Positions 1 to 64,000 of a stretch of 64,000 nt of DNA are shown here, in pieces. The notes beneath the pieces are model-generated. The model was not told the origin of the DNA and ran no database searches. It was given only the letters and a program-made list of their open reading frames with translations. A program made the position numbers and the translations under genes. Each line of letters begins with the position of its first letter. Position 1 is the first letter of the stretch. This stretch comes from Congeria kusceri (lineage: Eukaryota > Mollusca > Bivalvia > Myida > Dreissenidae), in the NCBI GenBank assembly GCA_027627225.1, contig CM051025.1:57165681-57229680 (forward strand), in the 5' to 3' direction.

Positions 1-115
1 GACCTCCTCGTCCTCTGTGTCTTTCTCGACCGTACCGCCGCTACCAGCCGCTGTACCGTGCTCGTGGGCGTGTTCGTCGTCAAGGTCGTGGTCGTGTGCA
101 GCAGGCTCTGTGTTT
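1..115 (-). CDS. Cadherin-like gene, probable exon 8 (partial, acidic/His-rich)
   Basis: An open frame in phase 0, matching the end of exon 7: PAAHDHDLDDEHAHEHG then TAAGSGGTVEKDTEDEEV. The GC-rich composition stands out from the neighbouring intron. The acceptor (AG at 117-116) has a poor polypyrimidine tract and lies at the edge of a tandem repeat, so the boundary is weak. The exon continues left of the window. Confidence 0.45.
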
Positions 116-3100
116 TCATAGTCGGCCTGTTGTTACCGATTGTAAAGAGTCTGACACTCTGAGTATACGGTTAACACAAAAGTTACATAAACTAATTCAT
201 ATATGCGTTAGGCTCTGTGTTTTATAATCGGTCTGTGTTGTTACCGATTGCTTAAAAGTAAAGATAATCTGGGTATACGGACAGCACATAGTTACTCAGA
301 TAATTCATACATGCATCTGTGCTTTCATAGCCGGTGTGCGTTTTTACCGATTATAAACCTTGAAGACGATATGTGTATTACGTTAGCATAACGTATCATA
401 AAACAACTAATGTATATCGCGTATGCGTAAATACAAAAAATTATAAATGCGCCAGAGAATTCTAAACAGCATAGTACAATATTCGTTTGACACGGCCCGT
501 AAAAACATAACTTTCCTTTACAACTCGTGCAATATAATGATCTCTTCAAAAGGAAACGTACATAGACAATTGGCATTTTTTAAATATTTGTTTTTTAGTT
601 GCTAATAACACTCACGATAATGACACATTACCGGGTATATAGTTTCTGTGAGCTATGAGGTAACAAATAAAAATATTTCCACGTATAAGTAAAAGTTATA
701 AAAAGTTATAAAAATAAGTTTTTTGAAAATGACGATGAGGATAAAGATTATGAGGATAAGGGGTAGATGATGATAATGATGATGATGATGATGATAATGA
801 TGACGATTATGAAGATGTAGAAGATGATGATTTTGATGATGATGATGCTATTTACATAAGATGCAGTTGGCCGCGGTTGCGTCGTCGGACGAGCGACGTA
901 ATCAACGTTAACACGTAACGTACCGAACGTTTCTGCACCACAGCGGTCTGTTACCTTAAACTCGATATTAAACGTTTGACCTGACTCGGGTACCGTCAAT
1001 TCCTGAGCTATAGTCAGCTTCCCTGGAAATAAATAATAAAACTAGACAGTATTCGGACAGCGCAGAACTCCAACTCCACCAAGGCAGGATCCGGATCATG
1101 CTCAGTGGTTTTATCAAACAGGCTATATTCTCACGCAAACAGAACCCAGGCAGTCCGTGGTGAGTTATACGACAAGTAACGACACACTGTGACAATTTTC
1201 CTTATCGGACAATAATAAATCATCCTGTAAAAATATCGGATCTAAACGGTGATCAGGATAACCATAAAAATTTAATCATTTGATATTTGCCCATTTACAA
1301 CCATCCAAGCAAATCCATTCATAACTTTGCGTAAAGTAGCTACAGACTGACAGACAGACACCAGCGAAAACATAACCTCCATGGCGGACGTACACGTATC
1401 ACTTGAGTGCCTACATTTACGAACACGCCGAAATGTTTACAGCGAGATGAGATCTATAAAAACTCTTTACGCGACAATTCTAATCCTTATGGAAGTGCTT
1501 TGTTCACACAAAATGTCACAATAGTCCGCAATAAAAAAAATCATGAGTGTGCAAACGCTAGTGGAAAGAACCTAACTGAGTAGTTTATTATTTCTTCTCA
1601 AGCTGTTATATAGAATTGGTTCAAATTAAAGGAACATGGAAGGTCCATATACATTTGAGGCGTGTCGTGGGAAAACCGGGCTTAATGCATGTGCGTAAAG
1701 TGTCGTCCTGGATTAGCCTGTGCGGACATGCATCAAGTCCGGTTTTCCCACGACACGCCTCAATTTTGTATGCATTCGCATTAGGTTACTCTTGCATTAT
1801 ATTGCATGCCAACGCATAACGTGATTGCATGACGAGAACAAACATTTCAAGTGCAATTCTGTTCTTTTTCTTAAGTAGATTGTCTACCTTGTAAATTTCT
1901 TGTATAACATAATGATAATCAAAATGTTAGGTGGTTATACAGATACTGTTGACTGAAGAAAAGCAATACCCGATAGTTTACTAAAATAATTCAAACCTAA
2001 AATAGAAACAAAAAAACCATCAATGACGTACTGGTTTCTGGATCGAACGCAAAGAATGGGTACGATGACATCATCTCGACGACGAGCGTTTTGACGTCAG
2101 CAGGATCGTCGTCAGTGACTATGACGGTGTACACAATGGTGCCTACATCGGCGTCCATTCTTATCGATGTTGCAAGCAGCAGGTCGAACGCTGGTTTTCG
2201 GTCTATAATTCATTGGCAAAAATAGTCCAGATTATAAGACGGTATCAGTGGAATCGATAACAAATAAAATATTACAAAATGATGGGAACCAAAAACGGTT
2301 TCATATTTATAGGACGTTTGTAAAAAAAAAAGAACACCTTTATATGAACGGTTACAAAACAAAATAGGCCGTAAAAGGGCCCTAAAACACTGACTATGCA
2401 GGAATATGAATGAAGTTAGGAAAGGGCCAGGCAAATTGATAACGTCTTCTGGAGTAGTTGTATAGATTAGTTGATTGGCGTCCCGAATCAAATCTGTCAA
2501 AAGTCGAGACAATATTTTGAGATTCGGGGCTCGAAATTAAATTTTTGATCAAAAGATCGAATATGTCCCGACAGCGTCCCGATTCTTCCGAATGCGATCC
2601 GACTGTGTCCCGCCAGCGTCCCGACTGCATCCCGACATTCCCAAATTTTTATGATTTGTATCGTAGCGCTGTCGGGACGCTTTAGGAGCCATACTCGGGA
2701 AGCATTCACGGTGGACCGGTCAAAGTCCTGTCCATGAATGTCAAACACACACAACACGCACAACACACACGCTATACATCACACTTGATATATGTGTAAT
2801 TGTTATACTATATCATTCCCATTCTACCGGATATCGTCCCGACACTGTCCCGAATCTGATCCAATACAGCGGAATCTATCCCGACAGAGTCCCGACTATA
2901 TCAATTCTGTTTGAGTCTCCCGAATGTTAAGGGACAACCTTAACTGTCGGGAGTGCTTGGCCGATAACGCCGATGGTTCCCGATTCTCAGGACAACGTCC
3001 CGAAAGCGTCCAGATTGCGTTCCGACAGCGTCTCGATATACCCGACTTTGTTATTATTTGTATTGTAGCGCTGTCCGGAGCCATAATGGGGAATGTGTGA

Positions 3101-6100
3101 CTGAGGCTCTAAATATGCGCCCTAAATATTCAAAACCGCGGCCAAGCGCATTAGTATCGCTCCGTATTCCTTACTTGCTGCCATTGTCGCCTGTATGCCG
3201 TACGTACGGCCGGACTGCCGGCTACCCTTACTGAAGTCAATAACTACTCCGGGAAGCACACTGTCGTCGTGTTGTAACTTCCACACGGAATTGAATGATG
3301 TCCCTTCCGAATATTCTACCAAGGAATCGTCCGGGGCGTACCTTGTTAAGAAATACAACTTTTATTATGCACCTATTCGCAATGGAGGTTTCTGCACATG
3401 TCAATCATATTCAGATTAACTCAGTGATTTTCCCGACGATATTACATAGATATCACCAATGACTGTGTGTCTAGGTTACACAAAAAGCACGTCGTATGTA
3501 CTGCCTACCATGTAAATGCCGGAGCAATAAAAGGAAATTACTCGTTTAGCAACAATGTTCGAGCAGATTTAATTACTTTCGACCAACTCTGGAAAGTCCC
3601 CATGTACGAGTTTTACCGAGCAAATAATAAAGATTGAAATAAAAGTTCATTCTAAGTATGAAATACAACTAACCAACCAATGACGTCACGTTTCTGAACG
3701 GAGATGAAGTTTTCTGGTTCCACGTCAAAATCAACGTTTCGTCTAAGTATGAAATACAACTTACCAGCCAATGACGTCGCCTTTCTGAACGGAGATGACG
3801 TTTTCTGGATCCACGTCATAATCAACGTAACCCTGGCGTTTTTCTTGGCCTAAAACCGTGTTTATGGCTTAGAGTTAGACAATGATTACTTTGAAACAAT
3901 CGTCAACTTAGACCCTGGACTGCCTTAATAGACACGTTGAGTTCATGCACAAACAGGTATTGCTCGCACACGTTAACCTGATATTCGTGAACTCTATATT
4001 AATAAGCGCGTGATTTGTTTTTTATATTTATACTCAGTCTAATGCGTTATACTGTACAATGTGGCAATTTGTTCCTTAATCTCTTAATGATAATGATGTT
4101 TTAATATGCCATATTCTTATAATGTGTTCATTGGTCCATTTATCAACCTTCCCTGACAATTTAAAATTGCTACCTAACAAACAGAAAAACCAAAGCCGTT
4201 CATAAAATATACAAGACAACAATTTTTCAGAACACCATAACAACAGAATATTATAAGTTTATATAAATATTACATCATAGTTATTCTCATTTTATTGCAT
4301 TGACTACAGATGATAACCAAACATATGCATTCAGCTTACGCCGCACGGTGTACTTGTTCACTCCTACTAACAGGAATTTTTCATTGGCCGGCGTCTCCGG
4401 GCGCCACGCCTGAAACTCGATCGGGCCCGTGTCCCCGTTCGAGAACTCCCACCGCCGGATGGTACCGCAACAGGGGACAATGTAGGGGTCGCCATAAAGA
4501 ACGTATCCGAATCCTGAAAATATTCCAGAAAATTAAAAATGTATTAAGTGTGTTTGTTTGGAAATCTTGATATAAAAAATTACCATTATGAAGTTAAGTA
4601 TCATTATAATTTATTACTTTTTGCATCATTGCGATCAACATCATCATAAACATCATCATCATCATTATCACCACTATCATCGTCGTCATCATCATCGTCA
4701 TCGAATTCGTCATCATTATAATCATCACCATTATCATCATCATTACAATAATCATCACAGTATTAGACCTATCATATTCCCGATCGCCGTCATGTTCATC
4801 ACATGCGTCATCAATATCATTTTCATCATGAACATTAGTATCATCATCATCTTTCTCACCGATGACGTCGTCGTCATCGCCGTCGTCTTATTACTTACTA
4901 GCCATCACACTATTATAATACGACTAAGAACAAAAATAACAGTTGAAGCAGCAGTTGTAAACATCTCCCGTCTGGTGCATGTTTTTATTAGGAAAAAGAA
5001 AACAATGGACTCATACCTTTATCGCTGTCGATGGCCGCATTATAACTTCCGGGATTTGCGGGGCCAATAAACGAGTTCTCCTGACAATCTGCAAGGTAAA
5101 CTTCAATGTTTATCAAATTGCTATCAACACCAAAAACTATTCAGGATGTAAGTACTACAACAAAATACACTTAAACCCCAATTTACGACCACCTCGATTT
5201 ACGACCACCTCGCTAAAGTGGATATTTTTTAAAGACCCGTTGTTTTCTTATATATTTCAATGGTCGCAAACCCCGATTATACGGGCACCCCGCTATTCCG
5301 TATTACGACCACTAATCCCAGACCGAAAGTACCAAATAACGCTCAAAATAATCCCGCTATTGCGACCGGTGTACAGAGTCAGTGTATAGATTATTTAATA
5401 TTTTCAAGAAAATGTTTATTTATTCACTGCCACATAAAATAATGCAACTGCACACTTAAGGCTACTTCTCAAAGGCATACAATAATCACAATTATATTAT
5501 ATAAATGTGGGTACAGTAAATAAAAATAGTTGGGGCTTTTTTACGGATAGATGTTTCATGGAAATCATTTCCGGACCAACATTTAATCAAACCATAACCG
5601 AAATAAATTCAACAATATTTGAGGCGCGTCGTAATAAAACCGGTATTAATGCATGTGCGTAAAGTGTTGTCCCGGTCTGCACAGGCTATTCGAGGACGGC
5701 ACTTTCCGCTTTTATGGTATTTTCTGTTTCAGTTAATATCTTCTGAACATACATTCACTGTAGGCGGACTGCACAGGCTAATCCGGGACGACACTTTACG
5801 CACATGCTTGAAGTTCGGTTTTCCGACGACGCACCACATATATACATGGTACCAATGTTGCTTATGTCATTAACACATCGTTCTAAATATGGAATGATGT
5901 GATTAGAGAAGGTTCAGACTAAGTAAGTCGCAACATTAAAGCGCTCTTAGAACAATACAGTTTCAAGAATATTGTTTATTCTTAGCCTTAAGTCTTAAGA
6001 ATGGGTTGGTAAATACGGGCCCTGAAGAACCAATACAGGAAATTGAAACAAATGTATTGCAAGAACATGCAAGAATACGTGCACGTATTTTGCATAAAAA

Positions 6101-7966
6101 GGGTGTAGCTATTATTCAGCTACTTATATTTTAAAGCCGCACAAAAGGTGAACATGGCAAAATTCAGACTCTACAATAAAACGGTTATCTTTTTTTTTTA
6201 TTCAATGTAAAACATATATTGCATACATAATTCCATATACAAAACAATATTTGATTACAAGACAAATGAGTATACAATAATATGCTTCTGGATTGTTTGA
6301 CCTTGGGTAGTAATAACAATAATAATATTAATGACGTGTATTTCGCTATATAGATTTGATAACGCTAAAAACGGAAAAAAATCTATCAAGAGAGGTTGAG
6401 TTGTTACAAAGGGTGAATAGTATGCAAATGGACTGGCATTATGGAAATCTGAAGCGATTCCATTTTTTTTCAAAACAATTTTATTGTACATTTGGTTTAC
6501 CAAGGGCTGTTTCTTTCTCAATTTCAATTTTCAGTTTCCAAATATGTATAAAACAGTTAAACGAAGGCATTTGTTTCCTGTATTTCATGTTGAATATGAA
6601 ATATTTCATTAATATAATGATAACATTTATAATATTATTCTCGTCCGGCGAGTTAAACGTATGTATTCCAAAACTAATATTTAAAAGAGATAGTTGGACC
6701 TGCAGTTGTTGTCGTTCTAGAAAAACCGTCAACTGATTCCAAATATGTTGGATGTGTTTGCACTCCCAAAAATGATGTTCTATGGTTTCAGTATGTTCAC
6801 AGCACATGTCACATAAGTCAGTGTTTGACAATTTACATTTGAAAAGATATTTATTGGTCGCGATGATTCTGTGTATGTATAAATACTGGAAATTCCTCAG
6901 TGTGATATCGATAGTTGCTTTGTATGGAATGTGAAATATGTCTTTCCAATTAAATTCATGCTCCTGAAATAAGTTTTGCCATTTTATTTGGAATTTGGAA
7001 GGCTCTATGGTATTTTTAATTTGCAATCTATGTAATAGTTTGTTTGATTTTTGTTTTGTATCAAAGCGTAATACATCAGGAAATTATTTGCTGGCACTTC
7101 ATACAAGTAGTATATATTACTAAAAGAATAATAATTATGTATTCTGTAATCAAACAATTGATCGACATACTTTATGCCTTTTTCATACCAAGTTTTATAA
7201 AAGAATGTTTTACTGTTCAATGTAATATTTTTATTGTTCAATAAAATAGTTTTACTGTTGTTGTCTTCTGGCTTATTTGTGACGTGACTCCATGCTAAAA
7301 TTACATTAGATAGAAACATGTTTTCTTTGGATATGTCATATATTGTCAAACGGTTATCTTATTGTCTGTCAACAAAGTAGCAATCGTTTACGTTAACTAT
7401 AATTAAACCTACATTTGGTTTGATGGATACTGTTTATTGTAAAACACTGATCCTCCAAGTCAAACTGTTTACAAGCACTGGCTTTCATTACTGCCGAATT
7501 TCATGGCGATTCGATCCGACTTTTCACCGTTAACATTCGGCGAGCTGCACGATATTCTACATAAAACACGATGAACTTCGCTAGTTTCGTAGTGTAACTT
7601 GAAAGTGTTAACACCAAACTGACCTTCCAACTGTTCAAATTCCTTTTTTTTAATTAAAATGTGTATACGTTTTCAGCTCATAATGCATTATTTGATATGT
7701 TTGTTATCTCATCATTAATCTTTTAATGTTTAGTTAAACGTATATCACCTTGTTAGTGTCTGTAAGTAAATAATGAAGAATATAGTAAGAACGTTAATAT
7801 TGTACGCTAAACATGTATTTTAAGTGTTCTTTGATATGACATGCGTTGTTTTACTTTATCTTAATGAATTACCTGGTCCTTGAGACATTAATCCCTTTGT
7901 AAATAAGATGAAAACAAACAATACACATGTAGAAGAAAAATTACAACGTTTCTTTCTTGCTACCAT
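1..7966 (-). CDS. Cadherin-like secreted or membrane protein gene (5' part; joined exons)
   Basis: Gene model read on the minus strand: join of 7966-7873, 5088-5017, 4513-4340, 3849-3765, 3341-3175, 2202-2032, 1022-856 and probably 115-1. Every junction has GT/AG borders and compatible phase; the first seven exons give exactly 310 codons without a stop. Residues 1-28 look like a signal peptide (hydrophobic core CVLFVFILF). Residues 32-197 form a module with a CC pair at 70-71, W77-E-F, FQAWRP at 89-94, LLVGVN and VQKGDVIGWY near 134-143. I have seen this pattern in expanded mollusc families, but I know no function for it. Residues about 200-297 read as a cadherin repeat (VGTIVYTVIVTDDD, FAFDPET, FKVTD, GTLRVNV) lacking the canonical DxNDN calcium linker. 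Likely role (inference): extracellular adhesion or matrix protein; any membrane segment would lie left of the window. The protein could instead be secreted. Confidence 0.75.
104..360. repeat. Tandem repeat, about 97-102 bp period
   Basis: About 2.5 degenerate units, each with a GGCTCTGTGTTTT-like start, a TTACCGATT core and a GTATACGG motif (starts near 114, 211 and 313). It lies immediately intron-side of the probable exon 8. Confidence 0.7.
725..855. repeat. GAT/ATG-rich low-complexity tract
   Basis: Imperfect (GAT)n/(GATGAT)n run directly adjoining the donor of exon 7 on its intron side. Confidence 0.8.
856..1022 (-). CDS. Cadherin-like gene, exon 7 (second half of cadherin repeat)
   Basis: 167 bp from a TTATTTCCAG acceptor to a TTAT|GTAAAT donor, phase 1 in and 0 out. 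Encodes residues 255-310: KLTIAQELTVPE, FNIEFKVTDRCGAETFGTL, RVNVDYV and a Pro/Thr-rich tail. The codon split over exons 6/7 reads AGG. The donor is moderate, so the 3' boundary is less certain. Confidence 0.7.
1655..1763. mobile_element. Palindromic GAGGCG MITE, short form
   Basis: 109-bp near-perfect inverted repeat starting TTGAGGCGTGTCGTGGG and ending with its reverse complement. Compared with the 260-270 bp copies elsewhere in the window it lacks the internal spacer and one half of the nested hairpins, so it is an internally deleted derivative. Confidence 0.9.
2032..2202 (-). CDS. Cadherin-like gene, exon 6 (first half of cadherin repeat)
   Basis: 171 bp, AATTATAG acceptor and ACCA|GTACGT donor, phase 1/1. 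Encodes residues 198-254: RKPAFDLL, VGTIVYTVIVTDDDPADV, then FFAFDPET. The V-YTV-VTD-D and F-FDPET pattern is that of a cadherin repeat. Confidence 0.75.
2530..3095. repeat. Degenerate CCCGACAGCGT-type repeat, two blocks
   Basis: Blocks at about 2565-2710 and 2825-3095 share many imperfect copies of GTCCCGACAGCG and end alike (TTGTATNGTAGCGCTGTC then GGAGCCATA). They lie inside the intron between exons 5 and 6 of the cadherin-like gene. Confidence 0.65.
3175..3341 (-). CDS. Cadherin-like gene, exon 5
   Basis: 167 bp, TTAACAAG acceptor and GCAA|GTAAGG donor, phase 2 in and 1 out. Encodes residues 142-197 (YAPDDSLVEYSEG through RTYGIQATMAA), the end of the N-terminal module, with an RTY-I-AT signature leading into the cadherin-like repeat. 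Confidence 0.75.
3651..3828 (-). repeat. 91-bp tandem duplication of exon 4 and its donor
   Basis: Two direct copies, 3651-3737 and 3742-3828, period 91 bp. The 3742 copy contains the 3' two-thirds of exon 4 with its GTAAGT donor. The 3651 copy encodes a similar peptide (VDFDVEPEN, then ISVQKRDVIGW) with a GTTAGT donor, but lacks the exon's 5' end. No acceptor in it fits the phase left by exon 3, so it is best read as a partial exon duplication. Confidence 0.8.
3765..3849 (-). CDS. Cadherin-like gene, exon 4 (GDVIGW)
   Basis: 85 bp between GGTTTTAG and CTG|GTAAGT, phase 1 in and 2 out. Encodes residues 114-141 ending in ISVQKGDVIG; TG plus G of the next exon gives Trp. The acceptor at 3850-3851 was chosen because it is the only one that keeps the frame after exon 3 with a T-rich tract; an AG at 3846-3845 also keeps frame and would remove two residues. 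Confidence 0.7.
4340..4513 (-). CDS. Cadherin-like gene, exon 3 (CC/FQAWRP module)
   Basis: 174 bp, TTTTCAG acceptor and GTAAGC donor, phase 1/1. Encodes residues 56-113, including VPCCGTIRRWEF and FQAWRP followed by FLLVGVN. GC-rich relative to its surroundings, as expected for an exon in this AT-rich region. Confidence 0.8.
4620..4900. repeat. CAT/ATC-rich low-complexity tract
   Basis: Imperfect (ATC)n/(CAT)n with interruptions, inside intron 2 of the cadherin-like gene. It yields a spurious His-rich reading frame on the plus strand. Confidence 0.85.
5017..5088 (-). CDS. Cadherin-like gene, exon 2
   Basis: 72 bp between a TTACCTTGCAG acceptor and an AAAG|GTATGA donor, phase 1 in and phase 1 out. 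Encodes residues 32-55 (DCQENSFIGPANPG, then YNAAIDSDK), the start of the N-terminal module. Confidence 0.75.
5175..5400. repeat. Probable dispersed repeat with TTACGACCACCTCG direct copies
   Basis: Contains a 16-bp direct duplication (ATTTACGACCACCTCG) at about 5181-5213 followed by related GACC/CCCG motifs. No coding support; probably a decayed mobile element. Confidence 0.4.
5620..5839. mobile_element. Palindromic GAGGCG MITE
   Basis: Divergent 220-bp copy with both terminal arms (GAGGCGCGTCG... and ...ACGACGCACC) and the nested GCACAGGCT half-palindromes, in intron 1 of the cadherin-like gene. Confidence 0.85.
6192..7347 (-). mobile_element. 5'-truncated non-LTR retrotransposon (LINE) with TSD
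   Basis: A 1.16-kb insertion flanked by identical 13-bp direct repeats AAACGGTTATCTT (6179-6191 and 7348-7360). Read on the minus strand it ends in a poly(A) run right against the left repeat, as expected for target-primed reverse transcription. Only the C-terminal part of the LINE polyprotein remains. It sits in intron 1 of the cadherin-like gene, in the same orientation as that gene. Confidence 0.93.
6481..7347 (-). pseudogene. C-terminal fragment of LINE reverse-transcriptase ORF
   Basis: Two overlapping minus-strand frames (from the 5' break to about 7005, and 7026-6481) show one frameshift. The second has a CDMC...HTETIEHHFWEC zinc-finger-like motif (zf-RVT type), characteristic of the region after the RT domain in L1/Tx1-like LINEs. 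The endonuclease and the RT catalytic core are missing, so the copy is dead. The sequence resembles but differs from the LINE at 33.5-37.7 kb. Confidence 0.85.
7873..7966 (-). CDS. Cadherin-like gene, coding exon 1 (signal peptide)
   Basis: ATG at 7966-7964 opens 31 codons plus one base: a basic start (MVARKKR), then a hydrophobic stretch ending near GLMSQGP, typical of a secretory signal peptide. It ends at a CCAG|GTAATT donor in phase 1. The leftover G joins AT of the next exon to give Asp, followed by CQENS. No longer in-frame start was seen upstream. The exon is too short for an ORF scan and was found by reading the minus strand. Confidence 0.75.
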
Positions 7967-8798
7967 ATTGATGGTCAGTAAGTTTTTCCAATACGAACAC
8001 TGTCACCGACAAAGAACAAGAAATATCACCAAATGTGTTCTTTTCGATTCAAAGTAAAAACATAATATGCATCATTTGCCTAATCCTCTCATTTATAACT
8101 TTTATGGCATCGTATAGACACCTCCTAGCACAAAATATGCGATCAGTCTCTATATTTGCAACTTCATCAGGAGCCGGGACTTTTACCCACTGTACTGAAG
8201 AGAAACTTTAATCTTTGGTGGAATTTTCTGACAACAATAAAATGAAAGACATAAACATTCGTGTTTCGTTGGCCTTGATGTAATAAAATGGGCGTAATGC
8301 GTACATTAAAACCTATAAACATGGTTGAATTTCGAATGTATCAAAAGATGGTGTGAGTATGTGTTATTGTGGTACGTTTCTGCTTAATTAAACCGGGATG
8401 AAGATTCTACGACATTCAATCAGTAAAGAATGTTTCCGGTAATAAAAAATACAATTGATGTTCTCGTTAATAACTCATTAATTTGGTTTCCACGTAAATA
8501 ATACGTCATAATTAGATATGCCATGGGTCTACGTCACGGTATTTTTTCACGTTGTCGTCTTAACACACATTTTAAAGAATAATCTTAACTCCTTCGCCAA
8601 CATAGTGATTTCGAAATTGTATGTTCGACTGTTGTATTGCCCTGCTTAAAACTATATTGTAAAAAACAGTTCACAAAAAAGAAGTCATTGTTGTTCAATC
8701 CTGAGTAGAATAACAAGACCACCGGTACGCCTGCGGGTACTACCGCTCGTCTGCTGAACAACTCATCCTAAGCTTAAGTGTTGCCACTAACTCGAAAT
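7967..8798. other. Upstream region of the cadherin-like gene; no gene seen
   Basis: AT-rich sequence between the first coding exon and the next MITE. It should contain the 5' UTR, and perhaps the promoter, of the minus-strand gene, but I see no decisive core-promoter motif and no convincing coding sequence. Confidence 0.4.
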
Positions 8799-9064
8799 GT
8801 GGCGTGTCTTGGGAAACCCGGACTTAATGCATGTGCGTAAACTGTCGTCCCGGATTAGCCTGTGCACTCTGGACAGGCTAATCGGGGACGACACCTTCCG
8901 CCTACAGTGGATTTATGTTTAGAAGAGACTTCCTTGAAACAGATTTTATACCATATAAAAAGCGGAAAGTGTCGTCCCGGATTAGCCTGTGCGGACTGCA
9001 CAAGCTAATCTGGGATGACGCTTTACGCACATGCATTAAGCCCGGTTTTCCCACTTCACGCCTG
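8799..9064. mobile_element. Palindromic GAGGCG MITE
   Basis: Full-length 266-bp copy: outer arms (GGCGTGTCTTGGG and its complement), nested GCCTGTGC...GCACAGGC hairpins on both sides and the AGAAGAGACTTCCTTG core in forward orientation. Confidence 0.92.
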
Positions 9065-9580
9065 AAATATTTTTAACAATCATTAAAATGTTTAAAAGCT
9101 GATGTTATTATACATGCTTAGAAAAGTGCACCTTGAAATAATGAAAAACTCAAATTCAAAAAGTGCCATAAATTAATCAAAATGCATGACAGTGTTATGA
9201 TTTTTGTAGAACACATTCAATTTTATCATACAGAATAAGTATACCAATTCTGGAGGCAATATGTTGCAATAGTTTCAAGATTTTTGGACCTGATACAAAA
9301 ACTTTACAAAGTAATTTGAATTTGTTAAGTTGGAAAAGGATCATAAATCAATCAAAATCTGTTATTGTTCTTGTTCTACACATTCACATCATACTGAATA
9401 AGTCTGCTAAGCGTTAAAGCTATAATTACATGTATATTGAATTGTTTTTAAAAAAAAGTGGACCAAACGAAGGAAAAGGGTCATAATTAAATCAAAATAC
9501 ATAACAGCGTTGTGGTTCTTTTTTCCTTTTTTCTACATACTCACCTAATCATACTAGTATACCAAATAAAAAGACTTGTG

Positions 9581-9768
<188 letters not shown>

Positions 9769-9769
9769 A

Positions 9770-10920
9770 GATATTTATCCTGCTACTAACCCAAACAGTG
9801 ACCTAATAAAGCGGTGACCGTATAAACTTCTTGATATCCGGCAGTAGATCACGTGACTGTGATATACCGTCAATAGGTATTCCTACGCGCCGGATAACAA
9901 CATTGTCGATAATGACACAGCATAAAGTCTACTTACCAGTTTTTCATCGATACAAACTTTGTGTTGTCTAGTCTAACAGAGTTAAACAACAAATGAGTTT
10001 TTTGTCCTCATATTCCATTTAACTGGTAATCAACAACTTCCTTCCAGTTCCATTCCATTTCAACACAATTGAATCTGATGCAAGCGGGTTATTCTTTGTG
10101 GACAGACTTTCTTTGGTCAACCAACAGAGCATATTCATCAAAGAAATAACCTTTTATATAAATTTCCGATGAAAAGAAATGAAAAAAAGTCATCAAAACT
10201 TTAACGTAGAACGAAATATTTTAAGATTTATTTCACTTTCAGTTACACTGTCCCCCACCCACAACTATCCGAGTAAATCGTAAAAAATTGAAAAGAGATC
10301 AATTTCACCGTTTACATTCGAGGCAAATATTATATACACTTTTTGTCTGAATGCTATTGCATAATATAATCCATCCAAAACACAGAAACACTAAATATTT
10401 ATTCCGATTTCATGTATTTTAAACTGCAAAACACTCGCGTTCTGGTTTGTGTAAACTTACAACTCAAAATGAATTAATAATGCGTAGTTGGTGTGACGTA
10501 ATTAAACCCTTTAAAAACCAATATAATCTGGTTTAAAACAAAAACAAATTGACTACGTCATTTTCGTGTCGTACTGACATCAGCAAATAAGATTTATTAA
10601 TATTTTACTTTTGCTTTTTAAAAAAGGTGATTAAGAAATAGAGAACTAATTTTTTCCGGGTAGTACGCATTCATGCAAGCGAGTTATTAGGTCGACGCCC
10701 GTCTAGATTTTTTAAATTTAAAACTTTAATTAGTGTTTGGTGTTTTTGAATTTAATTGAAATAGAAATCAGGATAAATAGAATACACGGTAGGTGCCGGG
10801 AAGGAGAAAGTTTATTCGGTTCGGCCCGAAAACAAAAATAGGGCTCGCTAAAGCTCGCCCTATTTTCATTTTCTAAGCCTCACCGGATAAACTTTCTCCA
10901 TCCCGGCACCAACCATGTAT

Positions 10921-10922
<2 letters not shown>
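9770..10922 (+). repeat. 1.15-kb dispersed element core, copy 1
   Basis: Matches the reverse complement of about 56100-57266 along its length: for example CCTGCTACTAACCCAAACAG at the left end and the hairpin at the right end. Contains no ORF of note. Confidence 0.88.
10780..10922. repeat. 143-bp imperfect hairpin
   Basis: GAATACACGGTAGGTGCCGG pairs with the complementary segment ending CATGTATTC; GGAGAAAGTTTAT and ATAAACTTTCTCC form the inner stem, and a TAGGGC/GCCCTA hairpin sits at the tip. The same structure occurs at 56100-56241. Confidence 0.9.
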
Positions 10923-10962
<40 letters not shown>

Positions 10963-10968
10963 CTTGTG

Positions 10969-11010
<42 letters not shown>
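10920..11010. repeat. (TC)n(TA)n microsatellite
   Basis: About 25 bp TC, then TA tracts split by a CTTGTGCAA motif; mirror arrangement of the microsatellite at 9582-9768. Confidence 0.97.
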
Positions 11011-11018
<8 letters not shown>

Positions 11019-11823
11019 CAAGTATGATTATCTCCTATGTGTTTACTTCTCACTTGAATTTTGCTATTTTCGGTAAAAAAAAAATAAAAATAAAAATAAT
11101 TTAAGTCAGCATTCCTACCCACGAATCGCTGCGTGCAATTTTATCATTTATTTAATATTTATGAACAATAACTAACACAATATAAATATTTATAGATTAA
11201 TGAAGCCTTAATTTAAACCTGCACAACGAAAATTGAACAAGTGTGTAGATTTCGTCATGCCCATATTGTTACCTTTTAAAAATATGATTAGGACTGTGTA
11301 TTTTTAATGAGAAAATTTTCACCAAGATTTTCGTTCTTTTGTCAGCACATGCTCTAACACAAACACTGTGAAAATAAATTGCTGCTGTAAACACTCTTTC
11401 CCAACCAAAGTAGGCCAGCCAATCAGAACCCACGAAATTATAAGAAGCTTCCAGACGATACAGATCAGCAGGGTCAGGTACAATAACAAAACATATACAT
11501 GAAATAGCAACAAAAATCGGTATTTTAATTACTTTGTTTACAAAGAGCACATTGCGAATTGTGTTTTATCCAACTCAGTGGTGAGATAACAGAATGTATT
11601 AGCGCGCATGCGCCAAAATCGTAAATAAGACCCACGAAATTAGGGCGACACGGCATATATTGTCAATATAATTATGTTCTTAAAAATGATTAGTCATTAA
11701 GCTTATCAAATGAAAGTGCGTCACCGTGAAACTGGTATTGTTACTTAAGCATTTCGATCTTATTGGTTAAGAAGGGGCGGAATCCTAGCAATTTTTAACA
11801 ATAATAATAACAACAACAATAAT

Positions 11824-11857
11824 GATACTACTACTACTACATGTACTATACTACTAT

Positions 11858-11894
<37 letters not shown>

Positions 11895-12005
11895 GCTGCT
11901 GCTACTGCTGCTACTACTACCACTACTACTACTTATACTACTACTACTACTAATAATAATAATAATGCTACTACTACTACTACTAACAATAATAATCATA
12001 ATAAT
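11824..12005. repeat. (ACT)n/(AAT)n trinucleotide tract
   Basis: Imperfect ACT repeats with CTG and AAT variants, about 75 bp outside the outer end of the left inverted-repeat arm. Homopolymeric Thr/Ser frames here are artefacts. Confidence 0.95.
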
Positions 12006-12119
12006 GACAATAATTACAAGGATATCCGTGAATTGATGGATGCTCCCCAATGCGCTTTGCCACGTAAAGGGAATGCAAACAGAAGAGCAGAGTCCAGACA
12101 ATTGTGCTCTATATATTAA

Positions 12120-13010
12120 TTTCTGCAATCATCAAAGTCCCATAACTGTAAGAGAAATCATGGAAGCGGAGCATCTTGGTACAGTGAACATCTCCTCTTG
12201 GTAATAAAGCTTCCCATAAAGTTTTATTGAATATTGGCTAGTAGTTGCTGAGAAACCGTGCAGACAAGAATTGCGCAGTATACACTAATTTCAGGAACCT
12301 TCAAAGTCCCATAACTCCGAGGAAAATTACTGAAAGGGAACATCCTGTTCTGCGCACGCCTCATTTTTTTATAATGAGGCATCACGTACAGTTTTATTGT
12401 ATTCTGGCCAGTAGTTTCGAAGAAATAGCCCAGTCAAGAATTTTGCATTACATTCTACCGTAAATTTCAGAAATCGTCAAAGTCCAATAACTCTGAGAAA
12501 AATCACTGAAGTATAACGCCCTGGTTCAGTGCACACCTCTTGGTAATGAAGATTCCTATAAATTGTCATTGAATTCAGACCAGTTGTTGCGTAGAAATAG
12601 AAAGACAACAATTGTGCACTAAATGCTTATTTCAGAAATCTTCAAAGTCCCATAACTCTCAGAAAAATCATTGAAGCAGAACGCCCTGGTTCAGTGCACA
12701 CCTCCTCTTGGTAATGAAGCTTCCTATAAAGTTTCATCGAATTCAGAACAGAAATTTTGTAAAAATAGACGAGACAAGAATTGTGCACTGAATGCTTATT
12801 TCAGAAATATTCAAAGTCTAATAACTCTGAGAAAAATCATTGATGCAGAACGCCCTGGTTCAGTGCACACCTCCTCTTGGTAATGAAGTTTCTTTGAATT
12901 CTGGTCAGTAGTTGCTGAGAAATACTCTGGACAAAATCGGGACGGACGGATGGACAGCGGACGGACGGACAAAGCGGCGACTATATGCTATCCCGATAAA
13001 TTTTCAGGGA
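12120..13010 (+). repeat. About 167-bp tandem repeat, five units
   Basis: Units marked by CAAAGTCCCATAACTC-like starts near 12139, 12305, 12478, 12645 and 12810. Ends in a GGACGGACGG tail and an ATGCTATCCCGATAAATT segment, a layout I recognise from repeats common in bivalve genomes. The right arm keeps about three units. Confidence 0.85.
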
Positions 13011-13060
13011 GCATAATAATAATAATAATGATAATAACAATAATAACAATAAAAGCATGT
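13010..13060. repeat. (AAT)n microsatellite
   Basis: Imperfect AAT/AAC run; at the matching place in the right arm (26886-26917) there is instead a TAG repeat. Confidence 0.9.
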
Positions 13061-13439
13061 CCGTACAAAACATTTTATGGATGAATGGGTGTGATATTTT
13101 AATTACTATGCACACACACTAAATGTATGACTGGGTCAGCGGTATCATGAAAGTTTTTACAAAACGATATTCGGCGTCTGTAGTAATTGAACTTCCAACA
13201 TAAAACCGTTTACTAGAAACCGTTTTCAAACTAAACCAACAAATAACGAAACTATAATTGGAATATAAAAACAATAAGATCAATCAGTACCTACATTATG
13301 TCGATTAAAGTGCACGAAGTTCTGTGTGTTTGTTTCTCAAATATAATTCACTTACTCTGTCGTATACGACTTAATCCGAAACAATACTCACATACCAAAT
13401 CACGCCTCCTAACATACCATTATATATTTAAGAAATAAT

Positions 13440-14100
13440 TTATTTATAATATTTATCGTTGTTATAAACAAAGATTTGGAGTTCTGATGCGTAGGAATTA
13501 AACCACGAGGACGTTAGCATCAGTTGTCTAATAGCCACGCATAAGAACGACAAAGAGTTGTTAATTGGTCGATAAACAACGATAATGCGAAAATGGCACG
13601 AGATTCTAACATTATTTGACATATAGTTTTGCAAATGTAATTGGAACTTCTTTTTCCTATGCTGAATCGGGACTTCTTTTGCGTTGTTTGTTGGATAGTT
13701 TAACAACGATAATTGTGTTCTTTTTCTATAGAAAAATTAGCGATTTTCATATAAGAATTTACGTTATTTATGTGTGTGTGTTTTTAAAACAGTAAAAAAA
13801 ATGTGTATGCTCTTTTAGAAATAATGTTAGATTTATCGTTGTTAATCGGCCAATAAACAACGATTTGGAGAATGACAAAGAGTTGTTTATTGGCTGATAA
13901 ACAACGAAAAAGCGAAAATTATTTCGATTCTAACATGATTTGACATATATTTTGGCAAAATTTGTAATTGGAACTATTTTTCACAATGCTCCGCTCACAA
14001 TCGGGACTTCTTTTTACGTTGTTTATTGGGTAGTTTAACAACCATAATTCTGCTCTTTGTCTTTAGAAAAAAATTAGCGTGTATCATGTTAGAAACAGTT
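13440..14100 (+). repeat. Two degenerate units with CGGCCAATAAACAACG motifs
   Basis: Two related blocks (13450-13750 and 13830-14100) each contain GTTGTTTATTGG-type palindromic motifs, a CGGGACTTCTTTT segment and TAGTTTAACAACNATAATT. Mirrored at 25790-26490 in the right arm. Function unknown. Confidence 0.75.
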
Positions 14101-14932
14101 AATAAAGAATGATCGACAAACTTGATGTATACCTAGACGGTAATATATCGAGTACTCGGCAAGAAACTTTAACGGGTATTTTTTTTTTGTTCGAAGTATG
14201 CACGTGCATTACAATTTTGTAAAAAAAGTTACGACTAGATTAAATCTCGTTGAGTTGTAAATAATTTTTGTCAAGTCTCTTGCCTATAATTATATAAGTA
14301 GAGTTATTGCCCTTTTTTTTCATAAGAAAAACTGCAAAATGGACTTTCTACAAAATACAGGGGCTATATCCACAATGCAACTAAGGGAAATCTTAACTTC
14401 AGTCATATTTAAGGGAAAATTTCAAATACATTTTTCCTTGTGAAAATCAATATTTTATATCTGAAATATGGAAAAATCAGAAGCTCTGACTGATTATTTA
14501 CCAGTTTAAAACCATTAAATACAAAACAAACTTGCTATAAACCAACCATATACTGAAGGATATTATTTTTTAATTTAAGGAATTTACTTCAGTTTGTACT
14601 AACGAGCTTTGTGGATTTCATCTGATGTTGACCAAACTTGTAACGCTTGTGTATGTCTATACAGTTTCTAAATATTCCAAAAATCGTCTAGATTTGGATA
14701 CCAACACCAGAGTTATTTCGCCTTGACAGTGAGAAAAATCAAAAACAATAATCTATGAGGACAGTGACTTCATTTTTGTCTAATCTTGACCAAACATGCA
14801 CTGTTTGTGTATGACCATAAGGTCTCAGTCGAAGTTAAATATAGGCCAGATACGACATGACAAAGTTATTGCTCCTTATTCGTCAAAACAAATCCATAGT
14901 TCATCAACAATTGGCCTTCAGTCTCGAAAGTT

Positions 14933-15564
14933 ATAGTGCGAAATTATTAACCTGACACTCATTAAGCTTCGTGACAACCTTATTGTGTTCGGTTGTTTGC
15001 GTTGTTTTGAACGAGTTTCTGTTATTGGAATTTATGTTGATATAGATTTAAATACGTTGTAGCCAGAGTGATATTTAATGGTCGTGTGGTATATGTGCTA
15101 GCGCCGCACGCCTGCGAACCGAGTGACAGCGACCTTTTGTAAAGTGTTATGAGTGATCATTAATATATGCAGATCATTATATATTAATTAAAACATGTAG
15201 AATATTTTATTGTGTTACTTTCATTTGTTAATTATATTTATTGTACATTTACCAAATTTTAAATTACAATCACACACTCAGTGGATGAATAGTGAAAAAC
15301 GCGGGTACGTCACCATAACATAAAGTGAAAAATAAAATGTTTATAAAATGTCGGCGCTGAGACTCAAACTCCAAACCTCGCATCGCCAGCACGGTATCTG
15401 TTGCACTACACCATTCACACTTTACGATATATCAACTAATATGATATCAATTTACATTGTAGTATTGCATATAGGTTACGCTCGATACTTGTCGTGGGAT
15501 CTATAAATAAATCCCGATTGCATACGGAATATTCATGAGTGTCAGGTTAATAATTTCGCGCTAT
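14933..15564. mobile_element. TIR element with tRNA-like module, copy 1
   Basis: 632 bp bounded by 30-bp terminal inverted repeats (14933-14962 and 15535-15564, one mismatch). The repeat contains GCGAAATTATTAACCTGACA. The ends lie at TATA sequences, consistent with TA target use, but the TSD is not provable. No transposase is encoded, so it is non-autonomous. Confidence 0.85.
15353..15415 (-). other. tRNA-like pol III promoter module
   Basis: On the minus strand TGGTGTAGTGCAAC resembles an A box and GGAGTTCGAGTCT a B box, about 40 bp apart, as in a tRNA or tRNA-derived SINE. The segment lies inside the TIR element; no intact cloverleaf was folded. Confidence 0.55.
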
Positions 15565-16929
15565 ACCTTTTCATTCAGTGTTGACTAAACTTGCACAGTT
15601 TGTGTTTGACCTTAAGATCTCATCGGGGTGCAATAATGGGCCAGATAGAACCAAAACCACTAGAGTTATTTCCCCTTTTTTATGAGAAAACTTGCAAAAA
15701 AAAAATTGTGCATCATAGAAACTTCAGTTTTCATATAATTTTGATTTGCACAGATTGTCGATGACCAAAAAATCTTGGAATTGCGAAAAATTTTCCAGAT
15801 TGTAGTACAAATACTAATTATTGACCCTTGCGTGTGACAAATTATGCAAACAATGCACAATGTGCTGGATAGAGACTTCATTTTTCACTTGGGATGGCAT
15901 CAAACAGTATTTCAGTGTAACGGTAAACCTACTAATTGAGTTAGTTTCTTGCGCTGTAACAAATAAAATGAATGTCATTTAGAAAGACCTAAAACACAAT
16001 TGAAATGCAAATGCATCCAGTACGATGGTGTGTTGGACTGACTAGTCTTAATCTCTGATATATGTGTTATGCTGATATGTGTCTTTATTGCTTTCACTGG
16101 CGACTGCTTTAATGATTGTTCAATAAAAATAAGAACAGGCAACCGTATATGGAATTCAGCTGGATGTATGAACCTTATGTGATTGCAGAAATTGGATGAA
16201 CCTCTATGTAATGCTTGCGTGATTGGGCATGGTCTTGGTCTTGGTCGCAACATTTTTGACCATAAATGAATGTGTATTGCACCAGTTGATTGCCAGCAGA
16301 AACGGAAATAGGCCGGACAGGCATCTGTATAGCATATGTTTATTGCCGGGTTAACTACAGTAGTAAGCCTGTCATTTGCGAGGTCAACAAAGTAAGCAAG
16401 GCGATGACATTCAGATCTCACAGCTGTCATTGCCAGTACTCAGGTGAGCGCTTAGGGCCATCATGGCCCTCTTGTTTTTATAAATGCCATACACACTAAA
16501 GGTATTATATTACAATGAATTCATGAAGTGCATTTTACACAGTACATTTTTTATTTCAGTCTGTTGTTGTGGATTAATTGTGGAACATGTGTTAACACGT
16601 TCATATTATGATGGTTACATGTTGAAGCAATGAGACTATACATTTTTACATAAATCGGTATTAAATTATTATCTATTTAGGCGAGAGTTTTTCTATTTCT
16701 TGGTTCTCGGAACCGGGGAAAATTGGTTATACATTGGTCATAATTAGAAATATTCACTGTAAGAGTGTTTTTTTTTAACCAAATAAGTTTGTGACTTTTT
16801 GTGTTATACTTACAGAGTTATGAATTATAAGCAGATTGAATTGGAACAATGTTGCCAAATTGTGTTGAAATTACTCCTTCACAAAACTGTCGTCATCAAA
16901 ATACTTCTCATAATTTCTATTCTTTCAAA

Positions 16930-17760
16930 AACATGACCGCCAGGAGCGAGCCTTCTCCTTAATAACTATATTGAAAAACGTCTTGTCTGCAACCACTGGC
17001 CGGATTTAAGAATAATTTCACAGAAATGTGCCTTGAGTGACCTTGTACCAAATTCCTGCAAATCATTTTGATTCGTTAAAAAAAACCCGGCCGCCCGTGC
17101 TTGGGGCAGTTTTCCTTAAATTGCGGTATTGAAAGCTTTTCAAATCTTACTGCAAGAACCAATAACTTGATTCCGAAATAATTTCAGAAAAATGCACCTT
17201 GGGTGACCCTCTTCCAAATTCTTTAAAATCATTTTGGTTCGTGAAAATTATGTTTACTTTATGTGTGCTTGCTCGGTTTACTTTATGTGTGCTTGCTCGG
17301 TTTACTTTATGTGTGCTTGCTCGGTTTACTTTATGTGTGCTTGCTCGGTTTACTTTATGTGTGCTTGCTCGGTTTACTTTATGTGTGCTTGCTCGGTTTA
17401 CTTTATGTGTGCTTGCTCGGTTTACTTTATGTGTGCTTGCTCGGTTTACTTTATGTGTGCTTGCTCGGTTTACTTTATGTGTGCTTGCTCGGTTTCGATT
17501 TTTTTACAAAACTGTTCCTTGTGTGAGTTTCTACCAAATTCCATCAAGTCATCACAAACATGGCCACCAGTAGTGGGGCACTTTTCCATATATGGCTATA
17601 TTGAAAACTTAGAAAATCTTTTTGTCTAACAACCACTTGCTCTATATAGAAATAATTTCACTGAAATATTCCTCGGGTGACCCTCTGCCCAATAGCTTTA
17701 AAATGTTCTGATTTTTTTTTAATACACATGGTTGTCAGTGACCCGTCGTTATTGTCTGTT
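16930..17760. repeat. Degenerate repeat region (GGGTGACCCTCTNCCAAAT family)
   Basis: Three related blocks (about 16930-17100, 17100-17250 and 17510-17720) share AATAATTTCACNGAAAT, TGGGTGACC...CCAAATTC and TATATTGAAAA motifs. The 24-bp array at 17253-17492 is embedded within the second block. Confidence 0.7.
17253..17492. repeat. 24-bp tandem array, ten perfect units
   Basis: Exactly 240 bp: ten identical 24-bp units beginning TTTACTTTATGTGTG and ending TTGCTCGG. Because 24 is a multiple of 3 and the unit has no stop in any forward frame, all three forward frames read as repetitive peptides; none has other coding support. Confidence 0.98.
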
Positions 17761-18119
17761 GTTAGTATTTTTCTTCAAATATCTCTGAAAACACTATTAC
17801 ATTTGTATGTTCAATAATAATTTATAGAAATTTGATCTTCACAATTCACACTTTTAACGGTGTTCCAAATAACGGTGTTCTTCTGCATGTTTCTTTGCCA
17901 GGACGTTGTTATAATGGTTCTGCAGCTTGTACCTGCCACGCTGAACCTACAACTGTATTCGACGGATAACTTTGTACAGTATTAAACATATTGAGCTCAC
18001 GTGTTGCTTACATAAGTTATAAATTATTGATATAAGTACAAAGCACCTATGAGAAATATATACAATCATTTTATGTACATTAACCACCTCATATACATTT
18101 AATATATATTAATTTTTAT

Positions 18120-18300
18120 AGATGTACAGTTCAGGCCGTGCGAAACCCGCAAAGTTCGCGATATGCGACGAGCTGATTTTATCGCGAAGCGCAGAGCGCT
18201 CGCTGGCGATGTCATGAATTGTCGAACAAAACTTCGCGCCTGTTCGCGAAGTTCGACTGGCGAAGGATTTTGTCCCGCCACAAATCGTTACAAGAAAGTT
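18120..18300. repeat. GC-rich block with TTCGCGAA palindromes
   Basis: A CpG-rich island in AT-rich DNA with repeated TTCGCGAAG/CGCGAAGC motifs and short inverted repeats. Probably a small dispersed element; no coding support. Confidence 0.4.
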
Positions 18301-18562
18301 ATTAGTGAAAATGCATTCTCTATCAGCGGTCAATTAAATATTCCTTTTAAAAAAACTTTCCGGAATGTTTATTTGAATGTAATACTGTCCATTATCGTAT
18401 TGTTCGTATCATTCAAACATACATTCTTGACGACACTATAACGACATTTTTAAACAAAGAATAATCAAGTTATATTATAATGTACAGGTCTATTAATTAC
18501 GAACATTATAAAAAGAAAGAATCAGAATAAAGTTATTGAATACTACAACGTAAATGTATATA

Positions 18563-18825
18563 TGAGCCGCGTCGTGGGAAACTGGACTTAATGCATGTGC
18601 GTAAAGTGTCGTCCCGGATTAGTCTGTGCAGTCCGCACAGGCTAATCCAGGACGGCACTTTCCGCCTATGGTGGATTTATATTTAGAAGAGACTTCCTTG
18701 AAACAGAAAATACCATACAAGCTGAAAGTGCCGTCCTGGATTAGCCTGTGCGGACTGCACAGGCTAATCCGGGACGACACTTTACGCACATGCATTAAGA
18801 CCGGTTTTCTCACGACGCGCCACAT
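18563..18825. mobile_element. Palindromic GAGGCG MITE
   Basis: 263-bp full-length copy in forward orientation, in the loop between the inverted-repeat arms. Confidence 0.93.
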
Positions 18826-19589
18826 ATTTATTTTGTTGAACGTTAAATGGATAATCGTTTATCGTGCTTCATACGTTATATCAACAATATAAATAGTTAA
18901 ATTTAGATTAATAAAAATGCAATATAATAATGTTCTTATTGACAAGTATGTTCCAATTGATAGTTTAACTGGTTGACAAATGTCTAAACTTTAACACAAA
19001 TAAATGAGAGACTATATAATGATAATTGACAAACAAAAGCTCATAGTAGCGACATAAGAGGTGTTTGCTCCCTTTAAGATTTCACTACCTCTGATGATCA
19101 ACTAAGGAATGCTATTTTAGATCAGTCCACTTAATAGTCGGATAACTGGTTATTCGTTGCCATCCTTAAAAAACTATAATATTTTGCAATAAAAATTGGA
19201 TAAATTATGAGCACGTACTTTCATCTCATGAAGACTGCATATGAACATGTGAAAACACCCTATGGTGTGTGTATGATCAATACGCACATGACACCCCCAT
19301 TTATTGTGAACCGGTTGTCTGTAGAACAAATTATGTTTTCTTCTTCAAACAAATTTAGACGTCAATACAATAACTGTTGTGATGGCATTTGTTTGATGTG
19401 CATTTATTGAGTTTAACGGTGAGTTAACAATAAGTAAATTTTATAAATACATTTTAAAATGAAACAATACCTTTCAAATTAATATAGAAACATACGCAGG
19501 ACTGGATCCAGACATGACCGTCCTGTGGGGCACGAGCCAGACAGAATGTGGGTCTTATTTATTCGTTCGTCCTGTCATTTATTGTCTCG

Positions 19590-19890
19590 TTCAATTATTA
19601 ATCCATTCATTCATTTGTGCAATCATTCATTCATTTACTCGCTCATCCTTTCATTTACTCACTCATTCATTGATTAATTTCGTTACTCTTTCATTCATTC
19701 ATTAACCCATTAATTAATTAATTAATTAACTAATTAATTCATTCATTCATTCATTCATTCATTCATTCATTCATTCATTCATTCATTCATTCATTCATTC
19801 ACTTTCATGAGTAACTCATGTATCGATCCATTAGTCCATTTGTCCACTCAGAATCAACCCAAATCCATCCATCCATCTATCATGCATATA
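19590..19890. repeat. (ATTC)n tetranucleotide tract
   Basis: Imperfect CATT/ATTC repeats becoming pure from about 19739 to 19800, followed by related CCAT motifs. Confidence 0.95.
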
Positions 19891-20037
19891 CGTGGAAATA
19901 TCCCGGCAAAACCCACACCTATATTAATAGGTTAAATATTAGATTAAATAAATACATCAAGAGGTAGCATAGTTTGACCGAAATATGACAGTTATTTAAT
20001 GAGCCCGCAGGGCGAGATTAAATAATTAATATCTAGA

Positions 20038-20553
20038 ACAGAACAGAACAGAACAGAACTTTTATTGGTGACTTGCACAAAAGTACATCGTCAAAGCAAA
20101 TTCAGTACAAATAAACAATTATATGTCACATAATAAGTTAAAAGGCTTAGAAAGTAGATACCATACAATACAGTCTTTTGAGAAAATAAGAAAAAAAGAA
20201 AGGAAAAAGAGGGTGAACAAAATCAATGAATAGCTAATAGCGTGGAATTTCTAAGAGCCAACGCCTGCTTTAAAAATCTAGCAACATTAAGCAATACAGT
20301 TCTATTTTGCGTATTGATTAATTCAAGAAATTTAAACATTGAAGGTTTCTTAAAATAATAACGGGATAAAAATTTCTTTCTTAAATCTTCGAATAAAGGG
20401 CATATACACATAAAATGATATTCGTCTTCAATATCATTTTTATTGCATAATAAGCAAAAACGTTGATTTCTGTCAATTCTATTCCTACTATACCGGCCTG
20501 TTTGAATTCGGAGGGGATGTTCTGACAGTCTAAGCCTCGTGAAGAAGCATCTT
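20038..20553 (-). mobile_element. 5'-truncated LINE with pentanucleotide tail
   Basis: Minus-strand LINE remnant, flanked by ATCTAGA on both sides (20031-20037 and 20554-20560; the match may reflect the array itself). Its 3' end is four tandem TTCTG/GTTCT units rather than poly(A), as in LINE clades with short tandem-repeat tails. Confidence 0.82.
20223..20548 (-). pseudogene. LINE ORF2 C-terminal fragment
   Basis: Open minus-strand frame with LRLSEHPLRIQTGRY, a CLLCN...IEDEYHFMCICP zinc-knuckle-like motif and LRKKFLSRYY, the usual C-terminal tail of mollusc/echinoderm endonuclease-RT proteins. Everything upstream, including the RT core, is missing. Confidence 0.85.
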
Positions 20554-21159
20554 ATCTAGAGGTAGCATACTTTGACCAAAATATAATAGTTATTTAATGA
20601 GCCCGCAGGGTGAGATTAAATAATTAACATCTAGACGTAGCATACTTTGACCAAAATATAATAGTTATTTAATGAGCCCGACGGGCGAGATTAAATAATT
20701 AACATATAGAGGTAGCATAATCTGAGCGAAATATGATATTTATTTTATGAGCCCGCAGGGTGAGATTAAATAATTTATATATAGAGGTCAAAGGGTGCTA
20801 CGAGTGTTTAATACCATATTTACCATTCAAATCGCAACTTTTTACAATGCCGATCCCAATGGGCACTTGCTAGACACCACGTGATGACTGACATGCTTGG
20901 CATCTCTGTCGTTTCCAAATTTAGCGCTGTCGCAAGTTCACGTGATGCCATACTAAACAATCTCGCTTTTGCCCTTACCCGGTTAGGTAGGTTGATGAAA
21001 AAAGATAATCCTGTCTGAAGGACGGCTGCTGATCGGTACTAATCGGAAATGTTCCGAGCGAAACCTAAGGCTTGGGTTCCATCCCCAGCGTCTGAAAAAA
21101 GCCCTGCATTCGGACATTGATAGATCGTCACAGTAGACACATATACTCTACCATTAGAG

Positions 21160-21460
21160 ACCCAAGTTGTTTTCATTGCAGCCCCAGGGGACAACGACAA
21201 CATATGTATGAACCAAGGCCTATTCCTGGCAATCCTATCAGCGATTGTTTTACCATTGCAGTATCTTCATTCGCTTTTCATTGCAGCCGCAGAGGACAAC
21301 GGCAGCATATGCATGAACCAGGGCCTTTTTTGGCAATCGTCGCCATAATGGTGGCCGGAATTTTTGTTGCTTCTGCCCTCGCCGCCGTCTTCATGTACCG
21401 GAAGTTTCGGGAAAGCGCCAGCCTTCTCAGCAAGTTAGGGGGGCTCTGCAGTAGTTCTTT
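21160..21460 (+). pseudogene. Duplicated, frameshifted transmembrane exon
   Basis: Two related segments each follow a TTTTCATTGCAG acceptor (exon-like starts 21180 and 21286). Copy 1 reads GDNDNICMNQGLFLAIL then degrades. Copy 2 reads EDNGSICMNQGLF, then needs a +1 shift (one base fewer in GGCCTTTTTTGGC) to continue as a transmembrane segment IVAIMVAGIFVASALAAVF and basic MYRKFRESA. It resembles the end of a single-pass membrane protein; the parent gene is not identified. Confidence 0.55.
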
Positions 21461-22498
21461 GAAATTACTATTATTACCAGATGCGTTAAGTACACGCGAT
21501 GTTCGCATTTCGTCGTACATGTCACACATTTCTCGCAATAAAAATATCTTAATATTTATTGTAGTTTTCTTTGTTTGAAATAAAAACCAGTTAATGATGC
21601 CAATAAGCACAACACATACAGACGGAATTACGCTTGTTAACCGAATCATAGTTATAATCTCGAATATTAACTGATGAAATTAAAAGCAAATATTTATGAA
21701 ACAAACATTTTCATTGGGCAATATTGTAAGCTAAAATGGAGAACATTAGTATAGTTACAGAGCCAAGCCCCGGTTTTTCCGATATAATTGTATTGTACAG
21801 TCGCTCTAAAAGTAAGAGGAATCACGCTGCAGGTCTCCATTGTGAGTGTTTACGTTACTCTATGTGGTTCCAAATCATAGGAGTTATGGTTTGCTGAAAA
21901 TACCAATCAGCCGATCCAAAGCCGTTTATAATAACAGGTTCAGTTACTTATTGCATTTTGCACAAGCTTTGCAAATTCAAAGTAAGTACATTAGCACATG
22001 TCATTGATGGAAGTCAGTGTTTAACCTTGTATACTACTTATTACTCGATAGTGTTCACAGTGGGCCAAGTGTACCAGCATAAAATACATAATTGTTCCAA
22101 GCCGTTTGCTAGAAATACTGAATTTTACTTTTGTGTTCAAAACTAGTGGAATCAGTGTACACTGATAGAACTTTTAACCCGACACTTACAATAATCGTAA
22201 TAAAATGGTCATTGTTCAGGGCAATTTAATCAAATTTAGACAATCTTTAATGTAGTGACATACGTATTTGTATGTAAAATTTCGTTCCATTATTTGTCCA
22301 TGTTGGTATAAAAGTTATCATAATAAGACAATAACCCTAAAAATAAAATCGGCAAAGTACCAATATTAACAACTTAAACGATCTAAGGAACGAGACCCAG
22401 GTCCGTTTTTTTTTCATTTTGCAAGAGAAAAGGTAGGTGAGGGAAAAGTATTGATTTGTTGTTTTAATGTATCATTTCATACGAAACCATTCAATGAA

Positions 22499-22770
22499 AC
22501 AAACTCGAGTGAGCATCTTTGGGATAAACTAAACAGACACGTTACAAAGCGACATATAGACGTTGAAATCTGGTGCAATTGGAGCTTGCTCTAACTGATG
22601 AAACGAGGAATATCCCTCCTGAAGCTCTCATAAGAAACCGTATTATTTCCATGAGACATAGGTTCACTCCTGAAGCTCTCATAAGAAACCGTATTATTTC
22701 CATGAGACATAGGTTCATAAATGTCTCAAGAGCCATGGGAGGACATACAATGTATGAATACTTACCAGTA
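22499..22770 (+). pseudogene. Tc1/mariner-like transposase C-terminal remnant
   Basis: EHLWDKLNRHV, then after a frameshift near 22573 LALTDE...IPPEALIRNRIISMRHRF and INVSRAMGGHTMYEY. This matches the Tc1-type ending (HLWD-L, W-IP, I-SM-RR, GG-T-Y). The catalytic DDE region is absent. A perfect in-frame 51-bp duplication (22616-22666, 22667-22717) repeats 17 residues. Confidence 0.85.
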
Positions 22771-24340
22771 TTTCATGAAAGCCAAAGCGTGCATTATGAT
22801 CGGTTAATAGTGTTTATCGTTTTCACCACAAACAGTATTTTGTGAATTTTATTTTCAGGGTAATAGTTTGCGTTAACAGTAATATCAAATTTTGCGAGGA
22901 ATGCAATAAAGAATGTATAAGTGAATGTCTGTGTCATTGATTTAATCGATGTCAAAATGTGATCAAATTTGCCTGACAAATAGCCATTGTATTGAGATTT
23001 ATGTAAGTGTCCGGTTAGAAGTGCTGTTCAGTGTACAAGACTACAAGTACATTCATGCATCCTCTTAACCTTGCATTCAGTGTAACAGGTTGAAACCCTT
23101 TCACAAGATATTTCTTACGATATCTGGTACATTATACTACTTTTTATTTATTTTTTGTTTTTTGGAAAAAAAAATGGGTCGGCGGATCAGAGAACCAAGA
23201 AATATAAAAACTCTCGCCTAAATACATAACAATTTAATACCGATTTATTAAAAATGTATAGTCTCATTGCTTCAACATGTAACCATCATAATATGAACGT
23301 GTTAACAAATGTTCCACAATTAATAACCACAACAACAGACTGCAATCAAAAATGTACTGTGCAAAATGCACTTCATGAATTCATTGTAATATAATACCTT
23401 TAGTATGTATGACATTAATAAATACAAGAGGACCACGATGGCCCAAAGCGCTCACCTGAGTACTGGCAATGACAGCTGTGAGATCTGAATGTCATCGCCT
23501 TCCTTATTGTGTTGACCTCGCAAATGACAGGCTTACTACTGTAGTTAACCCGGCAATAAACAGGTGCTATACAGATGCCTGTCCGGCCTATTTCCGTTAC
23601 TGCTGGCAATCAACTGGTGCAATACACATACATTTATGGTCAAAACTGTTGGGACCAAGACCAAGACCATGCCCAATTTCGCTAGCATTACAAAGAAGTT
23701 CATCCAATTTCTGCAATCACATAAGGCCCATACATCCAGCTGAATTCCATATACGGTTGCCTGTTCTTATTTTTATTGAACAATCATTAAAACAGTCGCA
23801 AGTGACAGCAATAAAGACACATATCAGCATAACACATATATCAGAGATTAAGACTAGTCAGTCAAACACACCATCGTACTGGATGTATTTGCATTTCAAA
23901 TGTGTTTTCAGGTCTTTATAAATGATATTCATTTTATCTGTTTACAGCTCAAAAACCAAAATCAATGAGTAGGATAACCGTTACACTGAAATACAGTTTG
24001 ATGCCATCCCAAGAGAAAAAAAGTCTCTATCCTGCACTTAGTGCATTTGTATGCATATTTTGTCACAACAAGGGGAAATAACTAATATTTGTATCACAAT
24101 CTGGGCAATTCTTTTTTATTCCGGGATCTTATGGTCATCCACAATCTGAGCAAAGTTGATCAAAATTAAATGAAAAAAAAATGAAGTTTCTATGATGGAA
24201 ATTTTTTTTTGCAAGTTTTCTCATAAAAAGGGGAAATACCTGTAGCGGTTCTGGTTCTATCTGGCCCATTATTGCATCCCGATTAGATCTTATAGTCAAA
24301 CACAAACTGTGCAAGTTTAGTCAACATTGAATGAAAAGGT

Positions 24341-24920
24341 ATAGCGCGAAATTATTAACCTGACACTCATGAATATTCCGTATGCAATCGGGATTTATTT
24401 ATAGATCCCACGACAAGTATCGAGCGTAACCTATATGCAATACTACAATGTAAATTGATATCATATTAGTTGATATATCGTAAAGTGTGAATGGTGTAGT
24501 GCAACAGATACCGTGCTGGCGATGCGAGGTTTGGAGTTCGAGTCTCGGCGCAGACATTTTATATACATTTTATTTTTCACTTTATGTTATGGTGACTCAC
24601 CCGCGTTTTTCACGATTCCTCCATTGAGTGTGTGATTGTAATTTAAAATTTGGTAAATGTACAGTAAATATAATTAACAAATTAAAGTAACACAATAAAA
24701 TATTCTACATATTTTAATTAATATATAATGATCTGCATATTTTAATGAGCGCTAGCACATATGCCACACGACCATTAAATATCACTCTGGCTACAACGTA
24801 TTTAAATCTATATCAATATAAATTCCAATAACAGAAACTCGTTCAAAACAACGCAAACAACCGAACACAATACGGTTGTCACGAAGCTTAATGAGTGTCA
24901 GGTTAATAATTTCGCACTAT
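24341..24920. mobile_element. TIR element with tRNA-like module, copy 2
   Basis: 580 bp with the same 30-bp ends (24341-24370 and 24891-24920), at the position mirrored in the other arm; it therefore inserted before the arms duplicated. A tRNA-like A box/B box module lies at about 24488-24551 on the plus strand (TGGTGTAGTGCAAC ... GGAGTTCGAGTCT). Confidence 0.85.
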
Positions 24921-25789
24921 ACCTATCGAGACTGAAGGCCAATTGTTGATGAACTATGGATTTTTTTCACAAATAAGGAGCACTAACTGGTTTGTCTTGT
25001 CGTATCTGGCCTATATTTAACTTCGACTTAGACCTTATGGTCATACACAAACAGTGCATGTTTGGTCAAGTTTAGACAAAAATGAAGTCTCCGTCCTCAT
25101 AGCTCATTTTAATCATTTTTCTCACTGTCAAGGCGAAATAACTCTGGTGTTGGTATCCAAATCTAGACGATTTTTGGAATATTTAGAAACTGTTTAGACA
25201 TACACAAGCGTTACAAGTTTGGTCAACATCAGATGAAATCCACAAAGCTCCTTAGTACAAACTGAAGTAAATTCCTTAAATTAAAAAATAATATCCTTCA
25301 GTCTGTGGTTGGTGATAGCAAGTTTGTTTTGTCTTTAATGGTTTTAAACTCGTAAATAATCAGTCAGAGCTTCTGATTTTTCCATATTTCAGATATAAAA
25401 TATTGATTTTCACAAGGAAAAATGTATTTGAAAATTTCCCTTAAATTTGACTTAAGTTATGAATTCCCTACGAATCTTTGTGGATATAGCCCCTGTATTT
25501 TGCAGAAAGTCCATTTTGAGGTTTTTCTTATGAAAACAGGGACAATAACTATACTTATATAATTATAGACAAGAGACTTGACAAACATTATGTACAACTC
25601 AACGAGATTTTATCTAGTCGTAATTTTTTTACAAAATTGTAATGGACGTGCATACTTCGAACAAAAAAAGAACTACCCGCTAATAAAATTTCTGGCCGAG
25701 TACTCGATATATTACCGTCTAGGTATGCATCAAGTTTGTCGATAATTCTTTATTAAATGATTCTAACATGATACACGCTAATTTTTTCT

Positions 25790-26490
25790 ATAGACAAAGA
25801 ACACAATTATGGTTGTTAAACTACCCAATAAACAACGTAAAAAGAAGTCCCGATTGTGAGCGGAGCATTGTAAAAAGTAGTTTCAATTACAAATTTTGCA
25901 AAAATATAAGTCGAATCATGTTAGAATCAAAATAATTTTCGCATTATCGTTGTTTATCAGCCAAAAAATAACTCTTTGTCATTCTGATGCGTGATTATTA
26001 AACAACTCGGGCTAGCGCCCGCGTGGTTTAATTCCTACGTAGCAGAACTCCAAATCGTTGTTTATTGGCCGATAAACAGCGAAAAATCGAAAATTATTTC
26101 TAAATGAGCATACACATTTTTTTTTACTGTTTTTCAAACACGCACACATAAGTAACGTAAATTCTTACATGATGTTCGCTAATTTTTCTTTAGACAAAGA
26201 ACACAATTATCGTTGTTAAACTATCCAATAAACAACGCAAAAAGAAGTCCCGATTTAGCATAGGAAAAAGAAGTTCCAATTATATTTGCAAAACTATATG
26301 TCAAATAATGTTAGAATCTCGTGCAATTTTCGCATTATCGTTGTTTATCGGCCAATTAACAACTCTTTGTCGTTCTTATGCGTGGCTATTAGACAACTGA
26401 TGCTAACGTCCTCGTGGTTTAATTCGTACGCATCATACCTCCAAATCTTTGTTTATTGGCCGATAAACAACGATAAATATAATAAATAAA
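25790..26490 (-). repeat. CGGCCAATAAACAACG repeats, right-arm copy
   Basis: Mirror of 13440-14100 with the same two-unit structure. Confidence 0.75.
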
Positions 26491-26884
26491 TTATTTCTTA
26501 AATATATAATGGTATGTTAGGATGCGTGATTTGGTATTTGAGTATTGTGTGCCATTTGGATTAAGTCGTATACGACAGAGTAAGTGAATTATATTTGAAA
26601 AACAAACACACAGAACTACGTGCACTTTAATCGACATAATGTAGGTATTGATTGAACTTATTGTGTATTATATTCCAATTATAGTTTCGTTATTTGTTGG
26701 TTTACTTTGGAAACGGTATATACTAAACGGTTTTATGTTGGAAGTTCAATTACTACAGACGCCGAATATCGTTTTGTAAAAACTTTGTTGATACCGCTGA
26801 CCCAGTCATACATTTACTGTGTGTGCATAGTAATTAAAATATCACACCCATTCACCCATAAAATGTTTTGTACGGACATGCTTT

Positions 26885-26885
<1 letters not shown>

Positions 26886-26916
<31 letters not shown>

Positions 26917-26917
26917 A
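26886..26917. repeat. (TAG)n microsatellite
   Basis: About ten TAG units at the site that is (AAT)n in the left arm. Confidence 0.95.
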
Positions 26918-26919
26918 CT

Positions 26920-27363
26920 TCATTACCAAGAGGTAGGCACTGAACCAGTGATTTTTCGCGGACTTTGAAGATTTCTGAAATTAACGGTAGAATGTAGTGC
27001 ACAATTCTTGACTGGAATATTTCTTCAAAACTACTGGCCAGAATACAATAAAACTGTACGTGATGCCTCATTATCAAAATGAGGCGTGCACAGAACAGGA
27101 TGTTCCCTTTCAGTAATTTTCCTCGGAGTTATGGGACTTTGAAGGTTCCTGAAATAAGTGTATAGTGCGCAATTCTTGTCTGCACGGTTTCTCAGCAACT
27201 ACTAGCCAATATTCAATAAAACTTTATGGGAAGCTTCATTACCAAGAGGAGATGTTCACTGTACCAAGAGGCTCCGCTTCAATGATTTTTCTTACAGTTA
27301 TGGGACTTTGATGATTGGAGAAATTAACATATAGAGCACAATTGTCTGGACTCTGCTCTTCTT
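26920..27363 (-). repeat. About 167-bp tandem repeat, about three units
   Basis: Complement of the left-arm units; GTTATGGGACTTTGA-like markers near 27124 and 27296, and a diverged one near 26960. Confidence 0.8.
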
Positions 27364-27556
27364 TTAATTCAAATATTATTTTAAGTGCAATGATGATAAT
27401 TAAGTTATAAAAAACAACATTTTTAAGTGCAACACAATTATTTACATTCTTGTAATTTAAGGAATGCAGGCTGCATGGTGCTCCTCGAAAGAAAAATTGC
27501 CGTTGAGGAAACAATTTTAAAGTCAAGCCGTAAATAACTGCTAAACTGATCAGAGA

Positions 27557-28670
27557 TGCACACAGACCGATATGGGACCCATATGGGCTTGCTAGTTAGA
27601 AACCCATATGGTCTATCTTGACGGGACCCATATGGGCTTGCTATTGGTGCCCATCTAGTTGGGGGCACATAATTATGGGCTTTCTTGCTCGGGCCCATAT
27701 TGGCTTGCTTTTTGGGGACCCACATAGGCTTTTTTGAAGGGGTTCATACGGGCTTGCTATTGGTGACCCATCTGGGCCGTCTTATTGGGGGCCCATATGG
27801 GCTTTCTTGCCGAGACCCATATGGGCGTGCTTTTTGGGGACCCACATGAGCTATTGTGATGGGACTCATATGGGTTTGCTGGTGTCGACCCATGTTGTCT
27901 TTCTTACTGGGACCCATTTAAGCTTGTTGGCCTGGGACCCATTTGATATTGATATAGGCATGACATGTATGTGGGACCTACATGGGACCCATGTAATTAA
28001 TAAGCCCAGATATTGCCCATATCGGGCTGGCTTGCCGGGGCCTATATGCGATTAATTGCTAGGGACCCAAATGGGCTTTTTCTATGGGACCCATATTGGG
28101 TTGCTTTAATGGGATCCATATGGGCTTGATTGTTGGGGACCCATGTTGGCTTGCTCTTTTGACCCATATGGGCTTGTCTGTTGCGGACCCATATGGGCCT
28201 TCTTCATGTGAGCTCTCTTCCTGGGGCTTTCTGTTGTTGATCCATATGGGCCTGATTGTTCGGGACCCATATAGGCTTTTATGCTTGGACCCATATGGGC
28301 TTGCTTGCCTGGGGACCTATATGAGCTTTCTTGCTAGGACCCATATGGGCTTTCTTCTTATGTGCCCATTTGGGCTTTCTTTCTGGGACCCACATGGGCT
28401 TGATGTTCTAGGACCCAACTGGTTCTGATATGGGCAAGACCACACAAACGAGTCTCACGTGGTACATTAGCCCAGATAAAGCCCATATCGGGCCCAAATG
28501 GGATGACTTACTACGACGCATATGGGCCTACTTGCTGGGAACCCATGTGGACTTGTTGCTTGGTCTGATATGGGCCCGATATGGGCAGAACAATATTATA
28601 TGGGACCCATTTGGTATATTTGCCCACGTATAGCCCATTTTGGGCCCAAATGGGCTTGCTTGCTGGGAAT
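27557..28670. repeat. Minisatellite built on GGGACCCATATGGGCTTGCT
   Basis: Over 25 degenerate units (about 20-45 bp apart) of GGGACCCATATGGGCTTGCT and variants. Each core CCCATATGGG is a self-complementary 10-mer. Open frames on both strands (MGPI.., CGTHMG.. style) are by-products of the repeat. Confidence 0.93.
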
Positions 28671-29164
28671 TAAAGTACACATGTCTTGTATTCATGAAGT
28701 GAATTTTCAGATATATATTCAGATTTCTCTTCAATTTTGGCTATAATTCGTGTGATAGAAGCACATTTAAGTTTCTGTGATCTTGTCACTGTGTTTTTTT
28801 TAAAACAAAATACGTTTGGGATTAAAAACTTTATATTGAAACTTAAGGTTTATGTGCGAATAATGCATATCATTCAATACAGGTACTTGTTTTTGACCGA
28901 GATCTACACCATGCTAGCACTATTTTACTTAAATTGAACGTTCATGTGTGGCTTAACTCATATTTTGCTCCGTGCAACTCGTGGGTTTATCATAGAGTAT
29001 ATGGATTGTTAAATATTTGAATTTAAATACAGGTGTATCTTGCCTGTTCAACGACTTTTCCAACGAAGTTTACTGTGCATTCCAATTTTAATAATACCAG
29101 TATGCGGTGACCATATTCACCGTGGTCATGTTGTAAAGTTTATTAACAAAAGATTGTAAGAATG

Positions 29165-29462
29165 CGTTTATATGGAACAGTATTAGTTTAAAAATTGCAT
29201 GATGCATTCTGACGTTTTTCATTCGTTAAATTCTTGCTCTGCTTCTTGCCATTCTTACTCTTCTTCCTTCTCTTCTTCGTGCTTTTCTTGACATTCTTGC
29301 TCCTCTTCCAAATGTTCGTTTTCTTCATTCTCTTCAAAATGTTCCTATTCTTCACAATCTCCCACTTCTTCCTTCTCTTCCAAACGTTCCTATTCTTGAC
29401 ATTATTGCTATTCTTCATTTTCTTCCAACTGACGTTTTATTGCTACATTCCACATTATTGCA
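29165..29462 (+). repeat. Pyrimidine-rich dispersed repeat, copy 1
   Basis: Starts GGAACAGTATTAGTTTAAAA, continues GATGCATTCTGACGTTT and CATTCGTTAAATTCTTGCTC, then a TTCTTCC-rich core, and ends CCAACTGACGTTTTATTGCT. The same order is seen in the two other copies. Confidence 0.88.
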
Positions 29463-29589
29463 TCGTATAAATTATAAAGCAGCTTTAAACATTCTTTGAA
29501 TACAACAAACGAAAAATGTACAATACATAAAAACGCATGTAAGTTAAACGAATACAGAACGTCATAATGACCAATGTCATAATGAAGCA

Positions 29590-29945
29590 TATCTATGGAA
29601 CAGTACTGCATTAGTTTAAAAATTACATGATGCATTCTGACGTTTATCATTCGTTAAATTCTTGCTCTGCTTCTTGCCATTCTTGCTCTTCTTCCTTCTC
29701 TTCCAAATGTTCCTTTTCTTCCTTCTCTTCCAAATGTTCCTATTCTGTACAATCTTCCACTTCTTCCTTCTCTTCCAAACGTTCCTATTCTGTACAATCT
29801 TCCACTTCTTCCTTCTCTTCCAAATGTTCCTATTCTGTACAATCTTCCACTTCTTCCTTCTCTTCCAAACGTTCCTATTCTTGACATTCTTGCTATTCTT
29901 GTTCTCTTCCAACTGAAGATTTATTGCTACATTCCACATTATTGA
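29590..29945 (+). repeat. Pyrimidine-rich dispersed repeat, copy 2
   Basis: Longer copy because its core carries about three near-identical 45-bp units (TTCTTCCTTCTCTTCCAAA... ending ACAATCTTCCAC). One strand is almost pure pyrimidine for about 200 bp. Confidence 0.9.
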
Positions 29946-30457
29946 ACGTCAAAATGGCCAATGTCATAGTGAAGCATATCATATTATTACATCAGGTGGC
30001 GCTTCTCTCTTAAGTTCGGCAGTTTGCGTACGTTCCGACTAAACTCCCAATATGATTTCATATTCGCGAATATGACCGAAAACACCGACTATGAACGAAT
30101 AAAGTCATTTTATTGTTTGTTTTATAATTAATTGATGCTTAAATTGACATACAACCTCAAGTGCAATAAATGTTTTAAAATTGTCAATATTTTACAATTT
30201 AACATTTTATTTTTGGTCCCAAAGGTAACTCAACCCAAATCGACCTTAAATGAATCCAAATTCTTAACAGCAAATATTTGCAAAATATTGCCTAAATAAA
30301 CGAATAATTGTATTTAATTGTATTTATTGTACGAATGAACAATAATGACTATGCACAGGTTACATTATACGTTAAATTGCAAATTAGTGTGTTTTTATCT
30401 AATATTGCGAAAATAACGTTGATCCTTTAAACGTTTTTCCTTATGTTTAGGTTAACT

Positions 30458-30480
30458 ACTACTACTACTACTACTACTAT

Positions 30481-30512
<32 letters not shown>

Positions 30513-30545
30513 TTACTACTACTACTTATTCTGTTTATTATTTTT

Positions 30546-30644
<99 letters not shown>

Positions 30645-30645
30645 T

Positions 30646-30676
<31 letters not shown>

Positions 30677-30715
30677 GCTACTACTACTTCTACTACTACT
30701 ACTACTACTACTACA

Positions 30716-30771
<56 letters not shown>

Positions 30772-30816
30772 CACTTCTACTACTACTACTACTACTACTA
30801 TTACTACTGCTACTAC

Positions 30817-30847
<31 letters not shown>

Positions 30848-30868
30848 ACTACTACTACTACTACTACA

Positions 30869-30942
<74 letters not shown>

Positions 30943-30995
30943 CACTTCTACTACTACTACTACTTCTATTACTACTGCTACTACCATTACTACTA

Positions 30996-31043
<48 letters not shown>

Positions 31044-31052
31044 TTACTACTT

Positions 31053-31109
<57 letters not shown>

Positions 31110-31122
31110 GTACTACTACCAT

Positions 31123-31221
<99 letters not shown>

Positions 31222-31375
31222 CATTACTACTACTACCATTACTACTACTAACACGACTACTACTACTACTACTACTACTACTATTACTACTACTGCTGCT
31301 GCTGCTACTGCTGCTGCGGCCGCCGCCACCACCACCACCACCACCAATACTACTACAACAACTACTAATAATAAT
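30458..31375. repeat. About 0.9-kb (ACT)n trinucleotide repeat
   Basis: Long interrupted ACT tract with TTC, GCT and CCACCA sub-blocks at its right end. The long poly-Thr (plus) and poly-Val (minus) frames through it are repeat artefacts. Confidence 0.98.
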
Positions 31376-31904
31376 ACTAGATTGATAAGTTACTATAAAC
31401 CGCCAGGAGGAGTAATCGCTGCGATGATTATGGATTATTGTGTAATATAAGACTTTAACTCTCGCATTTCACTTTGCTCGCGCAACCCGTTGAAAGAAAA
31501 TAGTATTTAATACAAATTAATTCATTTAATTGTTATTGATATATACTGCTTTGATCGGAGTGTGTAATGGTTTGTTGTAGAGAAATATCATATTTAGAAA
31601 CGATTTTGAGTGATTCTAGAATAACCACATTACATAAAAGAACGGAAAATAATATTATCATGGCTTTTTTAAAATCTTTTGTTTAATCGTTAAAACTCTT
31701 AAGTGACGTTCATCATCGTTAGGTTCCGTAAAGTAGTAAAATTAAGTTCTTCCTCTAGAAAAAGAATTTACGAAATGCATTTTTTACGAAAATGCACTTG
31801 TCGATTTTTATGAACGTTCACCTCGTTGAACTCATGTCACAATGCATTATAGACAATGTAAAATACAAAAATTACATAAATTGTTGAATTTAGCAACATA
31901 CTTG

Positions 31905-32205
31905 TAATGTAAAACGTCAGTTGGAAGAGAAGGAACAATAACAAGAATATCAAGAATAGGAACATTTGGAAGAGAACGAACAAGTGCAAGAATGTCAAAA
32001 ATAGGAACATTTGGAAGAGAAGGAAAAAATGGAAGAAAAGGAACATTTGGAAGAGAAGGAAGAAGAGCAAGAATGTCAAGAAGAATAGCATGATGAACAG
32101 AAGGAAGAAGAGCAAGAATGGCAAGAAGTAGAGCAAGAATTTAACGAATGAAAACGTCAGAATGCATCATGTAATTTTTAAACTAATACTGTTCCATACG
32201 TTCAA
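31905..32205 (-). repeat. Pyrimidine-rich dispersed repeat, inverted copy 3
   Basis: Reverse-complement copy: AAAACGTCAGTTGGAAGAGA at its left, and GTCAGAATGCATCATGTAAT then AACTAATACTGTTCC at its right. Confidence 0.88.
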
Positions 32206-32209
32206 ATAG

Positions 32210-33446
32210 TTTGATAAAGATTGATACACTAATGATATCTTCTTCTTTGACAGTGCATTTAGATTTGCTGGTGAAATACAAATAGTGTTTCATGTTACTG
32301 CAATGTAACCCAATTGTATTTATCATTCGGTTACGTTTTTATAAACGGGAAAACCCTGTGGGTTTCCTATTATAACCTAAAAATAGCATTTTAAGGATTC
32401 CGACGAAATATTGCCGAAAATTGCCAGCCATTTTGTAATTTGTCTTATTTGAAACTGGCTTCGACTAAATGCATCTAGGTAAATCTGGTATGTGAGATAT
32501 TCTCAGAAATTCTGGAAAACTAAACATATGAAATCATAGCTATTTTTGGACTTCAACTTTATATAAATCGCTAAACAATGAAATCACCAAAACGCAATTG
32601 CTGCCACTGACGTTGGCGCCTTCACGTGTTTTCACAATACAGAACTAAAGAGTAAAGTATAAACACTCATTTGTTACATTCAAACTCTGTTTTAAATGTA
32701 CATGCTATATTTTTTTGCATGTAGGATATGTCAATTATATCATTGTGCCAGGTAAATTTTTGTTTATACAATTTCTAAAAAAATAAAATGTTCAAATTAA
32801 GACTGGGTATACCAATTACGGGGAATGTTATTCGGCGTAGCTGTCTAAGATCACTTTTTACCTAGATTTCTTGCGATAATTATGCAGCGGAGAAATTGAA
32901 TGCCAATAGAATTGGGCAAATTTTCTAATTTAAGGGAATGCAAACTTCAAACAATGGTTTAACATATACCAATATCCTCGATTACCGTAAATTCAAGACC
33001 CTAACATTTAATGTCAATAATCAGATTATTTCAACATTTTGAACATAATATTTAGAACAAATATTTGAAAATAAATATATATACCGCTGTTTTTTTAACT
33101 TATTTATCAGAAACAACGTTTAAAACTTTTAGCAGGTAAACATTGTTTACGTAAGTGTCAAGCCGCCGCCATCTTATCTAACTATCATTGATTCGCAGAT
33201 ATGATGTCATCCCATCATTCCTAGAAAATAATATTCAATTAGGCCGCATGTACAATAAGTTTTGGATTATCGTATTAAACAGTGAATTTTATTAAAAAAA
33301 AGAAATCTGAAATGTAATTCTTTCTTATCACAAATGCACATTTAAGTAATACTATACCAGTTGGGGAAAAACGTTTTTAGGTAAATGGATTATTTCTTTT
33401 AAGGTGGCTTATAGAATCTAAAATCCAGGATGATTAAGTTTAAGCA
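32210..33446. other. AT-rich stretch without a recognisable gene
   Basis: No ORF, exon-like GC island or repeat family shared with the rest of the window was recognised, apart from the YY1-like motif at 33165-33175. Confidence 0.5.
33165..33175 (-). promoter_or_regulatory. YY1-like motif AAGATGGCGGC
   Basis: Minus strand reads AAGATGGCGGC, a full match to the core of the vertebrate YY1 promoter element, beside a GC-rich patch. Whether it belongs to any gene is unknown. Confidence 0.35.
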
Positions 33447-33592
33447 AGAAAAACAGAATTGCTTGAATCAGGACTTGCACATTTCACATAAATGCTGAAT
33501 TACCGTTACTTAGAATTGTTGTACTCTGCTTGTCAAAATATTTGTTCAATTATGCTACTGTTAAGGCACACTTTTTTCTTATATCTATATAA

Positions 33593-34225
33593 ATGGATAA
33601 TCTAAAAATTATTTCATACAATTGTCGGGGTCTCAATAACAATAAGAAGCGTAGAGATGTCTTTGACTTTTTAAAATCAAAAAAAGCACATATTTACTGC
33701 CTGCAAGACTGCCATTTTACTCAGGATATGGAAAGTCAAATTTATTCAGAATGGGATGGGGAATGTTATTTTAGCTTTGGATGTTCAAATTCAAGAGGTG
33801 TTTGTGTTTTGTTTAGTAAAAACATACAAATCAAAGTACATAAAACAGAAAATGACTCATTAGGAAATTATTTATTGCTAGACATGACATATATCACCAA
33901 CAGATTTACTTTATGCACTTTATATGGCCCTAATAAAGACATGCCCTCATTTTTTACAGATATATTTACAAAAATAGAACATTACGAGAACGATGAATTT
34001 GTTATTTGCGGAGACTTGAATCTTGTACTGGATGTAAACTTGGATTATTCAAATTATAAATCCTTTAATAATAATAAAATGGCTCGAGAAACACTAACGA
34101 CTATAATCATGGATAACAATTTAACCGATACTTTTAGATACCTAAATGGAAATGTCCAACAATACACATGGAGACGGTTAACACCGCTACAGCATGCTAG
34201 GCTCGATTTTTTTCCTAACTTCTAA
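33593..34225 (+). pseudogene. LINE endonuclease (APE-type) domain
   Basis: Starts MDNLKIISYNCRGLNN. APE motifs in order: SYNCRGLNN, a variant CLQDCHF (usually LQET), LYGPNKD, ICGDLNLVLD. The frame breaks at about 34200 in a T-run; the expected end of the domain (SYKSDHSIIVLE) continues in the next frame. Confidence 0.9.
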
Positions 34226-37200
34226 TAGCATTTGCTCTAAAATTAGAAAATCAACTATAGATTCAAGTTATAAATCAGATCACTCCATTATTGTATTAGA
34301 AATTAGTTTTGGAAATATAGAACATGGAAAAGGTCTATGGAAATTCAACAACTCACTACTAAATAATATTGACTACTTAAATTGCATTAATACCTTAATT
34401 GAAAATATTAAGAGGCAATACTGTATCCCAATTTATAATATAGAAAACATAGAAGCACTTGACAACAATGACATACAGTTTGTGATAAATGATCAACTAT
34501 TCCTAGAAACGTTACTTATGGCAATAAGAGGAAAAACAATTTCATTTTCATCATATTTAGCTAAGTTAAATAAAAACAATGAATCTAATTTAATCAAGAA
34601 AATAGTAGAACTTGAAAAATCAGTACATGAAACTAATACTGAGCAGCTGCAGGAATTACAAAATGAATTGGAAAAGTTAAATGAAAATAGACTTAACGGT
34701 TCACTTATTCGTTCAAGAGCTAAATGGCTAGAAGAAGGGGAGAAACCTTCAAAGTACTTCTGCTCTCTTGAATCAAACCATTATACAAACAAGTCAATAC
34801 CTTTTATTGAAACAGAAAATGGTACTAATTTGAATAATCAAAATGATATCTTAAATGAAGCAGTTTTATTTTATAAAACACTGTACAAAAGAAATGAAAA
34901 TAAAATTGGATATAACATAAATATTGATTTAGCTAATGCCAATTTACAGAAACGCAATAATGTTCAATCAGAAGCTTTAGAAGGACTACTTAGTATAAAT
35001 GAAGTTGCCCTTACACTTAAAAATATGAAAAACGACAGAAGTCCAGGCTCTGATGGTTTCACTGCAGAATTTTATAAGTGTTTTGGAACAGATTAGGCCA
35101 TTTCATAGTACGAAGTATAAATTATGCATTTAATAATAATTCATTGTCCACAACTCAAAAGCATGGAATAATAACTTGCATACCAAAAGACAATAAACCG
35201 CGCTGCTATTTGAAAAATTTAAGACCATTAACCTTATTAAATGTTGTATACAAACTGGCATCTGGGACTATAGCAAATAGATTAAAAACAGTACTTGATG
35301 TTTTAATCTCCCAAGACCAGACTGGTTTCATTAAAGGGCGATTTATTGGTGAAAACACTAGATTACTTTACGACATCTTGAAATATGCTGAAAATAATTT
35401 GCCTGGGTTACTTATGACAATAGATTTTGAAAAAGCGTTTGATACCTTATCTTTTAAGTTTATAGAAACTACTTTTAGATTTTTTAATTTTGGACCAATG
35501 TTCCAACAATAGATATCCATGTTTTTGCACAATACTATGGCGTCCATACAAATAAATGGATTTTTATCGAACACCTTTTGCATTGAGAGGGGCTGTCGTC
35601 AAGGGGACCCGATAAGCGCTTACATTTTTATTTTATGTGCGGAAATTCTAGCTATTAAAATCAGACAAAGCAAACAAATAAAGGGTATAACAATTAAAGA
35701 CATAGAATACAAAATATCACAATTTGCTGATGACACTTCTCTATTACTTGATGGATCTGAATCATCTCTTAATTGTACGTTAGACATGCTTCAGGAATTT
35801 TCAACATACTCTGGATTGAAAATAAACTATGATAAAACTAATTTAATTTGGATAGGCTCTATGAAATATAGTACAAGGTCAATAAAAACAAAATACAAAC
35901 TGACATGGGGAGCAACATCTTTTAAAGTTCTTGGGATAGTGTACGACGTAAATTTAGAAAACATAATCATGAACAATTTTGATAACAAAATCAACAGTAT
36001 AAAAAATTTAATAACACACTGGAATCGCAGAAATATCACACGGCTCGGAAAAATAACCATCGTAAAATCACTACTTCTCCCTCTGCTTACTCATTTATTT
36101 GTGTCACTACCAACACCAAGAATAGAAATTATGAAACAAATTAACAAACTTTTTTATGACTTCATATGGGCAGGTCCAAGCAAAATTAAAAGCACAGTAA
36201 TTGTTAAAGAATATAATAAAGGAGGTTTAAATATGGTAGATGTCTGTTCCTTTGAAAAACAAATGAAATTAACATGGCTTAAGAGACTTGTGACAGGAGA
36301 CGGAAATTGTTATACACTCGTTAAATCCTTCATTGATATAACAAAACTTTTTAATACTGGTAAAATTTTTGTTGAAAAACTTTGCATAAATTTAAAAAAT
36401 AAATTTTGGCAAGACGTCTTAAAAAGCTATATATTGTATATTGAAAAATTGCCTATAGTCAATAGTGAAGATATTCTCGATATGCCTTTGTTTTACAATG
36501 AAAATTTTAAAATTGGCAATAATTATATATATATAAAATGTCTGTATGAAAGAGGCATTCGATTTGTTAGAGACATATTGATAGATAGAGAACATTTTAT
36601 CTCCAAAGAATCTTTGGACTACCAAATTGGATCAAATGTGAATTTTCTACTGTACCAAGGTCTTATAAAAGTAATAAGTAAATTTATTAAGAATTTTGGA
36701 GACATTATTTACGTATGATAATAATATTCAAGGACCTGTATTAGCAACATACGTAAAGAAAATAGTAACAAGTCCTAAAGAAGAAAAACATGTTTATAAA
36801 ATATTTATTCAAAACAGTGAAATCCCAACTTGTCAAACAAAATGGAATTCAGAGTTCTTTGGTATTGACTGGAAAAGTGTATATCCACTTGTGTTTAATA
36901 TTAGTAAAGATAGTTATATCCAATGGCTCCAATGTAGAATAGTCCACAGAATCTTGGGAACAAAATCCAATATGTTTAATATGAAAATAGTTACTGATAA
37001 TCTTTGTACATTTTGTAAAAATGAAGTAGAAAATATAACACACTTGTTTTGGAACTGTGTACATTCTCAATATATTATTAATTTTGCTATTCACGTTGTA
37101 AATAGAAATAAACCAAACTCACCTATCCATCTAACATGTCAGGAAATGATACTTGGTATTACAGATTCAAAAATGAACAATCTAACTATTTTATGCCTAT

Positions 37201-37406
37201 AAATTAAACGATATATTTTTCATTGCCAGAGAAAAAACAGAAAGCCGTCTAATTTTGGATTAGTAAATAGCCTCAAGCACTCATTAGAAATATATAAAAC
37301 TACAAAAAAACTTGACGAAGGATTAAAAGATTGGTCACTAGTCAGCATGTTTACAGATATTGCTTATAATGAAATAGAAATAGTACTTAATAATAATAGT
37401 GATTGA
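34194..37406 (+). pseudogene. LINE linker, reverse transcriptase and C-terminus (broken)
   Basis: Reading passes through at least four further frames or stops: breaks near 35090, 35512, 36700, 37200 and 37258. Landmarks: RSPGSDGFTAEFYK, GIITCIPKDNKPRCYLKNLR, LLMTIDFEKAFDTL, GCRQGDPISAYIF, the catalytic QFADDT (about 35718-35738) and a C-terminal CTFCKNE..HLFWNC zinc-finger-like motif. With five or more disruptions it cannot encode a working protein, although the catalytic FADD remains. Confidence 0.92.
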
Positions 37407-38182
37407 ATACAGTTATCAGCATTTTTTATGTCTACAATGTCATAGCACATATAATATATACTCAATGCAATTCATTCTCTTTTGTTTATATTTTTTGTTG
37501 TGCAATATTATCTACGACATAGCATTGGTACATATACATGTAATGAGTCTATTCATTGTATTGTGAGTATATACATTTTTGGGACATGATTATGTATTAA
37601 TGTTATATATGTGTATATGTCTATTATGCATGCCTTCATGTATGAATGTATGTATGTATGTACGTATGTAAATATACTATGAGCAAATAAAATATTGCAC
37701 ACAAAAAAAAAAAAGAAAAAAAACAACAGAAAAACAGAATCAATTACTGTTTTTCATTTTGTTTTCAATATATTATTGTAGGGTGTTTTTAATTTGTAGG
37801 TGAATAGAGCCTGTACAATTTCCTAAATGCCTCTTGTGTAACCATAATACTATTTAAAAAAAGGCTAAACTTCACTTAAAATTAAGGTACTGAAAAACAC
37901 AAAAAAAACTTTGCTGGGCCTTAGTTACGACACACTGCCGAATCATGTCCCATATATGGAAGTTCTACTACAACATCGGACAAAAACAACTATTTCCGGT
38001 TTGTATTTTGATTGAAAAATACAACATGTAACTTATTGGTGTTTTGGGAATAAGAAATCATGGTGTTTTTTATATCAGGTATCATGTCCAATGCCTTTGT
38101 CTGTTTAAAATGCAGTATCTTTACACAATATTCGGTCACATGGTCCATTGGACATGAATAAAGAAATTCCCGCGGCCACGTA

Positions 38183-38216
38183 TGCGCATGCGCAAATGCC
38201 ATAGACGATCACGTGA
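38183..38216. promoter_or_regulatory. NRF-1-like site plus CACGTG E-box
   Basis: TGCGCATGCGCA (38183-38194) is a perfect palindromic NRF-1 consensus, and TCACGTGA (38209-38216) is a symmetric E-box. Both lie in a local CpG-rich patch just after a CCATTGG box. Such clusters mark housekeeping promoters. It could be the NUP98 promoter 5.6 kb upstream of its first coding exon, but no transcript evidence is available. Confidence 0.4.
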
Positions 38217-39707
38217 CAATAACAACATCCGCGAATCAATGGTAGTCGCGAATTTAGGGGAGTTGACGATAACTGTTGCATACTTTTGGGGATAAAAAAT
38301 TTGCATAATTGTTTACATAAGGGGTTAAAATGAAGTTATAAACATATCCTCGACATATACTGTAGAACTGAGGCTAATTATGAACGTATTTTCTCATTGT
38401 ATGCCATAAACAGAATGCTGTATTCATTCACATAACGAAAGAACTATTTTGTTTAGCCTACACTTATATAAGCAGTACGCTCTATAAATAGCAATTGTGC
38501 AATGTTCTCATTCATAAATCTCATATGCAGAGTTGCCGTTCCATGTAGCCCATCGATTCTAGCGAGTTCATCACATTCCAGAAACAGTAGTGCCATTCTA
38601 AAAATAGCGTTCAGAGAATCATAAACCAAAAATTTTCAATAAATGGGGAATTTAGATTTATGAACTTATTGTTCATTGAATTAAAGTTGTGGTAACGATT
38701 CATTGACGATTATTTATAATTGCATTTTTCTATCAACTTCTCCAGTAGATGTTATTTAATCTGTAAAATGATGCTACATTTTCTATAGATAAAATGTTAT
38801 GAAAGAAGATTTGGAATACGTTGAATTGTTATTGGCGTATCATGAATACACAATTTGCAATACTAATTATACACAGGAACCCTTGATATATCATATTTCT
38901 ACTGATATAATTTAAAATCGTCATAGTCTAATCAATTTTTATGTTTGCGTTATCAAAAATAAAGTCTTAACATTTCAAAAATCGCTGAATGTTTTCTGAC
39001 TATTGCTTTCTATTGGGATACACAGTATAAATGCTTATTGGACTTCAAATCGAAGATATTAGATAGCTAACATGAATGGTATATTGCCGGTACTATAAAT
39101 AACTATAATATAGACACATCTGATACATGGTAATTTGAATTAATTCCCGAAATTATTGTCTTACATTGTTAATTTGTTAAATTGGCTTGACAAATTCAGA
39201 TAAAAATTATGTTAACCTAAATTATTTTGGTTTTTCATATATCACTGGTAGAAACATGGAGCTGTATGGTTAGTTTATTCACAGCATAGATATTAATGAT
39301 AATTTTATTTAATTTTTAAATTAATAAATTTATCTCAAATTAACTTTTGGGTCCCAGAAATGTTCGTATAGTGTGTGAAAAATTTGAGGTCCAATAAATC
39401 TCCTAATATTGGTGGGGACCAAACAAACTGGGGTCTGAGAAGTCACGTAACCGATCATCTTGGCCGTCTGTTTAAGTATTTTTAAATGACATCTATATAA
39501 TATTAATTTCAACGCCGATTGTCTTTTTTTAAAGACATTTCTTGTTTTTTTACTGGCTTGCAACATATAACAAAAAAGATATAAATAAAGACTGCTGGCG
39601 TATTGTAACAATACAACATTCTGTTATCAAAATAATTCAAATTTATCCCCCCCCCAAAAAAAAATCACAAGTTTAAACAACTGTTGTGTCAACAATTTGT
39701 ACCTGTC

Positions 39708-40092
39708 CAGTGTTTTTTTTTAGTGCCAATTTGGGGCCGAAATTCGGCCCCATTCCCCTGCTTAAATAGTATATATTTTTCCCCTATATTTACCTTTAAA
39801 TTCCCCACAGAATGTAAGCTTTAATTTTAAAAAAACTTGACCAAAATCGAACAAAAATTGACTAAGATAGAGGAATTTTCGTTAACAATCCCAGCAATTT
39901 TTTTTTATCAAATCAAGTTTGTGCATAATCTAAGTTATCATTCATAGCCAAACAATTGATTAATGTTTTATAACAAAGTAGAAATATAAAAATTTAATAA
40001 TGCTTTTCTACAAAAACAATTCCCCTTTTTCCGTGAAATTCCCTGTCTGAAGGGCCCCGCCACCTTTCCCCCAAAGGCGAAAAAAAACACTT
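39708..40092 (-). mobile_element. CAGTGTTTTTTTT TIR element, copy A
   Basis: 385 bp bounded by CAGTGTTTTTTTT and an A-rich complement (...AAAAAAACACTT). Contains GGGGCCGAAATTCGGCCCC and GGGCCCCGCCACCTTTCC. Two opposite-strand copies lie in NUP98 introns. The CAGTG ends suggest a hAT-like non-autonomous element; no clear 8-bp TSD could be confirmed. Confidence 0.75.
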
Positions 40093-41127
40093 CTGTCATT
40101 ATCCATTTCTGTTCTGGCAATACAACTATTTCTGTGAATCTGAATATCAGCTAATCAGAATTCAGAAAAAATCATGTCAAGGGTTAAACGAATGGTACTG
40201 TACAAAAGATCAGTCATATTACATTGTATTTGCTAAAATGTTAAATCTATTTTCTTTACATATTTATAGTAACTGATAATTTATGTTAACAATGCTTTTG
40301 AAAACAAACTTTTAGAAGATTTAGACGTTTAAAAGAGTTTATTTACCTTTAAAAACGACATTATTGAATGGAAACCAATGTTGACTGCAGCTAGCAGCAA
40401 AATTTTAACAAAGGGATGGAAGTTGAAAATAATTGTTTGCGCATGTGGGCGAAATTTATGTCTTTTGGAAATTCCGGGTAATATGGATATGGAGTATAAA
40501 ATTACGTCACTTCTCTACACCTATATATATATATGTGTTCGGTATTGTTTCTCATCATTTTGTATTTTGAATGAGTTTTCATGTTTTATATTTGTTGTCA
40601 ACTATCTATCTCATATCGTTCCATTAATTTCCAATATTTGCATCGTTCCAACATGAATTCATGTAAGTGAATTGTTGTTGTTGATCGATTTCGTGTCGAT
40701 TTGGCTATGGTCACTTTGTACTGGCTCAAACGCGGTTGTCGACTAGGTGCTATTCCACTATGTGATTTTTCACCTGATACTTTAATACTATTACAACTGA
40801 GTTTGAAAATGTGTTTAATAGTTTCCAATTAGATGTCGAATTAATAAGTCCTGTAACAAATTTAGTGTTACTTTTTATATAGGGCTAAATTCGCTGTAAC
40901 GTCTAATCACTAAGACCATTTTAATGGTGGAAAACTGAGTTTACTTTTCATAAATTCCCATTATCAGTCTTCGAAAATAACTTTCAAAAATAACTTGCCT
41001 ATCGGGCAAGTAATTTTATAATTTTTACTTGCCCAAAACCTTTTTTTAAACCCGAACTTTTTTTAAATAAAAAACTGCATATAACTTTGTTGACATATAC
41101 AAAAATGATGTGGTTACTGTGAAATCA

Positions 41128-41675
41128 TTACATAGCGATCAAGATTATGTTTATGAATGGTCATAAATTTAAAATGATCGATCATAACATATCGGTCCGA
41201 AAGCATTATAATAACGTGTCACGAGCAGGTGCGCATTGTAAGTGTGTAAACAAATCGAATTTGTGTTATATTTTAAGAATTTGTGGCTACATAATTGTTT
41301 GCAAATGAAAGATTTCTGATCGTGTTAATGTTTTGTTTAGTTACTAGTTACTAAACAGATGTTTTTTTAAATAACCATTTTTTGGCCGCAATATTTTACT
41401 AGCCAGGTGGGCGACCTTACATAGCGATCAAGATTATGTTTATGAATGGTCATAAATTTAAAATGATCGATCATAACATATCGGTCCGAAAGCATTATAA
41501 TAACGTGTCACGAAACAAATCGAATTTGTGTTATATTTTAAGAATTTGTGGCTACATAATTGTTTGCAAATGAAAGATTTCTGATCGTGTTAATGTTTTG
41601 TTTAGTTACTAAACAGATGTTTTTTTAAATAACCATTTTTTGGCCACAATATTTTACTAGCCAGGTGGGCGACCT
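41128..41675 (+). repeat. Tandem duplication, 289-bp period
   Basis: 41128-41416 is repeated at 41417-41675, almost identical. The second copy lacks a 24-bp segment after CGTGTCACGA and a 7-bp piece of TTAGTTACTAG. Both end ACTAGCCAGGTGGGCGACCT. Confidence 0.93.
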
Positions 41676-42474
41676 ACTTGGAATTAATTCTGTGCCCAAC
41701 AATATATTAACTTGCAACAGGCGAGTGGGCGAGTGCTAATTTCGAAGACTGCATTATCTGCAACAATATCCATTAATGAACTTAAAGGGGTGTATCTATG
41801 GTATTTCCCATAGAATCGTATTAAAACAAGACATTCAGTAATTACTCTTTACAATAGAAAACTTAAAAATAATTATTTGTTTTGCTGTCCCAATTTTTAG
41901 AAGCAGAAAAAATAGTTTCCCCTGAATGTGTCCCGATATAATTATTTAAAATCCTCAACTGAGGTAAAAAACATTATTTGTAAGGTTACATTGCGTAATA
42001 GATGTGTATATTAATCCCTATAAAACAAGCAAATCACAGCGGATATACCGTAGTTCTTTGCCCCTGGGAGTAATTTATGACTCGCCAACAAGAGGCCACA
42101 TTGGGTGCGTCAGCTGTCATGAGATACAGATATATGGAATATCCACATACGCATTCACAACTTTGACAGTTTGCTTATACATTGCAATTAATCGGTGCCG
42201 GTAAATAACAGTTAGAAGGGGATTTATTATTTCAGGCTTAACGGACATTTACTCTGAATTGCCAATTTGGAAAATATTCTTCCAAAATTAAGAAACAGGA
42301 AACATTCTATTTTTCAATGTGTCCCAAAATTATGAGCCACGAAAAAAAAATATGTTATCATATTTTAAGGGTGTCTCAACATTTAGGGTGTCCCTTTTCT
42401 TGTAGCAATAATATATTAATGTTATTGTTAAGAAAAAATATATGCAATGCCTAAAATATTGTTTCGCTGCACCG

Positions 42475-42560
42475 TTCCCGCAGGGTTCGAACTCACGCCT
42501 ACAAAATCCTGCAGTTCATTGAAAAATTTCCTATGCTACACAACAGTTGTCAATAGTGCA
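42475..42560 (-). other. Weak tRNA-like segment
   Basis: On the minus strand GAGTTCGAACCCTGCGGGAA gives a good B box followed by an acceptor-like end; an A-box match (GTGTAGCATAGGAA) is poor. Possibly a SINE head. Confidence 0.3.
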
Positions 42561-43848
42561 CATGCGCATAGCGGTACTTCATGTACATTTCATTCATATC
42601 GACTTTACTACTACTACTACTAATTGCCTGTGCCTGCAAAAGGTGTCACAGTGACAACTTTTTATAATTATATATAAAACATAATTATTTATTGTTTGTT
42701 TTATAAAAATGAAACCTATGTTTTAAGCAATGATTTAATGAATACTTCATAACAATATAATTTTATTTTTGAAAATGTTACTGTGTATTAGCCGTCAATG
42801 CGCCCCTTTAACATAAAGAACACCTAAACTGTTTACATGTGCTGAAGTTTACTTACTACATGCATGATTTAATTCTAATTTAAAATTGTGTGTAAAACTA
42901 CTAAATTTGTGTTTACTAAGGTTGCCATATTGAAAGCCCTGTTTGCTACTTTAACCAATCGGATTGGCGTATTTAATATTGTTGTAGGCAACTTACATTT
43001 TCAGTGTAGCAGAATATCGATACAATTTTACACAGTTGCAGTTAGTGCGATTCGTTAAAAAATGCAATGGTGTGTAGGCTTAAATTGCTTTTGCATCCAA
43101 AATGTAGGTTTTATCATACAAATATTAATGAATCATTTCATTGCATAAAAGTAGCAACACAAGTTTAGTCACTGCAATATGTGTTATATTGGAGAACTTA
43201 CCACGGCATTAATGGTCTTTCTGCAGTACGGCCTGTTGGACAAACGTGGCCCATATAAAAAGTACCTGCAGATTTACCACATAATACCACGTGGCAAAAG
43301 TGGAATGACATCGAAACCAATGGCTGATATGGGACAACACTGAGTAATCTTGAAAGTCCCGTTATGGAATACAGTAGTTAAATCTCGTTAACAGTAAAAC
43401 TAAATTTTTTGCTTTTGTTTTACTTACATCCTTGTGATGAAACAATTTGTAAAAAGTTTTCCATATAGCATTTATCCACCAAAAACATCATAATTATTTT
43501 GGAATCACACAATTTTGTTGTCTCGTAGGACGTTATAAATGACAGCCTTTTGACCCTATTTTGTACTATGTCACATCATAAATATCTATTTAAGTACTGA
43601 TTTATTGTAATTTTCACGAAATACATCATTTAAAATTATGCATATTTAATTGCAGAGTGTTAATAGCAGATCATAAAATTATGTATGTGAAAGTCTTTGT
43701 CATTGATTGCTTCATTCCCAGATGTAGAATCCTCAAGAAATAATCCAATGTCATTGCAGTTGTCAGTGAAAATAGAACTGTGAATTGATTGAATACTAGT
43801 AATCCATATAATGTTCATTATTTCATGTAATTGTTTTTTGTTTTTCAG

Positions 43849-43916
43849 GTGCATTAATGCAAACTCGTGTGACATCCTATTGATATAATCATCATTGCTG
43901 TGGGGAATTAGCAGCC
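43849..43916 (+). other. NUP98 5' UTR segment of first coding exon
   Basis: A strong acceptor (GTTTTTTGTTTTTCAG, ending 43848) precedes the ATG by 68 bp, so the first coding exon is probably preceded by a spliced non-coding exon. The start context is GCAGCCATGT. Confidence 0.65.
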
Positions 43917-43965
43917 ATGTATAATAAGCCCACAGGATTCGGGTCACCCTTCGCAGCAAACCAAG
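43917..43965 (+). CDS. NUP98: NUP98 exon 1 (coding part)
   Basis: Residues 1-16, MYNKPTGFGSPFAANQ; donor CAAG|GTCAGT, phase 1. The next transposable element (MITE) begins 26 bp into the intron. Confidence 0.93.
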
Positions 43966-46900
43966 GTCAGTGCATGTTCAAATAATAAAAATGAGGCGTG
44001 TCGTGGGAAAACAGGGCTTAATCATTAATGCATGTGCGTAAAGTGTCGTCCCGGATTAGTGTGTGCAATCTGCACAGGCTAATCTAGGACGGCACTTTCC
44101 GCCTACAGTGGATTTATGTTAAAAAGAGACTTCCTTGAAACAGAAAATACCATACAAGCGGAAAGTGCGGTACTGGATTAGCCTGTGCGGACCTCACAGG
44201 CTTATCCGGGATGACACTTTGCGCACATGCATTCAGCCTGGTTTTCCCACGACACGCCTCAAATACTGTTTTGGTTTCCCATAAATTCTTTACTTATTGT
44301 ATTGGGGAATTTTGGATCTTGATTTGTGAGGTCACTTATGTCACTTCCATTAGATAAGAACTCTGAGGTCACTGATGTCACTTCCATTAGATAAGAACAC
44401 AAAATAATAAGTATTTCATTACTGGGAATCCACTTAAGCAATAACAGGAAACTTGTGCATGTACCAAGTAGAAAAGCAGAACAGTGTTTTATTTAAATTA
44501 AACAATCTTTTTAATATCTACTGCAGCATCAACATTATAGTTATTTTCTTGTTGCATATCCTTAAGATCTATTTTCCATGATGATAATTGAGAATTCTAT
44601 GAGGCTTTTAGTTTATTTGTGTTTCATTATTGATATGAATCTTATTTATCAGCCAGTACCACTGGCTTTGGTTCCACTGGGTTTGGAGCATCTACGCCAG
44701 CAGCTGGAGGTTCCCTGTTTGGACAGAACAATGCTTCAGCCACGGGCGGTGGATTGTTTGGTGGAAACCAGAGTGCCTTTGGCACGCAGGCTTCAACCGG
44801 ATTTAGTAAGTATTGTACCTCATTACTATTATTATTATAATTGCTATTTTTGAGGTAACTATTGCACGGTTTAGGTTTGAGTGAAACACTCGGCCCAATT
44901 CAGTGTTCTGGCGATGCCGCAAAATTGTGATTTTGTCGCTTATTTTTCCCAAATGTCGCAGAGCAATATATCTAGTAGCGATTTTTGTAGCATACAAAAT
45001 TTCATGGGCTGAATCGTCAAATATGCGAAACAATTTGGAGACGAATATCAAATCTCTCAAAGTGCACCGAGTATGAATCAAACATCGATTAAGGTCTTCT
45101 TCCTGATTGGTTTAATTAAATATGGCACTACAATCTAAGCCAATCGTTAACACAATACGTTCCCAGGTTTAACTCCGTATCAAAGAGTATTCGTTTTGTT
45201 TTCCAAGATGGAGTCGTCTGCAGCATTATTAATAAAGTGCCATTGTCACGAATTTGACCATGTTGACGTAAAAACCTGAACGAAAATTCCAAATTCTTGG
45301 TTAAAAGAGCACAGTTGCCTTGCCTATAATGTTGAAAGAAATTTTATGATGTGTTCACTTTGTATTAAGCACGAAAAGAATAACGTTTTTCCACAGAAAA
45401 TAACTGACTTTAAGTTTATTAGTTATCAGTTATTTGTGTTGAACAGTTATAAAAAATAACAATAACTGTGTTTCTAATGTTAACTACTGCTGGCTAAAAG
45501 TCATACCAACCACTGACACAAATAGTCAAGGTAAATAAATATTGTTATTCATTTTATCATTTGTAGGAAATTGTACATGTAGGTGTATTTTGTTTGTGTC
45601 GCAAAAAAATTGGAAATGTCCCCAATTTTTCATGAGGTTTGAGACAAATGTCCCACCATTCGTGATACCTCGCCAGAACACTGCCAATTTTAACATGCGT
45701 ATTAATTAGCCACTGAAAATTAAAGTTACTGGTAAAGATTGTATATTACATGCACGCCCATTTTCATTGGTCAACTTACGACTAGATTTAATTTGAGAAC
45801 TAAGTTAAGGTTTGAGTCTAATTGACACTTTCAAAGTCATGGGGTAAGGAGCCACAGTTGGAAGAGAAAAAATGAAACAAATGTTAAGTGGAGTTTTCAC
45901 ACAAGAGTAAGTAATGTTTAAATGCTGGGCCCGGCTAGCTCAGTTGGTAGAGTGCTAAACTGTCAATCCGGGGATAGTGAGTTCGAACCCCAGCCCTGCC
46001 ACATAACTTGTGTGGGTATTGGTCATGAAATAATTTCTGAGGCCATTCTCCCCCTACCTCTGATTCAAGTAGGGCAGTTGTCAGTTACTGGCATAGGTAT
46101 GTGCACTTAGTACTGGTAAACCGCTAAGATCGGCTACGCTTGCCCAGGAAAAGTGTGAGTAGGTTAACTGACCGCCTTGATATGACTGAACTACTGTAAA
46201 AAACTGTGAAAAATCTACTTGCCCATGGACAACTTGCCAGAAAAAGCTTTCTTGCTTAAGAACCAGCCGCCAGCCGAAGTTACCGCTTCAAAGCTCATAT
46301 TGGCCGGTTCAAATGTTCAAAAATTCCATATAATCACTTCTAGGATGCAACCATTTCTGCACGCACGTGCATGTTTTTTTCCAAAACAAACAGCGTCTAC
46401 ACTGCAATATATGCACCATTTCACAGATTGCTCTTGACTGAATCCGCGTGTCAGTTATCGATTAAATCTAAATGTAGGCAGAGTCTTATTTACTACAACT
46501 AACCAGTTAGCCAATGAGAACGCGTAAAATTTCAGATATGCGAACAAGGTTGTTTCTGTAGAACGTTTATCACGCCCTCAATCCCATTTTAATTGGTAAT
46601 GGTGCAAATAAACAGTAACACGATTTTCGTTTGGTATGCTTTGTTATCGGCATGCTTTTTGCACCTCATAAGAAATAAGTTACTACAAATGAAAAGAAGT
46701 TCATATAATAATTGTTTTTGAGAATTGAAGTGTTTGAAGACTATGACATATGTTAACAATTTGAGTACGCTGATCGTGTATAGCATGTCACATTTTAATT
46801 CGAATGTTCATAGAGCTGTTCATTTATTAAACCAAAAACAAATCGACAAGCTATACCTTCTATTATTTCTGAATGAAAGAGCTGTTCAGAATCATCACTG

Positions 46901-49900
46901 AACACAGATTATCTTCAAAAACTAACGCTCCAATAACCTTTTGACAAATTGTTGGAATTAATGTTCTGGACGTAAGTGAAAGTTAAAGTAAAATGTCTGG
47001 GTCTTTTTGTTCCAGTTCATTGATTAATACACTAGCGAGTGAGCTTGCATTGTTCAGATATGCTAGCATCGATTGATGATGCAGTCGTCGTGTCAATCAT
47101 GTAACATGCTTTTTCGGCTGTAACCGCAGTTCGGCTACATGTCAAATACATTTGAAAAAATGACCCCATTGCTATGGGTGTTGTTAATGGCTTGCAGTAT
47201 CAGATAAAAAGCTACGGCATGACATCACACTCTTTCAGTACTTTTGAAAAAAGGCATAACATCTCGTGTTTTTCATGGACTTCTTTGTTTGAATCAGGAA
47301 TACTGAAAGGTAATCAGAACAATGTTGTGATGTTGTTTAGCCGGTTACATTTTTGTTTTGGCCTATTCAGTCAAAAGCTATTGAGCACCCTGTGCTTTAC
47401 GGTAAAATTACCAGCGTCGGACAAGTCGGGCATAGGATTTCCACACCCCAGTTTGAATTGCACCGAGTATTTGGAATAACAACATGTTAATGAAGAAAAA
47501 GAAAATCCTTTATGTGCAGCTAATATTGTGTATAATACATATGAGGCGCGTCGTTGGAAAACCGGACTTAATGCATGTGCGTAGTGTCGTCCCGGATTAG
47601 TGCAGTCCACACAGGCTAATCCGGGATGGCACTTTCCGCTTTTATGGTATTTTATGTTTCAAGGAAGTCTCTTCTAAACATAAATCCACTGTAGACGAAA
47701 AGTGCCGTCCTGGATTAGCCTGTGCAGACTGCACAGGCTAATCCGGGACGACACTTTATGCACATGCATTAAGTCCGGTTTTCCCACGACACGCCTCATA
47801 TGTGCCTTGCTGCCCTGCAGATTTTGGAGCGAACCCCAGTAGTACAGGAGGTCTGTTCGGACCAAAAACTACGGCCAGCACAGGCCTGTTTGGAACTCCT
47901 GCGGCCGCAAACTTGTCCAGTACCTTTGGATTTGGAAGCTCTGGTGAGTCCTTCTGATTTGACAATATGACTGGAGTGCTATATAGATGTTGTTTTCTGG
48001 CTCAGTTTTGTTTGTGGGGGGATTTCTTGTATACTAAATGAATCAACTTTAGAATCATGCGGTTGCTCATTGATAGCTATGAAAGTGATATTGGACTGCT
48101 GTTAAACATGCTATATCTGTGCATCCTAATACATTAAGACTCATCATAAAGATATTTTTAAAGAGCAGATACACTTAAATTTCTTTCAACTTTGAAAATA
48201 GGTTATTGTCAGTTTCATAAATGCATGACTAAAATTAGCATTGTATATGGAAGGGAAAAATAAATAGTAACACATATGCATAAAAAGTAATTCCAAAGCC
48301 TGAATTTCCATTTTAGGCCATTAATACTGCATTATTTATGTTATTTTCTTTAATTAATATGTTAATTTGTTGCATAATTTGAATGCATGGAGAACTGTTT
48401 AGTTGTTAAATACAGGTTACCTTTAGAAAGTAGTTATGTTGAAGAAATGTGACATATTTGGTATTCTATATGAGGCGTATCGTGGAAAACCCGGGTTTAA
48501 TGCATGTGCATAAAGTGTTGTCCCGGATCAGCCTGTGCAGTCCTCACACGCTAATCCAGGACAACACTTTCCAATTTTATGGTATTTTCTGTTTTAAGAA
48601 AGTCCCTTCTAAACATAAATCCAATAGGCGGACAGTGCCGTCCTGGATTAGCCTGTGCTGACTGCACTGGCTGATCCGGGGCGACACTTAACGCACATGT
48701 ATTAAGACCGGTTTTCCCACAACGAGCCTCATATGCATGTAATTCTTAACAGGTGGGTTTGGAACGGCCTCTACCGCCAGCTCAGGTACCCTGTTTGGTA
48801 CCAACACCAATCCAGCTAGCAGCCTGTTTGGAACATCAGGAGGTAAGAAGGGTTGTTTTTGTCCAATGTATTTATCGGAATCTCCCATTAAATGTCATAG
48901 CTACCAAATTGACAGCTACAGTTGATCTGGCAATGGGTTCATTGTTTTCTTAAGTTTCTCTAAGCAACAAAAGTTTCCTCTTAGTGAAAAATTTCGTCAG
49001 TTTTAAAGTGTACGTCATGAAAAATAATTGATAATTTTATGTCAGTTTCGGGCTGAAATATTTTTCCCCAGCTCTGGAGTACTGTTAAAAGTTTTCAGCC
49101 AAAATTTCAAATCTCCAGAAAAGATTGACAATGTACCTGTTTTTAACTTTAAATTTACCTGTTCTTAACAGTAAATACAAGTGAAAAAATCAATGAAACA
49201 GGTTGTTGGAGAGTTTAGTCATTTTAACTTACTGTTTTTACATCCTATTTGGAAAGTTTTGACGAAATTTGCAATTTGGCTGAAAACGATGCTAATTTTC
49301 CCAATTTTGGTCGGTAAAGATACCATACCTTAAGTAGTGAGAAAAAACGCTGCATATTCTTGTTTGTTATTTTTTATGATATTTATAAATATTTTTCTTA
49401 ACACTGAATCACAACAAATCTTATTCTTTGTCTAGGGTTTGGGGGTCAGGCCCTGTCAGGAACGACTGTCAAGTTTAACCCGCAAGCCGCCACTGACACG
49501 ATGGTGAAGAATGGAACGACGCAGACCATCCAAACGAGACTGCAGTGTATCACCTCCATGAAGGAGTATGAGAATAAGAGCCTTGAGGTGAGGCTTGCTG
49601 CACCATAATACAATGGCTTTTAAAACTGGGTCGGCACTGAGAAATAAATTTAAGTAGCTAAAATGTCATTTTGAAATATTTTCCCCAGGAAATCATGAAA
49701 TATACATTTTTATTTAATGCTAAGTAGTGAAATATAGAAAAATATCAGTGAGATATATCCCTATATCACTCACAGTTAGGGACTACTTTTTGGGGTTTAA
49801 TATGGTATATGTAATGGACTGTCATTGATGCCGGGCTCAAAACTGTGAAATGACGTCATTATTTTGACGTCGTGACGTTATGATTCCCGTGATATTTTCC

Positions 49901-52900
49901 AATAAAATTTAAAACAAAGGTTAATGAAGCATTAAATAAAAAGAAAATTTGTTTGTTTTCGGTGTAATTACGCGTTGTATCATCAACGAAAAGGGAGACA
50001 ATTTACATATTTTCACTCGCGCAAGTGCTCGTGAAAATATTAATTGTCTCCCGTTCGGGTGATGATATCACGCGTTATCAAACCGAAAACAAACAAATAT
50101 CCTCTATATATTTAAAAAAAGTTATAAAAAATTTAATAGGCAGTAGCTATTTGGCCCTTGGTAACGTTAATATAGCTAAAGGTCCAAATCATGTATGTGG
50201 TTATATAAGCAAACTATTGATACTTGGTTTTCTGCTTTACATTATCAACTTATTTTGTTAACTTGAATTTGTCATTGAAGTTTCTGCTATTGCCAATCAT
50301 ATTTTGCAAATTAATTAAAGTGGTTTATGTAATCTTTGCACTGACTCAGATATCCCCTGTGAAACTGCTAACCTTGTTTACTCCCGGTTAAATTAAGTTA
50401 GCCTCTTTGCCTGTATATTGGGCCATTTAAGAGCTAAACTGCTTTAATACCCTAAATGAATACAATTTCAACAACAGTGAGACTTTTATAAGTAACTTTA
50501 AGGTCTTTCCTACTTAATAAAGGCCAGATTAGGTAGAGATTAGCCATTCACTTATTTACTGACCAATTCTAGGAAGGCACCGTAGCAACCATGAATTTGT
50601 CAGATGTTTCCTATCAGTTGGTTCAGTCTTCATTTTGATAAGAAAATACAAACAGTTCTTAAAATTTGGATATAATTCATTAGAAGCATTATATATAAGA
50701 CTACCATACACCAGCATACTGTTTGAAAATAAATGTTTACAAAATTCTTGGCGTATGCACGAAGTGTCTAGCAATTTTTAGGAATTTCTTTTAAACATCT
50801 TAATTTTCTGTGACAGAATCTTAAATTTGCAATTTTTTAAACCAAAACCAATATTTATGTGATAGAATTGTCACAATGCAGATAACTAGTTTTATAAGAA
50901 ATATTCATTAATTCCACTTATCTGGGGATGGCCAAATCTATAGGAATGGCTAAAACTATAGGAAAGAAGGGTAATTGCTGAAAAGACAAATTCTGTAAGT
51001 GCTGAAAAAACAACTACTGACGACTTTTGTTCTGCCAGAACATGCATTAGTATTGCTTCATATGGTTACCGTCTTATTCATCGTCTTCGTGTCTTACAGT
51101 GTTGTCATTTTTTGTCATTGTTTTTTTTCACCTTTGGGGAAAAGGTGGCGGGGCCCTTCAGATGGTTAAATTTACGGCAAAAGGGGAATTTTTGTTTTAG
51201 AAAAGCATTATTACATGTTTATATTCTACTTTTTTATAAAACATAAATCAATTGTTTTGCTACAAACGATAACTTTAGATTATGCATTAAGTTGTTTTGA
51301 TGAAAAATTGCTGTTTATTTACGAAAATTCCTGTATGTTAGTCAATTTTAGTCAGATTTTGGTCTTCTTTTTTTTTTTTAATGAAGCTTACATTATGAGG
51401 GAAATTTCAAGGTAAATATTGGGGGAAAATATATACTTTTTTAGCAGGGGAATGGGGCCAAATTTCGGCCCCAAATTGGCCATTAAAAAATACACTGTCA
51501 TCTTCAGGAGCTGAGAGCGGAGGATTACCTTGCCAACCGGAAAGGGAAGTCAGCAACAACAACCGGATTCGGATTTGCCTCCCCTGTCACATCAACCCAG
51601 CAGTCTACAGGCTTCTCGTTTACAGCCACCAAACCAGCTGCCTTTGGAACAACAAGTACGATATTGGCATAGAATTCTTTCAGGGCTATATCATAAATTT
51701 TCCAAGCCGACTGCTACTTGTGTCAGGGCTTTGTCTGAAAAAATAATTTAATGCTGATAATTTGGATTTTATCATGGAAAAATCATGGAATATTCAAAAA
51801 TTGTCATGGAAAGTTAACAAGTATCATTGAATATGCCTGTAAGTGCATAAAAATGATCAAATCCATTTAAATATAATCAAACAAAAAATCAGGATCAAGA
51901 GCATAATGATGGACAGATATAAAGTGCAGCACTACAAGCAATTTTAATGTATTATTCAGTGTGCCTATGGGCCTGTATAAATAATTTTATTACATGGATG
52001 AAATCAAATGTGGATTTCTGTGAACTATTTTGACTTGAGTATGTTCAGATTGTATCATGAACAACTAAGCTATGTCATGGAAAAATAATGGAATTTTGGT
52101 TTCAGCAGTTGTATGAACGTGTTGCCTAAGTTACTTTGATTTTGGCTTCAACCTTTGTTTATAACAATGCTGTGCATTACTAAAATTGAGCATGATTTCA
52201 TCATATTAAGTGTGTGAGCCAGAGAATGCACTGAATTATTGCTCACAGAGTTATTGAACATCTATATTGACTTCTGTATCTAGATGCTTGAAATCTGTCG
52301 ATGTTAAGTACTGGTAGTTTTGATTGTTATAAGTACTTGTCGAGAAGTTTAATTGACAACTATTTAAGCATATAATGCGTGCATTGTCAGACTTTCAACT
52401 TCATCTTTATCATGTTTGTTTCTCATTATAATCAACATTATTTCATGCCAAAAAGAAACAACCAAGACAAAAAAAACAGTGTTGTTTTTTTTTGCCTGAA
52501 GGGGAAAGGTGGCGGGGCCCTTCAGATAAGGAATTTTACGGCAAAAGGGGAATTTTTTATTAGATGTTTATATTCTACTTGGTTATAAAACATTAATCAA
52601 TTGCTTTGCTTAGATTATGCACTTACTTGGTTTGATGAACAATTGCTGGGATTGTTAACAAAAATGCCTCTATCGTAGTCAATTTTTGTCCGATTTTGGT
52701 CAGATTATTTTTCAAAATAAAGCTTACTTTCTGAGGGGAATTTCAAGGCAAATATAGGGGCAAAATACATACTTTTTTAGCAGGGGATTGGGGCCGAATT
52801 TCAGCCCCAAATTGGCGTTAAAATAAAACACTGACAACTGTCTCACATTTTCAGCTGGATTTGGGACAACTACATCGACAGGAACAGGTGGATTATTCGG

Positions 52901-55900
52901 GCAGCCTTCCCAGACGGGGACAGCTGCAGGGGGTCTGTTTGGACAGAGCAAGCCCGCAGGGTTCTTCAACACCGCCACCACCACGGCCGCCCAGAGCGGG
53001 TTTGGAGGCTTCGGGACCAGTACCAGCACTGGGACGGGAGGGCTGTTTGGAAACACTGCACAAAAGGTACTTGAGATTTTAAGGTTGTAATCATAATTTG
53101 AAATAGTATTTTGTAGAGACATATTAACAATCATGGTCGTATTGTGATCATAGAGTTATTTTCTTCTAGCCAGTGTTAACACCTTTGTCTTTTGTTTTGT
53201 TATACTCAGATTTTAGCCTGTTAATTTACTCTTGTCAGTCAGTTTTGCGTTGCTAGTTTACTATCACTAATCACTTTGTATCAAGACTGTATAAAGCTGC
53301 CACTATAAGTTTCTTATTCCATATTATGCAGCCCCTGTTTGGCGCTACTACCACCCAGTCCACTGGCCTGTTTGGAACAGGAAGCACTGGGTTTGGCCAG
53401 CCTACAGCCACCACGGGGTTCGGGGGCTTTGGAGCATCCAACCCCGCTTCGGTGAGTTTCTAGCATCTTTTTGGCAAGGCATTTTGTTATTTTACTGAGA
53501 AGTTTTCTTTCCCCCCCCCAAAATAGAAAAACTTAAATTATTGTGAACAACAACTGCTGTTTGTTCTGAAGGACTGTTTACCCATGGATTTGGTAGCAGA
53601 TGTGATTAGGTCCAAAAAAAATTGTTGGTTTTGTCTTATATCTAAAAAAAAATCGGGCTTAAGTAGATTTTACCTTTTTATCTATCACCAACTATGCTTG
53701 CTACAACACTTGGATACTTACGCAGTTGTTGCATATGACCATCCCCAATCCACCCATTTTACCCAACCTCACATTGACCTTGACCTAATTTGGACTAATA
53801 ATAATTCAAAAGTGCCATTTCTTGGTTAACTAGATTTTACAGTTTCGTCTAGCACCAACAACTCTTACTACAGCACTTGGATACTTACACAGTTGTTGCT
53901 TATGACCATTCCCAATTCATCCATATCACCAAACCTTACTTTGACCTTGACCTAATAATCCAAATGGGCTGTCCAGCACTAACGGGGGCATGTGTCTTGT
54001 GATTCCGCTTTTTTTCTTCACGGAATATTCACCACACAGTTTAGGTATATTGGACTGCATGCAAAATGTTAAGACGCCTCCCATCAAAGACACTGTACCT
54101 TAGCTATAAATAAGGTCATAGAAAAAGAAATTTCACAATTTCAGTTTGAAAATTGCTTTTTCCAAATATGAATTACTAAAAAGCCGCATATAAGCGAAAA
54201 CTGCTCTTTTGACCGAAAGTTAGAAAAATTTAATGATCGATAGGCAAAAAAACTTAAGTGTTGGTGGAAACAATTATGGGGGGGGGGTAAGCGGAAACAA
54301 ACACATTTTTTTTTCGTCATGAAAGTATGAGACATGGCTAGGTTGGCGCGTAAAAATAAAAATCAGTGGACAAAATTATCAACAAAAACGTGTCGTCCCA
54401 GACATGTGCCTTGTTTTGATATTTTTGAGAAATTTTTGTTTGAAAGAAATGTTTTTTACTGTGGAGACAGTAAAATATGCAACTTTAATTATCATTGAAG
54501 TTAAATAAATGTATGTATTGATTGAATATCTAATGTTCCTTTGCCTATAAGGCCTGGGAGCTCATCTGTGTATTGAAGTATACCTAAACTCTCCATCTTG
54601 TTTAATGCATTTAGCCCTGGCTCGTTAATGTCATGTGAATTTTTAATGGGTGAATAAATCCCAAAGATTTTGAATAATAAACGTTTCTTTTTTTTTAGGG
54701 AGGTCTCTTTGGCAATAAGCCAGCAGCATTTGGAACGCAGACGACAGCCTCGCCAGGTTTTGGGTTTGGTTCGGGCTCCATGACCGGATCTAACCTGTTC
54801 TCCAAGCCCTTCTCGACCCCTTCCACTGGGTTCGGGGGATTCAATGCCGCAACCACACAGGCCACTAGTTTTGGAGCAAGTAGGTCTTAATTTGGAAACA
54901 ATTATTTATTCCATTTCATTCATATTACTGTGAACAGTTTCTTGCTGTTCAAAACCTTGCCTCAAATTGGAAGTATTTAGTATTCCTACTCATTCCAGTA
55001 TTTTCCAATCATTTTGTTAAACAAAAACTATAATGAAACCAACGTAAACCTAATTTCATGATTTGCAGAATTGTATAATTTCACACACAATTGTGCTTAA
55101 TCATGTCAAATGTCTCTATTTCCAGCTCAGCCATTTGGTGCAGCCAAGCCGACAGGATTTGGTGTATTAGCCTCCAGCAGTACGGCTCCCAGCTTTAACT
55201 TTGGGTCCACATTAAACACGGGGACCAGTCTATTTGGAACAAATAATGCATTAAACAAGCCGGCGTTTGGTGGTCTTGGTACCACAGGATCTGCAGGTTT
55301 GTCGTCGAATAATTTTAATAAGCTTACATAAGGCATATACATGTACAGTAGAACCTGTCTAAACTAAACAGGGTCGGGATCGGGAAGATCGTTCGGTTTT
55401 CAGAGGTGTTCGGTTTACCCAGTTTTTTTTAAAATTATATGTCATTTTCCGTTAAAAATGTACACTCTATTTTATATGTTTATTCTAGTAGATAATAAGA
55501 CAACATGTTAATGTTTATACTTATTATTGTTTATTATTTTTGTTATTTGCAAATACAAATGTGTATTTGTACATAAAACGATACTGAATTTATCAATCAA
55601 ACAAGTTCATGTATTCAACATATAACTCATTTACATCTGTTTAAAGAAATTACCAAATTCAATTGTTGACTGCTTTGATTAGTTTAAAAATATTTATTTT
55701 AGCTCAATTGCATCGCAAGCCTCAGACTTTGTTGTGAAACATTAAAAATTTTACACTGTATGTTCATTTCAACATAAAACACGACAGACTACTGTACAAT
55801 CAGTTGAATTCACGGGGTACAAATTTTGCGCACTTGCGACCTCGGACATATTTGCGCGGTCTTTAATTTGTGCAACTACGATCTTGAAAAAAACCGATTA

Positions 55901-58900
55901 AAAAACAGCAAACAAACAAGAATTGATTTTAACACAATATATATGTGTCAATTATGCAATAAAACGACGAACCAGACAGAACGCCAATAAAGAGTCCTAT
56001 TGTGACAGCTTGTTTGTTGCAATAAACACGTATATTAGTACCGGATTAGGCTCTTAATTGACAACAATGGTTGCAGAGTTAGGCGAGACAATAGATAGAG
56101 AATACACGGTTGGTGCCGGAATGGAGAAAGTTAATCCGGTGAGGCTTAGAAAATGAAAATAGGGCGAACTTTAGCAAGCCCTTTTTTGTTTTCGGGCCGA
56201 ACCGGATAAACTTTCTCCTTCCTGGCACCTACCGTGTATTCTATTTATCCTGATTTCCATTCAATTAAATTCAAAAACACCAAACACTAAAGTGTTAAAT
56301 TGAAAAAAAATATTCTAGACGGGCCTCGACCTAATAACTCGCTTGTTATGAATGCGTACTACCCGGAAAAAAATAGTTCTCTATTTCTTAATTACCTTTT
56401 TCAAAAAGCAAAAGTAAAATATTAATAAATCTTATTTGCTGATGTCAGTACGACACGAAAATGACGTAGTGAATGGGCTTTTGTTTTAAACCAGATTATA
56501 TTGGTGTTTTAAAGAGTTAAATTACGTCGCACCAACTACGTCATTCATTTTGAGTTGTAAGTCTACACAATGTAGTCAAACCAGAATGCGAGTGTTTTGC
56601 AGTTTAAAATACATGAAATCGGAATAAATATTTATATAAATAAGTGTTTCTGTGTTTTGGATGGATTGTATTATGCAATAGCATTCAGATAAAAAGTGTA
56701 TGGAATATTTTCCTCGAATGGAAACGGTGAGATCGATCCCTTTTCAATTTTCTACGATTTACTCGGATAGTATTAGTTGTGGGTGGAGGACAGTGTAACT
56801 GAAAGAGAAATAAATAATAAAATGTTTAGTTATACGATAAAATTTTGATAACTTTTTTCATTTCTTTTGATCGGAAATTAATATAAAAGGTTATTTCTTT
56901 GATGAATATGCTCTGTTGGTTGACCAAAGAAAGTAAATCCACAAAGAATGACCCGCTTGCATCAGATTCAAGTGTGTTGAAATGGAATGGAACTGGAAGT
57001 TGTTGTTAACCAGTCAAATCGAATGTGAGGACAAACAACTCATTTGTTGTTTAACTCTGTTAAACTAGACAACACAAAGTTTGTATCGATGAAAAACTCT
57101 GGTAAGTAGACTTTATGCTGTGTCATTCTCGACAATGTTGTTATCCGGTGCGTAGGAATACCTATTGACGTTTTATCACAGTCACATGATCTACTGCTGG
57201 ATAGCAACAAGTTTATACGGTCACCGCTTTATTAGGTCACTGTTTGGGTTAGTAGCAGGATAAATACAATATATCACGTTATGTCAAACTTATACCATGT
57301 TTTTAATTACGTGCCTTTTAAATGCTCTTCACGGCTCCACATTGCTGGAGCTAATTTTTTACTCCAAAGTTCAACTTGTGAAAAGTAACTCTTTGTTTTC
57401 ATTTTACTTGTTGTATTATGAGTGTTAAATATCATGCCTTTGCGTAACTATGTTATAGAAATACATTTGTGTTATTATGCATTATGAAATTTTTATGCTT
57501 AAGTTAAGATTTCAATATACTCTGTGCTACAAAGTGTTTTTTAAGCAGAACAAAGGATTAACATGACATAATGTACACATGCTGTTTAATTGTAAAATAT
57601 AATTCGTGTTAACATGACGTGAACAGTAACATTCGAAAGGCGTTTCGGATGTCTGATTGATTATACACGATTTGAAATTAATTACAAGGAATAATATTTA
57701 ATCTCTATATTTTTATATACAAATGGAATATTTTGGTATAACACATTAAGGATGTTTACAACAATGAAATTGGCTAGATAATAACTTTTATGTTTTTAGG
57801 TCACGATAAAAGGCTTTAGTGTTAAATATACATTGACCCTGCGAGTCGCGATATAGCGGACCTGCAGTGTATGACCGCATTTAAATGTACGAAAACACAC
57901 ACGATTGAATTTAAAAGAAAAATATGCATTCATTAATCAGAATGAAAGAAAAAAATTAAAAAACGTTCCTTAAAAACATTCGCATCGTAGCATACAGGCC
58001 TATCTGCATATATTTACGAACGATTACCGACGTTTATTTGAACGAATGGGTAAGCTCCCAAGGTGCTGCTACACTATGAAACGGTAAATATTTGCGGTGG
58101 TCTTAAATTCACGCAATGGCGGGAGCGCGAAAATAAGACCACCGCGAAAATTCCACAGTAATCTGTTTTTCACAAGTTGACTATTGTCACATGCACCAAC
58201 AAGCTGATCGCTATTTGCACCACTGCCACATTATTTCCATGGCAAGTATGCCCTATATGTGTAATTGTGTTGCCAATTATTGGGTTCATGCTTCCACGGT
58301 ATGCGAAGTGACTGGATACACTGTTCCGTTTATTCAGGTGTTTTAAGGTTGAATGAGATAAAGTTTGTGATAAAATCGTTCATGCGGTCAGGACAGGGTC
58401 AGTTTATTAAGTTTTTTATATATATATAATAAGGAGAAAAAAAATCCGGACCGACACAGCCGTTCAGTTTTCACAGGGATTCAGTTTTCACAGGGTTTGG
58501 TTTGCTCGTCTATTGATTCATATTTTGCATTTTTGTTAAGTAATTCATTATCCTATTATAAACCTAATTTGTCTTAACCTAAATTTGATGATGTTTCTTT
58601 TTATTGTAATATGTACTTCATAAATAATTAGCTGGGTCCTTTGATATGTCCTTCACCACAGATGGAAACATCTAGATTTTAAAAATTATGAAGTGTGTGT
58701 GGTTGGGTGCAGCTTGTTTTTTAATTTCTTCAAATTCGGTCATGAACACATATGAGGCGCGTCGTTGAAAAACCGGTCTAAATGCATGTGCGTAAAGTGT
58801 TGTCCCGGATTAGCCTGTGCAGTCCCCACAGGCTAATCCGGGATGGCACTTTCTGCTTTTATGGTAATTTCTGTTTCAAGGAAGTATCTTCTAAACATAA

Positions 58901-60299
58901 ATTCACTGTAGGCGGGAAGTGCCGTCCTGGATTAGCCTGTGCGGACTGCACAGGCTAATCCGGGACGACACTTTACGCACATGCATTAAGTCCGGTTTCC
59001 CATGACGCGCCTCATATTTTGTTGTTGATTCTCTTATTTTATGACCGATGTCATTTAACAAAATAAAAATGTTTCAGGATTTGGTGGATTTGGAACAACA
59101 GCAAACCTCGGAACTGCTCCAGCTCTTGGAGGGTAAGTCTGGAGTTGCTGTTTGCTTGAAATAGAATATTGTCCTATTCTAACAGTTACATGTTCTTTCA
59201 CTTGTCTTGTCAATGAGCATTGATAGCAAATTTTGCTTCATCATGGACTTAAATTATAAGAAAAAGTTATTTAGGGCATGTCATGGGAAAATTTGGCTTA
59301 ATGCACATGCGTCAAGTGTGGTCCCGGATTAGCTTGTGCAGTCCGCACTTTCTGCTTATGGTATTTTCTGTTTGGAGGTAGTCTCTTCTAACCATAAGTC
59401 CACTGTAGGCGGAAAGTGTCATCCCGGATTTGTCTGTGTGAACTGCACAGGCTAATGGGGGATGACACTTTTCGCAAATGAATAATCCATAATTTCAGAG
59501 ACACGCCGCATTTCCATTTGTTTCAGATTTCACATGTTAGTTAGTTTGCTGTCGAAATTGGTTTGAAAATGGTTTTGTGAAACAATACTTTATCCATCAG
59601 TGTTTTATCTGTTAGTATGCTATAGAGTCAACTTGATGCAATTTAATCAGCAGCACAAAACATTTCTAACAAGTTTATTTACAAAATTCATTTACCAAAT
59701 ACAGAGAAATGCCCAATTGCAATGGAAGTGAAATTGCTATCGTCTGTATTCTAGATTTTCAATATATGAGGCGCGTCGTGGGAAAACCGGACTTAATGGA
59801 TGTGCGTAAAGTGTTGTTCCGAATTAGCCTGTGCAGTCTGCACAGGCTAATCTGGGACTGCACATTCCACTTTTATGGTATTTTCTGTTTCAAGGAAGTC
59901 TCTTCTATCCATAAATCCACTTCAGGCGGAAAGTGCTGTCCTGGATCAACCTGTGCGGACTACACAGGCTGATCCGGGACGACACTTTACGCACATGCAT
60001 TAAGACCGGTTTTCCCACGAGACGCCACATATCTCTGTCATTACAGGCAAGTGAACGCCACTACTACCAACCAGGCAGTCCAGTTACAGCAGACGCTGCT
60101 AGCGTTGACCCACTCCCCGTACGGAGACTCAAAACTTTTCTCCAACATGAAGGAGGCCTTGATCAAGCGAGAGGACATTTTGAAGCCGACCAATCCAGCG
60201 GCGCAAAAAGCAGTCTTGGCCAATCAGCACAAAGTCAGTCCCAGACCGATGTCGAAGATAAAACCCAAGGCGTTGACTGGAAACCTGAATGGGAGCAAG
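43917..60299 (+). CDS. NUP98: Nucleoporin NUP98, N-terminal 569 codons (joined exons)
   Basis: Join of 43917-43965, 44653-44805, 47821-47943, 48753-48842, 49436-49587, 51508-51655, 52855-53066, 53332-53451, 54699-54879, 55126-55296, 59078-59132 and 60047-60299; 1707 nt in one frame with GT/AG at every junction. The protein starts MYNKPTGFGSPF and is rich in FG, GLFG (eight exact) and SLFG repeats. Residues about 147-205 are the GLEBS motif (KFNPQAATDTMVKNG...QCITSMKEYENKSLE, then LRAEDYLANRKG) that binds RAE1/Gle2. The last exon carries LLALTHSPYGDSKLF and LKPTNPAAQKA, the conserved segment ahead of the autoproteolytic domain. Established role: FG nucleoporin of the nuclear pore, mRNA export and gating. 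The autoproteolytic (HFS) domain and any fused NUP96 part lie beyond 64000. Confidence 0.97.
43992..44261. mobile_element. Palindromic GAGGCG MITE in NUP98 intron 1
   Basis: 270-bp full-length copy in forward orientation, starting 26 bp after the exon 1 donor. Confidence 0.95.
44323..44398 (+). repeat. 37-bp tandem duplication
   Basis: Two near-identical units GAGGTCACTNATGTCACTTC...TAAGAAC in NUP98 intron 1. Confidence 0.9.
44653..44805 (+). CDS. NUP98: NUP98 exon 2
   Basis: Residues 17-67 with STTGFGSTGFG, SLFGQNN, GGLFGGNQ. Acceptor TTATCAG, donor A|GTAAGT, phase 1/1. Confidence 0.95.
45927..46215 (+). mobile_element. tRNA-derived SINE
   Basis: The head has a strong A box (TAGCTCAGTTGGTAGAG) and B box (GAGTTCGAACC) with tRNA spacing, but the anticodon arm is degenerate, so it is not a functional tRNA. 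A non-tRNA body follows, ending near GACCGCCTTGATATGACTG and a short A-rich tail. Lies in NUP98 intron 2, sense orientation. Confidence 0.8.
47541..47801. mobile_element. Palindromic GAGGCG MITE abutting NUP98 exon 3 acceptor
   Basis: About 260-bp copy in reverse orientation (core ATGGTATTTTATGTTTCAAG). Its right end is 20 bp before exon 3. A 4-bp gap in the left arm (GCGTAGTGTCG instead of GCGTAAAGTGTCG) marks it as imperfect. Confidence 0.95.
47821..47943 (+). CDS. NUP98: NUP98 exon 3
   Basis: Residues 68-108 with two GLFG repeats. The acceptor CTTGCTGCCCTGCAG lies only 20 bp after the end of a MITE copy; donor GTGAGT. Confidence 0.96.
48469..48734. mobile_element. Palindromic GAGGCG MITE abutting NUP98 exon 4 acceptor
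   Basis: 266-bp reverse-orientation copy with TATATGAGG/CCTCATATG ends; it finishes 18 bp before exon 4. Confidence 0.95.
48753..48842 (+). CDS. NUP98: NUP98 exon 4
   Basis: Residues 109-138 with TLFGTN and SLFGTSG. Acceptor AATTCTTAACAG, 18 bp after a MITE end; donor GTAAGA, phase 1/1. Confidence 0.95.
49436..49587 (+). CDS. NUP98: NUP98 exon 5 (GLEBS, first part)
   Basis: Residues 139-189, GFGGQALSGTTVKFNP to MKEYENKSLE. Phase 1 in, 0 out; acceptor TTTGTCTAG, donor GTGAGG. Confidence 0.97.
51097..51497 (+). mobile_element. CAGTGTT TIR element, copy B, abutting NUP98 exon 6 acceptor
   Basis: Starts CAGTGTTGTCATTTTTT, carries AAGGTGGCGGGGCCCTTCAG and TTTCGGCCCCAAATTGGC, ends AAAAAATACACTG. 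The gap to exon 6 is 10 bp. Confidence 0.85.
51508..51655 (+). CDS. NUP98: NUP98 exon 6 (GLEBS, second part)
   Basis: Residues 190-238, ELRAEDYLANRKGKS then FG-type spacers. The acceptor TCATCTTCAG is only 10 bp from the end of a TIR element; donor A|GTACGA. Confidence 0.95.
52477..52833 (+). mobile_element. CAGTGTT TIR element, copy C, abutting NUP98 exon 7 acceptor
   Basis: Starts CAGTGTTGTTTTTTTTTGCC, shares the GGTGGCGGGGCCCTTCAG and GGGGCCGAATTTCAGCCCC segments with copies A and B, ends AAAACACTG. The gap to exon 7 is 21 bp. Confidence 0.87.
52855..53066 (+). CDS. NUP98: NUP98 exon 7
   Basis: Residues 239-309 with three GLFG repeats. The acceptor CTCACATTTTCAG lies 21 bp after the end of a TIR element; donor AAAAG|GTACTT. 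Confidence 0.96.
53332..53451 (+). CDS. NUP98: NUP98 exon 8
   Basis: Residues 310-349, PLFGATT and TGLFGTG repeats; phase 0/0, acceptor ATTATGCAG, donor TCG|GTGAGT. Confidence 0.96.
53660..53965 (+). repeat. Two degenerate tandem units in NUP98 intron 8
   Basis: Blocks at about 53660-53790 and 53826-53965 share TAGATTTTAC, ACTTGGATACTTAC, CAGTTGTTGC and TTGACCTTGACCTAAT in order. Confidence 0.8.
54699..54879 (+). CDS. NUP98: NUP98 exon 9
   Basis: Residues 350-409 with GGLFGNKPAAFG and NLFSKPF. The acceptor follows a T10 run; donor GCAA|GTAGGT. Confidence 0.96.
55126..55296 (+). CDS. NUP98: NUP98 exon 10
   Basis: Residues 410-466, PFGAAKPTGFG, SFNFGS and SLFGTNN; acceptor CTATTTCCAG, donor GCAG|GTTTGT (weak). 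Confidence 0.94.
55340..56090. other. NUP98 intron 10, left part; repeat fragments only
   Basis: Contains CAGTAGAACCTGTCTAAAC and GTTCGGTTT motifs related to a segment near 58440-58500 (TTCAGTTTTCACAGGG), suggesting one older element was split by later insertions. No exon seen. Confidence 0.4.
56100..57266 (-). mobile_element. 1.15-kb dispersed element, copy 2
   Basis: Reverse complement of 10922-9770, but without the TA/GA microsatellites. Begins with the GAATACAC hairpin (56100-56241) and ends GTTAGTAGCAGGATAAATA. Inserted in NUP98 intron 10. Confidence 0.88.
57267..58750. other. NUP98 intron 10, right part; no exon seen
   Basis: AT-rich. A block near 58080-58160 with GCGGTGGTCTTAAATTCACG and AAGACCACCGCGAAAAT forms an imperfect inverted repeat. 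No coding support. Confidence 0.4.
58751..59017. mobile_element. Palindromic GAGGCG MITE upstream of NUP98 exon 11
   Basis: 267-bp reverse-orientation copy, ending 61 bp before exon 11. Confidence 0.95.
59078..59132 (+). CDS. NUP98: NUP98 exon 11 (55 bp)
   Basis: Residues 467-484, FGGFGTTANLGTAPALG; the phase shift 1 to 2 fits the flanking exons exactly. A MITE ends 61 bp upstream. Confidence 0.93.
59272..59513. mobile_element. Palindromic GAGGCG MITE, diverged
   Basis: Older copy with an eroded left arm and part of the first nested hairpin missing; reverse orientation, NUP98 intron 11. Confidence 0.85.
59764..60032. mobile_element. Palindromic GAGGCG MITE abutting NUP98 exon 12 acceptor
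   Basis: 269-bp reverse-orientation copy; only CTCTGTCATTACAG (14 bp) separates its right end from exon 12. Confidence 0.95.
60047..60299 (+). CDS. NUP98: NUP98 exon 12 (last in window)
   Basis: Residues 485-569: QVNATTTNQAVQLQQ, LTHSPYGDSKLF, ILKPTNPAAQKAV and SPRPMSKIKPKAL. The acceptor CTCTGTCATTACAG begins directly after a MITE; donor AGCAAG|GTTGGT, phase 0. Confidence 0.96.
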
Positions 60300-62800
60300 G
60301 TTGGTACATGTGATATTATCACACATTTATCACATATTGTTGTTTTTTTTAGTCCGTCATCTAGGGCTGTCCCCCTGGCTCAAGTTTTCATGAAACGAAT
60401 TTTCTTGAAAGATGAAATCCAATCCCACTAATGTGGCCTATTTTATAAGTCTATTTTTATATTTGTAGCCATTTGGTTAATTGGTGAATGGCAGCTTGAG
60501 GCCTGCTTCACCAGGATATTGATGCATGTAGGCTAAAGTTGGGCATATCTGATACAGGTAGAGCTCCAGATAAGACGTGTATCTGCATAATATTTATGCA
60601 TTAAAATAAAAAGAAAAACGCATTGGAAATTGGCCAAGTGCGTAACATTATGCATTGCAAATCTCGATATGTATTTTTAATCTCTAACTGTATAACCAGT
60701 TTTATAAATTATCCAGCTCAGCTAATGGTGTAAGTTAGCCTTTGAATCGATTAAAAGTGAATCAAGCGAATCTTTCTACTTGAAATGGCTCCGCAAAAAA
60801 AGGACAAAGTATCTGGGCAAATGACCACTACTACTTTGCTTAGTAAATGTTATGTTTTGATTTACAGGCTAATGTCTATTAGTGTTTTATCCAGGAAGGC
60901 AGAGGGGCATGGCGCAATATATTCAAAAAGGGCATTTTAGCGCGCTGTGTTCTTGTAAAAGGGCACGTGTGTGTCAGTGTGTTGGCTATGGGTATCATAT
61001 TTATATATACAAATGTTATTAAAAAACAACAAAAAAACTATATAAAAAAACAACAACAACATATAAAAGCATGTTAGCACACTCTTGTACCAAACATCCG
61101 AACGTGTTTAATTTTATGTTATTCTCTTTATATAACGTAAGTAGTAAGCGGCGTGTTTTTAATATAAACTTGATTGTCCGTAACGTACAGAGAAATTTGG
61201 GAAGCAAATTATGTTGATAATATAATTATATACTTAGTAATTATAGATCAATACTTTATATTTACAAACCTAAAGATTTGTAGCATATATATTATTACCT
61301 TTCAGTTCCGTCTGTCCTCTGCACAAATTATAATAAACTAATGGTATTTTTTGCCACTTTTACACTCTCCTTTCGAATTTGTGCCAACCTCCGTTTGCAC
61401 GACGGCATTGACGTCTTCACAAATATAAGCAACAAGTTAATCAAAAAAACTTTCACAAATTATTATCCGACGATTTAACACACAAGTACAAAAACAATAT
61501 ACAATACGTAATACACTGATCAGAACTGCTATACGTATGTAAGGTTTTGATTAGGAAAGTTTGAAAATAAAATATAATCTGTAATGAAAACTTCTGTGTG
61601 AGGCCATTTGAAATGACACATCCGGGAATATTTTGTAGTGACTAGTTTTTTTTTTTTTTACATTTGGGGCCCAAAAGGTGTTGACAGGTAAGCCATATTT
61701 GACACGCATACCAATATACAACTTGGTTCCGTTTCACACCTGAAGTCTCTAGACAGAGAAACCGACTACCGGTGACCGGTATTTGACCCGAAGTTAAGCT
61801 ACTTAAGGTTATTATTTGTATTTTTAAATTTTAGCAGTGCTAAGCGTAATTGTCAATTGAAATAATGAATCGTATTAATTCAAAAAATCAATCTGTAACG
61901 AACACGGATAGTGAAGTAGGGATTTGTCCAATCTACGAGTTTACGTTGTGAATCATTAAGTTAATTGTATACGCTTTATTGATAAGACCTTAATGTCACC
62001 ACTTTGGTCGGTTTAAGAATCAGGTTCAAGAATCAAGCTGACAATCATTAGTACAGTAATCGCCGCGCCGCGAAAAATAGGCCTGGATAAAATACTATCT
62101 ACATTCAATTTATTCCATTTGCCAATATTAATGCGTTCATATATAACAAGCACATACAATACTCCTTTGATCTTGTATAAAAAAATGAAAATACTCTTTC
62201 ATTAACTTTTGCAAACTGGAAGTTTTAACTTCCTGGTCTCTGATTTTGGAAGTTTTGCTCATAATATTTGGAAGTTTTGCTACATAAATATGTACATTAC
62301 AATTTTTTTACCAAATATAACCACCCTTAAAATAGTAATTATTTTGCTACAGTCCTGTTTTTCACTCCATGTTGTTTTTATGACCTATTGTAAATTTAGA
62401 ATTTCAATCAGAGTTTGCACTTTTTGGAGGTCCTCAAATCCAAGTGTTGGATATTGGAAGTTTTAAGCATTTGTTTTTACTTTTTGATACTTCTGTGGCT
62501 GCAATTTTGGTTCTGTGACAAAAACTGGGAGCAAATTACTCCCAAACTTCCCTTAATGCAAGCCCTGGGTAAAATACCCTTTAACCAAAAACGCAAGGGG
62601 TAAATACCCTTTATGTTAAAACCTTAAAACCTTATCTGGAGCTCTGGATACAGGTGTGTGATTCTGCCTTGTTTCAGCTATTTCCTCCTCTTAAATGCAA
62701 AATTGTGTATACATATAGTGCTTACATTTGCCGGATTTGTTTGAAAAGTTTTGAAAAGTTTTGGTTAATCCTTTAAAGACTTTTGCAACAATTTTTATCC
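60300..62800. other. NUP98 intron 12 (start); no exon seen
   Basis: AT-rich sequence after the exon 12 donor. I could not find the next expected NUP98 exon (conserved acidic segment, then the autoproteolytic domain) here. Confidence 0.5.
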
Positions 62801-62804
62801 AATT

Positions 62805-63810
62805 TTTTTCCAAGGACAGATTTTCTTAAAAAATTGCACAAACATGGGTCAATTTATCCTAAAACTAAAACAGTCTTAAAAAATAGGGGTCACTGGCCTT
62901 GTTCCGGAAATATTGGGGTTTAAATACGGTACCTGTCGAAGCTCTTTTTTCAGTTTAAATGACTAGCAATGTTAAATTATATAATGCTTTCATATTCAAA
63001 CAAGGAAAGAGATTTTTAAATGCATCTTTTTTTAATGTTTTGTTTAGCAATATATATAAGCGCAGTTTAATAATAAAACGTGCTTTATCTATAGTTGCCA
63101 TTTATAAAATGACTTAATGGACGCGTAATGAGGTTAATTATGCATTTAATATGCCTTTGAAAACATTAAAAAATCATCAAATATGCGAATATCTTTTGTT
63201 CCAAACGACAGATTTTGTTAAAAAATTCCATATACATGCGTCATAGTATACTGAAACTAAAACAGTTTTACAAATTAGGGGTCACCGGCCTTGTTCCAGA
63301 AATATTGGGTTTGAATACGGTACCTGTCAGAGCCCCTTTTTCAGCTTGGATTTGTATTAATGTTTTAAGTATATGGGAGAGCTTTTTTTCAAACAAGGTT
63401 ATGGTTCTTTCAACTGATATGTCTTGTTTGGCAATATACCTACAATTACTGTTAAAATAATGAATTTGACTGGACATTGAAATAGTTCAAATGGGTACTA
63501 ATAATCCGTTCTGAAACGTCACTTATGATGCATCAATACATTTTGTTCCAAACGACAGATTTTCTTAAATTTTCGCACATACTTGCACCAATGTATACTA
63601 ACACCAAGACATTAATAAAATGAATGTGTCACCAAACTTGTTTGGGTAATATTGAACTTTAAATAGGGTACCTATGTAGCCTTTTTCATGTTTCGTGTTT
63701 ACGTAAACAATGTATCAATTTCCAAAATAGAAAGGAGATATTTAATGGATCTTTTTTTAACTAATTTGTTTGGCAATACATTGTATACATGTGGTTTTGA
63801 ATATTATAAT
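62805..63810 (+). repeat. Degenerate tandem repeat, about 350-390 bp period
   Basis: Three units starting near 62810, 63200 and 63547 share ACAGATTTTCTTAAA, GGGGTCACNGGCCTTGTTCC, GAAATATTGGG and ACGGTACCTGTC in order, with the third most diverged. Confidence 0.82.
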
Positions 63811-64000
63811 GCTTTATGAATTTTTAACCATTGACTAGAACTTACAAAGATTTATATTTATTGATTGAAATTAGTAAAGTGTAACCTATATACAATAATG
63901 AAATAATGAAGCATAAGGAGAAATTAACACAATTATTTTCTTTTTGTTGTGTACGTCTTTAAGGATGTAAGGTACTTTCCTCTTCTGAAATGTTTCTGAA

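What the first reader, a model, noticed from the sequence alone, without database searches (positions are those of the whole stretch)
47541..60046. Transposable-element ends sit 10-21 bp from five NUP98 splice acceptors
Seen directly: exons 3, 4 and 12 begin 20, 18 and 14 bp after a palindromic MITE; exons 6 and 7 begin 10 and 21 bp after a CAGTGTT TIR element; exon 11 begins 61 bp after another MITE. That is five (loosely six) of eleven internal acceptors. With eight element ends spread over 16 kb, each has about a 1-2% chance of landing so near an acceptor, so coincidence is unlikely. Branch points usually lie 18-40 nt upstream, hence they must lie inside the elements here. Either these families insert preferentially near acceptors or they were kept because they supply branch point/pyrimidine tract.
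Basis: partly seen in the sequence, partly recalled or inferred. Interest (0 to 1): 0.9.

Follow-up and report, generated by a model that had tools for sequence, protein, structure and literature searches.

The report
Mobile DNA beside NUP98 splice sites
Five short mobile DNA elements really do end within 10-22 bases of splice sites in this animal's NUP98 gene, far more often than chance placing would give, but one of the two element families shows no clear preference for splice sites across the genome, so this is a local oddity rather than a proven general rule.

Summary
Exons 2-12 join into one open NUP98 frame, and five of eleven acceptors lie 10-22 bases behind an element end (three palindromic MITEs, two CAGTGTT elements); exon 11 lies about 60 behind another MITE. 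Random placing inside the introns gives 0.13 such cases for 7 elements; 0 of 60,000 trials reached five. Further down the gene: 5 of 16, expected 0.24.

The general explanation is not borne out. In the 1.55-Gb genome, MITE ends followed by an acceptor-like motif at 13-37 bases (120, about 93 distinct) are hardly commoner than at 208-232 (94, about 84): 1.11, 0.82-1.51. But such cases exist: 17 of 75 distinct near matches read as exon starts, DYNC2H1, UBE2K and LARGE1 among them.

Most likely these are ordinary insertions tolerated beside acceptors, because the MITE end carries a branch-point-like CTCAT (-23, -22 at exons 3, 4) or because the element folds out as a hairpin. Why NUP98 holds so many is unexplained. 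Mammals show depletion there (PMC3088655). The CAGTGTT family was not tested genome-wide.

The parts
47542..47798 (.). palindromic MITE core upstream of exon 3 (TA on both sides); 22 bases to the exon
   Evidence: RNA fold -200.1 kcal/mol, z -23.6
47821..47943 (+). NUP98 exon 3
   Evidence: frame-keeping join
48471..48731 (.). palindromic MITE core upstream of exon 4 (TA on both sides); 21 bases to the exon
   Evidence: RNA fold -159.3 kcal/mol, z -13.3
48753..48842 (+). NUP98 exon 4
51099..51497 (.). CAGTGTT inverted-repeat element upstream of exon 6; 10 bases to the exon
   Evidence: no notable RNA structure, z 0.07
51508..51655 (+). NUP98 exon 6
52476..52833 (.). CAGTGTT inverted-repeat element upstream of exon 7; 21 bases to the exon
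52855..53066 (+). NUP98 exon 7
58753..59014 (.). palindromic MITE core upstream of exon 11 (TA on both sides); 63 bases to the exon
59078..59132 (+). NUP98 exon 11
59275..59510 (.). degraded MITE copy in the intron before exon 12, 536 bases from the exon
59767..60029 (.). palindromic MITE core upstream of exon 12 (right end reads GCCACA; TA on both sides); 17 bases to the exon
60047..60299 (+). NUP98 exon 12
43991..44261 (.). MITE copy about 390 bases upstream of exon 2, not close to an acceptor
39704..40094 (.). third CAGTGTT-type copy (reversed), flanked by GACAG on both sides

Best explanation
Two unrelated families of small non-autonomous DNA transposons (a palindromic MITE with 2-bp, mostly TA, duplications at ATAT-like targets, and a CAGTGTT element with 5-bp duplications) inserted into existing NUP98 introns. 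The MITE has at most a weak preference for acceptors. Copies that landed 10-22 bases before an exon survived because splicing still works: the MITE end brings CTCAT, a branch-point-like motif at the right distance, or the palindrome folds out of the transcript so that the old branch point stays close; at exon 6 the CAGTGTT element must itself supply the signals upstream of the last 10 bases, or a very distant branch point is used. The excess in the 5' half of NUP98 is a local outlier, part chance and part unexplained. Shown: positions, target sites, predicted folds, recurrence in other genes, no strong genome-wide excess for the MITE. Inferred: tolerance, and which branch point is used.
For: Near and far acceptor-motif counts alike. 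17 of 75 distinct near matches read as exon starts; 3 of the 5 peptides searched against solved structures match from residue 1 or 2 of the exon: DYNC2H1, UBE2K, LARGE1. A MITE match lies in 19 of the 20 near loci checked. Of the 7 clear cases with gaps up to 23 among the first 60 read, 6 carry CTCAT, which then falls at -19 to -27 (the place follows from the gap, as the pattern demands the end). Hairpins z -23.6 and -13.3. The six copies near acceptors sit 525-3454 bases from the donor in introns of 809-3781 bases, so they did not make the introns.
Against: The NUP98 cluster is hard to get by chance even at three-fold enrichment (Poisson 9e-4). The T that makes CTCAT is no commoner in clear exon cases (11 of 13) than in the others (32 of 41; Fisher P 1.0), so there is no sign that the motif was selected. 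CTCAT and fold-out exclude each other if the stem forms fully. Fold-out needs an old branch point: the empty sites of exons 4 and 12 and of L083 show no match of score 4 or more, exon 3 has CTAAT at -39, L067 has two, L078 one at -57. In 39 MITE copies not chosen by place, four clear exons face the element with the acceptor within 100 bases and one with the donor, which hints at some acceptor bias.
Confidence: 0.5

Rival explanations
1. Insertion targeting: the transposases prefer the AT-rich, perhaps nucleosome-poor stretch just before exons, so elements pile up before acceptors.
Against: Nucleosome positions are unknown here.
Confidence: 0.2
2. Exaptation: the copies were kept by selection because they supply the branch point or polypyrimidine tract of these exons.
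For: CTCAT is the only yUnAy match of score 4 or more at -15 to -54 at exons 3 and 4; similar placing in other genes; at exon 6 only 10 bases lie between element and exon.
Against: T/A ratio at the motif does not differ between clear exon cases and others; exon 12's copy lacks the motif; exon 6 has no good match; the 10-22 bases next to each exon, hence most of the tract, lie outside the elements.
Confidence: 0.17
3. Pure coincidence, found because many windows were scanned.
Against: Poisson P 5e-6 for this gene at its own element density, and two different families contribute.
Confidence: 0.12
4. Introner-like origin: the elements created the introns.
For: Introner families often show features of DNA transposons, inverted repeats and short duplications (PMC9860276, one passage seen).
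Against: The elements fill only part of each intron and do not reach either splice site.
Confidence: 0.01

Closest known systems
Intronic transposable elements near exons in mammals, 'underrepresentation zones' (PMC3088655; passages seen, the abstract among them)
   Same: Elements in introns close to exons; the effect on splicing is the issue.
   Different: In human and mouse, elements are depleted near exons and, below 20 bp, sit near donors rather than acceptors (DNA transposons were left out of the donor/acceptor analysis); here five sit 10-22 bases before acceptors, and genome-wide the MITE shows no depletion at 13-37 against 208-232 bases.
Introners (PMC9860276; one passage seen)
   Same: Non-autonomous elements with inverted repeats and short duplications associated with introns.
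   Different: Introners are whole introns; these elements lie inside larger introns and do not contain the splice sites.
Tc1/mariner-like MITEs with TA duplications (label recalled, from no call)
   Same: Palindromic, about 260 bp, mostly TA duplication, many copies.
   Different: The inverted repeat TGAGGCG...CGCCTCA was not compared with any library of named families; five of 39 copies have TT or AA duplications.
hAT-like elements with 5-bp duplications (label recalled, from no call)
   Same: Inverted repeat CAGTGTT and 5-bp duplications in two copies.
   Different: No transposase was looked for; the two NUP98 copies have no exact duplication left.

Membership tests
MITE (non-autonomous DNA transposon) | terminal inverted repeats and short length | tested here: met
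   near-full-length palindromes of about 260 bp
MITE (non-autonomous DNA transposon) | target-site duplication | tested here: met
   identical 2-bp flanks in 36 of 39 copies from elsewhere in the genome; 31 of these TA, 4 TT, 1 AA by my count of the listing
MITE (non-autonomous DNA transposon) | high copy number | tested here: met
   37 copies in 314 kb; 6404 first-look candidates genome-wide, 40 scored
Tc1/mariner superfamily | autonomous relative with a transposase and matching ends | not tested
   no autonomous partner was sought
hAT-like CAGTGTT element | matching inverted repeats and fixed-length duplication | tested here: inconclusive
   5-bp duplications GACAG (39704 copy) and GGTTA (copy in L003); the two NUP98 copies show TCTTA/TCATC and AAAAA/ACAAC; the fifth copy is truncated
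Introner | element equals the intron and carries both splice sites | tested here: not met
   the element starts 142-3454 bases from the donor in all seven cases
Exapted branch point | spliceosome uses an adenosine inside the element | not testable with these tools
   needs lariat sequencing; only motif matches available

The most novel reading that the evidence does not exclude
Palindromic MITEs of this genome are exempt from the usual ban on insertions before acceptors, because each copy brings a portable branch point in its end (CTCAT, followed by 15-25 bases of host tract) or folds itself out of the transcript; in NUP98 several acceptors now depend on such element-borne branch points.
Probability: 0.3. 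Interest if true: 0.65.

Novelty: new member of a known kind. Interest (0 to 1): 0.4.

Why it matters
If a very common transposon can land 15-25 bases before an acceptor without breaking splicing, then the mammalian picture, in which such places are nearly closed to insertions, is not general, and the reason (a portable branch point or a self-folding insert) could be tested in one gene. If not, the case still shows how a striking local cluster can exist without a clear genome-wide preference.

Tried and rejected
A home-made exon finder trained on NUP98 exons ran away under self-training: it called 447 and 480 exons on the two strands of the reversed sequence against 534 and 487 in the true one, and recovered only 8 of 26 NUP98 exons exactly, so none of its output is used. 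CTCAT as a selected feature: no T/A difference. A genome-wide test of the CAGTGTT family: not answered. The reverse-complement control at the far distance: not answered, so the far count is set against the near control only. Donor-facing counts at the far distance: not asked. Reading the far matches for true exons: not possible, no letters left. Papers: apart from the two in which passages were seen, only search listings were seen; no listed title or abstract start reports this case, but the library lacks most subscription journals.

Full report
What is there. The window is part of a 1.55-Gb eukaryotic genome in 1071 contigs, probably a bivalve mollusc (my recall of this type of MITE; no call names the organism). 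Exons 2-12 of a NUP98 gene, read from AG to GT, give one open frame of 552 codons with the Gle2-binding motif and similarity to Nup98 of solved structures. Down to 98825 in window numbering (L001-L004) I placed 17 further acceptors by reading frames and splice signals; these rest on my reading. Exon 1 was not located.

Elements. A palindromic MITE with core TGAGGCG...CGCCTCA: 36 of 39 copies from elsewhere in the genome have identical 2-bp flanks, 31 of them TA, in an A-TA-T-like target (A at -3 in 38 of 39, T at +3 in 35 of 39). A CAGTGTT element with 5-bp duplications in two copies. In 314 kb around the gene BLAST finds 37 and 5 copies.

Distances and chance. Five of the seven copies between exons 2 and 12 end 10-22 bases before an exon. 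Placing them at random inside the same introns gives 0.13 on average within 22 bases and never five in 60,000 trials. With 16 copies and 27 introns: 5 observed within 25 bases, 0.24 expected, never reached in 100,000 trials. The other nine copies have no acceptor nearer than 161 bases; one starts 15 bases behind a donor. In the rest of the 314 kb three more MITEs face an acceptor: the last NUP96 exon at 42 bases and a cadherin-like exon at 67 (counted on the sequence), and a carboxypeptidase-like exon at 57; these gene names are my reading of the translations. Other exons of that stretch were found only by reading codon-scored frames, so some may be missed.

Is it general? I asked for every genome match to an exact MITE end (CGCCWCATAT) followed by an acceptor-like motif (YYYYNCAGG) with 13-37 bases from the end of that word to the exon: 120 matches, 100 listed. 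I dropped 25 listed rows as copies of another row (23 identical, 2 differing by one or two letters), leaving 75; for the 20 unlisted I assume about 18 distinct, hence about 93. The same motif reversed and complemented, which cannot be an acceptor facing the element: 83, 67 distinct by identity. The acceptor motif at 208-232 bases: 94, about 84 after dropping ten rows as copies, two by their letters and eight by equal length in neighbouring or related places. Near against far: 1.11 (0.82-1.51) distinct, 1.28 (0.97-1.69, P 0.09) all rows; near against control 1.39, P 0.048; far against the near control 1.25, P 0.19. Donor-like motif facing the element: 65, about 51 after dropping 12 rows of a 13-row array and two copies; its control: 60, about 34 after dropping 25 of 26 same-length rows and one more; no letters are printed for most of these rows, so the dropping is by place and length. 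So there is no strong peak of MITE ends at acceptors and no hole either. None of 28 NUP98 acceptors fits the motif, so it samples only a small part of acceptors, and a two- to three-fold true enrichment is not excluded.

True exons among the near matches. I read all 75 distinct listed matches (60, 15): 17 start a clear coding exon (L065, L067, L073, L075, L078, L079, L082, L083, L095, L096, L104, L120, L121, L125, L129, L132, L139), 6 are uncertain (L076, L080, L085, L087, L088, L118), 52 are not. This is a reading by eye with a codon score. Five peptides were searched against solved structures: DYNC2H1 1.4e-12, UBE2K 1.6e-12, LARGE1 3.9e-11, no hit for L073 and L096. Ten peptides against Pfam: three matched (histone deacetylase 3.6e-4, ubiquitin-conjugating enzyme 3.4e-5, dystroglycan glycosyltransferase 1.2e-3), all under the curated cut-offs, as expected for pieces; seven did not. 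A MITE match lies in 19 of the first 20 loci, not in L080.

A sample not chosen by place. The 39 best MITE copies after the window's own have four clear exons facing them with the acceptor within 100 bases (L061 38, L056 63, L035 64, L059 98; L026 at 78 uncertain) and one with the donor (L062), again by reading. None of these seven is within 25 bases.

How it may work. At exons 3 and 4 the only yUnAy match of score 4 or more at -15 to -54 is CTCAT of the MITE end, at -23 and -22; exon 7 has CTGAC at -21 across the element end; exons 6 and 12 have none; 20 of the 22 acceptors without a near element have one too. CTCAT lies at -19 to -27 in six of seven short-gap cases in other genes, which follows from the gap once the end reads CTCAT. 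The MITE transcript folds into one long hairpin (-200.1 kcal/mol, z -23.6; -159.3, z -13.3) with CTCAT in the stem; then an older branch point upstream could come near the acceptor. Joining the flanks gives CTAAT at -39 for exon 3 but no match of that score for exons 4 and 12; of three other genes, L067 has two, L078 one at -57, L083 none. The CAGTGTT element does not fold notably (z 0.07) and ends 10 bases from exon 6. Which branch point is used cannot be told from sequence.

Judgement. Observation confirmed; a general MITE preference not shown; occurrence beside acceptors of other genes shown; the NUP98 cluster itself not explained. Work on mammals (PMC3088655, passages seen) reports depletion near exons and a donor bias below 20 bp, so the placing here is unusual.

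Noticed in passing
window 45926-46002: tRNA-like sequence (GGCCCGGCTAGCTCAGTTGGTAGAG... GTTCGAACCCCAGCCCTGCCAC), perhaps the head of a tRNA-derived SINE in the intron before exon 3 (seen; label recalled).
   Followed up: no
window 33593-37202: Frames that read like a LINE endonuclease and reverse transcriptase, broken into several ORFs (my reading).
   Followed up: no
window 49936-50109: Another palindrome with 76-base arms, 79% complementary, in the intron before exon 6.
   Followed up: no
L003 5097-5364: A MITE starting 15 bases behind the donor of a NUP98/96 exon, the mirror of the acceptor cases.
   Followed up: partly
G000:C12:45.68-45.90 Mb (L132): Six rows with the same MITE end 18 bases before the same motif; in the one copy read, a coding-looking exon follows: probably a duplicated gene that took its MITE along.
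   Followed up: partly
G000:C2:51000803-51002041: 13 matches spaced by about 76 bases or multiples: probably a tandem repeat containing the MITE end.
   Followed up: no
window 17147-17503: Short tandem repeat open in several frames on both strands.
   Followed up: no
314-kb stretch around the window: 23 exact MITE ends here, against roughly 21,000-26,000 genome-wide if the control count is turned into a number of ends (hand estimate): this neighbourhood looks several times richer than average.
   Followed up: partly
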